From Aphanizomenon flos-aquae FACHB-1287 (GTDB lineage Bacteria > Cyanobacteriota > Cyanobacteriia > Cyanobacteriales > Nostocaceae), in the NCBI RefSeq assembly GCF_014698755.1, contig NZ_JACJTO010000012.1:1-64000 (forward strand): a stretch of 64,000 bases of DNA. Direction: 5' to 3'. A program made the translations under genes and the position numbers. Below, piece by piece: positions 1 to 64,000 of this stretch; position 1 is the stretch's first letter; each line of letters opens with the position of its first letter. The notes under the pieces are model-generated. The model saw nothing but the letters and a program-made list of their open reading frames with translations, searched no databases and was not told the origin of the DNA.

Positions 1-1
1 G

Positions 2-73
2 GTTAATGCTATTACTGATGAAAATGCTCTCAATTGGTTTAATCATTGTGGATTGTTTTTTGACCCTATTTAG
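2..73 (+). CDS. C-terminal tail of a gene cut by the window start, possibly a transposase
   Basis: An open frame runs from the window edge to TAG at 71-73 and encodes 23 residues, including ENALNWFNHCGLFFDPI. The tail resembles the C-terminus of IS630-type transposases in cyanobacteria, from memory only. With so little visible, the family is a guess and the reading frame could be accidental. It is followed by about 100 bp without a gene before the acetyltransferase. Confidence 0.3.
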   Translation, partial: VNAITDENALNWFNHCGLFFDPI

Positions 74-177
74 ATAGCTATTCTTGTACTGGACTTGATA
101 TCAAACTGCTGTAATTATGACTAACCAAGATACGGAAATATATCCTGTTATAGCTGTTGCTAAGTAGATGAAGAGGG

Positions 178-855
178 ATGGTAATCAAAAAAAGTCAGAT
201 ACCAACTTTCAATCATCTTCTTCCTCCTATTAATCAAATTAATCCCCGACTAGCTTTGAAATCTTGGTTTTTTAGCCCTATCCAACCCCAAGCAAGACCA
301 GAAACAGGTACTTTACCTATTATTGGACAACTCCAAATTCGTAGAGCTACATCTGATGATTTAATAAATATTGCCCAAATTGTAGCCGAAAGCTTTCACT
401 CCCAGGAAGGTTTATGGGGTTGGGCTTTTCCCTTATTTCGTATGGGTATTTATGAAGACCTAAGACATCGTCTTCTGTTTCCTATGTCCCGTCATATTTG
501 CTTAGTTGCTGTTGACACTGCTACTGAAGATCAAAAAATTATGGGAACTATAGAAATAGGTATCAGGTTGATAGATTCTTGGACTAGTGCAAATTCGGCT
601 TTTCCTTATCTATCTAATTTAGCTATTCACCCCAGTTATCGCCGATTGGGTGTAGGTTCTAGTTTACTGATTCACTGTGAGCAAATTTCCCTAGAATGGG
701 GATTTCAAGACTTGTATCTCCATGTTTTGGAAAATAATCATCACGCCTGTCAGCTTTATTTTAAGTTAGCATATCAGGTGCATAAAATTGAATCTCCTTG
801 GGATCTACTTTTCTTTAGTCGCTCACGTCGTATATTACTACATAAGCGTATATAG
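178..855 (+). CDS. GNAT family N-acetyltransferase
   Basis: This 225-residue protein has a GCN5-related acetyltransferase domain from about residue 52 to 210, which would transfer an acetyl group from acetyl-CoA to an unknown amine. The acetyl-CoA-binding signature RRLGVGSS is at residues 155-162, after the beta-strand YLSNLAIHP, followed by the typical C-terminal ENNHHACQLYFKLAYQ (the N..A..LY.K.GF type motif). The first 50 residues are not part of the fold and may be a cyanobacterial extension. The substrate cannot be read from sequence. It stands alone, facing the minus-strand hisC. Confidence 0.85.
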   Translation: MVIKKSQIPTFNHLLPPINQINPRLALKSWFFSPIQPQARPETGTLPIIGQLQIRRATSDDLINIAQIVAESFHSQEGLWGWAFPLFRMGIYEDLRHRLLFPMSRHICLVAVDTATEDQKIMGTIEIGIRLIDSWTSANSAFPYLSNLAIHPSYRRLGVGSSLLIHCEQISLEWGFQDLYLHVLENNHHACQLYFKLAYQVHKIESPWDLLFFSRSRRILLHKRI

Positions 856-940
856 GATAAGTCAAGATTTACATTAAAAAAGTATGAGTAACTAAAAATG
901 TATATTGATACGGCCGTCAATAATTTATTGTTAATCGTTA

Positions 941-2077
941 CTATTTTAAAACTGCTTGTATGCGTTCTAGAGTGCGAGTGTTTTCTGCTGGTGTACCGAT
1001 AGTGATTCTTAACCCACTAGGTAGAAGTCTAATGAGAGTACCCTGACTTCTGAGTTTTTGGTTAATTTTTGTTAAAAATGTAGCTAGTGAGTGAGAATCA
1101 TCAGTTTTAACACGCAAGTAAATGAAGTTAGTGGTGCTGGGTGTAATTTCTAGGTTCGGATGTGATGATAAAACTGTGATCATTTTGGTTCTTTCACTGA
1201 GAGTCTGGGGAATTGATTCCAGTAAAAGTTGCCGATTTTCTAAAGCCATAAGGGCAGAAGTAATGGAAAAGCTGGGAAGATTGTAAGGAAGACGGACTTT
1301 TTCTAGAATAGCGATCGCATTTGGATGAGCGATACAATAACCTACACGCATGGCTGCGAGACGGAAAGCTTTGGAAAAGGTGCGTAATATTATCCAGTTA
1401 GGATGTTGCAATAATTCTGTAACTAAGGTAGTTTGACTAAATTCAAAGTAAGCTTCATCAATAACTACCAAAATCTCTTCTGGTAAACTTTTTAACCATT
1501 CTATTTCCCTTGTTGTTAAACAATTGCCCGTAGGAGAATTAGGATGAACAACAAAAACGACGCGAATAGGGGGGTTTTGTGTTTGTTTAATGGCAGATTT
1601 GGCAGCTTCTAAATCAGTTTCAAAGTTGCTTTGATTTCTCCCTATGGTGACAACAGGAATGGCCAAAGTCTGGGCTAAAATTCCATACATTGAAAAGGTA
1701 GGATTGGCAACTAATATAGAACCTTCTCCTCCTAAACTAGTGGCAATTAATAGGGATCTAATTAATTCATCTGAACCATTACCGACGGAAATATTTGCAG
1801 CAGTGAATGTTGAATTTGAGAGATTTGCGGATTCATTGACATATTCAGAAATAGCATTTTTCAGAGTTTCATATCCACCATCAGGATAACGATTAGTTTC
1901 AATAACTTTTTGATAAATCCCAGCTAATTTTTCTTTAATTTCTGGTGGTAGATCTAATGGACTTTCATTAGTATCTAATCTATCAAATTGAATAGGAACA
2001 GGTTCAGCACTATCACTACCGGGATGAGCTTTATAAGCGTTAAATTGGGATAAATCGGAACGGATAAATTTAAACAT
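941..2077 (-). CDS. hisC: histidinol-phosphate aminotransferase
   Basis: A class I/II PLP-dependent aminotransferase of 378 residues, the usual HisC length. It converts imidazole-acetol phosphate and glutamate to histidinol phosphate in histidine biosynthesis. Visible signatures are RLDTNESP near the N-terminus, the glycine-rich [28 protein letters not shown], and [16 protein letters not shown], which contains the PLP-binding lysine. The last motif with its R..RVGY is typical of HisC. The next gene upstream on the same strand is a TPR protein; the 100-bp gap holds a hairpin, so they need not be co-transcribed. Confidence 0.9.
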
Positions 2078-2091
2078 TTTTTGTTAGTTGT

Positions 2092-2115
2092 AGGGGTTTA
2101 GAAATGCTAAACCCT
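2092..2115. repeat. dispersed hairpin repeat (GGGGTTTAG family)
   Basis: GGGTTTAG and CTAAACCC pair across a five-base loop. A closely similar hairpin lies at 59497-59520, after gpmI, so this appears to be a dispersed repeat that may also act as a terminator or RNA stabiliser. Here it separates the minus-strand TPR gene from hisC. Confidence 0.6.
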
Positions 2116-2177
2116 GTTATTTTGCAATTTTCATGAGAATCAAGAAGCTTTAATCGACAGCAAAAGAGTCATTTTAA

Positions 2178-2645
2178 TTATTGTAATTTAGCAGCCATTT
2201 TATCTAATAATAGACTAACCTTTTTCGCTCTTTCGGGTTGACGCTGTTTTTGCAATAACTCTTTTGCTTGTAGTAGATTGGTTTTTGCTTCTGTTTCCTG
2301 TTGTTCCTGCATGAGAATATTCGCTAAACGTAAATAAGCGTCAGGATTTTTGGGACTGCTATCAATTACTTCACAATATAATGCTTTTGCTTCAGCAATT
2401 TGTCCCCGCTGATTTAAAATATCTCCTAACAGCAAATGTACCATATCATTGGTAGAGTTGATAGCAATAATTTTTCTAAATGCTATTTCGGCATTTTCAA
2501 AATCTTTCGCTTGATAAAAATTGATTCCTTTTTGAAATAAATTAGAGGTAATCAATGTTTTAATACTTAAATAACCAAGAATTGCCAGACCAAAAATGAC
2601 TACAGAAACCGCGATAATATTAGATGTGGGAAATGTTGATAACAT
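2178..2645 (-). CDS. membrane-anchored TPR protein
   Basis: A 155-residue protein with one N-terminal membrane helix (about residues 10-30, IIAVSVVIFGLAILGYLSI), followed by two to three tetratricopeptide repeats such as KGINFYQAKDFENAEIAFRKIIAINS and ALYCEVIDSSPKNPDAYLRLANILM. TPRs are protein-interaction modules, so a scaffold role at the membrane is likely, but no partner is evident. It starts only 4 bp downstream of the stop of the phytyltransferase gene on the same strand, so the two are probably co-transcribed. Confidence 0.8.
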   Translation of the reverse strand: MLSTFPTSNIIAVSVVIFGLAILGYLSIKTLITSNLFQKGINFYQAKDFENAEIAFRKIIAINSTNDMVHLLLGDILNQRGQIAEAKALYCEVIDSSPKNPDAYLRLANILMQEQQETEAKTNLLQAKELLQKQRQPERAKKVSLLLDKMAAKLQ

Positions 2646-2649
2646 GATT

Positions 2650-3591
2650 TTAAGCTAATAAACAGGAGACGGGAAAAATTAGATATTCAATGAAAAACAA
2701 TTTCCAGATAAATTGATAGAAGTTAGTAATGGCTTTTGTGTTTTGTAAATCAACCCCTGCACCTTGCCACCACATCACAATTAAAGTTATTGTATGGGTA
2801 ATTAAAACAAAAATGGTGTTAACTTCCGCAAGATGAAATAATGCTACTAAAATCATGCCTCCATAACAAATTGTTAATACCCAAAGTGCCAGATTAAATA
2901 CTTTTTGTTGTCCGAGTTGGAGGGTAAAAGTTGTGATATTATAAACTCTATCACCTTCCATATCAGGAATATCTTTGAAAATAGCGATCGCAAATGTAAA
3001 TACTAAGATAAAAATCGTTAAAGCCCAAACTGCACCTGGAATACCTTGGCTTCTTTGCAATACCCAACTAAAATGCAAAAACAAACCTAAATTAACAATC
3101 GTTCCCCGCACCGAAAAAATACATAAAGCCGCCCAAAAAGGAAACTGTTTTAACCGAATTGGTGGTAAAGAATAAGCCGTACCGATTGCTAAACTTATCG
3201 TTACCATTCCCATTAAAAAAGGTCCAGTTAACAAGGCTACAGCCAAAGCCAAAATACCAGCAATAACAACAATTAATTGTCCTTGTCCTTTGGTAAATTC
3301 ACCCGAAGCTAAAGGTAAATCAGGTTTATTGATTTTATCAATATCAATATCTTCCAATTGATTCAAACCAACAATATAAATATTACCACTTATACAAGCA
3401 ATCCATGTTCCTAAAATTTGCCCAATATGCAAACCAGAAAAACTTGTAGAAGTGACACCCAGAGTAATTAAATATAAACCCAAAACACTCAAACTTGTTC
3501 CCATAATTGTATGAGGACGGGAAAACTTCCAAAAAGAATAAAACCAACTTTTTGGAGAAACAGCCGAACTTTGTTGATAAAATTGATTCAT
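2650..3591 (-). CDS. homogentisate phytyltransferase
   Basis: A UbiA-superfamily membrane prenyltransferase of 313 residues. It condenses homogentisate with phytyl diphosphate to give 2-methyl-6-phytylbenzoquinone, the committed step of tocopherol (vitamin E) synthesis. The Mg-prenyl-diphosphate motif NQLEDIDIDKINKPDLP is at residues 77-93 and a second Asp motif, FKDIPDMEGDR, lies near residues 205-215. About eight hydrophobic helices fit the family. The sequence pattern matches the cyanobacterial HPT (slr1736-like) rather than UbiA or chlorophyll synthase. The next tocopherol enzyme, a gamma-tocopherol methyltransferase, lies 161 bp upstream on the same strand. Confidence 0.88.
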   Translation of the reverse strand: MNQFYQQSSAVSPKSWFYSFWKFSRPHTIMGTSLSVLGLYLITLGVTSTSFSGLHIGQILGTWIACISGNIYIVGLNQLEDIDIDKINKPDLPLASGEFTKGQGQLIVVIAGILALAVALLTGPFLMGMVTISLAIGTAYSLPPIRLKQFPFWAALCIFSVRGTIVNLGLFLHFSWVLQRSQGIPGAVWALTIFILVFTFAIAIFKDIPDMEGDRVYNITTFTLQLGQQKVFNLALWVLTICYGGMILVALFHLAEVNTIFVLITHTITLIVMWWQGAGVDLQNTKAITNFYQFIWKLFFIEYLIFPVSCLLA

Positions 3592-3752
3592 TTTTACCCT
3601 TTATTATTCTTAAGCACCTAAAAAAATTGAACTGATACCATTTCTTAATGAAACCGAGCCAAATTTCCCAAACTTGTCTTCTTCTCCGTGTCCTCTGTGC
3701 CTCTGTGGTTCGTTAATCTTTAAATTGAGCATATTTTCATACAAAATTCAAC

Positions 3753-4595
3753 TTACTTTGTCCCGCGTAATAAACCAAAGCGAACTAACCCAGTTTCATA
3801 ACCTCGACGCATTAACCCCAAAGACAATGCTCCTTGAATTGTACTCCAACCCGCCATTAATAAACCGATAAATGCTTGGGGCGTAAATGCTGAATCAATT
3901 ACCACATTCCAAAAAGGTGCAACTGCGGTTGACCAATCAGCCGTGCGAATATTAGTTAATGGTAATTGCCAAGCGATCGCTTCATACTCCGCTAAAGAAA
4001 TTACATACGGTAAACAATAGACCTGATAAATATCCTGCAAGTGCTTTTGTTCATCCGCAGTCAGTGGTGACTTATCCGTATTTCGATGACACCATGTCAC
4101 CATAATCAAAGTCCCACCGGGTTTTAACACGCGATAGCACTCTTGCAAAAATTTAGTTTTATCTGGCATATGTTCACCGCTTTCTAGTGACCATACCAAA
4201 TCAAAAGAATTATCCTCAAAGGGCATTTCCTGGGCATTGGCCACCATGAATCTAGCCTTTTGACTCAAATTCATTGCTAAAGATCTTTCCATGGCTCTAG
4301 CGGCTTGTACAGGACTCAATGTAATTCCCGTGGCATTTGCCCCAAACTTTTCAGCTAAGTATAAAGAACTACCACCTATTCCACAGCCCACATCAAGGAT
4401 ATTTTTAGCACTATGAACATCAGCCCATTTTAGCAGTTCTTCAATTAAATCAATTTGTGCTTGACGGCGTTCTTTCACCTGTTTACCATCTACACCATAA
4501 TAACCGTGGTGCATATGTTCTCCCCAAATCTGCTCCCATAGACTGGAAGAAGCATCGTAAAATTCCTGAATTTGCTTGTAAAGTATTTGGCTCAT
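3753..4595 (-). CDS. gamma-tocopherol methyltransferase
   Basis: A SAM-dependent class I methyltransferase of 280 residues. It would methylate gamma-tocopherol to alpha-tocopherol, the last step of the pathway. The SAM-binding motif I ILDVGCGIGGSSLYL is at residues 66-80, and WSLESGEHMPDK and VLKPGGTLIMVTWCHR follow. The N-terminal FYDASSSLWEQIWGEHMHHGYYG and the C-terminal PYVISLAEYEAIA closely fit the cyanobacterial and plant gamma-TMT (slr0089/VTE4) pattern. The tocopherol cyclase and the MPBQ methyltransferase are not in this window. A sterol- or sarcosine-type methyltransferase is less likely given the strong N-terminal match. Confidence 0.85.
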   Translation of the reverse strand: MSQILYKQIQEFYDASSSLWEQIWGEHMHHGYYGVDGKQVKERRQAQIDLIEELLKWADVHSAKNILDVGCGIGGSSLYLAEKFGANATGITLSPVQAARAMERSLAMNLSQKARFMVANAQEMPFEDNSFDLVWSLESGEHMPDKTKFLQECYRVLKPGGTLIMVTWCHRNTDKSPLTADEQKHLQDIYQVYCLPYVISLAEYEAIAWQLPLTNIRTADWSTAVAPFWNVVIDSAFTPQAFIGLLMAGWSTIQGALSLGLMRRGYETGLVRFGLLRGTK

Positions 4596-4766
4596 TAATT
4601 TAGTAATAAAAAGATTACAGGAAATTGAAAAAATATATTCTTAGGCTACCATCTATGTTTTTAATTAGATAGGGCTATTATTTCGCCTGGGAATAACTGA
4701 TTAATTCTACCTTGCGAATCTTGAAAATAACCTAAATACACAAATTTTCTTGGTTTTTAATTATTT

Positions 4767-6122
4767 ATGACTGTTGCTCGGACAATTTGTTTGGGGTTTA
4801 TCGCTGTCATTCTCTTAGGAACAATTCTCTTAACCATGCCTTTTTCTACTGGTAATGGTAATTGGAATGATCCCATTGTGGCATTATTTACTTCCACCTC
4901 CGCAGTTTGTGTGACTGGTTTAGCAGTGGTAGACACTGGTACTGACTTTTCCTTTTTAGGTCAGTTATTTATTGCTCTTTTAGCCCAAATTGGTGGTTTA
5001 GGTTATATGACAACTACCACATTTTTAATGTTATTAATGGGCAGAAAATTTGATTTGCGACAAAAAGTAGCAATTCAACAAGCTTTAGATCGTCCGGGGA
5101 TGAGTGGAAGCACTCAAATTATCCGTTCTATTATTGCAACTACCCTATTGTTTGAACTTACGGGAGTATTGCTATTAATGATAGCTTTTGTCCCGGAAAA
5201 AGGTTGGCAAGAAGGAACTTGGTTAGCAATTTTTCATAGTGTTAGTGCTTGGAATAATGCTGGATTTAGTCTATTTAAAGATAATTTAATCAGTTATCAA
5301 TCTTCTCCTTTAGTGATTTTAACAATTGGCACATTAATTATTTTTGGAGGTATTGGTTATCAGGTAATTTTGGATATGTATTTATGGTTGAGAGATAGCT
5401 TTACTTATCAAAGTAATCGCATCATCAAAAAAACAAGTTTTTTAACATTTTCCCTAGATTTTAAAGTTGCTATGAGTACAACTTTAATATTATTAATATT
5501 AGGCACAATTGCTCTTTTCTTAATAGAAGTTAGAAATGATAGTACCTTTGGAAAACTAAATTTATCCGACAAACTATTAGTTGCTTGGTTTCAGTCAGTT
5601 ACTACCAGAACCGCTGGTTTTAATAGTATTGATATTGGGAAAATGACCAATGCTGGATTATTCATTATGATTGCTCTCATGTTTATTGGTGCAAGTCCTG
5701 GAGGTACAGGAGGAGGAATTAAAACCACAACTTTACGAGTGATTACGAGTTGTACAAAGGCAATTTTGCAAGGGAAAGAGGAGGTATTATTATATAATCG
5801 CAAAATTGCCATATCATTAATTTTGAAAGCCGTGGGTGTGGTGTTTGGTTCATTAGCAACAGTGATTGTAGCTACGGTTTTAATTAGTATTACCGACCCG
5901 GAATTTCCCTTTATTCAAATTCTTTTTGAAGTAGTATCAGCCTTTGGTACAGTGGGACTTTCTACAGGAATTACAGCTACTGTTTCTACCGCAGCCAAAT
6001 TAATTTTAATTCTCACCATGTATATTGGTCGAGTTGGTATTTTACTATTAATGTCATCCATACTAGGTGATCCTCGTCCTAGCAGAATTCATTATCCTGA
6101 AGAAAATCTCCTTGTAGGATAA
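4767..6122 (+). CDS. ktrB: Trk/Ktr-type potassium uptake channel subunit KtrB
   Basis: A 451-residue integral membrane protein of the TrkH/KtrB superfamily, the K+-translocating subunit. The fold is four M1-P-M2 units. The selectivity-filter-type segments, each with a conserved glycine, are seen as TSTSAVCVTGLAVVDT, HSVSAWNNAGFSLFKD, QSVTTRTAGFNSID and EVVSAFGTVGLSTGIT. The loop IGASPGGTGGGIKTTT is the glycine-rich gating loop of the family. The first residues MTVARTICLGF begin inside the first helix, so the start is tight. The partner ktrA follows on the same strand, separated only by a heptamer repeat array. Confidence 0.9.
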   Translation: MTVARTICLGFIAVILLGTILLTMPFSTGNGNWNDPIVALFTSTSAVCVTGLAVVDTGTDFSFLGQLFIALLAQIGGLGYMTTTTFLMLLMGRKFDLRQKVAIQQALDRPGMSGSTQIIRSIIATTLLFELTGVLLLMIAFVPEKGWQEGTWLAIFHSVSAWNNAGFSLFKDNLISYQSSPLVILTIGTLIIFGGIGYQVILDMYLWLRDSFTYQSNRIIKKTSFLTFSLDFKVAMSTTLILLILGTIALFLIEVRNDSTFGKLNLSDKLLVAWFQSVTTRTAGFNSIDIGKMTNAGLFIMIALMFIGASPGGTGGGIKTTTLRVITSCTKAILQGKEEVLLYNRKIAISLILKAVGVVFGSLATVIVATVLISITDPEFPFIQILFEVVSAFGTVGLSTGITATVSTAAKLILILTMYIGRVGILLLMSSILGDPRPSRIHYPEENLLVG

Positions 6123-6292
6123 TTACCAATTACCAATTACCAATTACCAATTACCCATTACCAATTACCCATTACCCATTACCCATTACCAATTACCAAT
6201 TACCCATTACCAATTACCAATTACCCATTACCCATTACCCATTACCCATTACCCATTACCCATTACCCATTACCCATTACCCATTACCAATT
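6122..6292. repeat. heptameric tandem repeat array (ATTACCA/ATTACCC)
   Basis: About 24 units of the heptamer ATTACCA or ATTACCC fill the whole interval between the ktrB stop and the ktrA ATG. The two variants are interspersed without an obvious higher-order period. Such short tandemly repeated repetitive (STRR) sequences are known in filamentous cyanobacteria. Because the array abuts the ATG, no purine-rich ribosome-binding site is present in front of ktrA. Confidence 0.95.
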
Positions 6293-6988
6293 ATGAATCT
6301 TTCATCATTAAAATTTCTTCGCAGTTTACGTAAAGATAACCACCAATTTGCTGTCATTGGTTTAGGTAGATTTGGTCGTTCTGTTTGTTCAACATTGCAT
6401 AATTTAGGTTATCAAGTATTAGCTACAGACGTTGACGAAAAACGGGTTTCTGAGGCTTTGAATGAGCAAATAGTCAGTCATGCTTTACAACTAGATTCAA
6501 CCGAACCAGCAGCACTAAAAGAAGCCGGAATTTTTGAATTTGATACAGTAATTATAGCCATTGGTAACTACGTTCAAGAAAGTATTATTACTACTTTAAA
6601 CGTAAAAGAAGGAGGTGTACCTCACGTAATTGCTAAAGCCTCTAGTGAAGTTCACCATAAATTATTAAATCGAGTGGGAGCAGATCATGTAGTATTTCCT
6701 GAATATGAAGCCGGTTGTGCTTTAGCACGAACACTGACAAAACCAGGAATTTTAGAAAGATTTGATCTTGACCCAGATAATAGTATTGTGGAGTTAATTG
6801 TTCCTGATGAATTTCATGGGAAAACTATTGCTGAACTTCAACTTCGTAACCGTTATGGTTTAAATATGTTGGCCGTAAGTCATGATAGTAAATTTATCAT
6901 CAATCCTGAACCAACTAAACGTTTAGAAAAAGGTTCTGTAATGGTAGTAATTGGTTGTAATAAAGATATTAACCGGTTACCAATGTAG
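6293..6988 (+). CDS. ktrA: KtrA/TrkA regulatory subunit of potassium uptake
   Basis: A 231-residue cytosolic RCK protein that gates KtrB in response to nucleotide. The Rossmann motif GLGRFG is at residues 23-28, followed by the acidic end of strand 2 (ATDVDEKRV), giving an RCK_N domain to about residue 140. An RCK_C domain runs to the C-terminus (IVELIVPDEFHGKTIAELQLRNRYGLNMLAV...VMVVIGCNKDINRL). The start MNLSSLKFLRSLRK fits the family N-terminus. It lies directly after a repeat array that leaves no Shine-Dalgarno sequence, so translation may depend on coupling to ktrB or on an unstructured leader. Confidence 0.9.
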   Translation: MNLSSLKFLRSLRKDNHQFAVIGLGRFGRSVCSTLHNLGYQVLATDVDEKRVSEALNEQIVSHALQLDSTEPAALKEAGIFEFDTVIIAIGNYVQESIITTLNVKEGGVPHVIAKASSEVHHKLLNRVGADHVVFPEYEAGCALARTLTKPGILERFDLDPDNSIVELIVPDEFHGKTIAELQLRNRYGLNMLAVSHDSKFIINPEPTKRLEKGSVMVVIGCNKDINRLPM

Positions 6989-7035
6989 GGAACAGGAAAC
7001 AGAGAATAATAATTTTCTCAATTACCAATTACCCA

Positions 7036-8166
7036 TTATTTTGGATTTGTCATTTGTTTATTTGGTGTCAAATTTAGTAAAGTAGTTTTGTCCCTTACTG
7101 AAGTATTTATAGGTAAGTCTTCAACTGGGGGAAGATTTGCCGGCAGTTGTTCAACTGGTGGGGTAATAATTGGTGTTCCATTATTGGGTTGATTTACTGG
7201 CAATTGCTTGGGTGCTAAAATCTGGGTAATTTGCTGCATGATTTGTTCTGTTTTAGTCACTTGCTCAATATTTCCCTCTTTTATGTACTGTTCACGAGCA
7301 CGTTTTAAGGCTCGAGCAGATTCATTCCAAGCACCTTGATTATACAAAGTTACTCCTAAATTATAATAAGCTGAGGTATTTTTAGCATTTTGAACAACTG
7401 CTTGTTGATAAATATTAATTGCTTCGGCAGTTCGGCCTTGATTTACTAAAAGACTACCCAAATTATTATAGGCTAGAAAATTTTCAGGATCTATTTTTAA
7501 AACTTCCTGATAGGCAGAAATAGCCGCTTCTATTTGACCTTCTTGTTGTTGAACAATTGCTAAATTAAAGTAGGCCTTTTTATGATTTCTGTTTAGGTTA
7601 ATTGCTTGTTGATAGGCAGCAATTGCATCTTGACGCTGTTCTTGTTCATACAATAAAACTCCTGTATTATAATAGGCATCAGCTAAAGTAGGAGTAACAA
7701 CTAAGGCTTGACGATAAGCTGTAATTGCGGCTTCTTTTTGCCCTTGTCTTTGCAAAGCTACACCTAAATTATAATAAGCTTCTCCCAAATTGGGACTTAA
7801 TCTAATAGCTTCTCCAAATTCTTGGATAGCTAAATTGAGACGATTTTGCTGCAAAAAAATGTTCCCTAAATAATTTCGCGCTGTGCCAATATTAGGGTCT
7901 CGCTCTAAGGCTTTGCGAAAAGCAATTTCTGAATTCTGAAAATCTTGACGATTATAAAATGTTACCCCCTGTTGAAAAAATATAGCTGCATCTAAATCTT
8001 GAGAAACAACTTCTGCTGCTAATAGCTTACTATTAGGAGCATGAATAATTGCAGGTAAGGTCAACATTAAAAATGCAGAAGAAGTAGAGATAATAGTCGT
8101 TAATACTTGCTTGTACGTAGCCAGGACTACGTTGAAATGCGGAAATTTATGAAATATCTGATACAT
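7036..8166 (-). CDS. secreted or anchored TPR-repeat protein
   Basis: 376 residues with a hydrophobic N-terminal segment (about residues 22-45, TIISTSSAFLMLTLPAIIH) that looks like a signal peptide or anchor. Then come about seven consecutive TPR units of 34 residues, each with the pattern A...LG......G....AI..Y..A...NP. The tail (from about residue 310) is rich in Pro, Asn and Thr and low-complexity. TPR arrays bind proteins or peptides; a periplasmic scaffold or envelope role is a reasonable inference. No operon partner is adjacent on the same strand. Confidence 0.8.
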   Translation of the reverse strand: MYQIFHKFPHFNVVLATYKQVLTTIISTSSAFLMLTLPAIIHAPNSKLLAAEVVSQDLDAAIFFQQGVTFYNRQDFQNSEIAFRKALERDPNIGTARNYLGNIFLQQNRLNLAIQEFGEAIRLSPNLGEAYYNLGVALQRQGQKEAAITAYRQALVVTPTLADAYYNTGVLLYEQEQRQDAIAAYQQAINLNRNHKKAYFNLAIVQQQEGQIEAAISAYQEVLKIDPENFLAYNNLGSLLVNQGRTAEAINIYQQAVVQNAKNTSAYYNLGVTLYNQGAWNESARALKRAREQYIKEGNIEQVTKTEQIMQQITQILAPKQLPVNQPNNGTPIITPPVEQLPANLPPVEDLPINTSVRDKTTLLNLTPNKQMTNPK

Positions 8167-8246
8167 AATTTACCACCCCTTAGTTATAATCAACTTAATC
8201 TCAATTAGATTATCTATTACTTCATTAAAAATTCATCAAAAATTCA

Positions 8247-9389
8247 TCATTGAATATTTTTTCCTTCTGGTAAAATCAACATGGCATCACCGAACGAATA
8301 AAAGCGATATTGGGCAGCGATAGCTTGTTCATAAAGATCTAACAATCTTTTTCTACCAATTAAAGCACTAACCAGCATTAATAAACTAGAACGGGGTAAA
8401 TGAAAATTGGTGATTAAACCCTCCACAACCTGCCATTTATACCCAGGATAAATAAACAAATTTGTTTGACCCACAAAAGGCTGTAAAGCTCCTAATTGTG
8501 CAGCACCTTCCAAAGCCCTTACCGCTGTTGTTCCCACCGCAATAATTCGTCCCCCAGCGGCCCGAGTAGCCAGAACTTGCTCAACGGTATCAGAAGAAAC
8601 TTCAATCCATTCTTTGTGCATGACATGATTAGTAACGTCTTTAACTTCTACTGGGCGGAAAGTACCTATACCAACATGAAGAGTAATAAAAGCCTGGTTA
8701 ATACCATAATTACGCAGTTTTTCTAATAAACTTGGTGTAAAATGCAATCCTGCTGTTGGGGCAGCGATCGCTCCTTGTTCTTGAGCATACACCGTCTGAT
8801 ATTGTTCATCAGCAGCCGTAGAAGCCGTAATATAAGGAGGTAGTGGAATCTGTCCAAACTTCCCTAACACCTGCACTAAAGGAACTTCTGGGGGTAAATC
8901 AAACTGTAATAAACGCCCCCCAGTTTCTGGGTCTGACTCTACAACTGTTGCCCTTAATTCCTGTTTTTCCCCATCGCCCACCGCTGTAAAAATAATCTCA
9001 CTACCCACCTTAAACCGTTTACCGGGTTTTACTAAAGCTAACCAGCAATTATGCCTCCGTTCCTCTAACAGTAATACCTCCACTTCTGCACCCGTAGATC
9101 TACAACCATACAACCGAGCGGGAATTACTTTTGTATTATTCATAACTAGTAAATCCCCTGGCTTCAGTAATTCCGATAAATCACGGAAAATATGATGTAA
9201 AGGTGGTATAGTTTTACCAGTTTCAGCAGAATTAACAACCAATAACTTAGAACTATCTCTAGGAACAGCAGGATTTTGAGCAATTAATTCTGGTGGAAGT
9301 TCGTAGTCATAACTAGACAACAAACAATCTAAATTGATATCATTTGCAGCTTCTAGTTGTGTTTGATTTTGTAGTATTTGTTGTTTCAT
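8247..9389 (-). CDS. queA: tRNA preQ1(34) S-adenosylmethionine ribosyltransferase-isomerase
   Basis: QueA transfers and isomerises the ribosyl moiety of SAM onto preQ1 in tRNA, making epoxyqueuosine. The 380-residue sequence shows the family's blocks in order: [19 protein letters not shown] near residue 27, [28 protein letters not shown], the [13 protein letters not shown] motif, [19 protein letters not shown], and the C-terminal [19 protein letters not shown]. The length is slightly over the usual 340-360 because of about 20 extra N-terminal residues; an internal start could be used instead. Confidence 0.95.
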
Positions 9390-9543
9390 AATTAGTTAAT
9401 TAATTGGTTCAAAAGTTATTTGTTTTTGCTCAAATTGGGTAAATCTCCCCATATAAAGACGGGTGCTTTTACCCTACCAGGAATTTCACTCAATTGAAGA
9501 CAATAGATAGGTAAAACTAAACTAAATGTGACCCCATAAAATC

Positions 9544-9936
9544 ATGATGGAATATTTATATTACTTAGGCAATGCCAGTCTTACACTGAGAATTGTTCAA
9601 TACTTACACAGTAGACCGCAACTTCCTGTTTCCTTTGTCAGCATAATTCATCAAATTGATGGTTGGATAGTGAGGATTAAATTTAGAGAACCAGTCTCAG
9701 ATCAACAAAATGGCGATTTTCGGGCTTTTCTCAATGAATTAGGCATTAGCTATCAGCCAGCAATGAGAGTACAAATGGCACTTTGGAGTTTAGAGTCGGG
9801 ACAAGCTACTGTAGACGTAATGCGCCGTTATCAAGTAGCAATTGTTTCTCATGGTAGCCCGGAAAGAGAAGAAATTGAAGCCTTTAGACAGCAGTTTGTT
9901 CGAGGTTTAGGATATTGTCCCGAAACACTGGCTTAA
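9544..9936 (+). CDS. conserved cyanobacterial hypothetical protein
   Basis: 130 residues, no transmembrane helix and no motif that I recognise. The composition is ordinary for a cytosolic globular protein, with alternating strand-like and helix-like stretches (FVSIIHQIDGWIVRIKFREP, then FRAFLNELGISYQ). Two consecutive ATG codons open the frame. It stands alone, with queA diverging on one side and the minus-strand YraN gene on the other. No function is proposed. Confidence 0.7.
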   Translation: MMEYLYYLGNASLTLRIVQYLHSRPQLPVSFVSIIHQIDGWIVRIKFREPVSDQQNGDFRAFLNELGISYQPAMRVQMALWSLESGQATVDVMRRYQVAIVSHGSPEREEIEAFRQQFVRGLGYCPETLA

Positions 9937-10000
9937 ACAATTCAAAGTTCAAAATTATTCCCGTATGATCACGAAGTGAAAAATAATTGCCCCATGATTA

Positions 10001-10441
10001 TTATTGGTCAAAAGCTGCTTCAATATATTGGTGCAGCCTAAAGTCATATCCAGATATAGATAAACGTTCTAAAAAATCTTTAGGAATAATTTTTTTAGTT
10101 TGTAGTTGATAGTCAACAAGCGCCACATCAAAGCGACAAGAAAAATTAGCTTTTTCGGGATATTCAGCTAAAAATATTTCCGCAGTTTGCCAGATTTTCG
10201 CTTGTTTTTGGAGAGTAATGGCATTTTTACCTCCTTCGTCCCAATTACGAGAACTTCGGGTTTTTACTTCTACAAATGCCAACATTGTATCTTGATATTG
10301 GGCAATAATATCAATTTCTCCCCAGCGACACCAAAAGCGCCGACGCAAAATTTCCCAACCTGTAGATTGTAACCATTTTGCTACTAGGTCTTCACCTATG
10401 TTCCCAATATCTGCATAATTAAATGGAGAAGGATTAGCCAT
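10001..10441 (-). CDS. YraN/UPF0102 family endonuclease-like protein
   Basis: 146 residues. The family has the PD-(D/E)xK nuclease-like fold, and the motifs are visible: [27 protein letters not shown] (E and D metal ligands) and FVEVKTRS (the E-x-K). The biological role of the family is poorly known; it is often called a Holliday-junction-resolvase-like protein. Its start lies 14 bp from the start of the divergent pentapeptide-repeat gene, so the two share a very short promoter region. Confidence 0.85.
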
Positions 10442-10455
10442 TCAATCACAATACC

Positions 10456-10959
10456 ATGAATACTAAACATCAAAATTGGATAAATATATTTAGTTTACTA
10501 CTTTGGGTGATGATTTCCGCCACAGTTTTAATGGGTTTTGTTACCCCTGCTGTAGCGCTGGAATATAACAAAGAAATTCTCGTCAACTCTGATTTTTCTG
10601 GACGTGATTTAAGAGACTCTAGTTTTACTAAAGCCAACCTTCGCTATAGTAATTTTAGTAACTCTGATTTAACTGGTGTAAGTTTTTTTGCTGCTAATTT
10701 AGAATCAGCAAATTTACAGGGTGCTAACCTCACTAATGCTACATTAGATTCCGCCCGTCTGATTAAAGCTGATTTAACTAATGCTATTTTAGAAGGGGCT
10801 TTTGCCGCTAATGCTAAATTTGATGGCGCTATAATTGATGGTGCTGATTTTACAGATACCCTACTGCGTCGAGATGAAAAAAATAAATTATGTAAGGTAG
10901 CTAAAGGTACTAATCCCGTGACAGGTAGGGAGACAAGAGATACTTTATATTGTTCTTAG
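10456..10959 (+). CDS. secreted pentapeptide-repeat protein
   Basis: 167 residues with an N-terminal signal-like helix ([21 protein letters not shown], residues about 15-35, with an AxA-type cleavage site). It then has roughly fifteen A(D/N)LxX pentapeptides, for example [25 protein letters not shown] and [13 protein letters not shown]. These build a right-handed quadrilateral beta-helix. The C-terminal tail has two cysteines (LCKVAK... LYCS) that could form a disulphide. Many cyanobacteria carry such proteins, some of them in the thylakoid lumen; the role is unknown. Confidence 0.85.
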
Positions 10960-10965
10960 ATTTAG

Positions 10966-11004
10966 ATCAGATCCTCAACTTCTTTGAGAAGTCGGGGATC
11001 TGAT
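10966..11004. terminator. hairpin between convergent genes
   Basis: ATCAGATCC at 10966-10974 pairs with GGATCTGAT at 10996-11004, and the inner ACTTCT (10978-10983) pairs with AGAAGT (10987-10992). It lies just after the pentapeptide gene and before the convergent Uma2 gene. A related AACTTCTTTGA...GAAGTCGGGGAT sequence recurs near 23508-23562, so it may be a dispersed repeat used as a terminator. Confidence 0.55.
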
Positions 11005-11015
11005 GCTTACGGTAT

Positions 11016-11627
11016 TTATATATTTTGTAAAATTTGTGAAAGTGTTAATTTGAGTTCTGGAAATAATGGCGATATAATTAAATCATCACATCTAAATTGA
11101 TTAACTATGTATTCATCATCAACTAAAGAATAAATAGAAATAGTTGGTTGTTTAGGATTACCAATAAATCTTTTACCACCGAAAGCACCATAATCAACTA
11201 TCCAATATTCAGGAATACCCATTGATTCATAATCATTAGTTTTATGAGTATAATCGGTTTGCCAATTACTGCTAACAATTTCTATCACTAAAGGAACTGA
11301 AGCAGCTTGAGTAACGGTTGATTCTTTTTTCCACAAAGGTTCATTAAGTAAGTTAGCAGGATTTAGTAACAAAATATCAGGCAAATAGGCAGATTCAGAT
11401 TTTGCTGCTTTGATGAATGTTGTTTTAGGTATGAGGTAAGAAAGATTAAGTCTATCTAATTCTCCTGATATCTTACGAACTAAAAAACCAATTACAAATT
11501 CATGATCTCCTACTGGTGGGTTCATTTCTACAATTTCTCCATTATGTAATTCATAACGTGATCCTGTTTCTGGATAAAATTGGATAAATTCTTCAAAGCT
11601 TACGAATTTGGTTAATGTTTGAACCAT
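11016..11627 (-). CDS. Uma2 family endonuclease
   Basis: 203 residues. Uma2/DUF820 proteins have a restriction-endonuclease-like fold and are hugely expanded in cyanobacteria; their biological role is not settled. Signs of the family are SFEEFIQFYPETGSRYELHNGEIVEM, YLPDILLLNP (metal Asp), PLVIEIVSSN (metal Glu), and GIPEYWIVDY near the end. It is a single-gene unit convergent with the pentapeptide gene. Confidence 0.88.
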   Translation of the reverse strand: MVQTLTKFVSFEEFIQFYPETGSRYELHNGEIVEMNPPVGDHEFVIGFLVRKISGELDRLNLSYLIPKTTFIKAAKSESAYLPDILLLNPANLLNEPLWKKESTVTQAASVPLVIEIVSSNWQTDYTHKTNDYESMGIPEYWIVDYGAFGGKRFIGNPKQPTISIYSLVDDEYIVNQFRCDDLIISPLFPELKLTLSQILQNI

Positions 11628-11722
11628 GATTCACCTCTAGAATGGTGATAATTTGCTGATTTCAATTATAATATAGAGAAATCAGATTTGGTTTATAAAT
11701 TGATTAATTGATGATATAAAAT

Positions 11723-12613
11723 ATGAATCAGCTAAAAATCCTCCTTGAACCCGGTACATTATGGACAAGCATCAAAACTACAACAGAGCAGGCTTTAAAA
11801 TCTGGAGCTTTAAAATCTATTCCCACAGAATTGGAAATTATTGAACAAAATGGAGTACAATTTATAGTCAGAATTTTAGCAAATCTCAACCGTAAAGAAG
11901 CTGATAAAGAAAAACAAAATCAACAAATTACTAAAACCCGTAAAGAGTTTAATCCTTTTTTACCTTATGAAAAAGATTTATTTGTAGCAGATATTTCTGA
12001 TACTCATGTTTGTATTTTAAATAAGTTTAATGTTGTTGATTTTCACCTATTAATTATTACCCGCATTTTTGAAGAACAGGAAAGCTTACTTACCCTACAA
12101 GATTTTACAGCAATGTGGACTTGTTTAGGGGAATTTGAAGGTTTAGTATTTTATAATGGTGGTAAACTTGCTGGTGCGAGTCAACGACATAAACATTTAC
12201 AAATTGTCCCTTTTTCAGAAACAGATATTCCTATTTCCCCGCTTTTAAAAACAGCAAAATTAGAAAATGATATGGGAACTATCCGAGAATTTCCCTTTTT
12301 ACACGCTTTTACTAATCTTAATAGGGGAGAAAGTCCAAAAATAACCTTAGAAAAATATCATACTTTACTCCAGAAAATGGGAATTAAACCCCTAGAAAAT
12401 AATCTCCAATCAGGAGCATATAATCTTTTAATTACACAAAAATGGATGTTAATTGTTCCACGTAAACAAGAGGAAATTGAGGGAATTTCTATCAACTCTT
12501 TGGGGTTTGCTGGTGCATTATTAGTCAAAAATCAACAACAAATGGAATTAGTTAAAAATATCAAACCTATGGAAATTTTAAGCAAAGTTGCTTTTCCTGT
12601 ACAACAAAATTAA
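11723..12613 (+). CDS. ATP adenylyltransferase (Ap4A phosphorylase)
   Basis: A 296-residue HIT-superfamily protein. It would phosphorolyse diadenosine tetraphosphate (Ap4A) to ATP and ADP. The HIT-like catalytic triad is in RHKHLQIVPF (HxHxQ pattern), preceded by NGGKLAGASQ, which is characteristic of the phosphorylase branch. The N-terminal NPFLPYEKDLFVADI and the C-terminal YNLLITQKWMLIVPR (DUF4922-type) also fit. It is convergent with the Rel/SpoT gene, which works on another alarmone; no regulatory link is shown. Confidence 0.85.
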   Translation: MNQLKILLEPGTLWTSIKTTTEQALKSGALKSIPTELEIIEQNGVQFIVRILANLNRKEADKEKQNQQITKTRKEFNPFLPYEKDLFVADISDTHVCILNKFNVVDFHLLIITRIFEEQESLLTLQDFTAMWTCLGEFEGLVFYNGGKLAGASQRHKHLQIVPFSETDIPISPLLKTAKLENDMGTIREFPFLHAFTNLNRGESPKITLEKYHTLLQKMGIKPLENNLQSGAYNLLITQKWMLIVPRKQEEIEGISINSLGFAGALLVKNQQQMELVKNIKPMEILSKVAFPVQQN

Positions 12614-12660
12614 ATATTTAGACTACAATACAAGTGTTAATCGACTTACCCATATAAATA

Positions 12661-12701
12661 AAATCCTCGACTTCTTAATTTGCCCCAGAAATCGAGGATT
12701 T
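12661..12701. terminator. hairpin between Ap4A phosphorylase and rel genes
   Basis: A perfect 10-bp stem (AAATCCTCGA at 12661-12670, TCGAGGATTT at 12692-12701) lies in the gap between two convergent genes. There is no long T-run directly after the stem on either strand, so its use as an intrinsic terminator is an inference from position. Confidence 0.55.
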
Positions 12702-12767
12702 AAATGTTATGCTGACCCCTTTTTTGCCTTTGCGCGAAACAAAATTGAAAATAGCTGTAAGATCCTA

Positions 12768-15038
12768 TTAACCGCAGTCCTCAGTCTCACAAACACGACG
12801 AACATTGAGAATATCACTCATCTTTTTAATTTGAACAAATAGACCTTCCAACTGAACACAGTCGCGCACATCAATTCCCAAATCAATCAAAGCAGGTTGT
12901 CCCAGACAAGTTTTTACTTGAGCATGACGGACATTAATACCTTTATCACTTAATCGAGATAGAACATCTTTCAATACTCCTACTCTGTCTAGGGCTTCAA
13001 TTTGTAAATTAATGGGATAGGTACGTGGTCGATTGCAGTTTTCAATAACTGAATTCCAACGCACTGGTACTAAACGCTCACATTCAACATTACTTAGATT
13101 ATGACAGCCTTGACGGTGTACAGAAATACCACGTCCTCGTGTCACCACACCTACAATGGGTTCACCAGGAATGGGGGTACAACAACCAGCAATATGATGA
13201 ACTAAACCCTCTAGTCCAACAATTGGGGAATCACCACCACGGGAGGTAGGTAAAGCGTCCCGTGAGCTTCTTGACGTTGATTCCTTGGGGATAAATGGAA
13301 TCACATCACTAACAGGTTGTCTAGCTTTAACGACTTCCTGCCAACGATTCAGCACTACATTTAAGGTGACTTCCCCATAACCTAAACTGGCCAGTAAATC
13401 CTCCACACTATGATAATTACACTTTTCCGCCACAGTTTCCATGGCATCCGATTTGAGCAAATTCTCAAAACCAGCTTTCCCCAATTCCTTTTCTAATAAA
13501 TCCCGTCCCCTGGCAATATTTTCTTCTCGACGCGATCTCTTATACCATTGTTTAATGCGATACTTAGCTACCGAAGTGCTGACAAAATTTAACCAATCTA
13601 AACTGGGGTGACAATTTTTCTGGGTAATAATGTCAACAATATCACCATTATGTAATCGCGTTGACAGGGGAACAATCCGCCCATTAACTCGCGCTCCTGC
13701 ACAGTGATTTCCGACTTCCGTATGAATCCGATAGGCAAAATCTATACTTGTAGAACCAGGACTTAAAGGGATAACATCTCCCTTGGGAGTGAAGACATAA
13801 ACGCCATCTTCAAATAGATTATCCTTAACACTATCTAAGTATTCTTGAGCATCTTTTAAATCACTTTGCCAATCTAGCAATTGGCGTAACCAAGTAAATT
13901 TTTCATCAGAACTTGTTAAGTGAGTATTCTCAGAACCACCTGTTTCTTTATACTTCCAATGAGCAGCAATTCCGTATTCCGCGATATGGTGCATTTCCAG
14001 AGTGCGAATTTGCACTTCTAAGGGTCTTCCTGTGAAACCAATTACCCCAGTATGTAGAGATTGATAATTGTTTGGTTTAGGCAGACCTATATAATCTTTA
14101 AATCTACCAGGAATGGGACGAAAAGTATCATGAACCACAGCTAAAGCTCGATAGCATTCTTCATTAGTTTCGACAATAATTCGCAGCGCCGCTAAATCGT
14201 AAATTTCATGAAATTCCTTTTGCTGTCGCCGCATTTTTTGATAAATGCTATAAAGGTGTTTAGGACGACCGCTAATTTCCAAACAATTAATACCCGCTTT
14301 GAGTAACCGACGGTGCAGAGTATCCGTAGCTTTGAGTAGCTTTTCTTCTCTGGCTGTGCGTTTTTCAGCCACACATTCCTGAGTTTCTCGATAGGATTCC
14401 GGTTCTAAATATTTAAATGCTAGATCTTCTAATTCCCACTTAATCTGCCAAATTCCTAAACGATTCGCCAAAGGTGCAAAAATATCTCGTGTTTCCTGGG
14501 CGCTGCGTTGACGACTAGCTTCTGACATATATTGGAGAGTCCGCATATTATGCAAACGGTCTGCCAGTTTCACGACAATTACGCGAATATCTTGGGCCAT
14601 AGCCAAAAACATTCGTCGGAAGTTTTCCGCTTGACCTTCGGTTTTGCTGGTAAAATTTATTTTCGATAGTTTGGTAACACCTTCTACCAAGCGCCGTACT
14701 TCTTGTCCAAAACGTGCTTCTATATCTTCATTTGTAACTTCTGTATCTTCAACTACATCATGAAGTAAACCGGCTGCTATCATAGTAGGACTACCACCTA
14801 ATTCCCGGAGAATTTCGGCTACAGCGACAGGATGGGCAATATATGGTTCTCCTGATTTCCGAATTTGACCTTCATGTAGTTGATATGCAAACTGAAATGC
14901 TCGACAAATTAAGGCGTTACCGTTATACGTTCGTTCTTCTTCTTCTGTCAAGATTGGCGCTGGTGGTGCGATTAAACATTTGTTCAGCCAGTCCGGGAGA
15001 ACAACATCAGTAGGGGGTTTGATAGCTACACTACTCAT
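12768..15038 (-). CDS. bifunctional (p)ppGpp synthetase/hydrolase
   Basis: A 756-residue Rel/SpoT homologue that makes and degrades the stringent-response alarmone. Domains in order: an HD hydrolase (about residues 45-200, with H69 in YIAHP and HDVVEDT at 93-99), a synthetase domain (about 250-370, RPKHLYSIYQKM and YDLAALRIIV), a TGS domain (about 415-480, VYVFTPKGDVIPLSPGSTSIDFAYRIHT), a helical/zinc-finger region with CCTPIPGEPIVG, and a C-terminal ACT domain (from about residue 680). Both catalytic halves appear intact. It is the usual single long Rsh of cyanobacteria, and is monocistronic here. Confidence 0.93.
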   Translation of the reverse strand: MSSVAIKPPTDVVLPDWLNKCLIAPPAPILTEEEERTYNGNALICRAFQFAYQLHEGQIRKSGEPYIAHPVAVAEILRELGGSPTMIAAGLLHDVVEDTEVTNEDIEARFGQEVRRLVEGVTKLSKINFTSKTEGQAENFRRMFLAMAQDIRVIVVKLADRLHNMRTLQYMSEASRQRSAQETRDIFAPLANRLGIWQIKWELEDLAFKYLEPESYRETQECVAEKRTAREEKLLKATDTLHRRLLKAGINCLEISGRPKHLYSIYQKMRRQQKEFHEIYDLAALRIIVETNEECYRALAVVHDTFRPIPGRFKDYIGLPKPNNYQSLHTGVIGFTGRPLEVQIRTLEMHHIAEYGIAAHWKYKETGGSENTHLTSSDEKFTWLRQLLDWQSDLKDAQEYLDSVKDNLFEDGVYVFTPKGDVIPLSPGSTSIDFAYRIHTEVGNHCAGARVNGRIVPLSTRLHNGDIVDIITQKNCHPSLDWLNFVSTSVAKYRIKQWYKRSRREENIARGRDLLEKELGKAGFENLLKSDAMETVAEKCNYHSVEDLLASLGYGEVTLNVVLNRWQEVVKARQPVSDVIPFIPKESTSRSSRDALPTSRGGDSPIVGLEGLVHHIAGCCTPIPGEPIVGVVTRGRGISVHRQGCHNLSNVECERLVPVRWNSVIENCNRPRTYPINLQIEALDRVGVLKDVLSRLSDKGINVRHAQVKTCLGQPALIDLGIDVRDCVQLEGLFVQIKKMSDILNVRRVCETEDCG

Positions 15039-15307
15039 AAAATAAAAAAGTTAATTTGTGCATAGGTCAAGAGATAAGCAAAATTGACAGGATGCTTATA
15101 AAAGAGATACTGTTGCCTGAATACTTAGAGACAATGCCCTAATTGCTTGTAGTTATCATCGTTGCCTGCTAAGATCATAAAAAATCTATTAACGGCAACC
15201 AAGTCTCAAATCTTGAGTTGAGTCTTGTGATTTTGATAATAAACAAAAGAAATTTCGGTTGTATGAGAAAATTTTCTTGACAATAATATTATCTTAACTA
15301 GCAACAA

Positions 15308-15664
15308 ATGTATTTAAATTGTGATAAATATCAGGAATTGGCAACATTTATAAACGAGTTACGAACTAATGTAACAACAGATAAACCCAATGCTGAGGAA
15401 TTACGGTTAAATTTAACTAAGTTACAGATATTTTTTTTACAGCAAATTATTCCTTTAGTTGACGCTAATTCCCAGGAACAGTCCTATAAAACGGAAATAA
15501 GTAAACAGTTGCGACTCCTGGAAGTGGATATAATGTTTCTCCAAGGAGCAAAGCAATTAACAACATTACAGTCTAGATTAAAAACTATTGAAGAACGTCT
15601 TGATACTTTAATCAGATATTGTCAAGCTATTACCCAGCCTATGGAAGCGCGGGAATCAAAGTAG
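15308..15664 (+). CDS. patD: probable heterocyst frequency control protein PatD
   Basis: 118 residues, mostly alpha-helical, no membrane segment. The overall pattern YQELATFINELR...QQIIPLVD...QSYKTEISKQLRLLEVDIMFLQGAKQ...RLDTLIRYCQAI matches, from memory, the small PatD protein of Anabaena, reported to limit the fraction of cells that become heterocysts. The assignment is by recognition of this conserved core rather than by a catalytic motif. It is transcribed away from the rel gene and followed by a strong hairpin. Confidence 0.65.
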   Translation: MYLNCDKYQELATFINELRTNVTTDKPNAEELRLNLTKLQIFFLQQIIPLVDANSQEQSYKTEISKQLRLLEVDIMFLQGAKQLTTLQSRLKTIEERLDTLIRYCQAITQPMEARESK

Positions 15665-15667
15665 GAA

Positions 15668-15700
15668 TTTGTCTCACGCGGCGCCTCTGCGTGAGACAAA
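15668..15700 (+). terminator. hairpin after patD
   Basis: A perfect 12-bp inverted repeat (TTTGTCTCACGC at 15668-15679 and GCGTGAGACAAA at 15689-15700) begins a few bases after the patD stop and runs into A-rich sequence. The core CTCTGCGT is a widely dispersed motif in Nostocales and is seen again near 17601-17618. It could be a terminator or a mobile palindrome. Confidence 0.6.
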
Positions 15701-15830
15701 AATATTTAACCTACTCACGAAAAATACAACTAACTACTTAATAAGTATATAAAACTTAACAAAAAAAATACCAAAGTAACCAGAAAATGGTAAATTAATT
15801 TCAGTTGTAACTATTCTAAATCTCGTTTAT

Positions 15831-17060
15831 ATGTTTACCAGAATCCGTCGGCTTTTAAATCGGTTTTTTAATAACTCTCGGACACTTAACAACGAACCAC
15901 TAAATAAGGTGAGTTTGATTGTCATTATTTTAGTTGATATTTTCATTTTAATTAATGTTTTTACGGGTTTAAATGATATTAGTCAATGGTATCTTAGCCC
16001 GTCTCAATCTTATCCATGTTATTTTGAATGGAACGATTATAAAGCAAATACTAGCAAAAACAAAGATTATGAATTTTTGAGAAGTTCTGAGCTAAAAATT
16101 CAACAAACATATCAAAATGCAGAAGATGGACATTTAGGTAAGGTTTCCAAAATCTGTTTGAACTATGCTGAATCTAAAGATAAACTGAATAATCCTGAAA
16201 ATCAGAAAATTATCACGACGATAAATCAGACGCAAGATAAAATTAGTCGTCTTGAACAAGCAAATGCTACCATTCTTCAGCAATACGATTCTACACTTTT
16301 AGAAAAAATTGCTGGTCAGTCTTCAGGTAATTCTATTAATCAGGTTCGCGCCGAAAAAGCTAAACAAGAATTAGCACAAAATAATCAGAAAATTTCTAAC
16401 TTAAAACAGGAAATTGCTAATCTACAAAATCAACTGCTGACAAAACCTGAAAGTATTAATTTTCTGGTTTTTATCAAAGATGAAACTAAATTTGAGCAAA
16501 TAAAAAAAGGTTATGAAAACGCATCATTTTGGTATCCTAGTATCCAATTGTTTTTTCAATCTATTTTTCTATTGCCTTTGATTGCAATTGCATTATTAGT
16601 TAATAGCTTCAGTCAACGCAGAAGATATGGATTAATCAGTCTAATAAGCTGGCATTTGTTAGTTATATTTCTCATACCCTTAATTTTGAAGGTATTTGAA
16701 TTTTTACAAATTGGTGTAATCTTTCAATTATTGTTTAATCTGATTAGCTTCCTATTTGGTGGGCTAATTTTCCTAATTAATTATCTTTATATTTTGCTAA
16801 TTCCCGTCATTGGTTTTGGCATAATTAAATTCTTCCAAACCATCGTATTTAATCCTCAAGTTCAAGCAGTTAACAGGATTCAACAATCACGCTGTATTCG
16901 GTGTGCTAAGAAAATTCGTTCTCAAGATAGCCATTGTCCTCATTGCGGTTATGATCAATATATTGAATGTCATAATTGCCATAATTTGACTTATAGAGGA
17001 TTACCTTATTGTTATCATTGTGGTGCAGATCAAAATTCTAGTAATCTAGAACAGAGTTAA
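15831..17060 (+). CDS. membrane protein with coiled coil and C-terminal zinc ribbons
   Basis: 409 residues. It has a first membrane helix at about 28-47 (VSLIVIILVDIFILINVFTGL), then an extracytoplasmic or cytoplasmic stretch with a coiled coil at about 125-205 (heptad-rich, Gln/Asn/Lys). Three or four further helices follow between about 238 and 340. The C-terminus carries two CxxC pairs in tandem, C..CAKKIRSQDSHCPHC and C..CHNLTYRGLPYCYHC, i.e. two zinc ribbons. I do not recognise a named family. Zinc ribbons next to membrane helices suggest an assembly or nucleic-acid-linked role, but nothing more can be said. Confidence 0.75.
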   Translation: MFTRIRRLLNRFFNNSRTLNNEPLNKVSLIVIILVDIFILINVFTGLNDISQWYLSPSQSYPCYFEWNDYKANTSKNKDYEFLRSSELKIQQTYQNAEDGHLGKVSKICLNYAESKDKLNNPENQKIITTINQTQDKISRLEQANATILQQYDSTLLEKIAGQSSGNSINQVRAEKAKQELAQNNQKISNLKQEIANLQNQLLTKPESINFLVFIKDETKFEQIKKGYENASFWYPSIQLFFQSIFLLPLIAIALLVNSFSQRRRYGLISLISWHLLVIFLIPLILKVFEFLQIGVIFQLLFNLISFLFGGLIFLINYLYILLIPVIGFGIIKFFQTIVFNPQVQAVNRIQQSRCIRCAKKIRSQDSHCPHCGYDQYIECHNCHNLTYRGLPYCYHCGADQNSSNLEQS

Positions 17061-17221
17061 AAATCAAAAGGTATAATTTGTAAATGTTGGGTTTCACTGT
17101 CGCAACCCAACTTACATACACAAAAAGAAACTTAGTAAAATTAAACTTAGCATCATGTTTCTTCACCTATTTATTAGATATTATCAAATTAATAACTCAA
17201 GTCTAGAGAGACAATTTATTT

Positions 17222-17557
17222 ATGTCATCAATTACTAACGTCACTGAAGCTACATTTAAACAAGAAGTATTAGAAAGTCAAACCCCTGTTTTAGTTGATT
17301 TTTGGGCTCCTTGGTGTGGTCCTTGTAAAATGCTAACCCCCGTAGTAGAAGAAGTAGCTACAGAATACGCAGAACAAATAAAAGTAGTAAAACTGAATAC
17401 AGATCAAAATCCCACCGTTGCTAGTCATTACGGGATTCGGACTATTCCCACTTTGATGATATTTAAAGGAGGAAGACAAATCAAAACAGTTGTTGGTGCT
17501 GTTGCTAAAGCTACCTTAGCTGATACCTTAGAAAAATATATTACCGGAGATAAGTAA
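17222..17557 (+). CDS. trxA: thioredoxin
   Basis: A 111-residue m-type-like thioredoxin that reduces disulphides in target proteins using ferredoxin- or NADPH-thioredoxin reductase. The active site WCGPC is at residues 31-35, with the surrounding [16 protein letters not shown], and the cis-proline is in [13 protein letters not shown]. Length and motifs are canonical. The next gene on the same strand is a nitroreductase about 170 bp away. Confidence 0.95.
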
Positions 17558-17724
17558 TCAAAAACAGAGATATCAGCCATAAAAACTCCGTATTTACCTC
17601 CTCTGCGTCTCTGCGTGATCAGAAAATACCCTGTAATGAATAAAATAATCAAAAATTCAGTCAATTGAACTGCATACACAAAAGTGTTAAACTAAGCGCA
17701 TACAACAAAACAGAGGAGAATAGC

Positions 17725-18381
17725 GTGAGTTCCACCGAAATCAAAGCCTTAGATGTACCTAGTGCTATCATACAACGTCGTTCCATCAAAACCTTCAAAC
17801 CAGATCCTATTTCCCCAGAACTACTCAAACAATTAGTAGAATTAACCGTAGCTGCACCCAGTAGTTATAACATCCAATCGTGGAAAATAGTGTTAGTTCA
17901 AAACGAAACCCAGAAAAAAGCATTATGTGCGGCTGCTTACAATCAAAATCAAATTATTCAAGCGCCTGTTACCTTTGTTTTCGCTGCTGACGCTGCTGCG
18001 GGAGAAAAAAATTTAACACCTATTTTAGAACAAGGTGCAACTACCGGAGCTTGGAATGAGCAAACAGTCAATTATTTTAAAAATGCTATTCCTCAATTTC
18101 AAATGCACTTAGGGGATAAGCGCCGAGAATATGCCATTAAAGATGCGATGATAGCTGCTACAAATTTAGTATTAGCAGCGGAAAGTCTGGGTTTATCCAC
18201 TTGCTTTATGAATGGTTGGATTGAAGAACAGGTCAAAGTTGTAATTGGGGCAGAAAATGACCCAGATATCGGTATTGCTGTTTTAGTACCCGTAGGTTAT
18301 GCGGCCGAACCTCGTTTAAATCCTGGTCGTCTACCATTATCGGTTAATGTTTCTGTAGATAGATTGGACAATCCATTCTAA
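17725..18381 (+). CDS. nitroreductase family protein
   Basis: 218 residues from a GTG start. The frame extends upstream to an alternative start at 17665, but GTG at 17725 is preceded by GAGGA at 17713-17717 and gives the usual N-terminus. FMN-dependent NAD(P)H oxidoreductases of this family reduce nitro compounds, quinones or flavin. Visible features are IIQRRSIKTFKPDPIS (FMN-phosphate-binding Arg-Arg-Ser), AAPSSYNIQSWKIVLV, and LAAESLGLSTCFMNGW. The physiological substrate is unknown. Confidence 0.88.
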   Translation: MSSTEIKALDVPSAIIQRRSIKTFKPDPISPELLKQLVELTVAAPSSYNIQSWKIVLVQNETQKKALCAAAYNQNQIIQAPVTFVFAADAAAGEKNLTPILEQGATTGAWNEQTVNYFKNAIPQFQMHLGDKRREYAIKDAMIAATNLVLAAESLGLSTCFMNGWIEEQVKVVIGAENDPDIGIAVLVPVGYAAEPRLNPGRLPLSVNVSVDRLDNPF

Positions 18382-18454
18382 CCATACATCTAACCATACA
18401 TGATTTTGAATTAATCTACTTTTAGGCTGGGTAAGTCCCCAGCCCATTCTTTAA

Positions 18455-20275
18455 CTAGAAGTTGCTAAAGTTAGTAATTGCTTCGGTGATTTTGTCCATG
18501 ACTTCATTCACGGTGATGATTCCCAATTCCCCGGAAGCACGGGTACGAATACTCAAGCTGTTGGTTTCGACTTCCTTCGCACCAATCACCGCCATTACAG
18601 GTATTTTATCCTTTTCTGCGTTACGAATCAATTTACCCAAGCGATCGCCACTGGTATCCACTTCTGCACGAATACCTAACGCAACCATCTTGGCTGCCAC
18701 TTCTTTGGTAAAATCTAATTGAAGATCACCTACAGGTAATAACCTGATTTGCACAGGTGCTAACCACAAGGGAAAATCACCCGCATACTCTTCAATCAAA
18801 ATCCCAATTAACCTTTCCAGAGAACCAAAGGGGGCGCGGTGAATCATGACCGGACGCTTACGCGAACCATCCTCAGCCACGTATTCTAAATCAAACCGTT
18901 CCGGTAAATTATAATCTACCTGCACTGTTCCTAATTGCCATTCTCGTTCTAAAGCATCACTGAAAATAAAATCCAGTTTAGGACCATAAAAAGCCGCTTC
19001 CCCAATCCCTTCAAAATGCTCCATTCCCAATTGTTGCACAGCCCGACGAATCGCCCCTTCTGCTTTATCCCAAACTTCATCCCCACCAATATATTTATCA
19101 CTGGCTGGGTCACGAAAACTCAATCTAGCTTTAAAATTCTTTAATTGCAGACTTTTGAAAACGCTCAAAATCAAGTCTACAACATTCAGAAATTCACTAT
19201 CTAGCTGTTCGGGAGTCACAAATAAATGAGAATCATCAACTGTAAAACCCCGCACCCTGGTTAAACCACCCAATTCCCCAGACTGTTCATAACGGTAAAC
19301 TGTACCAAATTCCGCCAACCGCATCGGTAATTCCCGATAGGAGCGTAATTCACTCTTGTATATTTGAATATGGAAAGGGCAGTTCATTGGTTTGAGAACA
19401 AAACCCTGTTCTATGGCTTTTGCTTCCTCATTTTCAGCCATTAACGGAAACATATCTTCTTTGTATTTCTGCCAGTGTCCAGATGTTTTAAATAAATCAA
19501 CTCTGGCAATATGGGGAGTAACTACAGGTAAATAACCCCGTTTTAATTGTTCTTTTTTGAGAAAGTCCTCTAAAATCGTTCTTAACAAAGTCCCCTTCGG
19601 AGTCCACAAGGGTAAACCAGGACCAACTAAATCAGAAAAGATAAATAATCCCAGTTCTTTACCTATTTTACGATGATCACGGCGTAAAGCTTCTTCTTTG
19701 CGGCGTTTGTACTCAGCTAGTTGTTCGGGAGTTTCCCAAGCCGTAGCATAAATGCGTTGTAACTGAGCCTTATTTTCATCTCCCCGCCAATAAGCACCCG
19801 CAACGCTTTCTAATTCTATAGCTTTGGGATTAATTTCGCTAGTATTTTCGACGTGAGGACCAGCGCACAAATCCCACCATTGCTCTCCTAAATGGTAAAT
19901 TGTAATGGGTTCTTGTTTGATATCACCCAGAATTTCTAACTTATAGGGTTCTTTAATAGCTTCTATGCGGTGTTGTGCTTCTTCTCGGCTGACTTCTTCC
20001 CGAATTAACGGCAATTTACGATTAATAATCTTCACCATTTCTTTTTGAATGGTTTTCAAATCCTTATCACTAAAGGGTTCTGGACTATCAAAGTCATAAT
20101 AAAACCCATTCTCAATCCAAGGTCCAATTGTGACTTGCGCTTTGGGAAACAGCTTTTGTACTGCCATTGCCATGATATGGGAAGCTGTATGGCGAATCTT
20201 TTTTAATGTTTCTGACTCGCTGGTACGGGGTAAATAGATTTTTTCGACTGGTTGGGTTTCTTGATTTGGCGACAT
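18455..20275 (-). CDS. thrS: threonyl-tRNA synthetase
   Basis: Class II aminoacyl-tRNA synthetase of 606 residues that charges tRNA-Thr. It lacks the N-terminal TGS (N1) domain of the 640-residue bacterial enzymes. The N2 editing domain is present, with HTASHIMAMA (HxxxH) and CAGPHVEN (CxxxH). The catalytic core shows motif 2 (VYRYEQSGELGGLTRVRGFTVDD), zinc ligand Cys in LKPMNCPFH, and motif 3 (MIHRAPFGSLERLIGIL). An anticodon-binding domain completes the C-terminus (about 510-606). Some Nostocales encode two ThrRS copies; whether this is the housekeeping or the zinc-responsive copy cannot be told here. Confidence 0.95.
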   Translation of the reverse strand: MSPNQETQPVEKIYLPRTSESETLKKIRHTASHIMAMAVQKLFPKAQVTIGPWIENGFYYDFDSPEPFSDKDLKTIQKEMVKIINRKLPLIREEVSREEAQHRIEAIKEPYKLEILGDIKQEPITIYHLGEQWWDLCAGPHVENTSEINPKAIELESVAGAYWRGDENKAQLQRIYATAWETPEQLAEYKRRKEEALRRDHRKIGKELGLFIFSDLVGPGLPLWTPKGTLLRTILEDFLKKEQLKRGYLPVVTPHIARVDLFKTSGHWQKYKEDMFPLMAENEEAKAIEQGFVLKPMNCPFHIQIYKSELRSYRELPMRLAEFGTVYRYEQSGELGGLTRVRGFTVDDSHLFVTPEQLDSEFLNVVDLILSVFKSLQLKNFKARLSFRDPASDKYIGGDEVWDKAEGAIRRAVQQLGMEHFEGIGEAAFYGPKLDFIFSDALEREWQLGTVQVDYNLPERFDLEYVAEDGSRKRPVMIHRAPFGSLERLIGILIEEYAGDFPLWLAPVQIRLLPVGDLQLDFTKEVAAKMVALGIRAEVDTSGDRLGKLIRNAEKDKIPVMAVIGAKEVETNSLSIRTRASGELGIITVNEVMDKITEAITNFSNF

Positions 20276-20635
20276 CGGCTGTTAAACTTTTGGCGAAGTG
20301 TTAAAATAAACTTGACAAAAAATATCTTTACAAAATAAATAATAGTCCACTGGCTATGGTTTCTCCTAATTTAGCCCAACTACAGCCCCTTGGTAGAAAA
20401 CAGGTCAAAAACTTCCTAATTTTTCTTTCTTCTCAACTTGTCCATAATTTGTTCCTTTAGACATACCACATTACTCCCCAAGAGCTTTACAAGTTTCTTG
20501 CCAAATTTATATAATTGTCTATCAGGTGGGGAGTCACAGATTTTTTAATTTTTGTATAGAAACTTATGAACTGATTGTTAAGAATCGTAAATAATGTTAA
20601 TATAAAACAAGAATTAGGAAATATGCTTCTCATAT
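20276..20635. other. 360-bp intergenic region, thrS / DUF2605 gene
   Basis: A non-coding gap between two divergent genes that must hold both promoters. It is AT-rich and has no open frame longer than about 30 codons by eye, no repeat array and no clear riboswitch fold. A T-box is not expected in cyanobacteria, and I see none. Confidence 0.5.
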
Positions 20636-20953
20636 ATGGGACACTCAAATATACCAAGCTCTGATTTACTGAAATCAGTCTTAGAACCCCTGTTAGAGGA
20701 TTTTCAATATTGGTTTGAGCGATATCGTCAAATCTTGGAAAATGAGAAAATCCAATTCATGAGTGATCAAGAGCAACTAAACTTACTTAAGCGAGTTAAA
20801 GATGCACAAGATCAACTCAATGCCTTTAAAATGTTATTTACGGCAACTGACCAACAGGTAGGAATTGATATGGCAACTGTAATGCCTTGGCATCAATTAG
20901 TTACAGAATGTTGGGGTGTGGGAATGCGCTTAGGTCAGTCAAAGGAATCATAA
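20636..20953 (+). CDS. DUF2605 family protein
   Basis: 105 residues, helical and probably cytosolic, with DLLKSVLEPLLEDFQYWFERYRQ near the start and MATVMPWHQLVTECWGVGMRL near the end. The pattern fits DUF2605, a small family restricted to cyanobacteria. The next gene downstream on the same strand is a DUF2973 protein, and this pairing is common in cyanobacterial genomes from memory. No biochemical function is known. Confidence 0.75.
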   Translation: MGHSNIPSSDLLKSVLEPLLEDFQYWFERYRQILENEKIQFMSDQEQLNLLKRVKDAQDQLNAFKMLFTATDQQVGIDMATVMPWHQLVTECWGVGMRLGQSKES

Positions 20954-21196
20954 ACCCCTTGACAAAATCTAAATCAAGCGGAAATTGTGAAAATATTAGA
21001 CAATTCTTAACATTTTTTTCATAAAAAAATAATGTGCCTCATGTTACCTTAATCTTAATATAAGGATTGCATCATATAACATAGGCTCACAAGTAAAGAA
21101 TTTTACATTCTTTTTTTACCGTAAATTATTTATTTACGGAGTTTTAAGATTTACAAGATAAGATTTTTAACCTTTGCTGTTTTGGAGGAAAATTCC

Positions 21197-21517
21197 ATGC
21201 TACACCTGCTTTATATTTTAGCCTTCACTGTTTTGGCATTCATGGCCGTTGGTAATTTAATTCGCAATCTGATCATGTTCAGTTTTGATAGGGAAAGGAC
21301 TTATCCAAATCATCAATCATCACAAGGTGGCTTTGGTTATTATGCAGCTAGAAAGCAGTATGTCCCCCATCCTGAATTGTTAGATAGTGCAGGTAATATG
21401 ATTAAAGAACCACTGTTGGTAATGCGTTCAATTAATCTTGACGATGCGCGGGAACAGTTAGATGCTCTTTATGAATCTTCTCCTGGTCAGAAAATTGATA
21501 GATCAGAAGGAGCATAA
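21197..21517 (+). CDS. DUF2973 family membrane protein
   Basis: 106 residues from ATG at 21197. GGAGG at 21184-21188 is a strong ribosome-binding site eight bases before it, which rules against the upstream TTG at 21182. One N-terminal membrane helix (LLYILAFTVLAFMAVGNLI, residues about 3-21) is followed by a soluble tail with YVPHPELLDSAGNMIKEPLLVMR. This is the DUF2973 pattern, cyanobacteria-specific and of unknown role, here downstream of DUF2605. Confidence 0.8.
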   Translation: MLHLLYILAFTVLAFMAVGNLIRNLIMFSFDRERTYPNHQSSQGGFGYYAARKQYVPHPELLDSAGNMIKEPLLVMRSINLDDAREQLDALYESSPGQKIDRSEGA

Positions 21518-21599
21518 TTTATCATCACCAAATAGGGGCAACTCTCTGTGGTTGCCACCCCCCGCTGTTGATTTTTCGAGTTTCCAATCCTTAATCTAG

Positions 21600-22145
21600 T
21601 AGTTTACCAGGAAAACTGGGAAGTTTGAAAGCCCCTGAGAAATAGGAACGAAGTTCCGTCCTTCGTGCTTCAGACAGGGGATGAAAAACGACACGGGCGG
21701 TTTTAACCGTCTTCAGTATTTTATCTCTAATCCTGTTGACAGTTTTACGCTATCGAAATAACAGCAATAGATGATGCAATTCGCACCGCTCAATTCGTTT
21801 TCGTGTCTGGCTTGAATATTTTGGGAAAGTATTCAAGAGGGTAACAGTAGCGGTTAACCCGCAATACACTAGCCAAGAATGCTCTAGCTGTGGTAAAATT
21901 GTCAAGAAATCTCTGTCCAATAGAACGCATATTTGTAAATGCGGTTGTGTGATGGATAGAGATGAAAATGGAGCTAGAAATATCCTGAGTCGAGGATTGA
22001 GTACCGTAGGGCATACGGGAACTTTTGCGCTAGACGCAAGCAACGCTTTAGGAGATAAGACCTCTATTCAGGTTGGAGAAATCCTATCTGGGCAAGTCAT
22101 GTCTTTGATTAAAGAATCCCCGTCTCTTTAGAGCGGGGGGTGTCA
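21600..22145 (+). mobile_element. decayed IS200/IS605-type element, internally deleted
   Basis: A degenerate element holding only the two ends of a tnpB gene. The region before the coding remnant has hairpins (GGAAC-GAA-GTTCC near 21646, CGGTTTTAACCG near 21698) in the position of a left end. The right end has a subterminal hairpin with CCCCG at 22118-22122 and CGGGG at 22134-22138, as known for this superfamily. No tnpA is present. Boundaries are approximate because no second copy is available for alignment. Confidence 0.6.
21762..22131 (+). pseudogene. tnpB: TnpB remnant, N-terminal scrap joined to C-terminal domain
   Basis: TnpB is an RNA-guided nuclease of IS200/IS605 elements. Here a short N-terminal piece (AIDDAIRTAQFV) runs straight into the C-terminal region (WLEYFGKVFKRVTVAVN...), with a change of frame near 21797-21805, so most of the protein is deleted. 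The C-terminal part keeps the zinc-finger pair CSSCG (from 21880) and CKCGC, the RuvC-III aspartate motif DRDENGARNIL, and the family tail ending ESPSL at 22131. It cannot be a functional nuclease. The missing part would be some 300 residues. Confidence 0.85.
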
Positions 22146-22564
22146 AATTCCCAGGCTTTTTTCTGCATTGTTTTGAAAATATTATAAAATCCATTAGCAC
22201 GGGAAGGTGTCAAACTTACATTTAAACCAGTCTCTTGAATAAAATCAGGAGTAAGCTGGACTATTTCTGTGGGTGTTGATCCGTTTAATCCCTCTATTAG
22301 GAGTGCCAATAATCCCTTAGTTAATTGGGAGTCAGAATCACCCTGAAATATTACTTTACCGTCTTCTAATGATGCGGTAACATAAACTTGAGAAACACAA
22401 CCTGGAACTTTATTTTCTGGGAGTTTACCATTTTCAGGGAAGGCTTGTAGCTTTTGAGCATACCAGATTAACTGTTCATAGCGTCGTTTTGGTTCTGTGG
22501 AGCGTTGAAAGCGTTGGACGATTTTATTGAGTGCAGGTGGTAAGGAGTCAAGGGTTGAGGACAT
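22109..22564 (-). CDS. sufE: SufE family sulfur acceptor
   Basis: 151 residues from ATG at 22564. SufE takes persulfide sulfur from the SufS cysteine desulfurase for Fe-S cluster assembly. The acceptor cysteine lies in KVPGCVSQVYV (Cys56), and LLIEGLNGSTPTEIVQL and SRANGFYNIFKTMQ fit the family. The last dozen residues (DTPRSKETGIL) and the stop are encoded by the right end of the adjoining TnpB element, on the opposite strand to tnpB, so the native C-terminus has been replaced. The core fold is complete and the protein is probably active. Confidence 0.88.
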   Translation of the reverse strand: MSSTLDSLPPALNKIVQRFQRSTEPKRRYEQLIWYAQKLQAFPENGKLPENKVPGCVSQVYVTASLEDGKVIFQGDSDSQLTKGLLALLIEGLNGSTPTEIVQLTPDFIQETGLNVSLTPSRANGFYNIFKTMQKKAWEFDTPRSKETGIL

Positions 22565-22719
22565 GATCAATTCAGAAAATAATTACTCTCATCTTAGCAA
22601 TTACCAGCCATTCTAGATACCGTTAAGACGACGGCAAACATCAAAAATTATTATTAATAATAGCATTCTTTTCTATTATGTAGTGAAAACAAATATTAAG
22701 ATTTGTTGCAAAGTCAGCA

Positions 22720-22785
22720 ATGATACAAACTGTTGTCGATCAATATTTAGATGATATTGATAAATGTCTGAAAATATGGGAGTAA
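22720..22785 (+). CDS. possible 21-codon ORF upstream of psaK
   Basis: An ATG-started frame (MIQTVVDQYLDDIDKCLKIWE) ends 5 bp before the psaK ATG. The upstream sequence TTGTTGCAAAGTCAGCA lacks a good ribosome-binding site. It could be a leader, a relic or a chance frame; nothing in its sequence settles this. Confidence 0.2.
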   Translation: MIQTVVDQYLDDIDKCLKIWE

Positions 22786-22790
22786 ATTAG

Positions 22791-23051
22791 ATGTTGATTT
22801 CAAGCTTACTCGCTACTGCGACTGCACCTCTAGAATGGAGTTCTAATATGGGCATAATTATGATTATTGCCAATATTTTTGCTATTGCTGTTGGTAAATT
22901 TACTATTGAGCGCCCTCACTCTAAACCTGAATTACCAGCACCTCAACTTTTTGGTGGTTTTGGTTTACCTGCGGTACTAGCAACTGCTTCCTTTGGGCAT
23001 ATTTTGGGAGTAGGTATTATTTTAGGACTACACAGTATTGGTAAAATCTAA
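22791..23051 (+). CDS. psaK: photosystem I reaction centre subunit PsaK
   Basis: 86 residues, the two-helix peripheral PSI subunit that binds antenna chlorophyll and helps phycobilisome or IsiA coupling. The pattern TAPLEWSSNMGIIMIIANIFAIAVGKFTI (helix 1) and GFGLPAVLATASFGHILGVGIILGL (helix 2) is diagnostic. GGGAG at 22778-22782 is the ribosome-binding site. The first eight residues are probably removed, as in other cyanobacterial PsaK. The gene is followed by a hairpin terminator. Confidence 0.95.
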   Translation: MLISSLLATATAPLEWSSNMGIIMIIANIFAIAVGKFTIERPHSKPELPAPQLFGGFGLPAVLATASFGHILGVGIILGLHSIGKI

Positions 23052-23071
23052 ATTTTGCTAATTAGAAACTA

Positions 23072-23105
23072 GGGAAAGGAATATATTTTCCTTTTCCGTT
23101 TTATA
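23072..23105 (+). terminator. intrinsic terminator of psaK
   Basis: GGGAAAGGAA (23073-23082) can pair with TTTCCTTTTCC (23087-23097) with one bulge, followed by GTTTTAT. Position just after the psaK stop supports a rho-independent terminator. Confidence 0.6.
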
Positions 23106-23180
23106 AAATTTACATATTAGTGAAAACTCTATGAATTTTCATCAAGTTAAGGTTATTTAAAAATTACTTCCTCTCTAATC

Positions 23181-23435
23181 TCAATATTTAAAGCCCGTTG
23201 AACTTTCAAATGTTATTGCTGCTATCCAAATGTCATTTTCATCAAAACCTAATTCAGTGATTTTAGTTATTTGACGTTTAGTTTTTTGCTTTGGTCCAAA
23301 TTTGTTAATTAATCCGGCTTTTATTTGTCCATAAATTTTAGCAGTTAGATCATCTACATAATAAACTCGAATATCTGCGATAAATTGCTCAATACGAGTT
23401 AAATTTTCTTGCTTATAACTAGAATTTTGTGCCAT
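23181..23435 (-). pseudogene. truncated PIN-domain (VapC-type) toxin
   Basis: 84 residues. The middle matches the second half of a PIN RNase toxin (TAKIYGQIKAGLINKFG...ELGFDENDIWIAAITFE, with the conserved D-x-W-I-A-A). The N-terminal half with the first catalytic Asp is missing, replaced by MAQNSSYKQENLTRIEQFIADIR. The end (SSTGFKY) comes from out-of-frame reading of sequence identical to the 3' end of the XRE gene at 30458. So it is a fused remnant and unlikely to be an active RNase. Confidence 0.65.
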
Positions 23436-23452
23436 ATAATTTAGCTCTTATT

Positions 23453-23494
23453 TGTCTGAATCAGGATATCCAGGATTTAAGGATTTACAGGATG
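23453..23494. repeat. dispersed repeat copy (ATCCAGGATTTAAGGATTTACAGG)
   Basis: One of at least four copies of a roughly 40-bp sequence in the accessory island (others at 27537-27598, 28495-28555 and 28701-28740). Here it lies upstream of the PIN remnant. The same motif in both orientations suggests a small mobile or recombinogenic element. Confidence 0.75.
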
Positions 23495-23566
23495 TTTAAA
23501 GATACCCAACTTCTTTGATTAATTTTATCATGTTATAGATGAATTATTTGAGAAGTCGGGGATATA

Positions 23567-25228
23567 CTACTTGATTAATTGTTTAATCTCCTGCTTGATC
23601 TCCTGGCGTTTATTCTCAATTTGAGTTAATATCTCATGTTTAGATTGGTCAGAATCCCTCAATTCTTGCTGATTATTTTCAATATTATTTAATTCCTCAT
23701 CATAAAAACTTATAGCTTCTTCAATGTTTAATTCATACTTTTCTACCATTTCTTCGGCTACCTTTCTAAACTCTTCTCTTACCTGGTTTCTAGCATTACG
23801 TAGCTGACGTTGATTTTCTTGATCATCGTATTCTTCTTTTGCTGTCATAGCTGCATCAAATAAGACACCAGCACCAGCAATAAATGGTCCTAAACCTTTA
23901 ATGAACTTAGCGCCATTAACAGCACCCCAAGGTTTAAATTTAAAACCCAGAAATTTTCCTATATTATAAACTAAATCTCTGGATACTTTGGATGATAATT
24001 TTCCAAGTTCTTGCAGGATTTTACCACCTTGTTTTTCTAATATTGATTTTCCAAATTTATCAGCAATATTTGGATCATTAATCCTCTTACCATCTACTAA
24101 ATTAATAGTTATTTCCCTAGCAATAGTTTTACCTAATGGAGAGTTTTGCAGTTCTTCTAATTTATTTTGTAGATTTATTAATTCCTCTTGTAAATGAGCT
24201 TGAATTTTTCCTATTATCTTCTCTGACAAAGTGGTAATTTCCTTTGTGACTTTTTCTATTTCTACTTCAATTTCTTCCTTCGTATGGTGTCCATCAATCA
24301 TACTAGCTATTTTTTCACTTAGCATGATCACTTCATGTTTAAGTTTAGCTAATTCAGAACGATAAGCGTTTCTCGCTCTAGTTTGAGATGCTTGTATTAT
24401 ATTTTTTTTGCGTCGTAATATCTCTAATAAATCACGAGTTGTTTTATCACCTGTACTTAAAAAGTTTAGTGATTTCTCCAGAGTATCAACAGCACGATAT
24501 AAAGGAGTCACTAATTTAGCGGAAAGTTCATTTTTTTGAATTAGCTTTTGCAGAGAATCAAGAAAATCATGAAAATTAGATTTAGTTTGTAAAGATTGCT
24601 GATATTTGATATATTTAGGGTCTTGAGATTTGAGGTAGGAATCAGCATCAATAAAACAGGTGTAAAATTGTTGAGGATAAAATGGTTCTATAACTTGTGT
24701 AATTGTTAATAATAAATCTTGGGGACTTCCTGATTCACGACTCATTTTATTAACTACTAGCACCATTTGGCCAACTCTCTGCATTTGGTTAGCTACTTTT
24801 TGGAAAAATGCTGCACCTTGGGGGTTAAATAATTCATTGGGAACGACAAACACTAATAAATCACATTTATAAATTCTTTCTGAAGTAATACCATCATGTT
24901 GTTTATTACCTGCATAAATTCCTGGCGTATCTAATAGTAATACATCTTGCCAAGCATACTCTGTAACTTTATCAGTACATATTTCTGCACTAATTCTCAC
25001 GCTTTCATCTCCAGTTAAGGCTTTAATTAAGGTAGATTTACCAGCATTGTACTGTCCAATAAAAGCAATAGATAGTTTTTTCTGTTGTTGATATTCTTCC
25101 CAGAAGTCTTGAAAATTATCAACTAATTTTTTAACTTCATCTTCTGTCCGATTTTTTAGAATATCTATTGTTTGTTGGCAAAGTTGGTTAACTTTCTGGG
25201 ATTTAGCATTAAATTGAAAACTTGACAT
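23567..25228 (-). CDS. dynamin-like GTPase, downstream member of a pair
   Basis: 553 residues. The GTPase domain is N-terminal: G1 GQYNAGKST at 58-66, G3 DTPGIYAG at 100-107, G4 NKMS at 160-163 (Ser in place of the usual Asp). It is followed by long helices and coiled coils (about 265-390), a hydrophobic segment near 435-460 (GAVNGAKFIKGLGPFIAGAGVLFDAAM) like a membrane-inserting paddle, and a charged coiled-coil tail. This layout fits bacterial dynamin-like proteins, which remodel membranes, often in pairs. The partner gene is 21 bp upstream, so they form an operon. Cellular function is unknown. Confidence 0.8.
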   Translation of the reverse strand: MSSFQFNAKSQKVNQLCQQTIDILKNRTEDEVKKLVDNFQDFWEEYQQQKKLSIAFIGQYNAGKSTLIKALTGDESVRISAEICTDKVTEYAWQDVLLLDTPGIYAGNKQHDGITSERIYKCDLLVFVVPNELFNPQGAAFFQKVANQMQRVGQMVLVVNKMSRESGSPQDLLLTITQVIEPFYPQQFYTCFIDADSYLKSQDPKYIKYQQSLQTKSNFHDFLDSLQKLIQKNELSAKLVTPLYRAVDTLEKSLNFLSTGDKTTRDLLEILRRKKNIIQASQTRARNAYRSELAKLKHEVIMLSEKIASMIDGHHTKEEIEVEIEKVTKEITTLSEKIIGKIQAHLQEELINLQNKLEELQNSPLGKTIAREITINLVDGKRINDPNIADKFGKSILEKQGGKILQELGKLSSKVSRDLVYNIGKFLGFKFKPWGAVNGAKFIKGLGPFIAGAGVLFDAAMTAKEEYDDQENQRQLRNARNQVREEFRKVAEEMVEKYELNIEEAISFYDEELNNIENNQQELRDSDQSKHEILTQIENKRQEIKQEIKQLIK

Positions 25229-25249
25229 TGTTTTATTCTCCTGATGTAA

Positions 25250-27373
25250 TTATTTTAATTTATCAAAATCTTCTTGCATTTGTTTGTTTATTTTTGCAAT
25301 TTCATGGCAACTATCATCTAATTTTTGAATTATTTCCGATAATCCCTGAATATATATTTTCATTTGAGAAACCACTTTATTCTCATATTCAATTACATTC
25401 TTAAAAAATGAATCTTCATAGGCTTTTATTGTGATATCTCTTTTTTGTTTTACCTGTTTTTTCAGTGAATCTTTTTCTTTTGCAATATCCTTTTTATAAT
25501 TTTTATCCTCATCTGCTTTTTTCCTGTCACCAGCAACACTCATACCTATACTAGCAACAGTAGCAACTATCCCTGCTCCAACAACCCACCCTCCTGGATT
25601 CCACCAATTTGCTGCTACAAAAAGTGCTGCACCCACAGCACCAATACCTACACCAACCCGTTTTATTAACTTTCCTGTATCATCTTTGGTGATGTTACTA
25701 AAATTCATTGCCATGTCAATCTGAATATTCTTCAGATCATATTCATATTCCTGTTCAAATTCCTTGAGTTTTTCTCCTAAATCTGAAAATATTGCCTCTA
25801 TGCAAGATTTCATAGTTTCTTCAATATTTTTTTCATTAACTATTTTCTTCCATTCTCTCTGTCTTCCATTGATATCCATATCTGAATATTGATCAACAAA
25901 ACTACCTATTTGATTTTCTATCAGATCATATAAAGAGTTACATTTATCTTTAATTTTTCTATCACCTTCTTTTTCAATTTCTGCAAATATCTTTTCGATT
26001 TCTCTTTGCTTCTGTTCCAGAAAGTTTAATTGAACAGATAACTGAGATTTTGCAGCAGCTAATTTTTGATTAATTGAATTTATAAAATATTCCAAGCTAT
26101 CAGCGAAAGTTGATAAGCGTAAATTTTTACCATGAGTATAAATTTGATAGGCAATTAAAGAATATAATTCTTCTATTTTACTCAATTCCCAAAGTTGACT
26201 ACTATACTCTTGATATTCTGCTTGCGTACTTAAAAAACCAGATTGAGCATGAATAGGAACTATATCTACATTATCTAAATTCAAATATTCTTGAATGTGA
26301 CTTTGAATATGATTTTTATGTTGTGATAACCTATCTTCATCAAATACCATTTCTGGAATATCAAGGAACATTTCTAAATCTTCTAAGTTATTAGCAATAT
26401 CATGTTTAACATTGAGAATTACAGCAAAGTATTTATTTTTAAGTTGTAATTCTGCCATTGCTTTAAATTCACCAGGTTGCACAGAATCATCACTGGTTAA
26501 AAACAAAATGATATCAGATTGATCAATGATTTCATTAGCTTTTTGTGTATCATCATCACCTTTATAAGCCTCAATTCCAGGTGTATCTAGTAACCGTAAA
26601 CCTTCCCAAGAATATTCTTTTACATCTCTGGTTGTACGTTGTGAACCTTTGCCAATTGTACTACCATTACCGCGAGTTAGTGTTTCTCGTAAGGTACTTT
26701 TACCTGCTTTAGTTCTGCCAAATAAAGCAACTGTAAAATCTTTGAGATGTTCTTTTTTCTTATGTAAGGAAATAACTAAATCTTTTACACTATTTTCAGA
26801 TAATGTTTTAATATCTAACTGTATTTGTTTTAATGTAGTTGCCAATTGGAATTTATCAGCACCTTTTTTATTTAAAATCTCATAATTGATTGCTATAATA
26901 TAGCTATTAAGTTTTTTGATAGCTGATTCTATTTTATGTGCATAGATTGAACTACGATTATAGGCGGAGTTAGCTGTTTCTGAGCATTTTCTTAATGCCT
27001 CTTCAAATTCAGTTTGAGATACTTTACCTTTTGGGATTTCTACTTGATCATTAGATGTATTTCTGTTATTTTTAGATTTGTTTGATTGAGAATAATCATA
27101 GTTATTTTGTGGATATAAATCAAAATTATGATACCAATTTGGATCAAAAGTTTTGATTTGTTTTCCGTAAATTTTTACAGTTTTAATGGATGTTAATTTG
27201 AAATTGGCTATTTCTCTCATGATAACTGGTAACAGTTGATCTTTTTTTGTAACTGCCACTGACTCCAGGGCTATTTTGAGACAATCATTTTTAACAGAGA
27301 CTTTGGCAATAATGCCGTCAAAGGTTAAGGATTGATTAAGACAATGAGCGATCGCTTCTGTATCAATTTTCAT
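25250..27373 (-). CDS. dynamin-like GTPase, upstream member of a pair
   Basis: 707 residues. Residues 1-80 form a domain I recall from various cyanobacterial proteins (CLNQSLTFDGIIAKVSVKNDCLKIALES...VKIYGKQ). A helical linker is followed by the GTPase domain at about 212-400: G1 GRTKAGKST at 219-227, G3 DTPGIEAY at 263-270, and a weak G4 (NVKHD). Coiled coils run from about 425 to 560. Two hydrophobic segments near 575-625 (VGVGIGAVGAALFVAANWW, GWVVGAGIVATVASIGMSVAG) could form a membrane hairpin, and another coiled coil ends the protein. It is co-transcribed with the 553-residue GTPase. A stress- or phage-related role is possible but not shown. Confidence 0.78.
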   Translation of the reverse strand: MKIDTEAIAHCLNQSLTFDGIIAKVSVKNDCLKIALESVAVTKKDQLLPVIMREIANFKLTSIKTVKIYGKQIKTFDPNWYHNFDLYPQNNYDYSQSNKSKNNRNTSNDQVEIPKGKVSQTEFEEALRKCSETANSAYNRSSIYAHKIESAIKKLNSYIIAINYEILNKKGADKFQLATTLKQIQLDIKTLSENSVKDLVISLHKKKEHLKDFTVALFGRTKAGKSTLRETLTRGNGSTIGKGSQRTTRDVKEYSWEGLRLLDTPGIEAYKGDDDTQKANEIIDQSDIILFLTSDDSVQPGEFKAMAELQLKNKYFAVILNVKHDIANNLEDLEMFLDIPEMVFDEDRLSQHKNHIQSHIQEYLNLDNVDIVPIHAQSGFLSTQAEYQEYSSQLWELSKIEELYSLIAYQIYTHGKNLRLSTFADSLEYFINSINQKLAAAKSQLSVQLNFLEQKQREIEKIFAEIEKEGDRKIKDKCNSLYDLIENQIGSFVDQYSDMDINGRQREWKKIVNEKNIEETMKSCIEAIFSDLGEKLKEFEQEYEYDLKNIQIDMAMNFSNITKDDTGKLIKRVGVGIGAVGAALFVAANWWNPGGWVVGAGIVATVASIGMSVAGDRKKADEDKNYKKDIAKEKDSLKKQVKQKRDITIKAYEDSFFKNVIEYENKVVSQMKIYIQGLSEIIQKLDDSCHEIAKINKQMQEDFDKLK

Positions 27374-27536
27374 AAACCAGCATCTTTTTTACACAGCATC
27401 ATTATAAATCAACTGAGTAAGCATTATACTAAACCTAACCCATCTAAACCAGTATTTGTTAAATATATTTACATTAATCAGGATGATTTTAATAACATAT
27501 TTTTCATACCTACTCAAGTCACAACTTTTCTTAAAT

Positions 27537-27598
27537 CCTGTAAATCCTCAAATCCTGGACATCCTGATATGGCTACGCCACGCTTCGCTATCAGACAA
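27537..27598. repeat. dispersed repeat, left inverted copy
   Basis: Combines CCTGTAAATCCTCAAATCCTG with GGCTACGCCACGCTTCGCTATCAGACA, a common short dispersed repeat of Nostocales. An inverted, nearly identical copy lies at 28495-28555, on the other side of the MITE, the truncated antitoxin gene and hicAB. Confidence 0.8.
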
Positions 27599-27624
27599 TT
27601 ATTTATTTTAATTTGTAATTAACC

Positions 27625-27715
27625 AGGACTTACGCAAAAAGAACCGAATTTGGGGTAATTCATGAATTACCCCTACCCAAGAATAAGGTGTTCAGCCACA
27701 TCTTACGTAAGTCCT
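27625..27715. mobile_element. MITE-like palindromic element
   Basis: A 91-bp element with terminal inverted repeats AGGACTTACG (27625-27634) and CGTAAGTCCT (27706-27715). It contains a perfect 22-bp palindrome at 27652-27673, centred on CATG. It has no coding capacity. Terminal ACTTACG repeats of this type are known in small non-autonomous elements of cyanobacteria. It lies in the gap between the GTPase operon and the toxin-antitoxin cluster. Confidence 0.75.
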
Positions 27716-27766
27716 ATTAACTACTAAAATATTAATACTATGAACTTGTTATCTCCCTAGCACCCC

Positions 27767-27955
27767 ATGACTACCATTAAAGAAAAACTCATTGCGTCAA
27801 TTGAAAACGCACCAGAACCTATTCTGGAAAAAACCCTCGACTATCTTGAATATCTCAAAACTAAAATAACTGCCTCTACTATTAAATCAAGCAGTATTCC
27901 CATAAAAGATGGAGAACCGATATTACGCGGATCTAAAGCCAAAGATTTACTATAA
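27767..27955 (+). pseudogene. truncated copy of the antitoxin-like gene at 28754
   Basis: 62 residues nearly identical to residues 1-62 of the protein at 28754-29023 (shared IENAPEPILE, LDYLEYLKTK, SKAKDLL), then a premature stop. The last part (KFAGTWQGEDFEKCLQL...) is missing; the DNA after SKAKDLL diverges at once. This is either a decayed duplicate or a shortened antitoxin. It is convergent with hicB. Confidence 0.7.
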
Positions 27956-27970
27956 TTACCGAAACTTAAA

Positions 27971-28201
27971 CTAGGCAACCTGTAACGGTTGTGTAGGAAG
28001 CATTCTAGGTTCTGGTAATGCTTTATTCTCCTCAGTCAGCATCTCCACAAAAGTTTCAATCACTTCCTGACCATTTCTCGCAGCTTCTTCATAAGTTCTA
28101 CCATGAGTATGAAACTCCTGCCAGGGAAATTCAGGTAAGTGAACTAAAAAAAGTTGATCCTCTTGTGACCATTGAATCACCATACTGTAATGATAAGTCA
28201 T
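27971..28201 (-). CDS. hicB: HicB family antitoxin
   Basis: 76 residues with a partial RNase H-like fold. HicB binds and inhibits HicA, and often represses the operon. The pattern YSMVIQWSQEDQLFLVHLPEFPWQEFHTHGRTYEEAARNGQEVIETFVE is typical. Its ATG overlaps the hicA stop by 4 bp (28198-28201), indicating translational coupling. It has no separate C-terminal DNA-binding domain, so autoregulation may be weak. Confidence 0.88.
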   Translation of the reverse strand: MTYHYSMVIQWSQEDQLFLVHLPEFPWQEFHTHGRTYEEAARNGQEVIETFVEMLTEENKALPEPRMLPTQPLQVA

Positions 28202-28437
28202 TCTTCACCTTCTTGATTTTCTTGCTTGTTCAATTCTTCAAGTTTTTTCAGCACCCGCTGAATGTTTTTTTCTAAATATAACGGAGCATCATCTCCATCT
28301 TTTCCCGGTATGGTTAAGGGTTCTTCCGGTAATAAAGGATGTTTCCAGTAAGTATGACTTCCTTTACCTCTACCTGCTTGAAGGAGATACCCAACTTTTG
28401 CTACTATTGCCTTCAGTTCTCTTATTTTCTTCGGCAT
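28198..28437 (-). CDS. hicA: HicA family mRNA interferase toxin
   Basis: 79 residues, dsRNA-binding-like fold. HicA cleaves mRNA and blocks translation. The N-terminal MPKKIRELKAIVAKVGYLLQAGRGKGSHTYW contains the catalytic histidine in GSHTYW, and LTIPGKDGDDAPLYLEKNIQRVLK completes the fold. The C-terminal tail (NKQENQEGEE) is charged and probably disordered. It is first gene of the hicA-hicB operon. Confidence 0.88.
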   Translation of the reverse strand: MPKKIRELKAIVAKVGYLLQAGRGKGSHTYWKHPLLPEEPLTIPGKDGDDAPLYLEKNIQRVLKKLEELNKQENQEGEE

Positions 28438-28494
28438 TTCTCATGATCACACTCCCAGTTTATATTTTATGCTATTTCTGTACAACATAATCAT

Positions 28495-28555
28495 TGTCTG
28501 ATAGCGAAGCGTGGCGTAGCCATATCAGGATATCCAGGATTTAAGGATTTACAGG
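28495..28555. repeat. dispersed repeat, right inverted copy
   Basis: Near-identical inverted counterpart of 27537-27598. It reads TGTCTGATAGCGAAGCGTGG and continues into GGATTTAAGGATTTACAGG. The two copies flank a segment of about 900 bp carrying the MITE, truncated antitoxin and hicAB. Confidence 0.8.
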
Positions 28556-28700
28556 ATGATGATAAGATTAACATGATAGATTATAATCCAGATCATCTTG
28601 TTCGATTATTCGACCAATAAATTCTCAAATTTACCTAGTGTCTATCAGTTCTCACATTCTACCAAAATTATCAATGACTAAGATAATCAAATCAAAAAAT

Positions 28701-28740
28701 CCTGTACATCCTCTAATCCTGGACATCCTGATTCTGACAA
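28701..28740. repeat. partial dispersed repeat copy
   Basis: CCTGTACATCCTCTAATCCTG and GGACATCCTGATTCTGACA match the CCTGTAAATCCTCAAATCC family of the island, without the GGCTACGCCACGC part. It directly precedes the ATG at 28754, so it forms the 5' untranslated region of that gene. Confidence 0.7.
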
Positions 28741-28753
28741 ATAATAATAATAA

Positions 28754-29023
28754 ATGACCACAATTAAACAACTGCTAATTGCAGCCATTGAAAACGCACC
28801 AGAACCTATTCTGGAACAAACCCTCGACTATCTTGAATATCTCAAAACTAAAATAAATGCTTCTGCTATTAAATCAAGCAGTATTCCTGTAAAAGATGGA
28901 GAACCAATATTACGCGGATCTAAAGCCAAAGATTTGCTAAAATTTGCTGGAACTTGGCAAGGTGAGGACTTTGAAAAATGTCTCCAGCTTATTTACGATA
29001 CGCGCTCCGAAGCTAAATTTTGA
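28754..29023 (+). CDS. antitoxin-like protein (DUF2281-type), no toxin next to it
   Basis: 89 residues: an N-terminal helical part (LLIAAIENAPEPILEQTLDYLEYLKTK) and an acidic C-terminal tail GTWQGEDFEKCLQLIYDTRSEAKF. The tail type is typical of small antitoxins that precede PIN (VapC) toxin genes in cyanobacteria. No toxin gene follows on this strand; the next gene is on the other strand. It is therefore an orphan antitoxin or the survivor of a broken pair. Confidence 0.65.
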   Translation: MTTIKQLLIAAIENAPEPILEQTLDYLEYLKTKINASAIKSSSIPVKDGEPILRGSKAKDLLKFAGTWQGEDFEKCLQLIYDTRSEAKF

Positions 29024-29183
29024 TCTATCTTATAGACACTAATCACTGTAGACGCACTACAGTATAAGTAATTCGTTGTTTGCGTTAAATCAGTTAGTTA
29101 TTAGCAAATTCTGCAAAAGAATCATTTTTAATTTATTTAGTTCCCTGTCGCACTGCTTTTGTAGAAATATACAATTCGCTTAG

Positions 29184-30377
29184 TTAATTCCAAGGAGAAA
29201 TAATTTCAGTAATTATATCAGAATATTGAATTTCTGTTTCCAAGTTATGCTTATTTTTTAAATGTTCAATTATACTATTACAGTTATTTTTTGCATCCTC
29301 TGGTGATTCACCAAATGTAACAATATCTTCTGTACTATTGATAACCCATTTTAGAATGGTTTCATCAGGGTAAATATCTTTATCCAAATTTAAAACTGGT
29401 TCTTTTATAGAAACTGGTTCTTTTATAATAAGTCTATAGAGATAGATAGGCTTTCGGGAGGATACATTATAATTATTGCTACTTTCAATAAAATTATTTC
29501 TTATATATTTTAGTTTATCAAATAAATCACTAGAAATAACTCTATTCATTATATAGAATTCACTAAAACTTAATTCCTCTTTAAACTTATCTAATATCTC
29601 TTCATAATCATTAAAAAACTCATTCTGTAACTTTCCTAAATTATTATTTAAATAACGTTTTGATAAATAGTAGCTTGTGAATATACCAAAAATAGAAGTT
29701 GTTAAGATGGCAATTTTAACAATTATTAAAGTTCTTTGATATTGAGGTTTATACTCAGTTTCATTAACATGAGTTTTCTTAACTGTAATATGTTCATCTA
29801 ATTCAATTAAGAAACGTTCAATATAATTAGAACATTGTTGTAATTCATTTGAATATTTGGAGATTATATCAATATCTTTTTCATCATAAATGCCTATCTT
29901 ATTCAATGCTGTCTCATAGGCTTTAGAAGTGAGCAGATCATTTTTGTAGATTTTTATATAATTGATATTTTCTTTAATTGAAGTAAATAATAAATAAAGA
30001 TTAATAAACTGTAATGATTTTACTTGTGAATCAATAGAGTTTCTAAATAGAACAGATATTTCTCTCTTTTCTTTATCATCTGCTAATTTTTTTAAAAATC
30101 CATTAGTACAGAAACCTCCTACAATTGTAAATAAAAAGGCAATGTTAGAGTTATTTTTAGCCCAACATTGAATTGAAGGCCAACAAATATAAATAATCTC
30201 AAAAAGAAAGCCAGATGCTATAAAAATAAAACTTGAGATTAAAATTCCTGGAGGATTTTCATTATATTGAGGAATTTTAACAGAAAATATAGATTTTAAT
30301 ATCAGTATTCCAGCAATTGAAAATCCAATAATTGCTGGTAAAACTTCTGTAATGCTGTGGAAATTATTAACAACCAT
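29184..30377 (-). CDS. unrecognised membrane protein
   Basis: 397 residues. Three N-terminal helices (about 10-32 ITEVLPAIIGFSIAGILILKS, 46-68, 77-97) and a fourth near 220-240 (TLIIVKIAILTTSIFGIFTSYYL). The segments between are helical, charged and rich in Lys, Asn and Ile, and the C-terminal 130 residues are soluble. I do not recognise a family. Its AT-rich composition matches other genes of this accessory island. It is in the same orientation as the XRE/nucleotidyltransferase pair upstream, 80 bp away, so it could be co-transcribed. Confidence 0.6.
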   Translation of the reverse strand: MVVNNFHSITEVLPAIIGFSIAGILILKSIFSVKIPQYNENPPGILISSFIFIASGFLFEIIYICWPSIQCWAKNNSNIAFLFTIVGGFCTNGFLKKLADDKEKREISVLFRNSIDSQVKSLQFINLYLLFTSIKENINYIKIYKNDLLTSKAYETALNKIGIYDEKDIDIISKYSNELQQCSNYIERFLIELDEHITVKKTHVNETEYKPQYQRTLIIVKIAILTTSIFGIFTSYYLSKRYLNNNLGKLQNEFFNDYEEILDKFKEELSFSEFYIMNRVISSDLFDKLKYIRNNFIESSNNYNVSSRKPIYLYRLIIKEPVSIKEPVLNLDKDIYPDETILKWVINSTEDIVTFGESPEDAKNNCNSIIEHLKNKHNLETEIQYSDIITEIISPWN

Positions 30378-30457
30378 GATTAAATAATTTAAGTAAAAAT
30401 TAATTGAAAGTAGTTTATTATTTTTGTTGATAAATAGAGTCTCATTACTTGAGAAAG

Positions 30458-30892
30458 TTATTTAAAAATTACTTCCTCTCTAATCTCAATATCCAAAGCA
30501 CGTTGAACTTTCAAAATTTTTGTGAAACTAGAATTAGCATATTCATTAGCCTCATCACGTTGCACCTGTTGTTCCTTCACATTTAAAAGTTCTGCTAATT
30601 GTCCCTGAGTTAAACCACGAAAAATCCGTGCTTTAATAAGTGCTTCTGGTAATTCTTCTAAAGACTTACATTCCAACCTATCTATTTTCCTTGATTTGAG
30701 GTTTTCATATTCCTCCACTTGTTCTAATAGTTCTTCTATTTCACCATTAAGTGAACCTAGATATGATTGATGTCGTAACTTTTCATTTTCATTATCTTGT
30801 GGGGGTACTTTTTTTTCCAGATTTTCTACTGCTAATTGAAATTTTTTAATCTGAGCTTTAGTAATCATATATTGGCGTTCATTTAAAATCAT
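30458..30892 (-). CDS. XRE-type helix-turn-helix protein, probable antitoxin
   Basis: 144 residues from ATG at 30892 (the frame also opens at an upstream TTG; GGAAG supports the ATG). The N-terminal half is a coiled coil (KAQIKKFQLAVENLEKKVPPQ...LLEQVEEYENL). The C-terminal half is an HTH domain: ARIFRGLTQGQLAELLNVKEQQVQRDEANEYANSSFTKILKVQRAL. This layout is seen in antitoxin or regulator partners. It follows a nucleotidyltransferase-like gene by 69 bp. Its 3' end is duplicated at 23160-23210. Confidence 0.75.
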   Translation of the reverse strand: MILNERQYMITKAQIKKFQLAVENLEKKVPPQDNENEKLRHQSYLGSLNGEIEELLEQVEEYENLKSRKIDRLECKSLEELPEALIKARIFRGLTQGQLAELLNVKEQQVQRDEANEYANSSFTKILKVQRALDIEIREEVIFK

Positions 30893-30967
30893 AGTCAACT
30901 TCCTTTTTTACTCTTAATTTTGGTGATAATATTACCCAAGTTAGAGTAATATTCTTTGGTTAATTTT

Positions 30968-31408
30968 CTACAAATCTATTGCAATTATCCCTCTATGATT
31001 AAGATTATTGTCTTTTTGAAAATATTCAATAAAAGTTTCATAATCATTGGCATAAAGATAAGCTTGAAAAATTTCACCTCCATAAGTCTTTTTTTGTGCT
31101 GATCTTTTATTTCTGCCAGCATCAAATAAATTTATATCTAAAGATTGTAAGATTTTAAAATCTACACCCTTATCATCCCATAGAAGGTCAAAATCGTTTG
31201 GATAGATTTTTCTAGTCACAAAACTACCACCAATATAAATTCGACTACATCCTGCTTGTTTTAATATTTCACTAACTCTTTTCATACCTTCCAAAAGCTG
31301 TTGACGACGTTCATTAAAAGCTAGAACATCTTTGATTTCCTCCCAGGTGGAAAGATGAATACCAGCAGGTAAGTTTCCATTTTGCTCGAACTTTGGTACA
31401 GTGTACAT
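30968..31408 (-). CDS. nucleotidyltransferase-like protein, possible toxin
   Basis: 146 residues. The motif GGSFVTRKIYPNDFDLLWD near residue 61 has the G-S...D-x-D arrangement of the minimal nucleotidyltransferase fold, with the second Asp in FDL. It lacks an obvious HEPN partner. It resembles the DUF6932-type proteins of cyanobacteria by memory. With the XRE gene just downstream it could form a toxin-antitoxin pair in which the NTase modifies tRNA or protein. This role is inferred, not shown. Confidence 0.6.
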   Translation of the reverse strand: MYTVPKFEQNGNLPAGIHLSTWEEIKDVLAFNERRQQLLEGMKRVSEILKQAGCSRIYIGGSFVTRKIYPNDFDLLWDDKGVDFKILQSLDINLFDAGRNKRSAQKKTYGGEIFQAYLYANDYETFIEYFQKDNNLNHRGIIAIDL

Positions 31409-31538
31409 AAGCGTTCCTTATTAATTAAATTGTACATAAGCGTTCCTGTTTCCTTGGTTTTCTTTATTGGTTTTCTTTACTAGTTTAATGATAACACAAT
31501 TTTTTTGTTGTGTTTACTCTGATGGAAAATTTACCCAT

Positions 31539-31577
31539 AAAAAAAGCGGGCTAACCGCTTATTAGAAGGTTAACCCG
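31539..31577 (-). terminator. intrinsic terminator of ycf35
   Basis: On the minus strand, CGGGTTAACC pairs with GGTTAGCCCG (one G-U pair) and is followed by seven T residues (complement of A at 31539-31545). The stem halves are at 31547-31556 and 31568-31577. It lies 30 bp after the ycf35 stop, in the correct orientation. Confidence 0.85.
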
Positions 31578-31607
31578 TTTCACTTTGGGAACGCGCTACA
31601 GAAATTG

Positions 31608-31958
31608 TTACTGCAATACCAACTTAACGTTAGCGTTTTGCAGACCGCGCTGTTTTACTTCAGCCAAAGTCTTGTTAACGGCATATTTTTGATTAATAGA
31701 GTTAATCAACTCGGTCTGGTTGTGCTTCTTAGCAACACCCCATAAGTCAGCAATGAGGTCAAAAGAACCGTCACTGTTACGAGACCAACCTAGATCGTAC
31801 TCGCCTTCCAATACAGCAACGATGTCGGAACGGAGACGCTGACCATTATAACCACGGACATCAGCTTCAGTCTTAACGCTGATACCTAAGTCGCGCAAAG
31901 AAGACTTGAGAATTTCGGCATCGGTGATCTTGGTACGCAGAGTGCTAAAGTGAGACAT
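31608..31958 (-). CDS. ycf35: DUF1257 family protein Ycf35
   Basis: 116 residues from ATG at 31958, with GGAGG at about 31967-31971 as ribosome-binding site; an upstream in-frame start at 32000 is unlikely. The pattern MSHFSTLRTKITDAEILKSSLRDLGI...RSDIVAVLEGEYDLGWSRNSDGSFDLIADLWGV...INQKYAVNKTLAEV is that of Ycf35, conserved from algal plastids to cyanobacteria. Its role is not established. It lies downstream of ycf46 with a 141-bp gap and is followed by a clear terminator. Confidence 0.9.
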   Translation of the reverse strand: MSHFSTLRTKITDAEILKSSLRDLGISVKTEADVRGYNGQRLRSDIVAVLEGEYDLGWSRNSDGSFDLIADLWGVAKKHNQTELINSINQKYAVNKTLAEVKQRGLQNANVKLVLQ

Positions 31959-32099
31959 TTGGGTTTCCTCCAATAAGAAGATTGATGAGAAAAACGACAA
32001 CGGTTCTTTTTCAGCGAAGCCGCATTAATTGGGAACGGCTTTTTTCTAACTGTTAGCCTTGTGACTAACCTTTCCCCCTGATATAGCAGAGGAAAGCTT

Positions 32100-33611
32100 T
32101 TAAAACTCCATGCGCTGATATTCAGCAACAGAGGAGGCTGCGGGTCTAGCACGCTGTCTGGCCCAGTCCCTTAAGGCTGTGACCTGTTCTTGCATCGTTC
32201 GTGACAGCGGCAAAGTAGACTTCAATGCAGCAATAATATCTAATTGGGTGAACTCCCGATCTTGGGCGAAGGCTTCATACATAGCCGCCACGACCGCCTG
32301 TTCAATTTCTGCCCCCGAAAAGCCATCGGACATTTTTGCTAGTTGTCCTAAATCAAATCTAGCAATATCTTCCCGGCGTTTGGTCAGGTGAATACCGAAG
32401 ATATCCTGACGTTCTTCCGGTGTGGGCAGATCCACAAAGAATATTTCATCAAAGCGACCTTTCCTCAAAAACTCTCCAGGTAAGCGTTCTACACGGTTAG
32501 CAGTCGCCATGACAAACACTGGAGATTTCTTTTCTTGCATCCAAGTTAGGAAAGAGCCGAAAATTCTATTTGATGTCCCCCCATCAGAATCGCCAGAACC
32601 ACCACTACCCGCAAAGGATTTATCCAACTCGTCGATAAACAGAATCGTGGGGGAAATTGATTCTGCCGTTTTCAGGGCGTTTCGTAGGTTAGCCTCACTA
32701 CGACCCACCATTGAGCCGTCGTAGACCCGCCCCATATCTAATCTCAGAATTGGTAAACCCCATAAACGGGAGGTAGTTTTAGCAATTAGCGATTTACCAC
32801 AACCGGGAACACCGAGAATTAACATTCCTTTAGGTTGGGGTAAACCATATTCTCTAGCCCTTTCTGTAAAGGCGTTGGAGCGTTGGGTAAGCCAGGTTTT
32901 TAACTCTTCCAAACCACCCACGGCATCAATGGTTTCATCTTCTTCGAGGTACTCCAAGATACCGTTACGGCGGATAAGTTGTTTTTTCTCGGATAAAACG
33001 ATATTAACTTCATTTTCCGTCAATTGCCCCGTTGTTACCTGTGCTTTACGGTATACTTTCTCAGCTTCATCTTTAGTTAGACCTAAAGCGGCTCTGAGCA
33101 GCTTTTCTCGCGCCTCGGTTGTCAGCCGTCGTCCCCGATTTTGCTCTTGATGGGCAGTTAAAACTTTATTTAACTCAGCCATGTCAGGCAATTGAAAATC
33201 TAAAACAACAACTTCTTTTTCTAGTTCGATGGGAACTTGTTGCACAGGAGACATTAAAATAATGTTCTTTTGCATTCCTTTAAAACTAGCGATCGCGTCC
33301 CGGAGCGATCTATTTGTTGCTGGCGCATCAATAAAGGGATGTAAATCTTTAAGAATAAATATACTGGGTTCTTTTTGCCGGATAATCCAATCAATAGCTG
33401 CTTCGGGAGAAACAGTATTATGTTGAGTGGTATTCCGGGGTTGACCGTACTCGACGATACCGTGAGTTACTGTCCACACATATACTCGTCTTTGGGGTTT
33501 TATCTCTTGGGAAACTTTAAAAATTGACTGCTCTGCCCGTTCTTCCTCGGAGGTCACAAGGTAGATTAAAGGGTATTGAGCCTGAATTAAAATATTGAGC
33601 TCTTCTTTCAT
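32100..33611 (-). CDS. ycf46: AAA+ ATPase Ycf46
   Basis: 503 residues. The AAA+ module lies at about 220-470 with Walker A GVPGCGKSL, Walker B ILFIDELDKSF, and the second region of homology MATANRVERLPGEFLRKGRFDEIFFVDLP with arginine fingers. The N-terminal 200 residues (YPLIYLVTSEEERAEQSIFKVSQ...) are the Ycf46-specific part. Ycf46 is conserved in plastids and cyanobacteria; work in Synechocystis has linked it to CO2 uptake or photosynthesis regulation. It is probably transcribed with ycf35. Confidence 0.92.
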   Translation of the reverse strand: MKEELNILIQAQYPLIYLVTSEEERAEQSIFKVSQEIKPQRRVYVWTVTHGIVEYGQPRNTTQHNTVSPEAAIDWIIRQKEPSIFILKDLHPFIDAPATNRSLRDAIASFKGMQKNIILMSPVQQVPIELEKEVVVLDFQLPDMAELNKVLTAHQEQNRGRRLTTEAREKLLRAALGLTKDEAEKVYRKAQVTTGQLTENEVNIVLSEKKQLIRRNGILEYLEEDETIDAVGGLEELKTWLTQRSNAFTERAREYGLPQPKGMLILGVPGCGKSLIAKTTSRLWGLPILRLDMGRVYDGSMVGRSEANLRNALKTAESISPTILFIDELDKSFAGSGGSGDSDGGTSNRIFGSFLTWMQEKKSPVFVMATANRVERLPGEFLRKGRFDEIFFVDLPTPEERQDIFGIHLTKRREDIARFDLGQLAKMSDGFSGAEIEQAVVAAMYEAFAQDREFTQLDIIAALKSTLPLSRTMQEQVTALRDWARQRARPAASSVAEYQRMEF

Positions 33612-33699
33612 ACTATCGACCTACTTGAGACCTTATTAGAGACAGCAATGACGGCGTGGTGTTAAGCCAGACTATAGATTAATCATTAATAATTCCTAT

Positions 33700-34047
33700 C
33701 TAACAAGGAACTAATTCTTCCTCTCCCAAGGGAAGGGTTTCATCTTTTTCTCTACCATCAATAGATAGATGATTTTGACCGATTACTCCTGGTTGATTAC
33801 CCAAGTTCACTAGTTGACTATCACGTAATACCAGTGAAGATTCACAGCTTGGGCAGGAATAAATCCGGTGAGTTCGCCCATGAGAAGACGCTTCTATTTC
33901 TTCTACTAATTCTGAGTTCGTCAGGTAGAAATTAAGTGCGCGTTCCGCAAGGTCTGACATCGGTTCTGAGTCAACAGCAGAACGAATTTTAAGTCTTCTG
34001 TGCAGTTCCGGTGATAAATATAACGTAACCTTTTGCTTAGTTTGCAT
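33700..34047 (-). CDS. ribbon-helix-helix type DNA-binding protein
   Basis: 115 residues. The N-terminus KQKVTLYLSPELHRRLKIRSAVDSEPMSDLAERALNFYL has the ribbon-helix-helix pattern of CopG/Arc-like regulators (strand, then helices). A central motif SCPSCESSLV has a CxxC pair that could bind a metal. The tail is acidic and rich in Gly. It is 88 bp upstream of ycf46, same strand, and could regulate its own or the ycf46 transcript. The exact family is not recognised. Confidence 0.7.
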   Translation of the reverse strand: MQTKQKVTLYLSPELHRRLKIRSAVDSEPMSDLAERALNFYLTNSELVEEIEASSHGRTHRIYSCPSCESSLVLRDSQLVNLGNQPGVIGQNHLSIDGREKDETLPLGEEELVPC

Positions 34048-34388
34048 ACAACTTTTAGTGGTCTTACCCGGGTATGCATATCACTCTATCTGTTCTTTTT
34101 TTGGTTGTCAAGATGGTAAGCCGTTTTAATGGCTATTTTGTTACATTTCTTAATAAATAGTCATTAATCAGGATTTACATAGAAAAATAAAGAAATATTA
34201 AATACATATTAATCCGAGGACTAAACCTTGTGTTAAAAATTATTTCCTAAAAAAATTATTTCCGCAAAGATCATCTACGCTACTGGGTAGCGATTACTTT
34301 CATGTATCCGGGCGATCGCTAGTGCCAGTCTCATAAGTCTTGATCGATTAAATGTAAATGCAAACAAGTAGTTGATGGAAAGGATGTT
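34048..34388. other. 341-bp intergenic region
   Basis: An AT-rich gap between the RHH gene and the VWD protein gene, which diverge. It contains one HIP1-like octamer (GGCGATCGCT near 34312). I see no small gene and no repeat array. Promoters of both genes must lie here, but no single -35/-10 pair stands out. Confidence 0.5.
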
Positions 34389-36977
34389 ATGACTAATCTT
34401 CTTCAGGCCACTCTCAACAAGACCTATAACCAACTGAAAAACTTTGCTGGTTTGAATGACTTCTGGAATTTGTTCGAAATAGCATTTGGTACACAATATG
34501 ACCATACAGTAGTCACAAATCTCCGTTCTCAATGGCTTGTAGGTGATTTTAGTTCATTTCCGCAAATTGAAATCCTTGATAGTAGCATTCTTGGTAATGC
34601 TAATGGCGCTTATGGGACTAGCACGAATAAGATTTATCTCGCTTCTGATTTTCTTGATACAGCTACGGATATAGACATTATTGCGGTTTTGTTAGAAGAA
34701 TACGGGCATTTTATTGATGCTCATATCAATCAGAAAGATAGCGCTGGTGATGAGGGAGACATTTTTTCTAACTTGGTGCGTGGTAATATTCTCAGTGCTG
34801 TGACATTACACACTTTGAACAGTGAGAATGACTGGGCAACAATTACCATAGATGGACAGAGTATTGAGGTAGAGCAGAATATCGCTTCAGTCGACTTGTC
34901 ATGGTCTCAAAACCTTTTGATGGTTCAAGACAATAAAGATAACTTTCTTTATGAAAACGTAAAAACTGCATTTTCACCAGTGAGTTCACCTACATTCAGG
35001 TCTCGCTTCAAAAATGTACTCTTCGCAGCTACTTTTTCGCTAAATACGCCTTACACACCAATAGCGGGCAATCCAGGTGGTGGAGTTAACACTGTAGCAC
35101 CATATACTGCTAATGTAAACGATACAGTTATTAGAACTCTTGATTCTACAGAAAAAGGGTTACTTATCCACACATCTACGAATGGACTCAATCCGAATGT
35201 ATGGGAAACTGCGGATACAGCTAATTATGCTGCTGCAAGCGAATTTGCAAATGCGCTAGGAAATGCTAGTGGTGGTAACCTAGGACTAAGATATTTACTG
35301 GCAGAGGATACATTCAAGGGTACACAGTTAAACGTGGGTAGGTTATCTCGTTCTCCCTTTAGTCCTGTTAAAGTTACCTTAGTTTGGACAGGAACTCCTA
35401 GCACCACCGATACAGATGCTAACTTGACTTTTCTATTGCAAGGTATAAATTTGTACACGCCCTTTAGCACGCCATTCAATGGTGTTCCGGTCAATAATAG
35501 ATTTATAGGACAAAACAGCATTGCTGGTGGTGCTGGTGTGGATTCGATTACTGGTGCTGGTGCTGTTGAATACATACAACAGATTTATTTTCCAGCCCAC
35601 TTTTTCTCTTCAGCGGACACCAGTTTTAATGTTTATGTTTCTGGTTCACTGGGTTCAGTGCCAGTTACGACAGGTCAAGATTTCTCGATCTTTTTCACCT
35701 CTAGGCCTGTAGTCGGTCAAGGTCACGGCTGGGGAGATGTGCATCTTCAGACTTTTGATGGAAAACCCTATGATTTTCAAGCAGTTGGGGAGTTTATTCT
35801 TGTCAAATCTCTAACTGATGATTTTCAAGTTCAAACCCGTCAAAAGGCTTGGAATAATAGCACCACAGTTTCTGTTAATACAGCTTTTGCGATAACGATA
35901 GACGGTTACAATGTTGTTTATGACTCAGAGCTTGCAGTTGGTAAAGAACTCAAAATTGACGGAGTGACCTATAACTTAGCAAGTGGTCAAAGTGTATTTC
36001 TGAGTAGTAGCAAAATCCAGCGATCAGGTAATAACTACACATTCACTTATGCAGGTTTAGATGGTGATATCTCCACCACTGATGATAATGATGTAGTGAT
36101 TGCCTTTGATAATGGAAGCTACATTGATATTAATGTCAATCCTGCTGATGATCGTGCGGGCTCGCTGCAAGGGCTTTTAGGTAATGGTGATGGTGATAGT
36201 ACCAATGATTTTGCTCTGCGTAATGGCACTGACTTGGGATCTAATCCATCCGTTAAAACAATACATACAACTTATGCAGATAGTTGGCGGATTACTCAGC
36301 AAGAATCCCTTTTCGGGACACAGACATTTGCTGATCAAAGTTTTCCCGCTAATTATGTCTCCTTAAACACTTTAGCAGAAAAAAATCCCCAAGGAGTAGC
36401 AAACGCTTTCGCAACGGCACGGAAATTTGGTATTGCTGAGGGCGCTTTTTTAAATGGTGGGGTTTTCGATTTTGTGGTGACGGGGGATGAAGGCTTTCTT
36501 AAAGGAGCAAAGCAAATAGCGGACTTAGCACTTCAAGATGGAGGCATTAAAACTCCACTTGGAAGCATCCAAGGTAGTAAATGGAACGACGTTAATGGTA
36601 ATGGTGACTGGGACACGGGTGAACGAGCCTTAGCTGGTTGGACAATTTACATTGATAGCGTTGCCAATGGAGGATTAGATCCTTGGGAACTTTCGACAGT
36701 TACTAACGCTAACGGTCAATATACCTTCAGCAACTTAGGACCAGGAGAATATGCCATCCGGGAAGTGAATCAAACAGGCTGGATACAAACCTCTCCTACC
36801 GCTCCCTATGCGGTCAACTTGACCGCCGGGCAAACATTGACTGGCATTAATTTTGGTGGCAATCTTCAAAGCAAAATTGATTCTAGTCTCTTTAGTAATG
36901 CTATTATCAGAGACTTAGCATCTATTGAAGTAACGGGTTTAACTGGTACTTTAGGACTCAATAACTTTACCATTTAG
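34389..36977 (+). CDS. large secreted protein with VWD and SdrD-B domains
   Basis: 862 residues. Residues 1-145 form an N-terminal module seen in cyanobacterial surface and hemolysin-like proteins (LLEEYGHFIDAHINQKDSAGDEGDIFS). It keeps an E-x-x-H core but not the full HExxH metalloprotease motif. Residues about 145-435 are beta-rich and unassigned. A von Willebrand type D domain runs from about 440 to 640 (GWGDVHLQTFDGKPYDFQAVGEFILVKS, GLLGNGDGDSTNDF). An SdrD-B/Cna-like domain covers about 725-830 (GSKWNDVNGNGDWDTGE, GQYTFSNLGPGEYAIREV). No classical signal peptide is seen; export by a type I pathway with an uncleaved C-terminal signal is plausible. Confidence 0.8.
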   Translation: MTNLLQATLNKTYNQLKNFAGLNDFWNLFEIAFGTQYDHTVVTNLRSQWLVGDFSSFPQIEILDSSILGNANGAYGTSTNKIYLASDFLDTATDIDIIAVLLEEYGHFIDAHINQKDSAGDEGDIFSNLVRGNILSAVTLHTLNSENDWATITIDGQSIEVEQNIASVDLSWSQNLLMVQDNKDNFLYENVKTAFSPVSSPTFRSRFKNVLFAATFSLNTPYTPIAGNPGGGVNTVAPYTANVNDTVIRTLDSTEKGLLIHTSTNGLNPNVWETADTANYAAASEFANALGNASGGNLGLRYLLAEDTFKGTQLNVGRLSRSPFSPVKVTLVWTGTPSTTDTDANLTFLLQGINLYTPFSTPFNGVPVNNRFIGQNSIAGGAGVDSITGAGAVEYIQQIYFPAHFFSSADTSFNVYVSGSLGSVPVTTGQDFSIFFTSRPVVGQGHGWGDVHLQTFDGKPYDFQAVGEFILVKSLTDDFQVQTRQKAWNNSTTVSVNTAFAITIDGYNVVYDSELAVGKELKIDGVTYNLASGQSVFLSSSKIQRSGNNYTFTYAGLDGDISTTDDNDVVIAFDNGSYIDINVNPADDRAGSLQGLLGNGDGDSTNDFALRNGTDLGSNPSVKTIHTTYADSWRITQQESLFGTQTFADQSFPANYVSLNTLAEKNPQGVANAFATARKFGIAEGAFLNGGVFDFVVTGDEGFLKGAKQIADLALQDGGIKTPLGSIQGSKWNDVNGNGDWDTGERALAGWTIYIDSVANGGLDPWELSTVTNANGQYTFSNLGPGEYAIREVNQTGWIQTSPTAPYAVNLTAGQTLTGINFGGNLQSKIDSSLFSNAIIRDLASIEVTGLTGTLGLNNFTI

Positions 36978-37009
36978 TAGCTTCTGATATCCTTTAGGTA
37001 AACCACTTC

Positions 37010-37037
37010 GTAGAGACGTTTCATGGAACGTCTCTAC
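37010..37037 (+). terminator. hairpin after the VWD gene
   Basis: GTAGAGACGT at 37010-37019 pairs perfectly with ACGTCTCTAC at 37028-37037. GTAGAGACGTT palindromes are among the common dispersed repeats of filamentous cyanobacteria, and here one lies 33 bp after the stop codon, where it may serve as a terminator. Confidence 0.65.
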
Positions 37038-37250
37038 ATTATCGTCATACTAAGAGGCAATAATTTCCATTTTTAGGCACATTTAGAACTTACCCGCAAA
37101 TTACAAAATAATGAACCACAAAGGAGCGAAGATCACAAAAGAAAAAGGTTTTCAGGGATATTTTGCGAAATTCCCCACATTAACATGGTAATTTAGGTTC
37201 ATAGGCAAAATTACTCTTTTCTGTTCTCCTTTTCAACCGGTTATTTTGTT

Positions 37251-37742
37251 ATGGGTGCACCTTACGTACAAAAAATACTATGTACCACTACTTTAAGTAT
37301 TGGCTTATACTTAATGCTTTGGGGGTGCATTGATAATGATTTCCAAGTTAAAGATGTAAGATGGAAGACATATAAAAATAATCGTTATGGTTTTGAGTTT
37401 CCCTACCCCAATACTTGGCAGGAATTAAAAAACCCAGACAATAGTGATGGAGTTGTGTTAGTTTTACCAAACAAGAAAAACCTAGAAATTCGCTATTATG
37501 CCAGTAAGCCCTTATTAAAATTTTCAAGGAAAACCCAAGGAAAAGTATATAATTTTCGCACTAATCAAGGGGTTTTTAGTGTCTTGACGGTAGAAGTTAG
37601 GGAAAAGGTGACTGTAATTAAGTTGACCATTACTCAAGAGAAATTAGAATATTTCTGGCAAGGACAAAGCGACAGTCAGGAATTTAAAAAGTATTATCGC
37701 CTGTTTTACTACATGGCTCAAGAGTATAAAATTAATAGGTGA
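37251..37742 (+). CDS. putative lipoprotein
   Basis: 163 residues. The N-terminus has a hydrophobic segment ending in LYLMLWGC, a plausible lipobox with Cys26. The mature part has YKNNRYGFEFPYPNTWQELKNPDNSDGVVLVLP, a PsbP/Mog1-like or DUF1795-like start common to small cyanobacterial lipoproteins. No enzymatic motif is visible. The next gene on the same strand is a larger membrane-anchored protein 107 bp away. Confidence 0.6.
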   Translation: MGAPYVQKILCTTTLSIGLYLMLWGCIDNDFQVKDVRWKTYKNNRYGFEFPYPNTWQELKNPDNSDGVVLVLPNKKNLEIRYYASKPLLKFSRKTQGKVYNFRTNQGVFSVLTVEVREKVTVIKLTITQEKLEYFWQGQSDSQEFKKYYRLFYYMAQEYKINR

Positions 37743-37849
37743 AGTTTTAAGTTTTACCCGATTACACTAGCAAAATTGCGCTAAGTTTGTCAAAATTTAT
37801 CATTGACAATTTTGGACAACCTTAAATTAGTAGTGCTAGTAATAGTCAA

Positions 37850-40201
37850 ATGATCAACAAACCGCGCAAATACAGAAGAAAATCCCCTAGGCTAAACCAG
37901 CCTCCTCAAGGTGTAACGAATAAAAATGTTAAAAAAATGCCGAAACCCTCTCAACGGTATAGTTGGTTATGGTCTACCTTGACGCTAGGCCTGTTGTTAG
38001 GTATTGCTGGTGTAATTATTGGTCTTGGTTGGTTGAGTTTTCTTTATATCTTAAATCCTGCCCAGGTTATCTGGGTGAATAAATATTTACCACAAGGGGT
38101 AAAAATATCTACAGGTAAGCGAGAACGACCTCAAACACTTACCGCTATTCAACTTGATTTAACTCAAAAACAACGTCTAGCTGGTGCAACTCTGCCTTTA
38201 GATAACCAGTCAGAAGACTCTTTTTTATTACCAATTTTCCAAAAACGGACTAATTGTCAATCTCATTGTCAAAAATTGGTAGAACTGAGAATTTATCAAC
38301 GTGATCAGGATTTAGAGTATAAATATCAATCAGAAAAATACTACTATTTAATTACCAAATTGCCTATTATCGGTCTATCGAAAACTTTTATAGAGTCTCC
38401 TGCTGTGACAGCCATTTCTGATTCAGACAATCAGGAAGCAATGGTACATTTACCTTTAACTAATGTAAAAACTTTTACAGATACTAATCTATCTCCAGGA
38501 TTTTGGTTTTATTTGCGAGGTGAACACAAAAAAGACAATAATAATATTATCTATGGTCAAGTTTTTTATTACAATCCGACTCTGAAAAGTTTACAACAAA
38601 TGTTATCATGGAAAACTGGAAATGGTCAATTACCTAAATGGCAACAGATAACGGGTAATGATACTAAAGAATTAATTATTGATCAAACGATATCTTTAGA
38701 GCCAAATTTCCAAGTTTATCAAATCAAATCTGGTCAGTTACCAGCTAATTCTATTTATTTAGAAGCAATTAATTTCCAAAAACCCGCAGTTAATGAATTT
38801 GCTTTTGAGCATTCTATATTATTGGCTAGAAATGGACTTTGGACTCCTGCTTTTACATGGTTGAAATCTTTAGAAAAACAACGTCAACAGCCTTTTTCAG
38901 GAGCAGCACAGGGACAAATAGATGTGATTCGGTTACATTCTGAATTTACGAAAGTGCAAGCTGAAAAAAGTTGGGCTAGTCCTGAAGAACAAGTAATAGT
39001 AGATATTATTGATGGTCGTTGGGAAAAAGCTTTACAGGTCTTGGAAAATTTACCTGATTATGGTCAAGAAGTTACTAATTTACTACAAACAGATAAAGGT
39101 AGAATTTGGAATCGTGCTGCTGTAGCTTTGCGACTTAATCCTAGTCGTCGCGCTGTTTTAGCTTGGGTTGCATTAATGTTTAAGGTGCACCGGGGGGAAG
39201 AAAGAACTAATTCTTGGTTGCAAGCACAACCGAATATTAACCCGGAAACACTCAAATATATTCAAGACATTTTAACCAAACTTGATGACGACAAAGCAAA
39301 TCCTCGTCAAAGTCGAATTATTGGCACTGTCAAACAAATTAGTCGAATTAATCAGCAGGATTGGTTGCCAATATTCTTGCAAACTGATTTAAAAATTACT
39401 GATAATCAAGTTTGGTATCGGGTGGAAGTTAGTGCATTTCAAAATGGTACAAGCTGGTTAAATTATCCGTTTACTAATTTTCACCAATTCAAAAACCAAC
39501 CTCGAAAATTTTGGCGGAAAATTTTGGGTATTAGTTCTGACCAAAGTATACAAATTATTGTCTGGAAATCTAATGGAGAACAGGAAGTTACTACTGCTAC
39601 TATTAAGGCTATACAAGTGCAAGATCAGGGTTTACGGCTGTTGATTTTGGGTTCTGCTCTTCCTGAAAGCAAGGTTAATTCTTTTCAACCTCAACCTTTA
39701 GCTCTGACTGCGGATGCACTGAAATGGGTAGAACCGTCTCCGGTATCTATCAAGGCATTGTACCAACAAAAACCCCAGCTAGTAGCGTCAATGCTGCCAA
39801 TTATATGGCAAAAATTACAACAGTCCGGTGATATGGTAGTCGGCGCTATTCCCAGTTTACAGGCAATTCTTGAAAAAATGGGTGATTGGCCGGTCCAGTT
39901 AACTGATGTAACTAATGACGAACAGCAGGAGATTGTCGTTACTATTTCTGCTACAGCTATAGCATCTTTAAATCAGTCCGGTATTAATTATTCAAAACAG
40001 GCAGAAAATCAAGCACTCCCCCGGACTATAATCTTTTCAGCGGATAGTAAGGTGATTTATAGTGATTTTGCCCGTGCAAACCAGCAAACGCTAATAGCGA
40101 TCGCTCAACTTACCGATGATCAATCTCTAGCGTTACTGGTAGAAAAAAAACAGGGATATAGTTTGGAACTGTGGTCACAAACTCGTCAGCGATTTGAATA
40201 G
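37850..40201 (+). CDS. large single-pass membrane protein, unknown
   Basis: 783 residues. A basic, disordered N-terminus (NKPRKYRRKSPRLNQPPQG) precedes one membrane helix at about 45-68 (LTLGLLLGIAGVIIGLGWLSFL). The rest should lie outside the cytoplasm, given the positive-inside rule. It is beta-rich, with a helical centre of repeated-looking ALQVLENLPDYGQEV / LKYIQDILTKLDD units. Long cyanobacterial proteins of this layout are annotated as hypothetical. No catalytic motif is recognised. Confidence 0.65.
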   Translation: MINKPRKYRRKSPRLNQPPQGVTNKNVKKMPKPSQRYSWLWSTLTLGLLLGIAGVIIGLGWLSFLYILNPAQVIWVNKYLPQGVKISTGKRERPQTLTAIQLDLTQKQRLAGATLPLDNQSEDSFLLPIFQKRTNCQSHCQKLVELRIYQRDQDLEYKYQSEKYYYLITKLPIIGLSKTFIESPAVTAISDSDNQEAMVHLPLTNVKTFTDTNLSPGFWFYLRGEHKKDNNNIIYGQVFYYNPTLKSLQQMLSWKTGNGQLPKWQQITGNDTKELIIDQTISLEPNFQVYQIKSGQLPANSIYLEAINFQKPAVNEFAFEHSILLARNGLWTPAFTWLKSLEKQRQQPFSGAAQGQIDVIRLHSEFTKVQAEKSWASPEEQVIVDIIDGRWEKALQVLENLPDYGQEVTNLLQTDKGRIWNRAAVALRLNPSRRAVLAWVALMFKVHRGEERTNSWLQAQPNINPETLKYIQDILTKLDDDKANPRQSRIIGTVKQISRINQQDWLPIFLQTDLKITDNQVWYRVEVSAFQNGTSWLNYPFTNFHQFKNQPRKFWRKILGISSDQSIQIIVWKSNGEQEVTTATIKAIQVQDQGLRLLILGSALPESKVNSFQPQPLALTADALKWVEPSPVSIKALYQQKPQLVASMLPIIWQKLQQSGDMVVGAIPSLQAILEKMGDWPVQLTDVTNDEQQEIVVTISATAIASLNQSGINYSKQAENQALPRTIIFSADSKVIYSDFARANQQTLIAIAQLTDDQSLALLVEKKQGYSLELWSQTRQRFE

Positions 40202-40217
40202 TTATCAGAAAGATAGG

Positions 40218-40421
40218 TTATTCTTTGTCGCTAGAAGTTGCCACTTGTTCGCTTTTGAGACTTTGCAATTGCTTTAAAAGAGAATCTATTTCTGCTTGCA
40301 AGTCCATGAACTTCACTTGTTGATCGTCCCGATAGTAAGCCTTCGTTAACTTTTTAACTAAGTTAGCGTGGGATTCGCATTCGGAAACACTGGATGACAT
40401 AGTAGACATAGTTGTTACCAT
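40218..40421 (-). CDS. small conserved hypothetical protein
   Basis: 67 residues, with a predicted helical coiled coil (VKFMDLQAEIDSLLKQLQSLKSEQ) and a polar N-terminus. The frame has three possible ATG starts (residues 1, 5 and 8); I cannot choose. It overlaps nothing and ends 16 bp from the stop of the 783-residue protein gene. It resembles small cyanobacteria-only proteins from memory, without known function. Confidence 0.6.
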   Translation of the reverse strand: MVTTMSTMSSSVSECESHANLVKKLTKAYYRDDQQVKFMDLQAEIDSLLKQLQSLKSEQVATSSDKE

Positions 40422-40650
40422 TAAAAACTTAACTCACACCATCTAGGGATAGTATAATATATTTATCCCCATCTTTGTAAAGATATTATATAGTTTTCGT
40501 TATCTGCTCTGGTAGTTTATCAACATGGTAATCAAAGTCTTCGATTATCATGACAGTGTTCCACAACTAAACATATAGAATTGAAAAGTGGGATACTCAT
40601 AACACAAGCATTCCCAATCCCAAATCCTTAATTAAGAAATTTTGAATCCC

Positions 40651-41745
40651 GTGATTTTGAGCCCGTCTGCTGCTAAATCTTATTGCCAACCTTGGCCAGG
40701 GCTGATAGAAGCCTATCGTGAATACTTACCTGTCAGCGCGAAAACCCCTGTAGTAACTCTCTTAGAGGGTAACACACCTTTAATTCCTGTGCCAGCGATC
40801 GCTGAACAGATTGGCAGACAGGTTAAGGTGTATGTTAAATATGATGGTCTTAATCCTACTGGTAGTTTTAAAGACCGAGGGATGACAATGGCAATTTCTA
40901 AAGCAGCAGAGTCTGGAGCTAAGGCTGTAATTTGTGCCAGCACTGGTAATACCTCCGCCGCTGCTGCTGCCTATGCTAAAAGAGGAGGGATGCGTCCCTT
41001 TGTGTTAATTCCTGATGGTTATGTAGCTTTGGGAAAGTTGGCACAAGCGCTACTGTATGGGGCGGAAGTCCTGGCAATTCAGGGCAATTTTGACCGCGCT
41101 CTGGAAATTGTCCGGGAAATGGCGGATCAATATCCGATTACGTTGGTAAATTCTGTAAATCCGTACCGCTTAGAAGGGCAAAAAACTGGTGCTTTTGAAG
41201 TTGTTGATGTTTTAGGTAATGCTCCTGATTGGCTATGTATTCCGGTGGGAAATGCCGGTAATATTACAGCATATTGGATGGGTTTTTGTCAATACCATCA
41301 ACATGGTAAATGCGATCGTCTACCAAAAATGATGGGTTTTCAAGCTGCTGGGGCTGCACCTTTGGTGAATGGTCAACCTGTGGCACATCCAGAAACCCTG
41401 GCTACAGCCATTAGAATTGGTAATCCTGCCAGTTGGTCTCAGGCTATTGCGGCGCAAACGGCCAGTCAGGGGAGTTTCCGGGCTGTGACTGATGAAGAAA
41501 TTCTCGATGCTTACAGGCTATTAGCATCATCGGAGGGGATTTTCTGTGAACCTGCTAGTGCGGCTTCTGTGGCAGGATTATTACAAGTAAAAGATGAAGT
41601 TCCCACGGGAGCAACAGTGGTCTGTGTTCTTACTGGTAATGGTTTAAAAGATCCAGATACGGCTATTAAACACAGTCATGCTCAGTTTAAACAGGGGATT
41701 GCGGCAGATGTAAAAGCTGTTGCAGAAGCCATGGGATTTGCATAA
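40651..41745 (+). CDS. thrC: threonine synthase
   Basis: A PLP-dependent fold-type II enzyme of about 364 residues that converts O-phosphohomoserine to threonine. The PLP-binding lysine is in [12 protein letters not shown]; a glycine-rich phosphate loop PVGNAGN follows, and [12 protein letters not shown] near the end is typical. I chose GTG at 40651; a TTG at 40642 in the same frame is possible, and no strong ribosome-binding site separates them. A paralogue for other reactions (cystathionine synthase) is unlikely given the motifs. Confidence 0.92.
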
Positions 41746-41924
41746 ATTTTAGACATTGAAATAAGCGATTTCTGGACAGTGCTTCGCTATCGCTTATTCT
41801 CATTTGTATTTTTCCCCGGTCTAATGAAGCACACACTAATTTATTCCCTGTTCCCTAAGATTAAAAAACTCTGTCCCCCACGACCATGGGAAATACCAAT
41901 TACCTATTCCCAATCCCCAATCAC

Positions 41925-42668
41925 TTATTCCTCAGATTTCTGAGATGGTGGTTTTTGAAACACTAAATAAATGTAATATGTAGCCATGGGGATGACGGTA
42001 GCGGCAATTAATAACCCGATAACCCAAGCAGTAGCATTACCTTGATTAGTTTCTTCCGCTTTCGTGAAAGTTCCTTCTACCTTTACCGTTTCCTTAATCT
42101 GTGGTGGACCTGGATCTGTTTTACCAGATAAAACCGCAACTAAGCGATCGCTCACATCTGAGAATCCTTGGTTGTATTTATTACCCTCACGCAATGCTGT
42201 ACCTAATGTTTCCTCAGCTACACTCTGAGCGATAGAATCAGTTAACAAAGACTTAATCTGATCTCCACTAACTAAAGCAGTTCCATTAGTAACAGTATCA
42301 ACAAGTAATAATACCTGATTAGCTTGTGCTGTTGCGGTAGGAAACCATTTAGTAAATAGTCCCTTAGCAAAACTTTCCGGTGTTTCCTCGTAGTCGAGAC
42401 GGTGAATAGTTACAATTCTGGCTTCATAGCCAGTTTCCTGAGCCAAATCCTTGAAAGCCTTACTAATCTCACCTTCATTCAATCGGCTAATCACATCACC
42501 TTGATCTAAAATCCAAGTATCTGCTGTAAAACTGGGCATTTCGTATACACCAGTAGCGGAAGCAGGTAAAATGAACATCGTACTGGCCATGACCATTACC
42601 AATACAGGTAAAATCAGACGGATAAAGAAATTTTGGTTACTAAATAATTGCTTGAGTAACTGTTGCAT
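41925..42668 (-). CDS. psb32: TPM-domain protein, Psb32-like
   Basis: 247 residues from ATG at 42668; the frame extends to a TTG at 42695 without support. An N-terminal signal-like helix (about 15-40, PVLVMVMASTMFILPASA) leads into a TPM domain (about 42-190: WILDQGDVISRLNEGEISKAFKDLAQETGYEARIVTIHRLDYEETPESFAKGLFTKWF). A C-terminal membrane helix (about 220-240, AWVIGLLIAATVIPMATYYIYLV) anchors it. Psb32 is a thylakoid protein that protects or repairs photosystem II. The match is by domain order, so the symbol is a good guess. Confidence 0.78.
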   Translation of the reverse strand: MQQLLKQLFSNQNFFIRLILPVLVMVMASTMFILPASATGVYEMPSFTADTWILDQGDVISRLNEGEISKAFKDLAQETGYEARIVTIHRLDYEETPESFAKGLFTKWFPTATAQANQVLLLVDTVTNGTALVSGDQIKSLLTDSIAQSVAEETLGTALREGNKYNQGFSDVSDRLVAVLSGKTDPGPPQIKETVKVEGTFTKAEETNQGNATAWVIGLLIAATVIPMATYYIYLVFQKPPSQKSEE

Positions 42669-42885
42669 GGGATGAATCCTTAAACAGACTTGCAATCAAA
42701 ATACTACATAATTAGGTCAGTTGTCAGTTGTTAGTTGTCAGTTGGAAATATCTTTTCCCAAAGTCCCCTCCTCCGCTACAAACTACGGTCTGCTTTATTT
42801 CCTCAATTATCCAGGGGGATATGTGACTTGATACGATAATATGAAATTTAATAAAAGTAAAAAATCTTTATTTTAGAGAAAGATC

Positions 42886-43590
42886 ATGACAACTTCTACT
42901 GCTTTTGACTTAGAATCACTAAATCAGCAATTTGAAATCGCAACTCCCACAGAAATTTTAGCCTGGTCTGTGCAAAATATCCCCACAGGATTAGTACAAA
43001 CCAGCGCGTTCAACGTAGATGATGTCATCCTAACACATATTTTCTACAATGTACTTCAGCATCCAGTCCCGGTTATTTTCCTTGATACCCTTTATCACTT
43101 CCCTCAAACCCTAGAATTGGTTGCTCAAGCCAAGGAAATCTATAATCTAGACTTGAAAACCTATAAAACACCAGATGTAGATAGTCGTGAGGCTTTTACT
43201 GCTAAATTTGGTGAAGCCCTCTGGGATACAGATATTGCTAAATTCCACGACATTACCAAAATTGAACCACTTCTCCGGGGTTTGGACGAATTAGAAACTG
43301 TAGCTTGGATTACAGGTCGCCGTCGTGATCAAGCTGTGACTCGTGCTAATATGCCTGTATTTGAATTAGATGGTAAAGGGAGATTAAAAATTAACCCTCT
43401 AGCTACTTGGACACGCAAACAAAGCTGGGCTTATGTAGCTGAACATAAGGTAATTTACAACCCTCTCCATGACGAAGGTTATCCTAGTATTGGTGACGAA
43501 CCTATTACCACCAAGGTCGCTGACGGTGAAGACGAACGTGCTGGACGTTGGAGAGGAAGTGAAAAAACTGAGTGTGGAATTCACATTTAG
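42886..43590 (+). CDS. cysH: phosphoadenylyl-sulfate (or adenylyl-sulfate) reductase
   Basis: 234 residues. It reduces PAPS (or APS) to sulfite in assimilatory sulfate reduction. The PP-loop-like ATP-pyrophosphatase fold is visible with TSAFNVDDVILTHIF, VIFLDTLYHFPQTLE and WITGRRRDQAVTRANM. The C-terminus has the catalytic KTECGIHI. There are no paired cysteines for a Fe-S cluster in the CC...CxxC pattern, which favours the PAPS-type, thioredoxin-dependent enzyme. Confidence 0.92.
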   Translation: MTTSTAFDLESLNQQFEIATPTEILAWSVQNIPTGLVQTSAFNVDDVILTHIFYNVLQHPVPVIFLDTLYHFPQTLELVAQAKEIYNLDLKTYKTPDVDSREAFTAKFGEALWDTDIAKFHDITKIEPLLRGLDELETVAWITGRRRDQAVTRANMPVFELDGKGRLKINPLATWTRKQSWAYVAEHKVIYNPLHDEGYPSIGDEPITTKVADGEDERAGRWRGSEKTECGIHI

Positions 43591-43672
43591 TTAGTTGTCG
43601 GTGGTTAGTTGTTAGTGGTTAGTTGTTAGTGGTCAGTGGTCAGTTGTTAGTGGTCAGTGGTCAGTTGTTAGT
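43591..43672. repeat. GTCAGTGGTCAGTTGTTAGT repeats, left of the four-helix gene
   Basis: Tandem units of GGTCAGT, TGTTAGT and GGTTAGT fill the gap between cysH and the four-helix-bundle gene. An inverted block of the same family lies after that gene (44057-44094). Heptamer-based arrays of this kind occur in several gaps in this window. Confidence 0.85.
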
Positions 43673-43679
43673 TGAAAAA

Positions 43680-44063
43680 ATGGCGAAATCCAACTTTGAG
43701 AATTTGCAAGTTTATCAATTAGCAGAGAAACTAGCTGATCAAATTTGGAATATCATTCTTCATTGGGAGGAGTTTCCTAAAGCAACAATTGGTAAGCAGT
43801 TAGTACGTTCTGCTGATAGTATTGGCGCAAATATTGCAGAAGGTTGTGGAAGATACAATTTTCAGGATAATCGCCGTTTCGTTAGGATAGCAAGAGGTTC
43901 TTTAAATGAAACTAGGCATTGGTTAAGAAGAGCTTATAAACGAAATTTATTAACTAATGAAGAAGTAAATAGGCTAAAACCAATCATTGATGAACTGTCT
44001 CCCAGGTTAAACGCCTATCTTAACTCCATTGGTAACATTTCAGAAAGAACAAAGAACAACTGA
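43680..44063 (+). CDS. four-helix-bundle protein (S23/IVP family)
   Basis: 127 residues from ATG at 43680; the frame reads upstream only through the repeat array. The family pattern FENLQVYQLAEKLADQIW...ATIGKQLVRSADSIGANIAEGCGRYN...RFVRIARGSLNETRHWLRRAYKRNLL is clear. Members occur in rRNA intervening sequences, as companions of diversity-generating retroelements (Avd), and free-standing in many copies in cyanobacteria. No reverse transcriptase or template repeat is nearby. The function of the free-standing type is unknown. Confidence 0.9.
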   Translation: MAKSNFENLQVYQLAEKLADQIWNIILHWEEFPKATIGKQLVRSADSIGANIAEGCGRYNFQDNRRFVRIARGSLNETRHWLRRAYKRNLLTNEEVNRLKPIIDELSPRLNAYLNSIGNISERTKNN

Positions 44064-44094
44064 CCACTGACCACTGACAAAGAACAACTGACAA
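44057..44094. repeat. inverted counterpart of the repeat at 43591
   Basis: CAACTGACCACTGACCACTGAC followed by AACAACTGACAAAC is the reverse complement of GTCAGTGGTCAGTGGTCAGTTG-type units on the other side of the four-helix gene. The block starts inside the last codons of that gene and ends at the ATG of the SbcD-like gene. Confidence 0.8.
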
Positions 44095-44097
44095 ACT

Positions 44098-45363
44098 ATG
44101 AAAATTCTTCATCTTTCAGATATCCATATTGGTAGCGGTTTTTCCCACGGACGCGTTAATCCAGCTACAGGTTTAAATACACGACTAGAGGATTTTGTCA
44201 AAACATTATCTTTATGTATTGACCGAGCGATCGCTGATCATGTAGACTTGGTTTTATTTGGTGGTGATGCTTTCCCGAACGCCACACCAGCACCCTATAT
44301 TCAAGAAGCTTTTGCTAATCAATTTCGGCGTTTGGTAGCTGCTGATATTCCTACTGTATTATTAGTGGGAAATCATGACCAGCATTCCCAAGGTGTGGGA
44401 GGTGCTAGTTTAAATATTTACCGGACTTTGGGTGTACCTGGGTTTGTGGTTGGTGATACTTTAACTACTCATCGTCTCTCTACCCGTAACGGAGATGTGC
44501 AAATAATTACTCTTCCTTGGCTAACTCGTTCTACCTTAATGACCCGTCAAGAGACTCAAGGTTCTTCTCTAGCAGAAGTAAACCAACTCCTTACAGACCG
44601 TTTACAGGTGGTTATAGAAGGAGAAATTCGCCGGCTTGACCCGCATATACCAACGGTGCTTTTAGCCCATTTAATGGCTGATAATGCTACTTTAGGAGCA
44701 GAACGTTTATTGGCTGTGGGGAAAGGTTTTACTTTACCTTTATCTTTATTAACTCGACCATGTTTTGATTATGTGGCTTTAGGTCATGTCCATAGGCATC
44801 AAAACCTAAATAAATCTAATGACCCACCGGTAATTTATCCCGGAAGTATTGAACGGGTGGATTTTAGCGAGGAGAAGGAAGATAAAGGTTATGTCATGAT
44901 AGATTTAGAACGGGGAAAGGTAAATTGGGAATTTTGTCCCCTACCTGTGCGAACGTTTCGGACTATTGAGGTAGATTTATCTAAGCAAGATGATCCCCAA
45001 AAGGCATTATTAAAAGGAATTGGTAAATATGATATTCAAGATAATGTAGTGCGATTAATTTACAAATTGCGGTCAGAACAATTGGATTTAATTGATAACT
45101 CTTCCTTACACCAAGCTTTAAGTATAGCACACACTTACACTATTCAAGCTGAATTAGTTAGTCAATTAGCAAAGCCCCGCATTCCCGAATTAACTGCTAG
45201 TAGTAGTATTGACCCAATGGAAGCTTTAAAAACTTACTTAAATAATCGGGAAGACTTAAAAGATATTATGTCACCTATGTTGGAAGCAGCACAAAATTTA
45301 TTAGCAAATGATGAGGAAATTTGCTTAGAACCTGAAGCAAGAAATCAAAAGTTAAAAGTCTAA
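44098..45363 (+). CDS. SbcD-like DNA repair exonuclease
   Basis: 421 residues. The calcineurin-like metallophosphoesterase domain (about 1-250) has all ligands: HLSDIHIGSG (D, H), FGGDAF (GD), LLVGNHDQHS (GNHD), VLLAHLM, and LGHVHRHQ (GHVH). The C-terminal part (about 265-400) is the DNA-binding cap. SbcD works with the SbcC ATPase to open DNA hairpins and ends; sbcC is not in this window. The gene follows the inverted repeat block directly, so it lacks a conventional leader. Confidence 0.85.
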   Translation: MKILHLSDIHIGSGFSHGRVNPATGLNTRLEDFVKTLSLCIDRAIADHVDLVLFGGDAFPNATPAPYIQEAFANQFRRLVAADIPTVLLVGNHDQHSQGVGGASLNIYRTLGVPGFVVGDTLTTHRLSTRNGDVQIITLPWLTRSTLMTRQETQGSSLAEVNQLLTDRLQVVIEGEIRRLDPHIPTVLLAHLMADNATLGAERLLAVGKGFTLPLSLLTRPCFDYVALGHVHRHQNLNKSNDPPVIYPGSIERVDFSEEKEDKGYVMIDLERGKVNWEFCPLPVRTFRTIEVDLSKQDDPQKALLKGIGKYDIQDNVVRLIYKLRSEQLDLIDNSSLHQALSIAHTYTIQAELVSQLAKPRIPELTASSSIDPMEALKTYLNNREDLKDIMSPMLEAAQNLLANDEEICLEPEARNQKLKV

Positions 45364-45415
45364 AGTTAAAAGTCACAATTAAGAGGATTTTCAAGGGGAT
45401 TGATACGGGTAAAAT

Positions 45416-45907
45416 TTATCTATTTAATCTATTTTGCCAATTGGTAATAGCTCGCAAATATGCCATAATAGGAATTTGATAAACTTCAATAAAAATCCAA
45501 ACAATAATTCCTAAATGTGACAAAAAAGTTAACACAGTCCAAACCAATGGAATCCATGAGAGGGGAACATGAGAGCGAGGAGGAAAATAATATGCTGTTA
45601 CCCCTATTAAAGTGGTTGGTAAAATAATAAAAGCAATTGCAGATAAACCATAACCCCAACCTAATTCCACATTTTCTAATCGTGCTTGTGTCCACGTAAA
45701 TCCATTCCAATTCCAAATTAAAGGTGGTTCTCTAGAAGGCATTTTAACCTGTTGTAATTCTAGGTTAACTGTGAAAATTTCGTTACAAAAATCACAGCAC
45801 ATAGCCTCCATCATTAACATTTGAGAAATTTTACCAACGCGACATATTGGACATGGATAATCTTCTTGAAAGTTTAAAGCTGTGGACAAAATTGGAGATT
45901 TGGGCAT
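45416..45907 (-). CDS. zinc-ribbon membrane protein, unknown
   Basis: 163 residues. A CxxC pair (CPICRVG, residues 19-22) and a CCDFC motif (about 37-41) form a zinc ribbon near the N-terminus. Two membrane helices follow at about 88-110 (YGLSAIAFIILPTTLIGVTAYYF) and 120-142 (WIPLVWTVLTFLSHLGIIVWIF). I recognise it only as a cyanobacterial hypothetical type. No neighbour explains it. Confidence 0.65.
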   Translation of the reverse strand: MPKSPILSTALNFQEDYPCPICRVGKISQMLMMEAMCCDFCNEIFTVNLELQQVKMPSREPPLIWNWNGFTWTQARLENVELGWGYGLSAIAFIILPTTLIGVTAYYFPPRSHVPLSWIPLVWTVLTFLSHLGIIVWIFIEVYQIPIMAYLRAITNWQNRLNR

Positions 45908-46029
45908 AATTAAACTACTCCTTTTTTAATATCTGTAATTGATAATTAATAATTGCACGATACATGACAAATTTTTAATCAAAAATAAATTATAAAGCGA
46001 ATTTGACTCCTGGATTTTTTTTAATAAAA

Positions 46030-46058
46030 CAACCTAGTTTTTTGATAAAACCAGGTTG
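46030..46058 (-). terminator. probable terminator of the 19-residue-repeat gene
   Basis: On the minus strand CAACCTGGTTTT pairs imperfectly with AAAAAACTAGGTTG and is followed by TTTTATT. It lies 33 bp after the stop at 46091. Confidence 0.5.
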
Positions 46059-46090
46059 AATATGATATGATAATAATATTGAAAGTGTAA

Positions 46091-46396
46091 CTAATCTAGA
46101 AAACCCATCAAAATTTCGGAATCATCAAAGGTATTTGGTGCTATGGGACGATTTCCAAATATAGAATAGTTTTCAGCAATTACCAAAGCACTAGAAGCAA
46201 TGGGACGAATACCAGACAAGTTGATACTATCAACCACTTGGAATGTATTTGCACCTATGGGACGAATTCCCATGGAGTTGTAGGTATCAACTACTTGTAA
46301 AGTCCCAGCAGTAATGGGACGCACTCCGGCGACTATGATTGTCCCTGGGGTAGTTTGTTCCGTATTACCACTGTTATCCTGATTATTTTCTTCCAC
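46091..46396 (-). CDS. small protein with exact 19-residue repeats
   Basis: 101 residues from GTG at 46396, preceded by AAGGAG. Four repeats with the core G(V/I/N)RPI begin with RPI at residues 26, 45, 64 and 83, a strict 19-residue spacing; the repeat consensus is roughly GIRPIGANTFQVVDSYNLS. The first 20 residues are acidic and disordered. I recall no named family. The regular period suggests a small beta-solenoid or a binding repeat. Confidence 0.65.
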   Translation of the reverse strand: MEENNQDNSGNTEQTTPGTIIVAGVRPITAGTLQVVDTYNSMGIRPIGANTFQVVDSINLSGIRPIASSALVIAENYSIFGNRPIAPNTFDDSEILMGFLD

Positions 46397-46686
46397 TGTT
46401 ATTTCTCCTTTGTATCTGATGACACTTTCTCAAACTGAATCTTTGTTTGTTAAGTGAATTTTACAATAATTAAGGAAAGAAGTATTTTTTTTCCCATATA
46501 TTCAGAGTCTAACCCTAAACCAGCATATATCACAGGTTAAATCTGAGATTGATATATTTTTTAATCCGGTTAGACTTTTGATTATATCAGATCATGTACA
46601 TTTATTTTGCTACGGATAAGTTATCTCCAGTGATAAAATAATTTTATCTTGCTGATAATATTCCTATGATCATCAAATTTATTCAT

Positions 46687-47094
46687 TTAAAGAATTAAGT
46701 AACTATGCCATTTTGGTTGAGAATCTTGACGGTTTTTTTCTGGTATTAATAACCGCCAACTTTTACCTTCTTTCTGAATTTGTAGATAAACTTCAAAGGG
46801 TTTTTCTATTTGTTTAAAACTGCGTTTTGGTAGTTTTACAGTAAAGTCATAATTTCCCTTTACCCGATAAGCTGGTAGGTTTTCAATGCTAAGGGGTTGT
46901 TGTTGAGTAATAGATATTCGCTGAATGTTAACTTTTTGGAAGTTTAAATCTAGTTGTTGATTAAGTTGCTGTTGGGTTTGTTTTAACTGGAGTGCAATGG
47001 CTTTTTGCACTAATTCCGGTGTGGGTAATAAGACAATACTAGTACAAGCTGTGAGGAAAATTATCAAAATTGTTGTAAAAGTTAATTTAATCAT
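46687..47094 (-). CDS. putative lipoprotein
   Basis: 135 residues with an N-terminal signal ending in a lipobox LTAC (Cys17). The mature part has a glutamine-rich helix (LKQTQQQLNQQLDLNFQKV) followed by a beta-strand region (YRVKGNYDFTVKL...FEVYLQIQKEGKSWRLL). Function unknown. A four-unit 10-bp repeat lies just upstream. Confidence 0.65.
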   Translation of the reverse strand: MIKLTFTTILIIFLTACTSIVLLPTPELVQKAIALQLKQTQQQLNQQLDLNFQKVNIQRISITQQQPLSIENLPAYRVKGNYDFTVKLPKRSFKQIEKPFEVYLQIQKEGKSWRLLIPEKNRQDSQPKWHSYLIL

Positions 47095-47130
47095 ATTTAA
47101 TCATATTTAATTATATTTAATTATATTTAA
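47091..47130. repeat. 10-bp tandem repeat (TCATATTTAA/TTATATTTAA)
   Basis: Four consecutive decamers, two TCATATTTAA and two TTATATTTAA, overlap the ATG of the lipoprotein gene (minus strand) and its upstream region. The 10-bp period matches about one DNA turn, which could bend the DNA. Confidence 0.85.
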
Positions 47131-47160
47131 TTTCTTCTTGATGTATTTGATATATTCCTC

Positions 47161-47418
47161 CTAACCACCATTTACTGGCGGAATTAATACCACTTCGTCA
47201 CCATTTTGGAGAATAGTATCTGGTTCAACAAATTGTAAATTCACACCAAAGCGGGTTATTTCCCGCCATTTGCTTAATTTTGGTTGTTTAGCAATTAAGT
47301 AATCACAGACAGCTTGAACTGGTGTACCATTAGGAAAATCTAATTCTAATTCTGACACATCAAAAGCTTCTTGATAAACAGCAAATAACTTGACGGTTAC
47401 GGTGGTAGATTGGGACAT
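47161..47418 (-). CDS. MoaD/ThiS family ubiquitin-like sulfur carrier
   Basis: 85 residues with a beta-grasp fold and the C-terminal GG (VVLIPPVNGG) that is adenylated and thiocarboxylated. Signs are TVTVKLFAVYQEAFDVSELELDFPNGTPVQAVCDYL and NGDEVVLIPPVNGG. It could be molybdopterin synthase small subunit or a sulfur donor in methionine or threonine-linked metabolism. A moaE gene is not adjacent. It lies 23 bp downstream of the receptor-like ATPase gene, same strand. Confidence 0.82.
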   Translation of the reverse strand: MSQSTTVTVKLFAVYQEAFDVSELELDFPNGTPVQAVCDYLIAKQPKLSKWREITRFGVNLQFVEPDTILQNGDEVVLIPPVNGG

Positions 47419-47441
47419 ATAATTTTTGTATACAACCTAAT

Positions 47442-50102
47442 TTAATCATTGGGAATCATTGTAAACTGACCTTGTTGAATTTGTAAAAGAATAGATTGAC
47501 CTTCTCGCTCTCTTTCTGGTGTAAACTTGAGAGGATAGCCAGAAGTTTCACTTGCGGTCAGACTGACATTTTCCAGCCCTCTTAATACCGTATCACGAGT
47601 TGCATTATTAGATAAAGTTTTAATTAAAGCCTGAGTTGCATCAAAGCTAATTGCAGTCCGCCAACTAATACCTCCCCCCCACTTCCGCGCTGATTTTTCC
47701 GCAAAAGGTTGAGCTTGTAATGTTTCTCCAAACCAGGGTACTGCAATTCTTAAACCCTCTACATTCTTCCTACCGTTGTCTAGGATATCACCCTTATAAA
47801 GAATACCTCCACCTAACATTTTTAATTCTGGTTTTGGTGGATTTTGGGTTTTGAGTGTTTTGTTTATTTTGGTAATCTCTTTAGCAATCGGAATAGCTTT
47901 ATTAATGGTATCTGCATCTGGAAACAATAACGCTGCTTCTGCCTTATAATCATAGACACTGTTAGTAACTTCTTTCTCTGGATCAAATTTAGAAGCAGTT
48001 AAATTAATTAAAGGTTTACGAACCACCTCACCTCCTAGTTTTTCAAATTGATTTGTGAATATCTCTCTGATACTATTACTATATGTACTACTTGGATTTC
48101 CAAAAACTACTGCTTTTTTTAATTGCAGAGTTTTATAAGTGTATTCAGCAAGTGTTTTTCCTGCACTTTTATCAGAATAAACTACTCTAAAGAAAACTGG
48201 ATTGTTTAGAAAAATGCTGGCACTTGTGGGGGAAACAAGTGCTAATTTTGCTTTTTCATATTCTGGTAATGCAAGCCGAGTAGCTTCACTAGAATTATGT
48301 CCAATTACTCCGATTATGGAAGAATCTTTGGTGAGTTCTTGTGCTACTTCTTTAGCTTTTTTTGTGTTGCTATCATTAGCAATTACAATCTCTAGTAATC
48401 TGCGGTTTAATCCCTTATTCCTATTGAATTGGTCTTGTGCTTGGGCTACCCCACGTAATACTTCTACAGGAGTAGTTTTATTTTTGTCTAATGATACAAC
48501 TACTGCTAAGGTAAACGGAGAACCTTGTTGACGAGCCAGGGAATTATTATAATAAATTAGCACTTCTGGGTCATAGCGATTAGCGTCTACAGCTTGTTGA
48601 AATAATGTAATTGCTTCTTGATAATTAGCTTGTTGGAAGGCTTGAATACCTTTGTCACGAGGGATATTATTAATCTCAGGAAAGAAAGTGCTATTACCTC
48701 GACTAATTCTACTATTATCTACTACACAAAAAACACCTAATTCCTTTCTTTCATCTGTTGGACAAGTTTTCATTTGAGAAATACCTGTCAATAGAAGACT
48801 AGCAGTAATAAAAACAGCAGAGGCTATTGTAGTTAAAACAATCAAATTAGACTTTACGGGAATAGCTGAAGTATTAACTTCACTTGGTTGATGTAAATTA
48901 ATATTAATGTCACCAGGATATGACAAGGAACTATTAATAGTTTTTGAATGTAGAATTATATGACTAGGACTTTTTTTTTGCTCAATTTTATCTAACTCGT
49001 GAATTTCGTCCCTTAGTGGGTGACGTTGTATAATCCAGAGCCGGACAAATTCTATTTTAACCCTGTCCTTTACTTGATCTAAAAAATCATTAACTCTGAG
49101 AATTTTTGTTGTTTCTATAATTAATTTATTTTCTATTTCAGGTCTATATTTTCTGATTAATTCAATATAATTCTCTGAATTTTCTTGTGCTTCTGCTATT
49201 GCTGCAAAAACAACCCTTTCTAGAATTGGAAATCCTTCCCAAAACCATGTTAAACCAGCTTCAGATAATTCAATTGCTTTGTTAATAATGAATTTGACAT
49301 CTTTACTATTAACTGTCCATTTATTCTCCTCTCGCGCTCTCCCAAAAATAGTAAAACATATTGCTTGGGTAAAATAAGGGTGTCCTAATGATAGCTCAAA
49401 AATGGTTTTTATTGCATCTTCCTCATATTCAAGGCTATTTTTCGCTGGGTCAACAATCAATTTTCTTGTACTATCTTCATCTAATAACCCAATTTCCTTT
49501 TTAGGTACATCTTTAAATAGCTTACTTATTCTGTGATTATTTACCGATCTTTGCTCTATTAATGAAATTAAAAATAGTTTTTTGCTAAGATTAATCAGTG
49601 CGGATAAATAGTTATAAACTTGTTCTAATAATTCTGAATCATGACTATTCATTAAAGCATCAAATTCATCAAGTAGCAATACTAGATTTTTGTTTTCTAA
49701 TAATTGATATACTTGGGGTAAGAACTCATGAGAAAAAATTCCTAAATCTAATTCTAACTCTGTAATTTCCGGTAGTTTAATATTTTTATTATCTAACGAG
49801 AGATTACTAACTATCTCCTGAGCTAAAACTACTAAAATTGTACTTAGCGATTCTTGACTATAAGATTGTAAATTAAATGCAACAAAAACACACTCATTTA
49901 AGTCATTCAAGCCATGAGGAATATTCCTAATGACGGATGACTTACCAATGCGTCGTTGACCATATAAGCAGATGATCTTTTGATTATGTTGAATACTGTC
50001 TTGAATGAACGAAAATAGGTTTTCTCGCCCAAAAAACAACTGTTGGTCAATGGGACGACCAATAATATAAGGATTCCTTTGAGACATAAGAGAATTAATC
50101 AT
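47442..50102 (-). CDS. P-loop ATPase fused to an ABC-type ligand-binding domain (copy 1)
   Basis: 886 residues. An N-terminal STAND/AAA-like ATPase domain (about 10-380) has Walker A GQRRIGKSS at 48-56 and Walker B LVLLLDEFD at 140-148. A membrane helix at about 425-447 (LTTIASAVFITASLLLTGI) follows. Then comes a short TPR-like unit (about 490-530, AFQQANYQEAITLFQQAVDANRYDP), and a Peripla_BP_6-like ligand-binding domain (about 535-880) with LAVVVSLD...GVIGHNSSEATRLALPEYEK. The binding half should be outside the cytoplasm and the ATPase inside. A start at 50087 (MSQRNPY) is possible. The C-terminal half is almost identical in DNA to copy 2. Confidence 0.8.
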   Translation of the reverse strand: MINSLMSQRNPYIIGRPIDQQLFFGRENLFSFIQDSIQHNQKIICLYGQRRIGKSSVIRNIPHGLNDLNECVFVAFNLQSYSQESLSTILVVLAQEIVSNLSLDNKNIKLPEITELELDLGIFSHEFLPQVYQLLENKNLVLLLDEFDALMNSHDSELLEQVYNYLSALINLSKKLFLISLIEQRSVNNHRISKLFKDVPKKEIGLLDEDSTRKLIVDPAKNSLEYEEDAIKTIFELSLGHPYFTQAICFTIFGRAREENKWTVNSKDVKFIINKAIELSEAGLTWFWEGFPILERVVFAAIAEAQENSENYIELIRKYRPEIENKLIIETTKILRVNDFLDQVKDRVKIEFVRLWIIQRHPLRDEIHELDKIEQKKSPSHIILHSKTINSSLSYPGDININLHQPSEVNTSAIPVKSNLIVLTTIASAVFITASLLLTGISQMKTCPTDERKELGVFCVVDNSRISRGNSTFFPEINNIPRDKGIQAFQQANYQEAITLFQQAVDANRYDPEVLIYYNNSLARQQGSPFTLAVVVSLDKNKTTPVEVLRGVAQAQDQFNRNKGLNRRLLEIVIANDSNTKKAKEVAQELTKDSSIIGVIGHNSSEATRLALPEYEKAKLALVSPTSASIFLNNPVFFRVVYSDKSAGKTLAEYTYKTLQLKKAVVFGNPSSTYSNSIREIFTNQFEKLGGEVVRKPLINLTASKFDPEKEVTNSVYDYKAEAALLFPDADTINKAIPIAKEITKINKTLKTQNPPKPELKMLGGGILYKGDILDNGRKNVEGLRIAVPWFGETLQAQPFAEKSARKWGGGISWRTAISFDATQALIKTLSNNATRDTVLRGLENVSLTASETSGYPLKFTPEREREGQSILLQIQQGQFTMIPND
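47835..48665. repeat. near-identical segment shared with 50546-51376
   Basis: Within the ligand-binding parts of the two ATPase genes, about 830 bp match base for base at an offset of 2711 bp, except for four differences clustered at about 48167-48190. Both edges change abruptly into diverged sequence. The rest of the genes differ clearly, so this block was probably homogenised recently. Confidence 0.85.
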
Positions 50103-50155
50103 ACCTTTATAATACCGCTAAAAGTGTTAATTTCATCGGTAAAACCTCATAGCTG

Positions 50156-53100
50156 TTATGGAGTAATTTCTACAAATTTACCCCCCTTAATTTCTAAAAG
50201 AATAGATTGACCTTCACGCTCTCTTTCTGAGGTAAACCTGAGAGGATAGCCAGAAGTTTCACTTGCGGACAGACTGACATTTTCCAGATCTCTTAATACT
50301 GTATCACGAGTTGCATTATTAGATAAAGTTTTAATTAAAGCTTGAGTTGCATCAAAGCTAGTTGCAGTCCGCCAACTAATATCTCCTCCCCACTTCCGCG
50401 CTGATTTTTGGGCAAAAGATTGAGCTTGTGATGTTTCTCTAAACCAGGGTACTGCAATTATTAAACCCTCTACATTATTGCCACCGCTGGTTAAAGTTTC
50501 ATTTGTATAAAGAGTATCTCCAGCTAACATTTTTAATTCTGGTCTTGGTGGATTTTGGGTTTTGAGTGTTTTGTTTATTTTGGTAATCTCTTTAGCAATC
50601 GGAATAGCTTTATTAATGGTATCTGCATCTGGAAACAATAACGCTGCTTCTGCCTTATAATCATAGACACTGTTAGTAACTTCTTTCTCTGGATCAAATT
50701 TAGAAGCAGTTAAATTAATTAAAGGTTTACGAACCACCTCACCTCCTAGTTTTTCAAATTGATTTGTGAATATCTCTCTGATACTATTACTATATGTACT
50801 ACTTGGATTTCCAAAAACTACTGCTTTTTTTAATTGCAGAGTTTTATAAGTGTATTCAGCAAGTGTTTTTCCTGTACTTTCATCAGAATTAACTGCTCTA
50901 AAGAAAACTGGATTGTTTAGAAAAATGCTGGCACTTGTGGGGGAAACAAGTGCTAATTTTGCTTTTTCATATTCTGGTAATGCAAGCCGAGTAGCTTCAC
51001 TAGAATTATGTCCAATTACTCCGATTATGGAAGAATCTTTGGTGAGTTCTTGTGCTACTTCTTTAGCTTTTTTTGTGTTGCTATCATTAGCAATTACAAT
51101 CTCTAGTAATCTGCGGTTTAATCCCTTATTCCTATTGAATTGGTCTTGTGCTTGGGCTACCCCACGTAATACTTCTACAGGAGTAGTTTTATTTTTGTCT
51201 AATGATACAACTACTGCTAAGGTAAACGGAGAACCTTGTTGACGAGCCAGGGAATTATTATAATAAATTAGCACTTCTGGGTCATAGCGATTAGCGTCTA
51301 CAGCTTGTTGAAATAATGTAATTGCTTCTTGATAATTAGCTTGTTGGAAGGCTTGAATACCTTTGTCACGATAGGTATTAGTAATCTCTGAGAAGAAAAT
51401 GCTATTACCTCGACTAATTCTACTATTATCTGCTACACAAAAAACACCAAAGGCCTTTCTTTCACTTGGTGGACAAGTTCTCAAACCTTGGGAAATACCT
51501 ACACCAATAACTACAACTCCAGCTAATCCTAAAGATGCTATTGGTCTTGAAATACGGTTGAGCCATTGGAGCATGATTGTAGAAGGTTTTTTATTTAAAG
51601 ATTTAGCCGCAACGTTAAGATTAGTGTTAGACCGAAGGGCTTGAATTTCTTTTAATCTTTGTTGAAATGATATTCTGTTTGGATCAATTTTTAAACCTAA
51701 TTGACATCGTTCCGTTGCTTTAATCCATTCTCTTGCAATTATCAATTTATGGACATAATTTTCTATTGTCTGTAAAAAACCATCTTTACTACTTTCGCTA
51801 TCAATTTCGTTAGCTAGTCTGTAAATTTCCAAGGCTTGCTCAAAATTTTCTGCCTTTGAGTATTTTTCAGCTACAGTTAATAAAGGCTGTAAAACAGACT
51901 GTTGTTTATTTATATTTCCGATAAAAGAATAGAAATGATAGGCTCGTTCGTAAAGTTCACAGGCTTTATTAAGTTCTTGAATCTTTAAATATTCGTCAGC
52001 CAAAGATGTTACAGTTTTAAAGTTATTAGGATTAAGCTTTAAAGCCAGTTCATAAGTTTGTACCGCCTGTGTATCATGATGTTCTCGCAAATCATCTGCT
52101 ACTGACAAGAGCTTATTAATATTTTCTTGTTTAACTGTCTCTAAATTGCTAATTTCATCTTTTAGCTTATGGCTTTTCACCAACCAACGACGGACAAATT
52201 CTACCTTAACCCTGTTATTATCTAAAAAACCATATTCATGTAATTGTTCGTCTGCTTTCTTCAAATATTCTGTTTCTATTCCATGGTTTCTTAATAGCAT
52301 TAGCTGGGGAGGTTCATTTTCTTTAATAGGTATATTTTGAGCCTCTGCTGCTGCTGTAAAAATAACTTGCTGCTCAGTAGTTAATCCGCGCCAGAACCAA
52401 TCTAAACCACCTTCAGCTAATCCAATTGCTCTATCTACAATACTTTTAACATCATGACCATTTATACTCTGGGGAAGCACATTTGTTGGAGTATGGCGAT
52501 CGCGTGCTAGATTATGAATGGCATAACATATACACTGGGTAAAATAAGGATGTCCTGCGGATAATTGAAAAATTGCTTGTATTGCTTCTTCTTCATAGTT
52601 TAAAATATTCTCATCAGGTTGAATAATTAACTTTTGAGTATCCTCTTTATTTAACAAACCAATTTCTATATTTGGTGATCCTCGGAAGAAAGAAGATAAG
52701 TTTCCTAACTTTGATATATGTCTTCCTACTATTGGGATAATAAATAATTTATTATCTTTTTGCAGTAATTGAATAATATAATTACAAAAGTTATTACTAT
52801 ATGTATCTAATTCAGTATCTCTTTCAGTCAAAACATCAAATTCATCCCATAGCAAAACCAATTTTTTATTACCTAATTGTTGATAAACTGTTGGTAGAAA
52901 TTCACGAGAAAAAATCTCAATATTGGTAGGAATATTCTCCGCTAAATGGCTTAAAACTTGCTTATTGGTTTCTAGGTTTTCTATAATTCCAATCGCAATT
53001 AAACTTAGAATTTTTTGAGTAGACAAATTTTCTTCATCGTTAAAATCCAAACTGTTAAAATCGAAACTGATAAAAACGAATTCATTTGTACTCAATTTCT

Positions 53101-53290
53101 GACTCAATTTTTTAGGAATTTGTGCAATTACAGATGATTTGCCAATCCGTCTTTGACCATATAATAAAATTAGTTGTTCATTGTTTTGAAGACTATCATT
53201 AATATCGCTAAACTCAGGTTCGCGTCCAAAAAATTTATTTGGATCTCTAATTGGAACACCTATGATGTAAGGATTTGGACGGAAAGGCAT
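50156..53290 (-). CDS. P-loop ATPase with TPRs fused to an ABC-type ligand-binding domain (copy 2)
   Basis: 1044 residues, same plan as copy 1 but longer. The ATPase domain (about 5-385) has Walker A GQRRIGKSS and Walker B LVLLWDEFD, and RHISKLGNLSSFFRGSP beyond. A TPR block covers about 395-560 (AVQTYELALKLNPNNFKTVTSLADEYLKI, KAENFEQALEIYRLANEID). A membrane helix is at about 582-602 (IASLGLAGVVVIGVGISQG), then the TPR-like unit and Peripla_BP_6-like domain. AAGGAG before the ATG is a good ribosome-binding site. It lies 53 bp upstream of copy 1, same strand, so the two are probably co-transcribed. Confidence 0.82.
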   Translation of the reverse strand: MPFRPNPYIIGVPIRDPNKFFGREPEFSDINDSLQNNEQLILLYGQRRIGKSSVIAQIPKKLSQKLSTNEFVFISFDFNSLDFNDEENLSTQKILSLIAIGIIENLETNKQVLSHLAENIPTNIEIFSREFLPTVYQQLGNKKLVLLWDEFDVLTERDTELDTYSNNFCNYIIQLLQKDNKLFIIPIVGRHISKLGNLSSFFRGSPNIEIGLLNKEDTQKLIIQPDENILNYEEEAIQAIFQLSAGHPYFTQCICYAIHNLARDRHTPTNVLPQSINGHDVKSIVDRAIGLAEGGLDWFWRGLTTEQQVIFTAAAEAQNIPIKENEPPQLMLLRNHGIETEYLKKADEQLHEYGFLDNNRVKVEFVRRWLVKSHKLKDEISNLETVKQENINKLLSVADDLREHHDTQAVQTYELALKLNPNNFKTVTSLADEYLKIQELNKACELYERAYHFYSFIGNINKQQSVLQPLLTVAEKYSKAENFEQALEIYRLANEIDSESSKDGFLQTIENYVHKLIIAREWIKATERCQLGLKIDPNRISFQQRLKEIQALRSNTNLNVAAKSLNKKPSTIMLQWLNRISRPIASLGLAGVVVIGVGISQGLRTCPPSERKAFGVFCVADNSRISRGNSIFFSEITNTYRDKGIQAFQQANYQEAITLFQQAVDANRYDPEVLIYYNNSLARQQGSPFTLAVVVSLDKNKTTPVEVLRGVAQAQDQFNRNKGLNRRLLEIVIANDSNTKKAKEVAQELTKDSSIIGVIGHNSSEATRLALPEYEKAKLALVSPTSASIFLNNPVFFRAVNSDESTGKTLAEYTYKTLQLKKAVVFGNPSSTYSNSIREIFTNQFEKLGGEVVRKPLINLTASKFDPEKEVTNSVYDYKAEAALLFPDADTINKAIPIAKEITKINKTLKTQNPPRPELKMLAGDTLYTNETLTSGGNNVEGLIIAVPWFRETSQAQSFAQKSARKWGGDISWRTATSFDATQALIKTLSNNATRDTVLRDLENVSLSASETSGYPLRFTSEREREGQSILLEIKGGKFVEITP

Positions 53291-53376
53291 ATTTTATGTA
53301 CTCCTTGTTAATTTCAGATCAATTATTGTCTATAAACTCAGTCGAGAAGTCCAAAATAACTTCTCTATTCAAATAT

Positions 53377-54651
53377 CTATGCAAGAAATAGTGCTACCTT
53401 TGTAATCCAATCTAAGGCAGATCCTACTTGCTCTGGATGTTTCCCCAGCCAAGTAACTACTTCTTTAACCTTGTTTACTTGTCCATGACTCATTAGATTC
53501 ATAAATTCCTTTTCTCTGTCTCTGATTGATTGTTCTGGAGTCTGTAAAATCTCCTGAATTACCCATTTTTTCATAAGTGGTGAAGTGAAAGAATAGAACT
53601 TTTCGGTTTCTATAGCACTGGAAGTAATTACAATCACACCCTGTTCTTGCAACCTAATTAAAGATCGTCCATCTTGTGTAAAAATGCGGCCAATGCCTTT
53701 TAATTTAAACTTTAGCTCCCCTATATGACCTCCCATATCTAATAAGGCTATCAGCATTAACAACACCTGTTCTTTAGGATTACATCTACGCCAAATTGTT
53801 TGGAAAATCTGTTGAGTATCTCTTTCAAAATTCCCAGCAAATGAGTTAATATTGGCATTATTCCCATTCTGTAGCTCTCTGTACAGAAAAAAACCAGCAG
53901 TTTGTACTAAAGTCGGATGTCCACCAGTAATATTAATAATTTCATGTCGTAATGTTGGTGGTCTAATTATTGTCAATAGTTCCACTAATTCCTCAGTTGT
54001 GAACAATTTTAGAGGTTGAAATAAATAGTGATTGTACCAAGGAGAAGCATTGGGATTAAGTTTAGGACCTAGTTCATTGAGGCGCTGGAGTGAAGCCACA
54101 ATCATGGAGAAGTGTTCACTTTCTTCAGCATGAACAGCCAAACTACGACACTGGGCTAAAAATGTTTCCATTTCATTCTCAGTGTATTGGTTATTTGTTA
54201 CCAATGCTGCATCAAAATCATCTACCAACAGTAGTAAAAACTTATTTTTTCTACCCAGTATCCGTAATGCTTGACGCAAACTATCACCAGTCACCGTTTT
54301 TTCGAGTAACGGCTTGATTTCAACCTGTAGTTCTGGTTCACTGTCTAATTTATCGTGTAGCAAACTTACAGATTCACGCCAAAAACCACCAGGAGTGAAG
54401 GGAATGAGATTTTGACTTTGACAATTGAGGATAACAGGGATACCTTGGGATGGGTCTAAGCCATATTCAGTCCATATTTGCTTGTTAGCCAATTTACGCA
54501 AGAAAGAAGACTTACCCATTCCCGGACCACCCCAAATAGCGAAATGGCTGCGGTTATAGATTTGGTCAAAAGCAAAGTTAATTTCTGATTTCCGTCCTAT
54601 AAAACTTTCTGTGGGAACTGGTTTTCCAGGAAAAAAAGGATTGGGAGTCAT
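53377..54651 (-). CDS. P-loop ATPase without ligand-binding domain
   Basis: 424 residues. Walker A GGPGMGKSS is near residue 40, Walker B LLLLVDDFDAAL near 140, and the nearby FEPLKLFTTEELVELL type helix is present. The second half has a winged-helix-like part (KEQVLLMLIALLDMGGHIGEL...RLQEQGVIVI) as in STAND proteins. The C-terminus is short and helical (NKVKEVVTWLGKHPEQVGSALDWITKVALFL) and has no membrane helix clearly following the ATPase, though the last 15 residues are hydrophobic. It is the first gene of the three-ATPase cluster; the next starts 86 bp downstream. Confidence 0.75.
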   Translation of the reverse strand: MTPNPFFPGKPVPTESFIGRKSEINFAFDQIYNRSHFAIWGGPGMGKSSFLRKLANKQIWTEYGLDPSQGIPVILNCQSQNLIPFTPGGFWRESVSLLHDKLDSEPELQVEIKPLLEKTVTGDSLRQALRILGRKNKFLLLLVDDFDAALVTNNQYTENEMETFLAQCRSLAVHAEESEHFSMIVASLQRLNELGPKLNPNASPWYNHYLFQPLKLFTTEELVELLTIIRPPTLRHEIINITGGHPTLVQTAGFFLYRELQNGNNANINSFAGNFERDTQQIFQTIWRRCNPKEQVLLMLIALLDMGGHIGELKFKLKGIGRIFTQDGRSLIRLQEQGVIVITSSAIETEKFYSFTSPLMKKWVIQEILQTPEQSIRDREKEFMNLMSHGQVNKVKEVVTWLGKHPEQVGSALDWITKVALFLA

Positions 54652-55190
54652 GGTGAGTTTACTTCTGGAGGCCGAGAAAATAGCTGATTTTACGTATAAT
54701 TTCAGTATACCATCAAAATTGTACTTGTTAGATCACTTAAAAGCAATATCCAATCAGAATTTAATGTTTTTATAACAAGTATTATATTATACTAATTTTT
54801 ATCCTATTACCAGATGATTCGCAGTTACAGCTAAGTAGGTTGACGTTAAAAATTGTCGTGATAGCGAGGTAAGAGGTCATAGGTAAGACTAAAAAAGTTT
54901 AGCCCTTGAGTACATCATAAGCAAAATCCGAACAAAAAATCTCATAAAGCTTGCTAAGTACGAGAAATAAGCCTTATATTTGAATATAATGGCAAAATAT
55001 TCAATATTCCCCTGTTTTCTGTTCCCTGTTTCCTTTTACTGAAATTTTAGACTTAAAAGATGTTTTAAAAATTGACGACGATTATGAATCGCTGCTGAAA
55101 AGTGAACAATTCAAAAATAAAGTATGAATAATAAACTCTTACCAATTACCAATTACCAATTACCTATTACCTATTACCAATTACCAATTA
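54652..55190. other. 539-bp intergenic region
   Basis: No open reading frame of note. It carries a likely upstream region of the ATPase cluster at its left and, near 55141-55193, heptamer repeats (ACCAATT units) next to the DnaJ gene stop. The middle (about 54830-55010) has interrupted short frames that could be relics of an old gene, but I cannot assign them. Confidence 0.45.
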
Positions 55191-55796
55191 CTAAAGCTTT
55201 AATTCCAACCGTTGAAAATCCTGCTGTACCTCATTCCACAGAGCTTTATTATATGGGTCAGTTTTTAAGGCTTTTTTCAGATAAATTCTAGCCTTTGGTA
55301 ATTGGTTTTCTGCAATTAACGCTCGTCCCCAGATTTGATAAGCAATTGCTAACCATTGACGCACCTCCATATCTGCTGGTAAACGGGCCATTAAAGCTTC
55401 TGCTAGAGCAATAGCCTGGGGAAAACGTCTTTCCTGTAAAAACCGCTGTAACTGTTCATAAGTCTTCCATTTTAACCGTTTTTCTATATCCTCTAAATTT
55501 GGGGGGTGAGATGTAACCGTTGTTTTTGGGTCTGCTGATTGAGTTTGAACCTGTGTAGTGCTAGAAGCATAAGTTTTCTCCCCACCAGACTTTGACCTAA
55601 AATCCTCCGAAGGTAAGACAGTTTGTAGGAATTTATAAGCTTCAGTTACCGCAATAAATTTGTCTTTGGCTTTGAGATCATCTGGATTAATATCAGGATG
55701 ATATTGCTGTACCAATCGGCGATAGGACGCTTTAACATCAGCAAAAGAAGCTCCCGACCTTAAACCTAATATCCGGTAATAATCTTCAAGATTCAT
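55191..55796 (-). CDS. DnaJ-domain protein with TPR tail
   Basis: 201 residues. The J domain covers about 4-65 with YRILGLRSGASFADVKASYRRLVQQYHPDINPDDLKAKDKF (HPD motif present), so it can stimulate an Hsp70 (DnaK) ATPase. A polar linker follows. The C-terminal 90 residues contain TPR-like helices (FPQAIALAEALMARLPADMEVRQWLAIAYQIWGRAL). It lacks the Gly/Phe and zinc-finger parts of DnaJ proper. Two repeats sit around the gene; the clpP gene is upstream on the same strand, 118 bp away. Confidence 0.88.
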   Translation of the reverse strand: MNLEDYYRILGLRSGASFADVKASYRRLVQQYHPDINPDDLKAKDKFIAVTEAYKFLQTVLPSEDFRSKSGGEKTYASSTTQVQTQSADPKTTVTSHPPNLEDIEKRLKWKTYEQLQRFLQERRFPQAIALAEALMARLPADMEVRQWLAIAYQIWGRALIAENQLPKARIYLKKALKTDPYNKALWNEVQQDFQRLELKL

Positions 55797-55810
55797 GTTG
55801 CTTTGCTTAA

Positions 55811-55905
55811 CTCCAATTCAAAATTCAAAACTAAAAATTCAAAACCAAAAATCCAAAATGAGTAATTCATAATTTTGAATCTTACATCTTGAATTTTGAA
55901 TCATT
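55811..55905. repeat. ATTCAAAATTCAAAA-type repeats
   Basis: Short A+T repeats, AATTCAAAACTAAAAATTC and then TTGAATTTTGAATC in the inverse direction, fill the gap between the DnaJ gene and clpP. They can form a weak AT stem. Confidence 0.6.
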
Positions 55906-55914
55906 TTTCACTAT

Positions 55915-56508
55915 TTAAATACGTTCTTCAATCACACGATCAATTAAACCGTATTCTTTAGCCTCTTGAGCAGACATAAAAAAGTCACGATCCATGTCTT
56001 TTTCAATCTTGCTTAAAGGTTGAGTAGTGTTATCAGCATAAATTTGATTTAACTGACTCCGAATTCGTAGAATTTCCCTAGCTTCGATTTCGATATCAGA
56101 AGCTTGTCCGCGAGTTCCACCAGAAGGTTGATGAATCATAATCCGGGAGTGAGGTAAAGCCATGCGTTTACCCTTGGCTCCAGCAGCCAATAGGAAAGAT
56201 CCCATAGAAGCAGCTAAACCGACACAGATTGTGACCACATCAGACTTGATATGTTGCATGGTATCATAAATTGCCAAACCAGATGTCACCATACCACCAG
56301 GGGAATTGATATATAAATAAATATCCTTTCCTGGATCATCGGAATCCAAATACAGCATGACAGCAATAATTTGGTTAGCAATTTCATCATCTACATCTCT
56401 TCCTAAGAAAATAATTCTTTCCCGGTAAAGACGGTCATAAATGCTAATCCAATCTGTATATTGTCCACCGGGCATCCGGTAAGGAACTTTAGGCACACCT
56501 ATAGGCAT
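55915..56508 (-). CDS. clpP: ATP-dependent Clp protease proteolytic subunit
   Basis: 197 residues, serine peptidase of the Clp complex. The catalytic serine is in [14 protein letters not shown] and the histidine in MIHQPSGG; the aspartate region ([36 protein letters not shown]) is present. In cyanobacteria ClpP3 pairs with ClpR in a mixed heptameric ring that works with ClpC. The neighbouring clpR upstream, on the same strand, supports the ClpP3 type. The number suffix is not certain. Confidence 0.93.
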
Positions 56509-56519
56509 TTGCGGTACTC

Positions 56520-56785
56520 CGTTTGTAATTGGTCAGTGGTTATTGGTCAGTGGTCATTGGTTATTGGTCATTGGTTATTGGTCATTGGTCATTGGTTATT
56601 GGTTATTGGTCATTGGTCATTGGTCATTGGTCATTGGTCATTGGTCATTGGTCATTGGTCATTGGTCATTGGTCAGTTTTCACCCATCACCCATCACCTA
56701 TTACCTATTACCCATCACCCATCACCTATTACCCATCACCTATTACCTATCACCTATTACCCATTACCCATCACCTATTACCTAG
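56520..56785. repeat. double heptamer array between clpR and clpP
   Basis: From about 56528 to 56672 the plus strand has repeated ATTGGTC/ATTGGTT heptamers (about 20 units). From about 56680 to 56783 it has ACCCATC/ACCTATT/ACCCATT units (about 15). The first block is G-rich and the second C-rich on this strand, so the halves are partly complementary in the clpR-clpP transcript. The array is open in all three plus frames because 7 is not a multiple of 3. Confidence 0.92.
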
Positions 56786-57448
56786 TTAAAGCACACCTAT
56801 GGGGAGTGGGGGATTAGCGAGTTCTTCCTTCCTGAAAACCCTGTCAATTAAACCATACTCCTTAGCTTCGTCGGGAGTCATGTATAAAAGACGATCCATA
56901 TCCTTGCTAATCTTTGCTGCATCTTGTCCAGTTGTCCGAGCCAAAATTTCCAGCATAGAAGCTTTATTTGCCAAAACTTCCCGAGCACGAATTTGAATAT
57001 CCGTTGCTTGTCCTTGGGCGTAGCTCTTAGGCTGATGCAGGATAATAGAAGAATTAGGCAAACTAGCACGACACCCTTTTGTTCCAGCACTAAGAATCAT
57101 CGCAGCCATACCCATTGCCGAACCAATACAAATGGTGTGGATGGGGGGTTTGATATATTTCATAGTGTCATAGATAGCGAAGGCTTCGGTTTCAAAACCG
57201 ATAGGTTCGCCACTGTAACCAGAAGTACCTGTAGAGTTGATGTAGATTTTAATTGGCTTTTCGGGGTCGTCAGACTGTAAGTACAGCAATTCAGCGACGA
57301 TTAATTCCGTAACAGCCGGAACAAGCGGCATACCCAGATAAACAATCCGCTCCTTTAAAAGTAGAGAAGGTAAATCTGGTGGCGGTGTCCGGTAGGAGCT
57401 ATCGCCAGAATAGGGGGCTTGCACAGCCTTGAGGTGAGAAATATCCAT
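56786..57448 (-). CDS. clpR: Clp protease subunit ClpR, catalytically inactive
   Basis: 220 residues, ClpP fold. The position of the nucleophile reads GSAMGMAAMIL, with no serine in the expected place, so it is a ClpR (structural) subunit. The histidine region LHQPKSYAQGQA remains. An insertion NSTGTSGYSGEPIGFETEAFAIYD before the active-site helix is typical of ClpR. It is upstream of clpP on the same strand, separated by a large heptamer array. Confidence 0.93.
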   Translation of the reverse strand: MDISHLKAVQAPYSGDSSYRTPPPDLPSLLLKERIVYLGMPLVPAVTELIVAELLYLQSDDPEKPIKIYINSTGTSGYSGEPIGFETEAFAIYDTMKYIKPPIHTICIGSAMGMAAMILSAGTKGCRASLPNSSIILHQPKSYAQGQATDIQIRAREVLANKASMLEILARTTGQDAAKISKDMDRLLYMTPDEAKEYGLIDRVFRKEELANPPLPIGVL

Positions 57449-57882
57449 AGCAACTAATCGCCTGAAACTATGCCGTTAATGTATTACATCCTAGCGCGAT
57501 GGTCGCCTAATTTAGGGTGTGGATTTCTCCCTGATAGTAAAAAAAGCTAGATTCTGGTGGAGTTAGTTAAAAAAATATAATTCAGACCGATCAACTGATG
57601 AACAGTTGGAACAGTTAGAAATCTTCTTAAATTCCCATAAAAGTTTTATAGGACAAAGGTTATAGAACGTTGGTTTCTGCCAAACCCTTATCTGCTATTA
57701 TAAGCGATCGCACAACAAAATAATTTTTAGTCAATTCATCCAAAATGTGGTTCGTACATTATTTTATACAGTATATGTAATTTTAAATAGGAATTATTAA
57801 TTCAATATGCAGAATTTAACCTCCAGAGGTCGTTGACAATGGTATCATTCAGGAATTACAAAAAGTAAAGGGCGATTTTACT
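57449..57882. other. 434-bp intergenic region between clpR and gpmI
   Basis: The promoters of the divergent clpR and gpmI genes must lie here. A HIP1 octamer is near 57705. No small gene is convincing. An AT-rich stretch around 57755-57800 is a plausible gpmI promoter region, but no clear -35/-10 pair is assigned. Confidence 0.5.
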
Positions 57883-59481
57883 ATGACCAAAGCACCTGTT
57901 GCTCCTGTGGTGCTAGTCATTCTAGATGGATGGGGCTACTGTGAGGAAAAGCGAGGAAACGCAATTAGCGCTGCCAAAACTCCGATTATGGACAGTTTAT
58001 GGGCTGCTTATCCCCACACCCTCATTCGCACATCAGGAAAAGCCGTAGGGTTGCCAGAAGGTCAGATGGGCAACTCGGAAGTTGGTCATTTGAACATTGG
58101 CGCTGGTCGAGTCGTACCCCAAGAACTGGTACGGATATCAGATGCTGTAGAAGACGGTTCTTTAGCGGCAAACCCAGCCCTTGTCAAAATTTGCCAGGAA
58201 GTTCGTTCTGCTAATGGCAAGTTACATCTAGTGGGGCTTTGTTCTGATGGCGGAGTGCATTCCCATATTACCCATCTATTTGGACTGCTTGACTTAGCAA
58301 AGGAACAGCAACTTTCACAAGTTTGTATCCACGCCATTACTGATGGCCGTGACACCAAGCCGACAGATGCCATCAACGTTATTCAGCAATTAGAAGACTA
58401 CATAGATAATACTGGTATTGGTGAAATCGCTACAATCAGCGGTCGCTATTATGCCATGGATCGTGACCATCGTTGGGATCGAGTCCAACGGGCTTACGAT
58501 GTGATGACAACAGATAGCGCCGGCAATGGACTCACGGCTGTAGAGGTATTAAAATCATCCTACGCTGAAGGTGTTACTGATGAGTTTCTTCTCCCAGTTC
58601 GTCTGCGTCCAGGCGCGGTAGAATCTGGTGATGGGGTAATATTTTTTAATTTCCGCCCCGACCGGGCCAGAGAACTAACTCAAGCTTTTGTTAGTCACAC
58701 TTTTAGCGGTTTTGAAAGACAGCCAATTCAACCGCTTTCTTTTGTAACTTTTACCCAGTATGATCCAGAATTACCTGTTTCTGTGGCCTTCGCACCGCAA
58801 AATCTGAGTAATATTCTGGGTGAAGTGATCGCCAAGCGCGGTTTAAAGCAGTTCAGAACGGCGGAAACTGAAAAATATGCTCATGTCACCTATTTCTTTA
58901 ATGGGGGAATGGAAGATGCTTGTGTGGGAGAAGACCGGGAATTAGTCAGTAGTCCCATGGTGGCGACTTATGATCAAGCCCCAGCGATGTCAGCACAAGC
59001 TGTGACAGATGTAGCGATCGCTGCCATTAGAAAGGGCATCTACTCCCTGGTGGTAATGAACTATGCTAACCCAGATATGGTAGGGCATACAGGGCAAATT
59101 CCCGCTACTGTCACAGCTATTGAAACAGTAGATCGCTGTTTAGGTCGTCTCGTTGATACTATTGGTAAGGCTGGTGGTACAGTAATTATTACGGCTGATC
59201 ACGGTAACGCTGAGTATATGCTAGATGAAGGTGGTCATCCTTGGACGGCACATACTACTAACCCAGTTCCGTTAATTTTGGTAGAAGGTGAAAAAGCCAA
59301 AATACCTGGATATGGGACAAATGTAGAATTAAGAAATGATGGCAAATTAGCCGATATTGCCCCAACTATTCTGAATATTTTACAGATATCCCAACCGCAA
59401 GAAATGACAGGGCAATCATTACTTAAGCCCGCAGAATATGATTTACAACTAACTCGCACTCCTGTAAAAGTAGGGTTGTAA
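57883..59481 (+). CDS. gpmI: 2,3-bisphosphoglycerate-independent phosphoglycerate mutase
   Basis: 532 residues, the usual iPGM length. It interconverts 3- and 2-phosphoglycerate using two Mn ions. The alkaline-phosphatase-like domain has VLVILDGWG (D), MGNSEVGHLNIGAGR with the phosphorylated serine, and ITADHGNAEYM plus WTAHTTNPVP (metal ligands). The insertion domain has SDGGVHSHITH, ITDGRDTKP and GRYYAMDRDHRWDR. All essential residues are seen. In cyanobacteria this enzyme is controlled by PirC protein; pirC is not in this window. Confidence 0.95.
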   Translation: MTKAPVAPVVLVILDGWGYCEEKRGNAISAAKTPIMDSLWAAYPHTLIRTSGKAVGLPEGQMGNSEVGHLNIGAGRVVPQELVRISDAVEDGSLAANPALVKICQEVRSANGKLHLVGLCSDGGVHSHITHLFGLLDLAKEQQLSQVCIHAITDGRDTKPTDAINVIQQLEDYIDNTGIGEIATISGRYYAMDRDHRWDRVQRAYDVMTTDSAGNGLTAVEVLKSSYAEGVTDEFLLPVRLRPGAVESGDGVIFFNFRPDRARELTQAFVSHTFSGFERQPIQPLSFVTFTQYDPELPVSVAFAPQNLSNILGEVIAKRGLKQFRTAETEKYAHVTYFFNGGMEDACVGEDRELVSSPMVATYDQAPAMSAQAVTDVAIAAIRKGIYSLVVMNYANPDMVGHTGQIPATVTAIETVDRCLGRLVDTIGKAGGTVIITADHGNAEYMLDEGGHPWTAHTTNPVPLILVEGEKAKIPGYGTNVELRNDGKLADIAPTILNILQISQPQEMTGQSLLKPAEYDLQLTRTPVKVGL

Positions 59482-59496
59482 ATTCGTAAAATGGTA

Positions 59497-59520
59497 GGGG
59501 TTTAGCATTGCTAAATCCCC
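59497..59520 (+). terminator. hairpin after gpmI
   Basis: GGGGTTTAGCA pairs with TGCTAAATCCCC (one mismatch) 16 bp after the gpmI stop. A related hairpin lies at 2092-2115, so it is also a dispersed repeat. Confidence 0.65.
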
Positions 59521-59558
59521 ACTGAGTTGATAACTTCTTATAAACAACATTTCTAAAT

Positions 59559-59792
59559 ATGGCAATTACTAACATCATCCAAGGTATTTGGGCATTTTCC
59601 GCTCTAGGTTTGATAATCCTCGTTTTGTTACATAGTCCTAAAGGTGATGGTATTGGCGCTATTGGTGGACAAGCGCAATTATTTAGCAGTACCAAAAGTG
59701 CCGAAAATACTTTAAATCGAGTTACTTGGGCATTGGTCGTAATTTTTATGGGTTTAACTGTGGTTTTAAGTGCTAATTGGTTGCCTAAATAA
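59559..59792 (+). CDS. secG: protein translocase subunit SecG
   Basis: 77 residues. Two membrane helices (about 7-25, IIQGIWAFSALGLIILVLL, and 52-72, VTWALVVIFMGLTVVLSANW) with the loop HSPKGDGIGAIGGQAQLFSSTKSAENTLNRVT between them match SecG, the small non-essential part of the SecYEG channel. Location downstream of gpmI is common in cyanobacteria, from memory. Confidence 0.9.
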   Translation: MAITNIIQGIWAFSALGLIILVLLHSPKGDGIGAIGGQAQLFSSTKSAENTLNRVTWALVVIFMGLTVVLSANWLPK

Positions 59793-59804
59793 TTGAAACT
59801 GAAA

Positions 59805-60602
59805 ATGGGAAAAATTACCCAAAATCAAAACTTTTGGCAAAGATTAATAGCAGTTCTGACTTTAGCAATAACTACAGGACTGCTAGTTATTTTTATGAAT
59901 TTTCAAGTTAATGCTGTTGTTAGGAAACAGGGAACAGATAACAGGGAACAGGAGAAAAATATTCAATTATCTAATTCTACCATACCTATTCTCCAAAAAC
60001 CCCATCCTTTACCACCAACTTTGGAAAAATGGCAAGATAAAACAAATAGTGGTGATTATTTTGATCAAATTAAATCTACTAAAGTTGGTTATTTAATTTG
60101 GTCAAATTTTCCAGTCAAGGTAAAAATAGAATCACCAATAAATATCAGTGAAAAGCAGTCAGAAATATGGATTAATAATGTTTTACAAGCAGTGCAAGAA
60201 TGGAGTATTTATTTACCTTTACAAGTAGTTGAAAAATCCGCTGTGGCTGAGATTACAATTATGGGAAAAGCGCCACCTTTACAGCGTGAACCTAATGGTA
60301 AAATACTGCGTGCACGTTCAGCTTTAACCATTTATGATTTATATACTGAAAATAATATTTTATCTCACCGATTTACAATTCTGTTGAGTCCCAACCAAAC
60401 TAATAATTATGTACTATCAGCAGCCCGGCATGAACTTGGTCATGCTTTGGGAATTTGGGGTCATAGTCTTTTAGAAACTGATACTATGTATTTTTCTCAA
60501 GTTCGCAACCCGCCATTTATTTCTGTTAGAGATGTAAATACTTTAAAACGGGTTTATGAACAACCTACAGGTTTGGGTTGGTCTGTTTTGAGGAAAGAGT
60601 AA
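59805..60602 (+). CDS. matrixin-like zinc metalloprotease
   Basis: 265 residues from ATG at 59805; the frame extends to TTG at 59793, which has no good ribosome-binding site. A hydrophobic N-terminal helix (about 12-34, LIAVLTLAITTGLLVIFMNF) serves as signal or anchor. The catalytic HELGHALGIWGH (HExxHxxGxxxH) near residue 210 binds zinc. A Met-turn-like DTMYF follows. This is the metzincin/M10-like type, perhaps facing the periplasm. The substrate is unknown. Confidence 0.82.
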   Translation: MGKITQNQNFWQRLIAVLTLAITTGLLVIFMNFQVNAVVRKQGTDNREQEKNIQLSNSTIPILQKPHPLPPTLEKWQDKTNSGDYFDQIKSTKVGYLIWSNFPVKVKIESPINISEKQSEIWINNVLQAVQEWSIYLPLQVVEKSAVAEITIMGKAPPLQREPNGKILRARSALTIYDLYTENNILSHRFTILLSPNQTNNYVLSAARHELGHALGIWGHSLLETDTMYFSQVRNPPFISVRDVNTLKRVYEQPTGLGWSVLRKE

Positions 60603-60872
60603 AGATGATACAGTGTTTTCCCCTGAATATGAGGTACAAAGTTAAATCATGAAACTCTTGTGGTGCGGGCATCTTGCCCCCTAGATATATACCTTATAAC
60701 ACTGATAAGTTATCATTTAGCTTAGTGGTTTTTTGTTGTGCTTATGCGCTAGAGATAGTTCTTCCTCATCGGTTCTATGATAACAAGTTTTTCCGTCGGT
60801 GTCAAGAGCTTTTACCAGCAAATTGCGAGGCTGTGAAAAGTAAATTTGATTTTTGACAGCCTCATGATTTGA
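60603..60872. other. 270-bp intergenic region with a dispersed repeat
   Basis: A gap between convergent genes. GTGGTGCGGGCATCTTGCCC near 60660-60680 is a small dispersed repeat of filamentous cyanobacteria. An open frame of 60 codons across the region has no ribosome-binding site and no recognisable sequence, so I did not call it. Confidence 0.45.
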
Positions 60873-61841
60873 TTAAACGCGACGTAGGTTCATAAGTTCT
60901 TGAGGAGAAGCTAACATATCAATAGCTACAAAGAATATTTTTCCGTCGGGATTAATTAAGAAACGCCAAGAAATATTCATACCAACAGTCACACCAAACC
61001 AAGGAGTTTGTACTACTCCTGTGATTTTCAGTTGCTTAGAACCGTCTGGTTGAACTTCACAGATACCTTGTTGCGGCATCATGTTAAGTCCCTGCGCTTC
61101 TTCACGCATATATTTAGTAATTGCTTCCCGGCCTATAATAGGCTTTTGGAATGGTGGTTGTAGAGCACCGTCAGTAGTAAATAGCGCAATAGCAGCATCA
61201 AAATTATCTGCATTCATGGCTTCAATATAGCCTAATACAGCGGGTTCTGTAATCCCGTCAATTTGCACTGAAGAGATAACAGGGGTTGTGCGTTGGAAAG
61301 CAGGTTCGGTACTTGCTTTAGGATAACTACTAGGACCAAGATCAGAAGTATCAAACCCCATATCCACTACAGTATTCCGCAATACAGTAATTTGCTGACC
61401 TGGATCAAGTTTTTGTGTAGTTTCTAATACAAATTTTACACCAGGAGACATTTGATAACCAGGGGGGATAGGAGCAATAACTCCCTGTTTCATTAATTCT
61501 CCTAACTCATACCAGAAAGCTAGTTTGGTATTAACGCTGAAGAAACCATAGGAACGGCTAATAGGAGTATCAGCGCGGCTGGCTAAATCCCGCATGACCT
61601 TTGTTTGTTCTTCGCGGGTCATTTGCTTAATTTGGTTCAGCAGACCTTCAGCTAGTTGTAAACGGGCTGAACCGGGAGCGGCGGGAGTAATGGTTTTACC
61701 CATTTCAGTGTAAGCATACCAAAGATAAGCTAATTGATCATCAACATTAAGTTGATCAAATAACGCTATAGTTGCAGGAATAGGACTAGGAACTTGAGTA
61801 TTAGAAAAAATAGTTTGAGCGGACTGGATAGTTAAAGCCAC
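60873..61841 (-). CDS. orange carotenoid protein
   Basis: 322 residues from GTG at 61841, with GGAG at 61851-61854 as ribosome-binding site (the frame also opens at TTG 61856). OCP binds a ketocarotenoid; blue light makes it quench phycobilisome excitation. The N-terminal helical domain (about 1-165) has WYAYTEMGKTITPAAPG, ISRSYGFFSVNTKLAFWYELGELM and QQITVLRNTVVDMGF. The C-terminal NTF2-like domain (about 190-320) has GYIEAMNADNFDAAIALFTTDGALQPPFQKPIIG and the PWFG loop. FRP is not in the window, and the OCP subclass (OCP1, OCP2 or OCPX) is not decided. Confidence 0.93.
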   Translation of the reverse strand: MALTIQSAQTIFSNTQVPSPIPATIALFDQLNVDDQLAYLWYAYTEMGKTITPAAPGSARLQLAEGLLNQIKQMTREEQTKVMRDLASRADTPISRSYGFFSVNTKLAFWYELGELMKQGVIAPIPPGYQMSPGVKFVLETTQKLDPGQQITVLRNTVVDMGFDTSDLGPSSYPKASTEPAFQRTTPVISSVQIDGITEPAVLGYIEAMNADNFDAAIALFTTDGALQPPFQKPIIGREAITKYMREEAQGLNMMPQQGICEVQPDGSKQLKITGVVQTPWFGVTVGMNISWRFLINPDGKIFFVAIDMLASPQELMNLRRV

Positions 61842-62153
61842 AATCGTTATCTCCAAGATTATGTGTTTATTAGTCGCTGTTAAGACTTAAGCCAAAAATG
61901 TTTATTATGAACTTAATATCTATATGAAGTAATTTAATTGAGATCTTAATTTTTGTAAAGATCTAGAAATTACCAATTGACAAAACGCTTAATTTATGAT
62001 CAGAAAATCTTTTTCAAAAGGGGCTATTTCTAGTACCATAATTGTTACAGGATGATCCGGTAAGCGATACAATTGAGGGTGGGGAAAGCCTACAGAATTA
62101 ACAATTGCATATCGATATGGTTGTTTTAACACCAAATTTTAGAGGAATAATAT

Positions 62154-62360
62154 ATGATTATTTGGGTAAATGAACAAATTGATCCTTCAGGGATGATTTA
62201 TGCTTGTATTGCCTGTTGTAATGAATCCCAGGCTAAAGATTGTCATGAATCGTTTAAGAATAATTTGACAAAAACACAACAATCAGAGGGCTGGGTTGCC
62301 AAATTGAGAACGGTTAAGTCTTGGGATGATGTACCCGTGAATGCGTTAAAGCTTGATTAG
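62154..62360 (+). CDS. small cysteine-containing hypothetical protein
   Basis: 68 residues, with AGAGGA as ribosome-binding site. Four cysteines: MIYACIACCNESQAKDC contains CxxCC and a fourth Cys seven residues on, a possible metal site or redox cluster. The rest is soluble. I do not recognise a family. It is followed by the UDG gene on the same strand with 124 bp between them. Confidence 0.6.
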   Translation: MIIWVNEQIDPSGMIYACIACCNESQAKDCHESFKNNLTKTQQSEGWVAKLRTVKSWDDVPVNALKLD

Positions 62361-62484
62361 TACAAGTATATTGTCTAGGGAAAAAGCGACTCTATACCTA
62401 TAGATATAGTGAAGTATGGAAAGCCTTAATAACCATTAATTGATAGGATATAACCTAGAGTTCCTAGTTATCATCGCCAATTCC

Positions 62485-63171
62485 ATGCAGCACGAAACTC
62501 AACTTAGTCTATTTAATCATTCTAACTTAAACCAAAGAGACCTAATTCCGACCAGTAATAAAATTCCCATTACTCCTGGAACCTATGAAAATGTAGAGTC
62601 ATTGGCAAAAGACTGTAATAACTGTTACCGTTGTCCATTAGCTGAAAACCGTACTCATGCCGTAGTCGGACGTGGTAATCTGCAAGCCGAAATCATGATT
62701 ATTGGGGAAGCGCCGGGAAAAACCGAGGACGAAACAGGTTTACCATTTGTAGGTAGATCAGGACAACTACTAGAAAATATCTTAGCTTCAGTAAATTTAA
62801 ATACAGAAACAGATATATATATTGCCAATATTTGCAAGTGTAGACCACCAGAAAATCGTGTTCCCAGCAATGAAGAAGCAGCAGCTTGTAAACCATATTT
62901 ATTCGAGCAAATTCGCCTAGTTAACCCTAAAATTATCTTATTAACAGGTGCAACCTCAGTAAAAGGTGTAATTGGTGACAAACGCCCAATTACTAAAATT
63001 CGTGGTCAATGGCTAGAGTGGGAAGGACGGTTATGTATGCCTATTTTTCACCCTTCCTACTTATTGCGTAACCCTTCCAGGGAACAGGGAAAGCCGAAAT
63101 GGCTAATGTGGCAAGATATACAGGCAGTCCGGGCTAAGTTTGATGAATTTAAGAATCAGGATAAAAATTAA
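62485..63171 (+). CDS. family 4 uracil-DNA glycosylase
   Basis: 228 residues from ATG at 62485 (MQHETQL...). It removes uracil from DNA as first step of base-excision repair. Family 4 has a 4Fe-4S cluster: ligands fit CNNCYRC near residue 50, and C in NICKCRPPENR. The uracil-binding motifs are GEAPGKTEDETGLPFVGRSGQLL and HPSYLLRNP. An upstream in-frame start at 62440 is less likely. Confidence 0.9.
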   Translation: MQHETQLSLFNHSNLNQRDLIPTSNKIPITPGTYENVESLAKDCNNCYRCPLAENRTHAVVGRGNLQAEIMIIGEAPGKTEDETGLPFVGRSGQLLENILASVNLNTETDIYIANICKCRPPENRVPSNEEAAACKPYLFEQIRLVNPKIILLTGATSVKGVIGDKRPITKIRGQWLEWEGRLCMPIFHPSYLLRNPSREQGKPKWLMWQDIQAVRAKFDEFKNQDKN

Positions 63172-63286
63172 TTACAGTAAAAATCAGAAATTTGGGAACA
63201 ATTTCCCCAATTAGTAACAATGATCCTGTAACTTGGTAAAATTAAAACATCACAATTTTAAGTCATCAGATTTTTACTGCTAAAAC

Positions 63287-64000
63287 ATGGGCAACCAGAG
63301 AAAAATGTACTGGGAACTTGATTTTTACTCCCGTCCGATTTTGGACGAAAATCAGAAAAAAGTGTGGGAAATGTTAGTGTGTGAAAGTCCTGTAGATATT
63401 GGTACACAAACAGATTCTCTGTTTCGCTATGCTAAATATTGCCCAAGTACCCAGGTAAATTCGGGTTGGCTGCGGACAGCAATTCAGGAAGCCATAGAAG
63501 AAGCAGGTATAGCACCTACTAAAATCCGCTTTTTCCGTCGCCAAATGAATAATATGATTACTAAATCCTGTGAAGATGTGGGAGTACCCGCAGTACCAAG
63601 TAGACGTACTTTAGTGCTGAATCAGTGGATACAACAGCGCATGGCGGAAGTGTATCCCCAAGAACCGGGATATCAAGGGGTGACTAATCCTTCTGTGCGT
63701 TTAGATAGACCCTTACCCCAGCGTTTACCAGATGCTTTAGAAGGAAAGCAATGGGCTTTTGTCACCTTAACGGCTAGTGATTTTACGGAAATGCCAGATT
63801 GGGAAATTGGCTTTGGTGAAGCTTTTCCCCTGGAATTGGCGCAATTATCCCCGGAAACGCGAATTCCGGGAATTTTGATTTTCTCACCCAGGGCGTTACC
63901 GATAGCGGGTTGGATGTCCGGGTTGGAAATGGCTTATTTGCACTTTGACACCAAGCAAGGTGACAGATTGATTTTAGAAACAGGAGCTACGGAAAGTTGG
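63287..64000 (+). CDS. Tab2/Atab2 family RNA-binding protein, cut by the window end
   Basis: At least 238 residues, continuing past the window. The frame opens at ATG 63287 or, more likely, at ATG 63305 (MYWELDFYSRPILDE). The pattern QTDSLFRYAKYCPSTQVNSGWLR, IRFFRRQMNNMITKSCEDVGVPAVPSRRTLVLNQWI is that of the Tab2 family. The algal Tab2 protein activates translation of psaB; in cyanobacteria the family is linked to photosystem I. The C-terminal end is missing, so completeness cannot be judged. Confidence 0.85.
   Translation, partial: MGNQRKMYWELDFYSRPILDENQKKVWEMLVCESPVDIGTQTDSLFRYAKYCPSTQVNSGWLRTAIQEAIEEAGIAPTKIRFFRRQMNNMITKSCEDVGVPAVPSRRTLVLNQWIQQRMAEVYPQEPGYQGVTNPSVRLDRPLPQRLPDALEGKQWAFVTLTASDFTEMPDWEIGFGEAFPLELAQLSPETRIPGILIFSPRALPIAGWMSGLEMAYLHFDTKQGDRLILETGATESW

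Follow-up and report, generated by a model that had tools for sequence, protein, structure and literature searches.

Two membrane-tethered periplasmic-binding sensors and three STAND-like NTPases in a conserved cyanobacterial operon: a putative multi-subunit receptor

Does each of the neighbouring cyanobacterial genes joining a P-loop NTPase to a periplasmic-binding domain encode a self-sufficient transmembrane sensor, or do they contribute to a receptor made of several parts? The question is raised by three intact open reading frames, all on the minus strand (as are all coordinates given below for their features), in the window, i.e. the whole stretch of 64,000 nt analysed here. Their order is C-B-A—gene C (424 aa; 53377..54651), gene B (1044 aa; 50156..53290) and gene A (886 aa; 47442..50102)—with 86 bp between C and B and 53 bp between B and A. 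The initial annotation had described A and B as adjoining genes, in each of which a single membrane helix connects a P-loop NTPase to a Peripla_BP_6 domain, with a third, shorter ATPase gene upstream on the same strand; the reading frames, Pfam and hydrophobicity confirm this layout, the third gene being C, which, beyond that two-gene view, is part of the same unit. The arrangement is real, neither a product of chance nor an assembly fault, since the same gene order recurs in many assemblies, in one of them on a contig of 5.15 Mb (L038).

Concerning the surroundings, Pfam agrees with the previous statement that no kinase, cyclase or transporter gene adjoins the operon: the four neighbours scanned, three downstream ORFs (45416-47094) and an upstream DnaJ gene, carry no transporter domain, and neither they nor A, B and C contain a permease or ABC nucleotide-binding domain, ABC_tran giving no match in the three proteins at E 0.1. 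Two ClpP-like ORFs, identified by eye, lie beyond the scanned neighbours. Within the operon, no effector domain was found in A, B or C, Peptidase_C14 included (Pfam), and PADLOC 2.0.0 returned no confident model of a known anti-phage system, its matches being weak ones to the P-loop parts only (best 1e-5). A promoter scan gave 32 sites against 37.2 expected.

The sensors are the most clearly recognizable parts. In B, the Peripla_BP_6 domain covers aa 708-1008 (50267..51169; Pfam 6e-23) and in A aa 549-863 (47514..48458; 1.2e-21), with scores of 83 and 78 bits, respectively, against a cut-off of 31.7. The AlphaFold2 model of B (mean pLDDT 87, pTM 0.51) contains a sensor resembling solved leucine- and GABA-binding proteins (best Foldseek match 3td9, E 3.6e-18, TMt up to 0.85), so that both Pfam and the predicted structure assign the C-terminal part to the periplasmic-binding fold, as the initial annotation had expected. 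The Ser/Thr motifs are retained in many sensor copies, and the Asp of the LAGDTLY site (Asp925 in B) occurs in 18 of 26 B copies vs 9 of 26 A copies, the window A having Gly; both elements are putative residues of the amino-acid pocket. Given the rarer Asp in A, an amino acid may not be bound in the same way by the two sensors.

Ahead of the sensor, B possesses a membrane helix at about aa 584-602 (51485..51541), placed by hydrophobicity (segment about 580-603) in a part where the model has low confidence; a hydrophobic segment is found in all 40 rows of alignment A4. Of these rows, 28 have the higher net charge N-terminal to the helix, whereas in 12 the charges are equal or the difference is reversed, the window B itself showing equal charges. 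In A, the helix lies at about aa 420-440 (48783..48845; hydrophobic segment about 413-444). It is followed in both proteins by a pair of juxtamembrane cysteines and an outer TPR: in B aa 604-683 (51242..51481), with Cys606, Cys618 and a TPR_2 match at 640-667 (3e-7), and in A aa 445-524 (48531..48770), delimited by alignment to B and the LNK profile. Both cysteines are present in 37/40 rows of A4. The TPRs, which had been overlooked before, thus occur after the helix in both A and B; in B they also precede it, at about aa 400-556 (51623..52093), seen as TPR matches and as consecutive helices of the model.

All three proteins match P-loop models at their N-termini. The A domain (aa 1-380; 48963..50102) is recognized above the Pfam cut-off by AAA_22 (1.5e-8), ATPase_2 (2e-8) and nSTAND1 (8e-7), the B domain (aa 1-385; 52136..53290) under the cut-off by ATPase_2 (6e-7) and AAA_16 (5e-6), and gene C, the first gene of the operon, just above it by AAA_22 (2.7e-6) and below it by NACHT (3e-4). 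Walker A is seen in 37 and an acidic Walker B in 36 of the 40 A/B rows of A4; for C relatives, the corresponding counts are 25/28 and 24/28, the window Walker A being GGPGMGKS (54508..54531). A GxP motif after the NTPase core is a feature of STAND NTPases, and a loose G[HS]P pattern follows the core in 38/40 A/B rows, but in only 18/28 C rows. The model of a natural A/B-C fusion (pLDDT 78, pTM 0.47) matched best PABY2304 (2qen; E 5.7e-9, TMt 0.65), which we take to be a STAND-type structure, followed by AAA+ and ORC/Cdc6 chains. It should be noted that the low pTM of this model and of that of B means that neither the packing of the domains nor any A/B-C interface is predicted. Pfam and the predicted structures thus bear out a STAND/AAA-like ATPase connected through one helix to an amino-acid-type periplasmic-binding fold in A and B, whereas C, having no hydrophobic helix, appears as a soluble STAND-like NTPase. 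The idea that the tail of C is an adapter which an effector also carries was rejected; its profile A7 matched 14 places in 12 of 40 family genomes, which were taken, by frame length, as C-type proteins.

The partnership with C is well conserved. In 44 of 45 loci with a full-length C, the same strand continues with an A/B-type NTPase gene, at a spacing of up to 562 bp. The next profile-matching gene after C encodes an NTPase-PBP protein in 34 loci, an NTPase without a visible sensor in 5 (L121 among them, cut by a contig end) and an NTPase-C fusion in another 5, with none in the remaining one. Six loci (L118, L124, L145, L146, L152 and L154) encode a single chain that contains both an A/B-type and a C-type NTPase, which, judged from sequence, suggests contact between the NTPases. 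Fewer than two sensors are seen in 18/45 loci, in some of them owing to contig ends. Where A lacks the sensor, it still ends in the membrane helix in all five complete cases (L127, L148, L150, L151 and L162), the B sensor being kept there. Four loci (L144, L145, L149 and L153) hold B with no A gene seen downstream, so that A is not always needed. Any other family of neighbours recurs in at most 7 of 55 loci, and most of these groups represent sister genomes at one site; kinase-like genes are common, and the group of seven, a kinase-like gene by eye, was taken as background. Within the genus (16 genomes), C is full-length in 10, a remnant in two, a distant match (31%) in one and absent from three, a deletion scar being present at the same site in G245. 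The genera with the PBP form are presumably filamentous.

The A and B genes differ sharply in how their two halves have evolved. In the window, the ectodomain tracts of A (aa 440-876; 47475..48785) and B (aa 598-1035; 50186..51499) share 95.3% DNA identity over 1312 bp, the 20-codon blocks that span aa 491-630 and 651-750 being 100% identical, whereas the NTPases are 44% identical. The pair analysis took in 26 of the 55 loci. In the trees of 46 rows (23 genomes), the NTPases fall into one A/B split with a single change (support 98), whereas the sensors require 12 changes and a single A clade is rejected (AU p 1.5e-5). These trees leave out three loci after the 52-row trees, which gave 4 changes for the NTPase and 14 for the sensor: L137 and L138 with duplicated B-type NTPases and L125 with long branches; in none of these three is the sensor the more similar half. 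In five of seven gene pairs compared (the window, L122, L160, L136 and L111), the alike tract starts at the helix or directly behind it, its start lying elsewhere in L158 and L128. These comparisons indicate that repeated sequence exchange has maintained the likeness of the A and B sensors, their NTPases remaining distinct. Diversification of the sensors of the DGR type was rejected, the differences between the window copies not being adenine-specific, and the dN/dS of 0.86 between these copies over the tract is not conclusive for positive selection.

To what extent do these results answer the initial question? A transmembrane sensor, as originally proposed, is still the natural reading, but not one made of one protein, given the conserved partner C, the occasional A/B-C fusions and the co-evolving sensors. 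We favour, with a probability of about 0.47, a hetero-oligomeric STAND-type transmembrane receptor in which C, B and A contribute three different NTPases and matched sensors for an amino-acid-like ligand. The sensors would be located on the outer side of the cytoplasmic membrane and form A-B pairs; binding of an amino-acid-like ligand would alter this pairing, the signal would pass through the helix, and the nucleotide state would be switched in a B-A-C assembly of NTPases. B would be the main receptor, because its sensor is kept where that of A is lost. By analogy with the sister CHAT-AAA_35 and AAA_35-TM-PBP pairs and with kinase and caspase fusions of the cassette, the most likely role of C would be to relay the signal to a pathway of the stress, death or phosphorylation type whose genes lie elsewhere.

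The four loci with B and without a seen A gene lower this multi-subunit reading and raise a neutral history, in which A and B arose by tandem duplication and recombine through their similar 3' halves, each forming a homomeric receptor independently of the other and the concert having no functional meaning. Adjacency and high DNA identity do favour recombination, the dN/dS is 0.86 overall, and the concert is discontinuous, sensor identity between A and B amounting to only 52-67% in 16/26 loci. On the other hand, exchange halts near the helix in those five of seven pairs even though the NTPase DNA is ~70% alike in L122 and L160, and the A and B NTPases remain two clades across the 23 genomes (three dropped), which makes such a history rather unlikely. 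The same signature of matched ectodomains on distinct cytoplasmic parts would be left by paired receptors, as proposed for the activating and inhibitory mammalian CEACAM receptors, with A and B competing instead of co-assembling and the exchange matching the ligand specificity of NTPases with opposite or different output. This is unlikely as well: a sensor-less A that retains its NTPase and membrane helix fits a co-subunit better than a competitor, and, between nearest relatives, the A sensor and the A NTPase show similar identities (88 and 88 for L111/L112, 93 and 95 for L116/L117, but 81 and 89 for L132/L134), so that the sensor gives no strong sign of an arms race.

An anti-phage or other conflict system with an extracytoplasmic trigger and cell death as its end could be seen in the patchy occurrence within the genus, the scar in G245 and a cassette common to caspase and CHAT proteins; with no effector in the operon, only the weak P-loop matches in PADLOC and an amino-acid-type fold suggesting that a metabolite is sensed and not a component of a phage, it is quite improbable. 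Nutrient uptake, with the NTPases powering transport of the bound ligand, draws on the nearness of the sensor to ABC solute-binding proteins, yet it is extremely improbable in view of the missing ABC_tran and transporter domains and of a sensor tethered in the same chain as the NTPase.

STAND-type switching is best known from intracellular immune receptors. The operon suggests that bacteria possess a little-known receptor composed of several parts, and C-B-A would extend such switching to an apparent membrane receptor for small molecules, the concerted sensors on diverged NTPases offering a natural experiment for a direct test of heteromeric sensing. A more speculative, fairly unlikely view is that of a counterpart of paired immune receptors in multicellular cyanobacteria, whereby two transmembrane NTPases with repeatedly overwritten ectodomains and a third, soluble NTPase would read the same extracellular molecule and take opposing or combinatorial decisions, possibly on life or death. 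The sensor cassette is also used as a module by other cyanobacterial proteins, where it follows kinase, caspase, CHAT or AAA_35 domains; this tally covers 23 long PBP proteins among the matches listed (at most four places per genome, chosen by open-frame length) and is no census. As kinases, caspases and CHAT proteases share it, the identification of one ligand would be informative for an entire class of cyanobacterial proteins of signalling and possibly of cell death. With PADLOC, confident CHAT or caspase models were obtained in six relatives only on proteins bearing those domains.

As for known systems, the initial annotation knew of no characterized one with this architecture. This holds for the NTPase-PBP operon and the concerted sensors, for which no paper was found in a search with many subscription papers and all of bioRxiv outside its coverage, and which variant domain spellings could escape; it does not hold for the sensor as such, PBP-caspase fusions and one TM-PBP conflict system having been published. 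Cyanobacterial caspases (orthocaspases) with ANF-receptor or Peripla_BP_6 domains share the sensor class of A and B (PMC2853523, PMC8283722, PMC3501461), but they carry a caspase protease, and the available parts of these papers describe neither an NTPase operon nor paired sensors. System 4 (EACC1 and caspase) of Kaur 2020, the one conflict system with such a feature in the available part of that work, includes proteins with a C-terminal TM and an extracellular PBP, as in A/B, yet differs in its caspase constant domain, its EACC1 gene and its mostly actinobacterial distribution (PMC7159879), C-B-A having no caspase and C, unlike the EACC1 TM protein, no hydrophobic helix. Closer to hand, the pair of CHAT-AAA_35 and AAA_35-TM-PBP—the former gene lying upstream of six of seven AAA_35-PBP genes, and the pair also occurring in the same genome (contig 49)—is likewise an NTPase pair with one subunit bearing a similar sensor cassette, although its NTPases belong to the AAA_35 family and the partner bears a CHAT protease domain. 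The branched-chain amino acid ABC solute-binding proteins LivJ/LivK resemble the A/B sensors in fold and sequence profile, whereas the latter are tethered to an NTPase, with no transporter genes among the neighbours scanned. Finally, with the STAND NTPases (nSTAND1, NACHT and the archaeal ATPase_2 type), A, B and C share the P-loop, the acidic Walker B and a GxP-like motif, but they are distinguished by the lack of an N-terminal effector, by a sensor placed behind a membrane helix and by two or three NTPase genes per operon.

Genes C, B and A constitute an operon on the minus strand of the window, which belongs to the 4.35-Mb genome G000, with a defined anatomy and gene order, natural fusions and concertedly evolving ectodomains. 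C (53377-54651; 424 aa) is separated by 86 bp from B (50156-53290; 1044 aa), which is followed after 53 bp by A (47442-50102; 886 aa). In Pfam, P-loop models match the N-termini of all three proteins—the match of B being below the cut-off—and Peripla_BP_6 forms the C-terminal domain of both B and A, each with a single hydrophobic helix between its two halves; no such helix is present in C. The initial annotation is confirmed, although it overlooked the TPRs (on both sides of the helix in B, only after it in A), the part played by C and how nearly identical the A and B sensors are. Concerning the surroundings, tandem 7-bp units (ATTGGTC, TCACCCA, ACCTATT) fill about 250 bp between two ClpP-like ORFs (56528-56784), further heptamer arrays occur at 43590-43672 and 55139-55191, and a 101-aa ORF with several degenerate GIRPI-type motif repeats (46091-46396) is retained at the same site in four loci.

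The NTPases of A, B and C are called here STAND-type, following what we take to be the definition of that class. Most A/B rows retain Walker A, Walker B and the GHP motif; among the 28 C rows, just 18 show the GHP pattern. The model of a natural A/B-C fusion (pLDDT 78, pTM 0.47) has the archaeal ATPase PABY2304 (2qen) as its top structural match, with further AAA+ and ORC/Cdc6 chains ranking next. The sensor profile, built from 40 relatives, matches binding proteins of known structure, namely those of the Leu/Ile/Val, leucine and GABA types. B as modelled by AlphaFold2 (mean pLDDT 87, pTM 0.51) resembles LivK 3td9, LivJ 4gnr and Atu2422 3ip5 (TMt 0.84-0.85) and the Anabaena solute-binding protein 4nv3 (0.82), with weaker similarity to glutamate-receptor ectodomains (0.61-0.64); the ligand may be amino-acid-like. 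At the acid position of the LAGDTLY motif, presumably with a role in the pocket, 18 of the 26 B copies and nine of the 26 A copies have Asp, and A of the window has Gly. Among the 40 alignment rows, all possess the hydrophobic segment, 37 have a Cys pair directly C-terminal of the helix, and the net charge on the N-terminal side of the helix, compared with the other side, is higher in 28, equal in eight and lower in four; these sequence features are compatible with, albeit no proof of, an outside sensor.

Of 386 genomes of the phylum, 97 gave a sensor-region match with E no higher than 1e-20 in the first search; the open frame is often just ~470 aa long, too short to include an NTPase. The C profile matches 18 of the 386, three of them with short remnants, and 54 loci among named genomes, all cyanobacterial by title; together with the window these make 55 loci, 45 with full-length C. 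In 44 of these 45, the next profile-matching gene on the same strand, within 562 bp, encodes an A/B-type NTPase, the exception having none there. This NTPase carries a sensor in 34 loci, no visible sensor in five (L121 being cut by a contig end) and a fused second C-type NTPase in five. Two sensor genes are present in 27 of the 45 loci (the second shortened in L131 and L155), one in 11 and none in seven, some low counts being due to contig ends. TPR or TPR + SH3 tails replace the sensor in sensorless relatives. No other neighbour family occurs in more than seven of the 55 loci; the output could pass through a partner encoded elsewhere.

A survey of 16 genus genomes, which sought C only, revealed full-length C in ten, short remnants in two (G048, G245), a distant 31% match in one and none in three. 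The counterparts of window positions 47162-47469 and 54518-54771 adjoin in G245, which is the mark of a same-site deletion of most of the operon. The remnants, at L110 9466-10030 (G245) and L109 258-997 (G048), share flanking genes in sister genomes, one of them being a deletion scar with the ends of A and C adjacent.

The ectodomains of A and B in the window share 95.3% DNA identity over 1312 bp, including fully identical runs, versus 44% for their NTPases, and 23 of the 26 loci, all but L125, L137 and L138, show a higher within-genome A-B identity for the sensor than for the NTPase. In L137 and L138, both receptor genes have B-type NTPases (72-79% alike) and sensors that are 55-67% alike, reversing the usual pattern. 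In the 52-row trees, the A/B label changes four times for the NTPase and 14 times for the sensor, at least 12 of the latter being forced by well-supported branches. With the three exceptions removed (46 rows), the changes number one and 12, respectively, the NTPase tree splits A from B (support 98), and a single A-sensor clade is rejected (p 1.5e-5); a genome's own two sensors are exclusive sisters in six of 23 genomes, its NTPases in none. Since the alike tract starts at or just past the helix end in five of seven gene pairs (window, L122, L160, L136, L111), the ectodomain is the usual unit of exchange; the main tract starts ~30 residues later in L158 and covers more of the gene in L128. The exchange is repeated rather than continuous, because A and B sensors are just 52-67% identical in 16 of 26 loci.

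Such exchange is possibly neutral. In the favoured model, the sensors would lie outside and B and A may form a heteromer coupled to C. The reading of A and B as paired receptors is kept as a bolder alternative, even though sensorless A genes count against it. Five complete loci have lost the sensor from A, keeping its terminal membrane helix and the B sensor; no A gene was seen in L144, L145, L149 and L153.

The sensor also occurs on other proteins. Among the matches listed, 23 long sensor proteins from outside the operon carry, according to Pfam, N-terminal AAA_35 (seven), protein kinase (seven), caspase (three), caspase + nSTAND1 (two), CHAT (one) or a second PBP (one), nothing being recognised there in the remaining two. 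Two giants of 1895 and 3057 aa (L065:2415-8102, L073:4108-13281) combine caspase, nSTAND1 and C-terminal Peripla_BP_6, one also with WD40, and a 934-aa protein (L068:5013-7817) has tandem Peripla_BP_6 and TPR matches with no N-terminal partner recognised by Pfam. A CHAT-AAA_35 gene immediately precedes six of the seven AAA_35-PBP genes, L057 having none; Pfam recognised the CHAT in L049, L051 and L059, whose N-terminal sequence, including the HG and NACYS motifs, recurs in L056, L058 and L060 and identifies it there. The L059 pair, on contig 49 of G000 (2355-4010, CHAT-AAA_35; 4513-7275, AAA_35-TM-PBP), is a two-gene relative in the same genome, with an evident protease domain.

The literature searched yielded no description of the C-B-A operon or of sensors evolving in concert, and excerpts of PMC8195603 and PMC10907252 describe no similar operon. 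As for related systems, caspases bearing a sensor of the Peripla_BP_6 kind are already published, according to passages of PMC2853523, PMC8283722 and PMC3501461, and TM + PBP is included in one conflict system in a section of PMC7159879.
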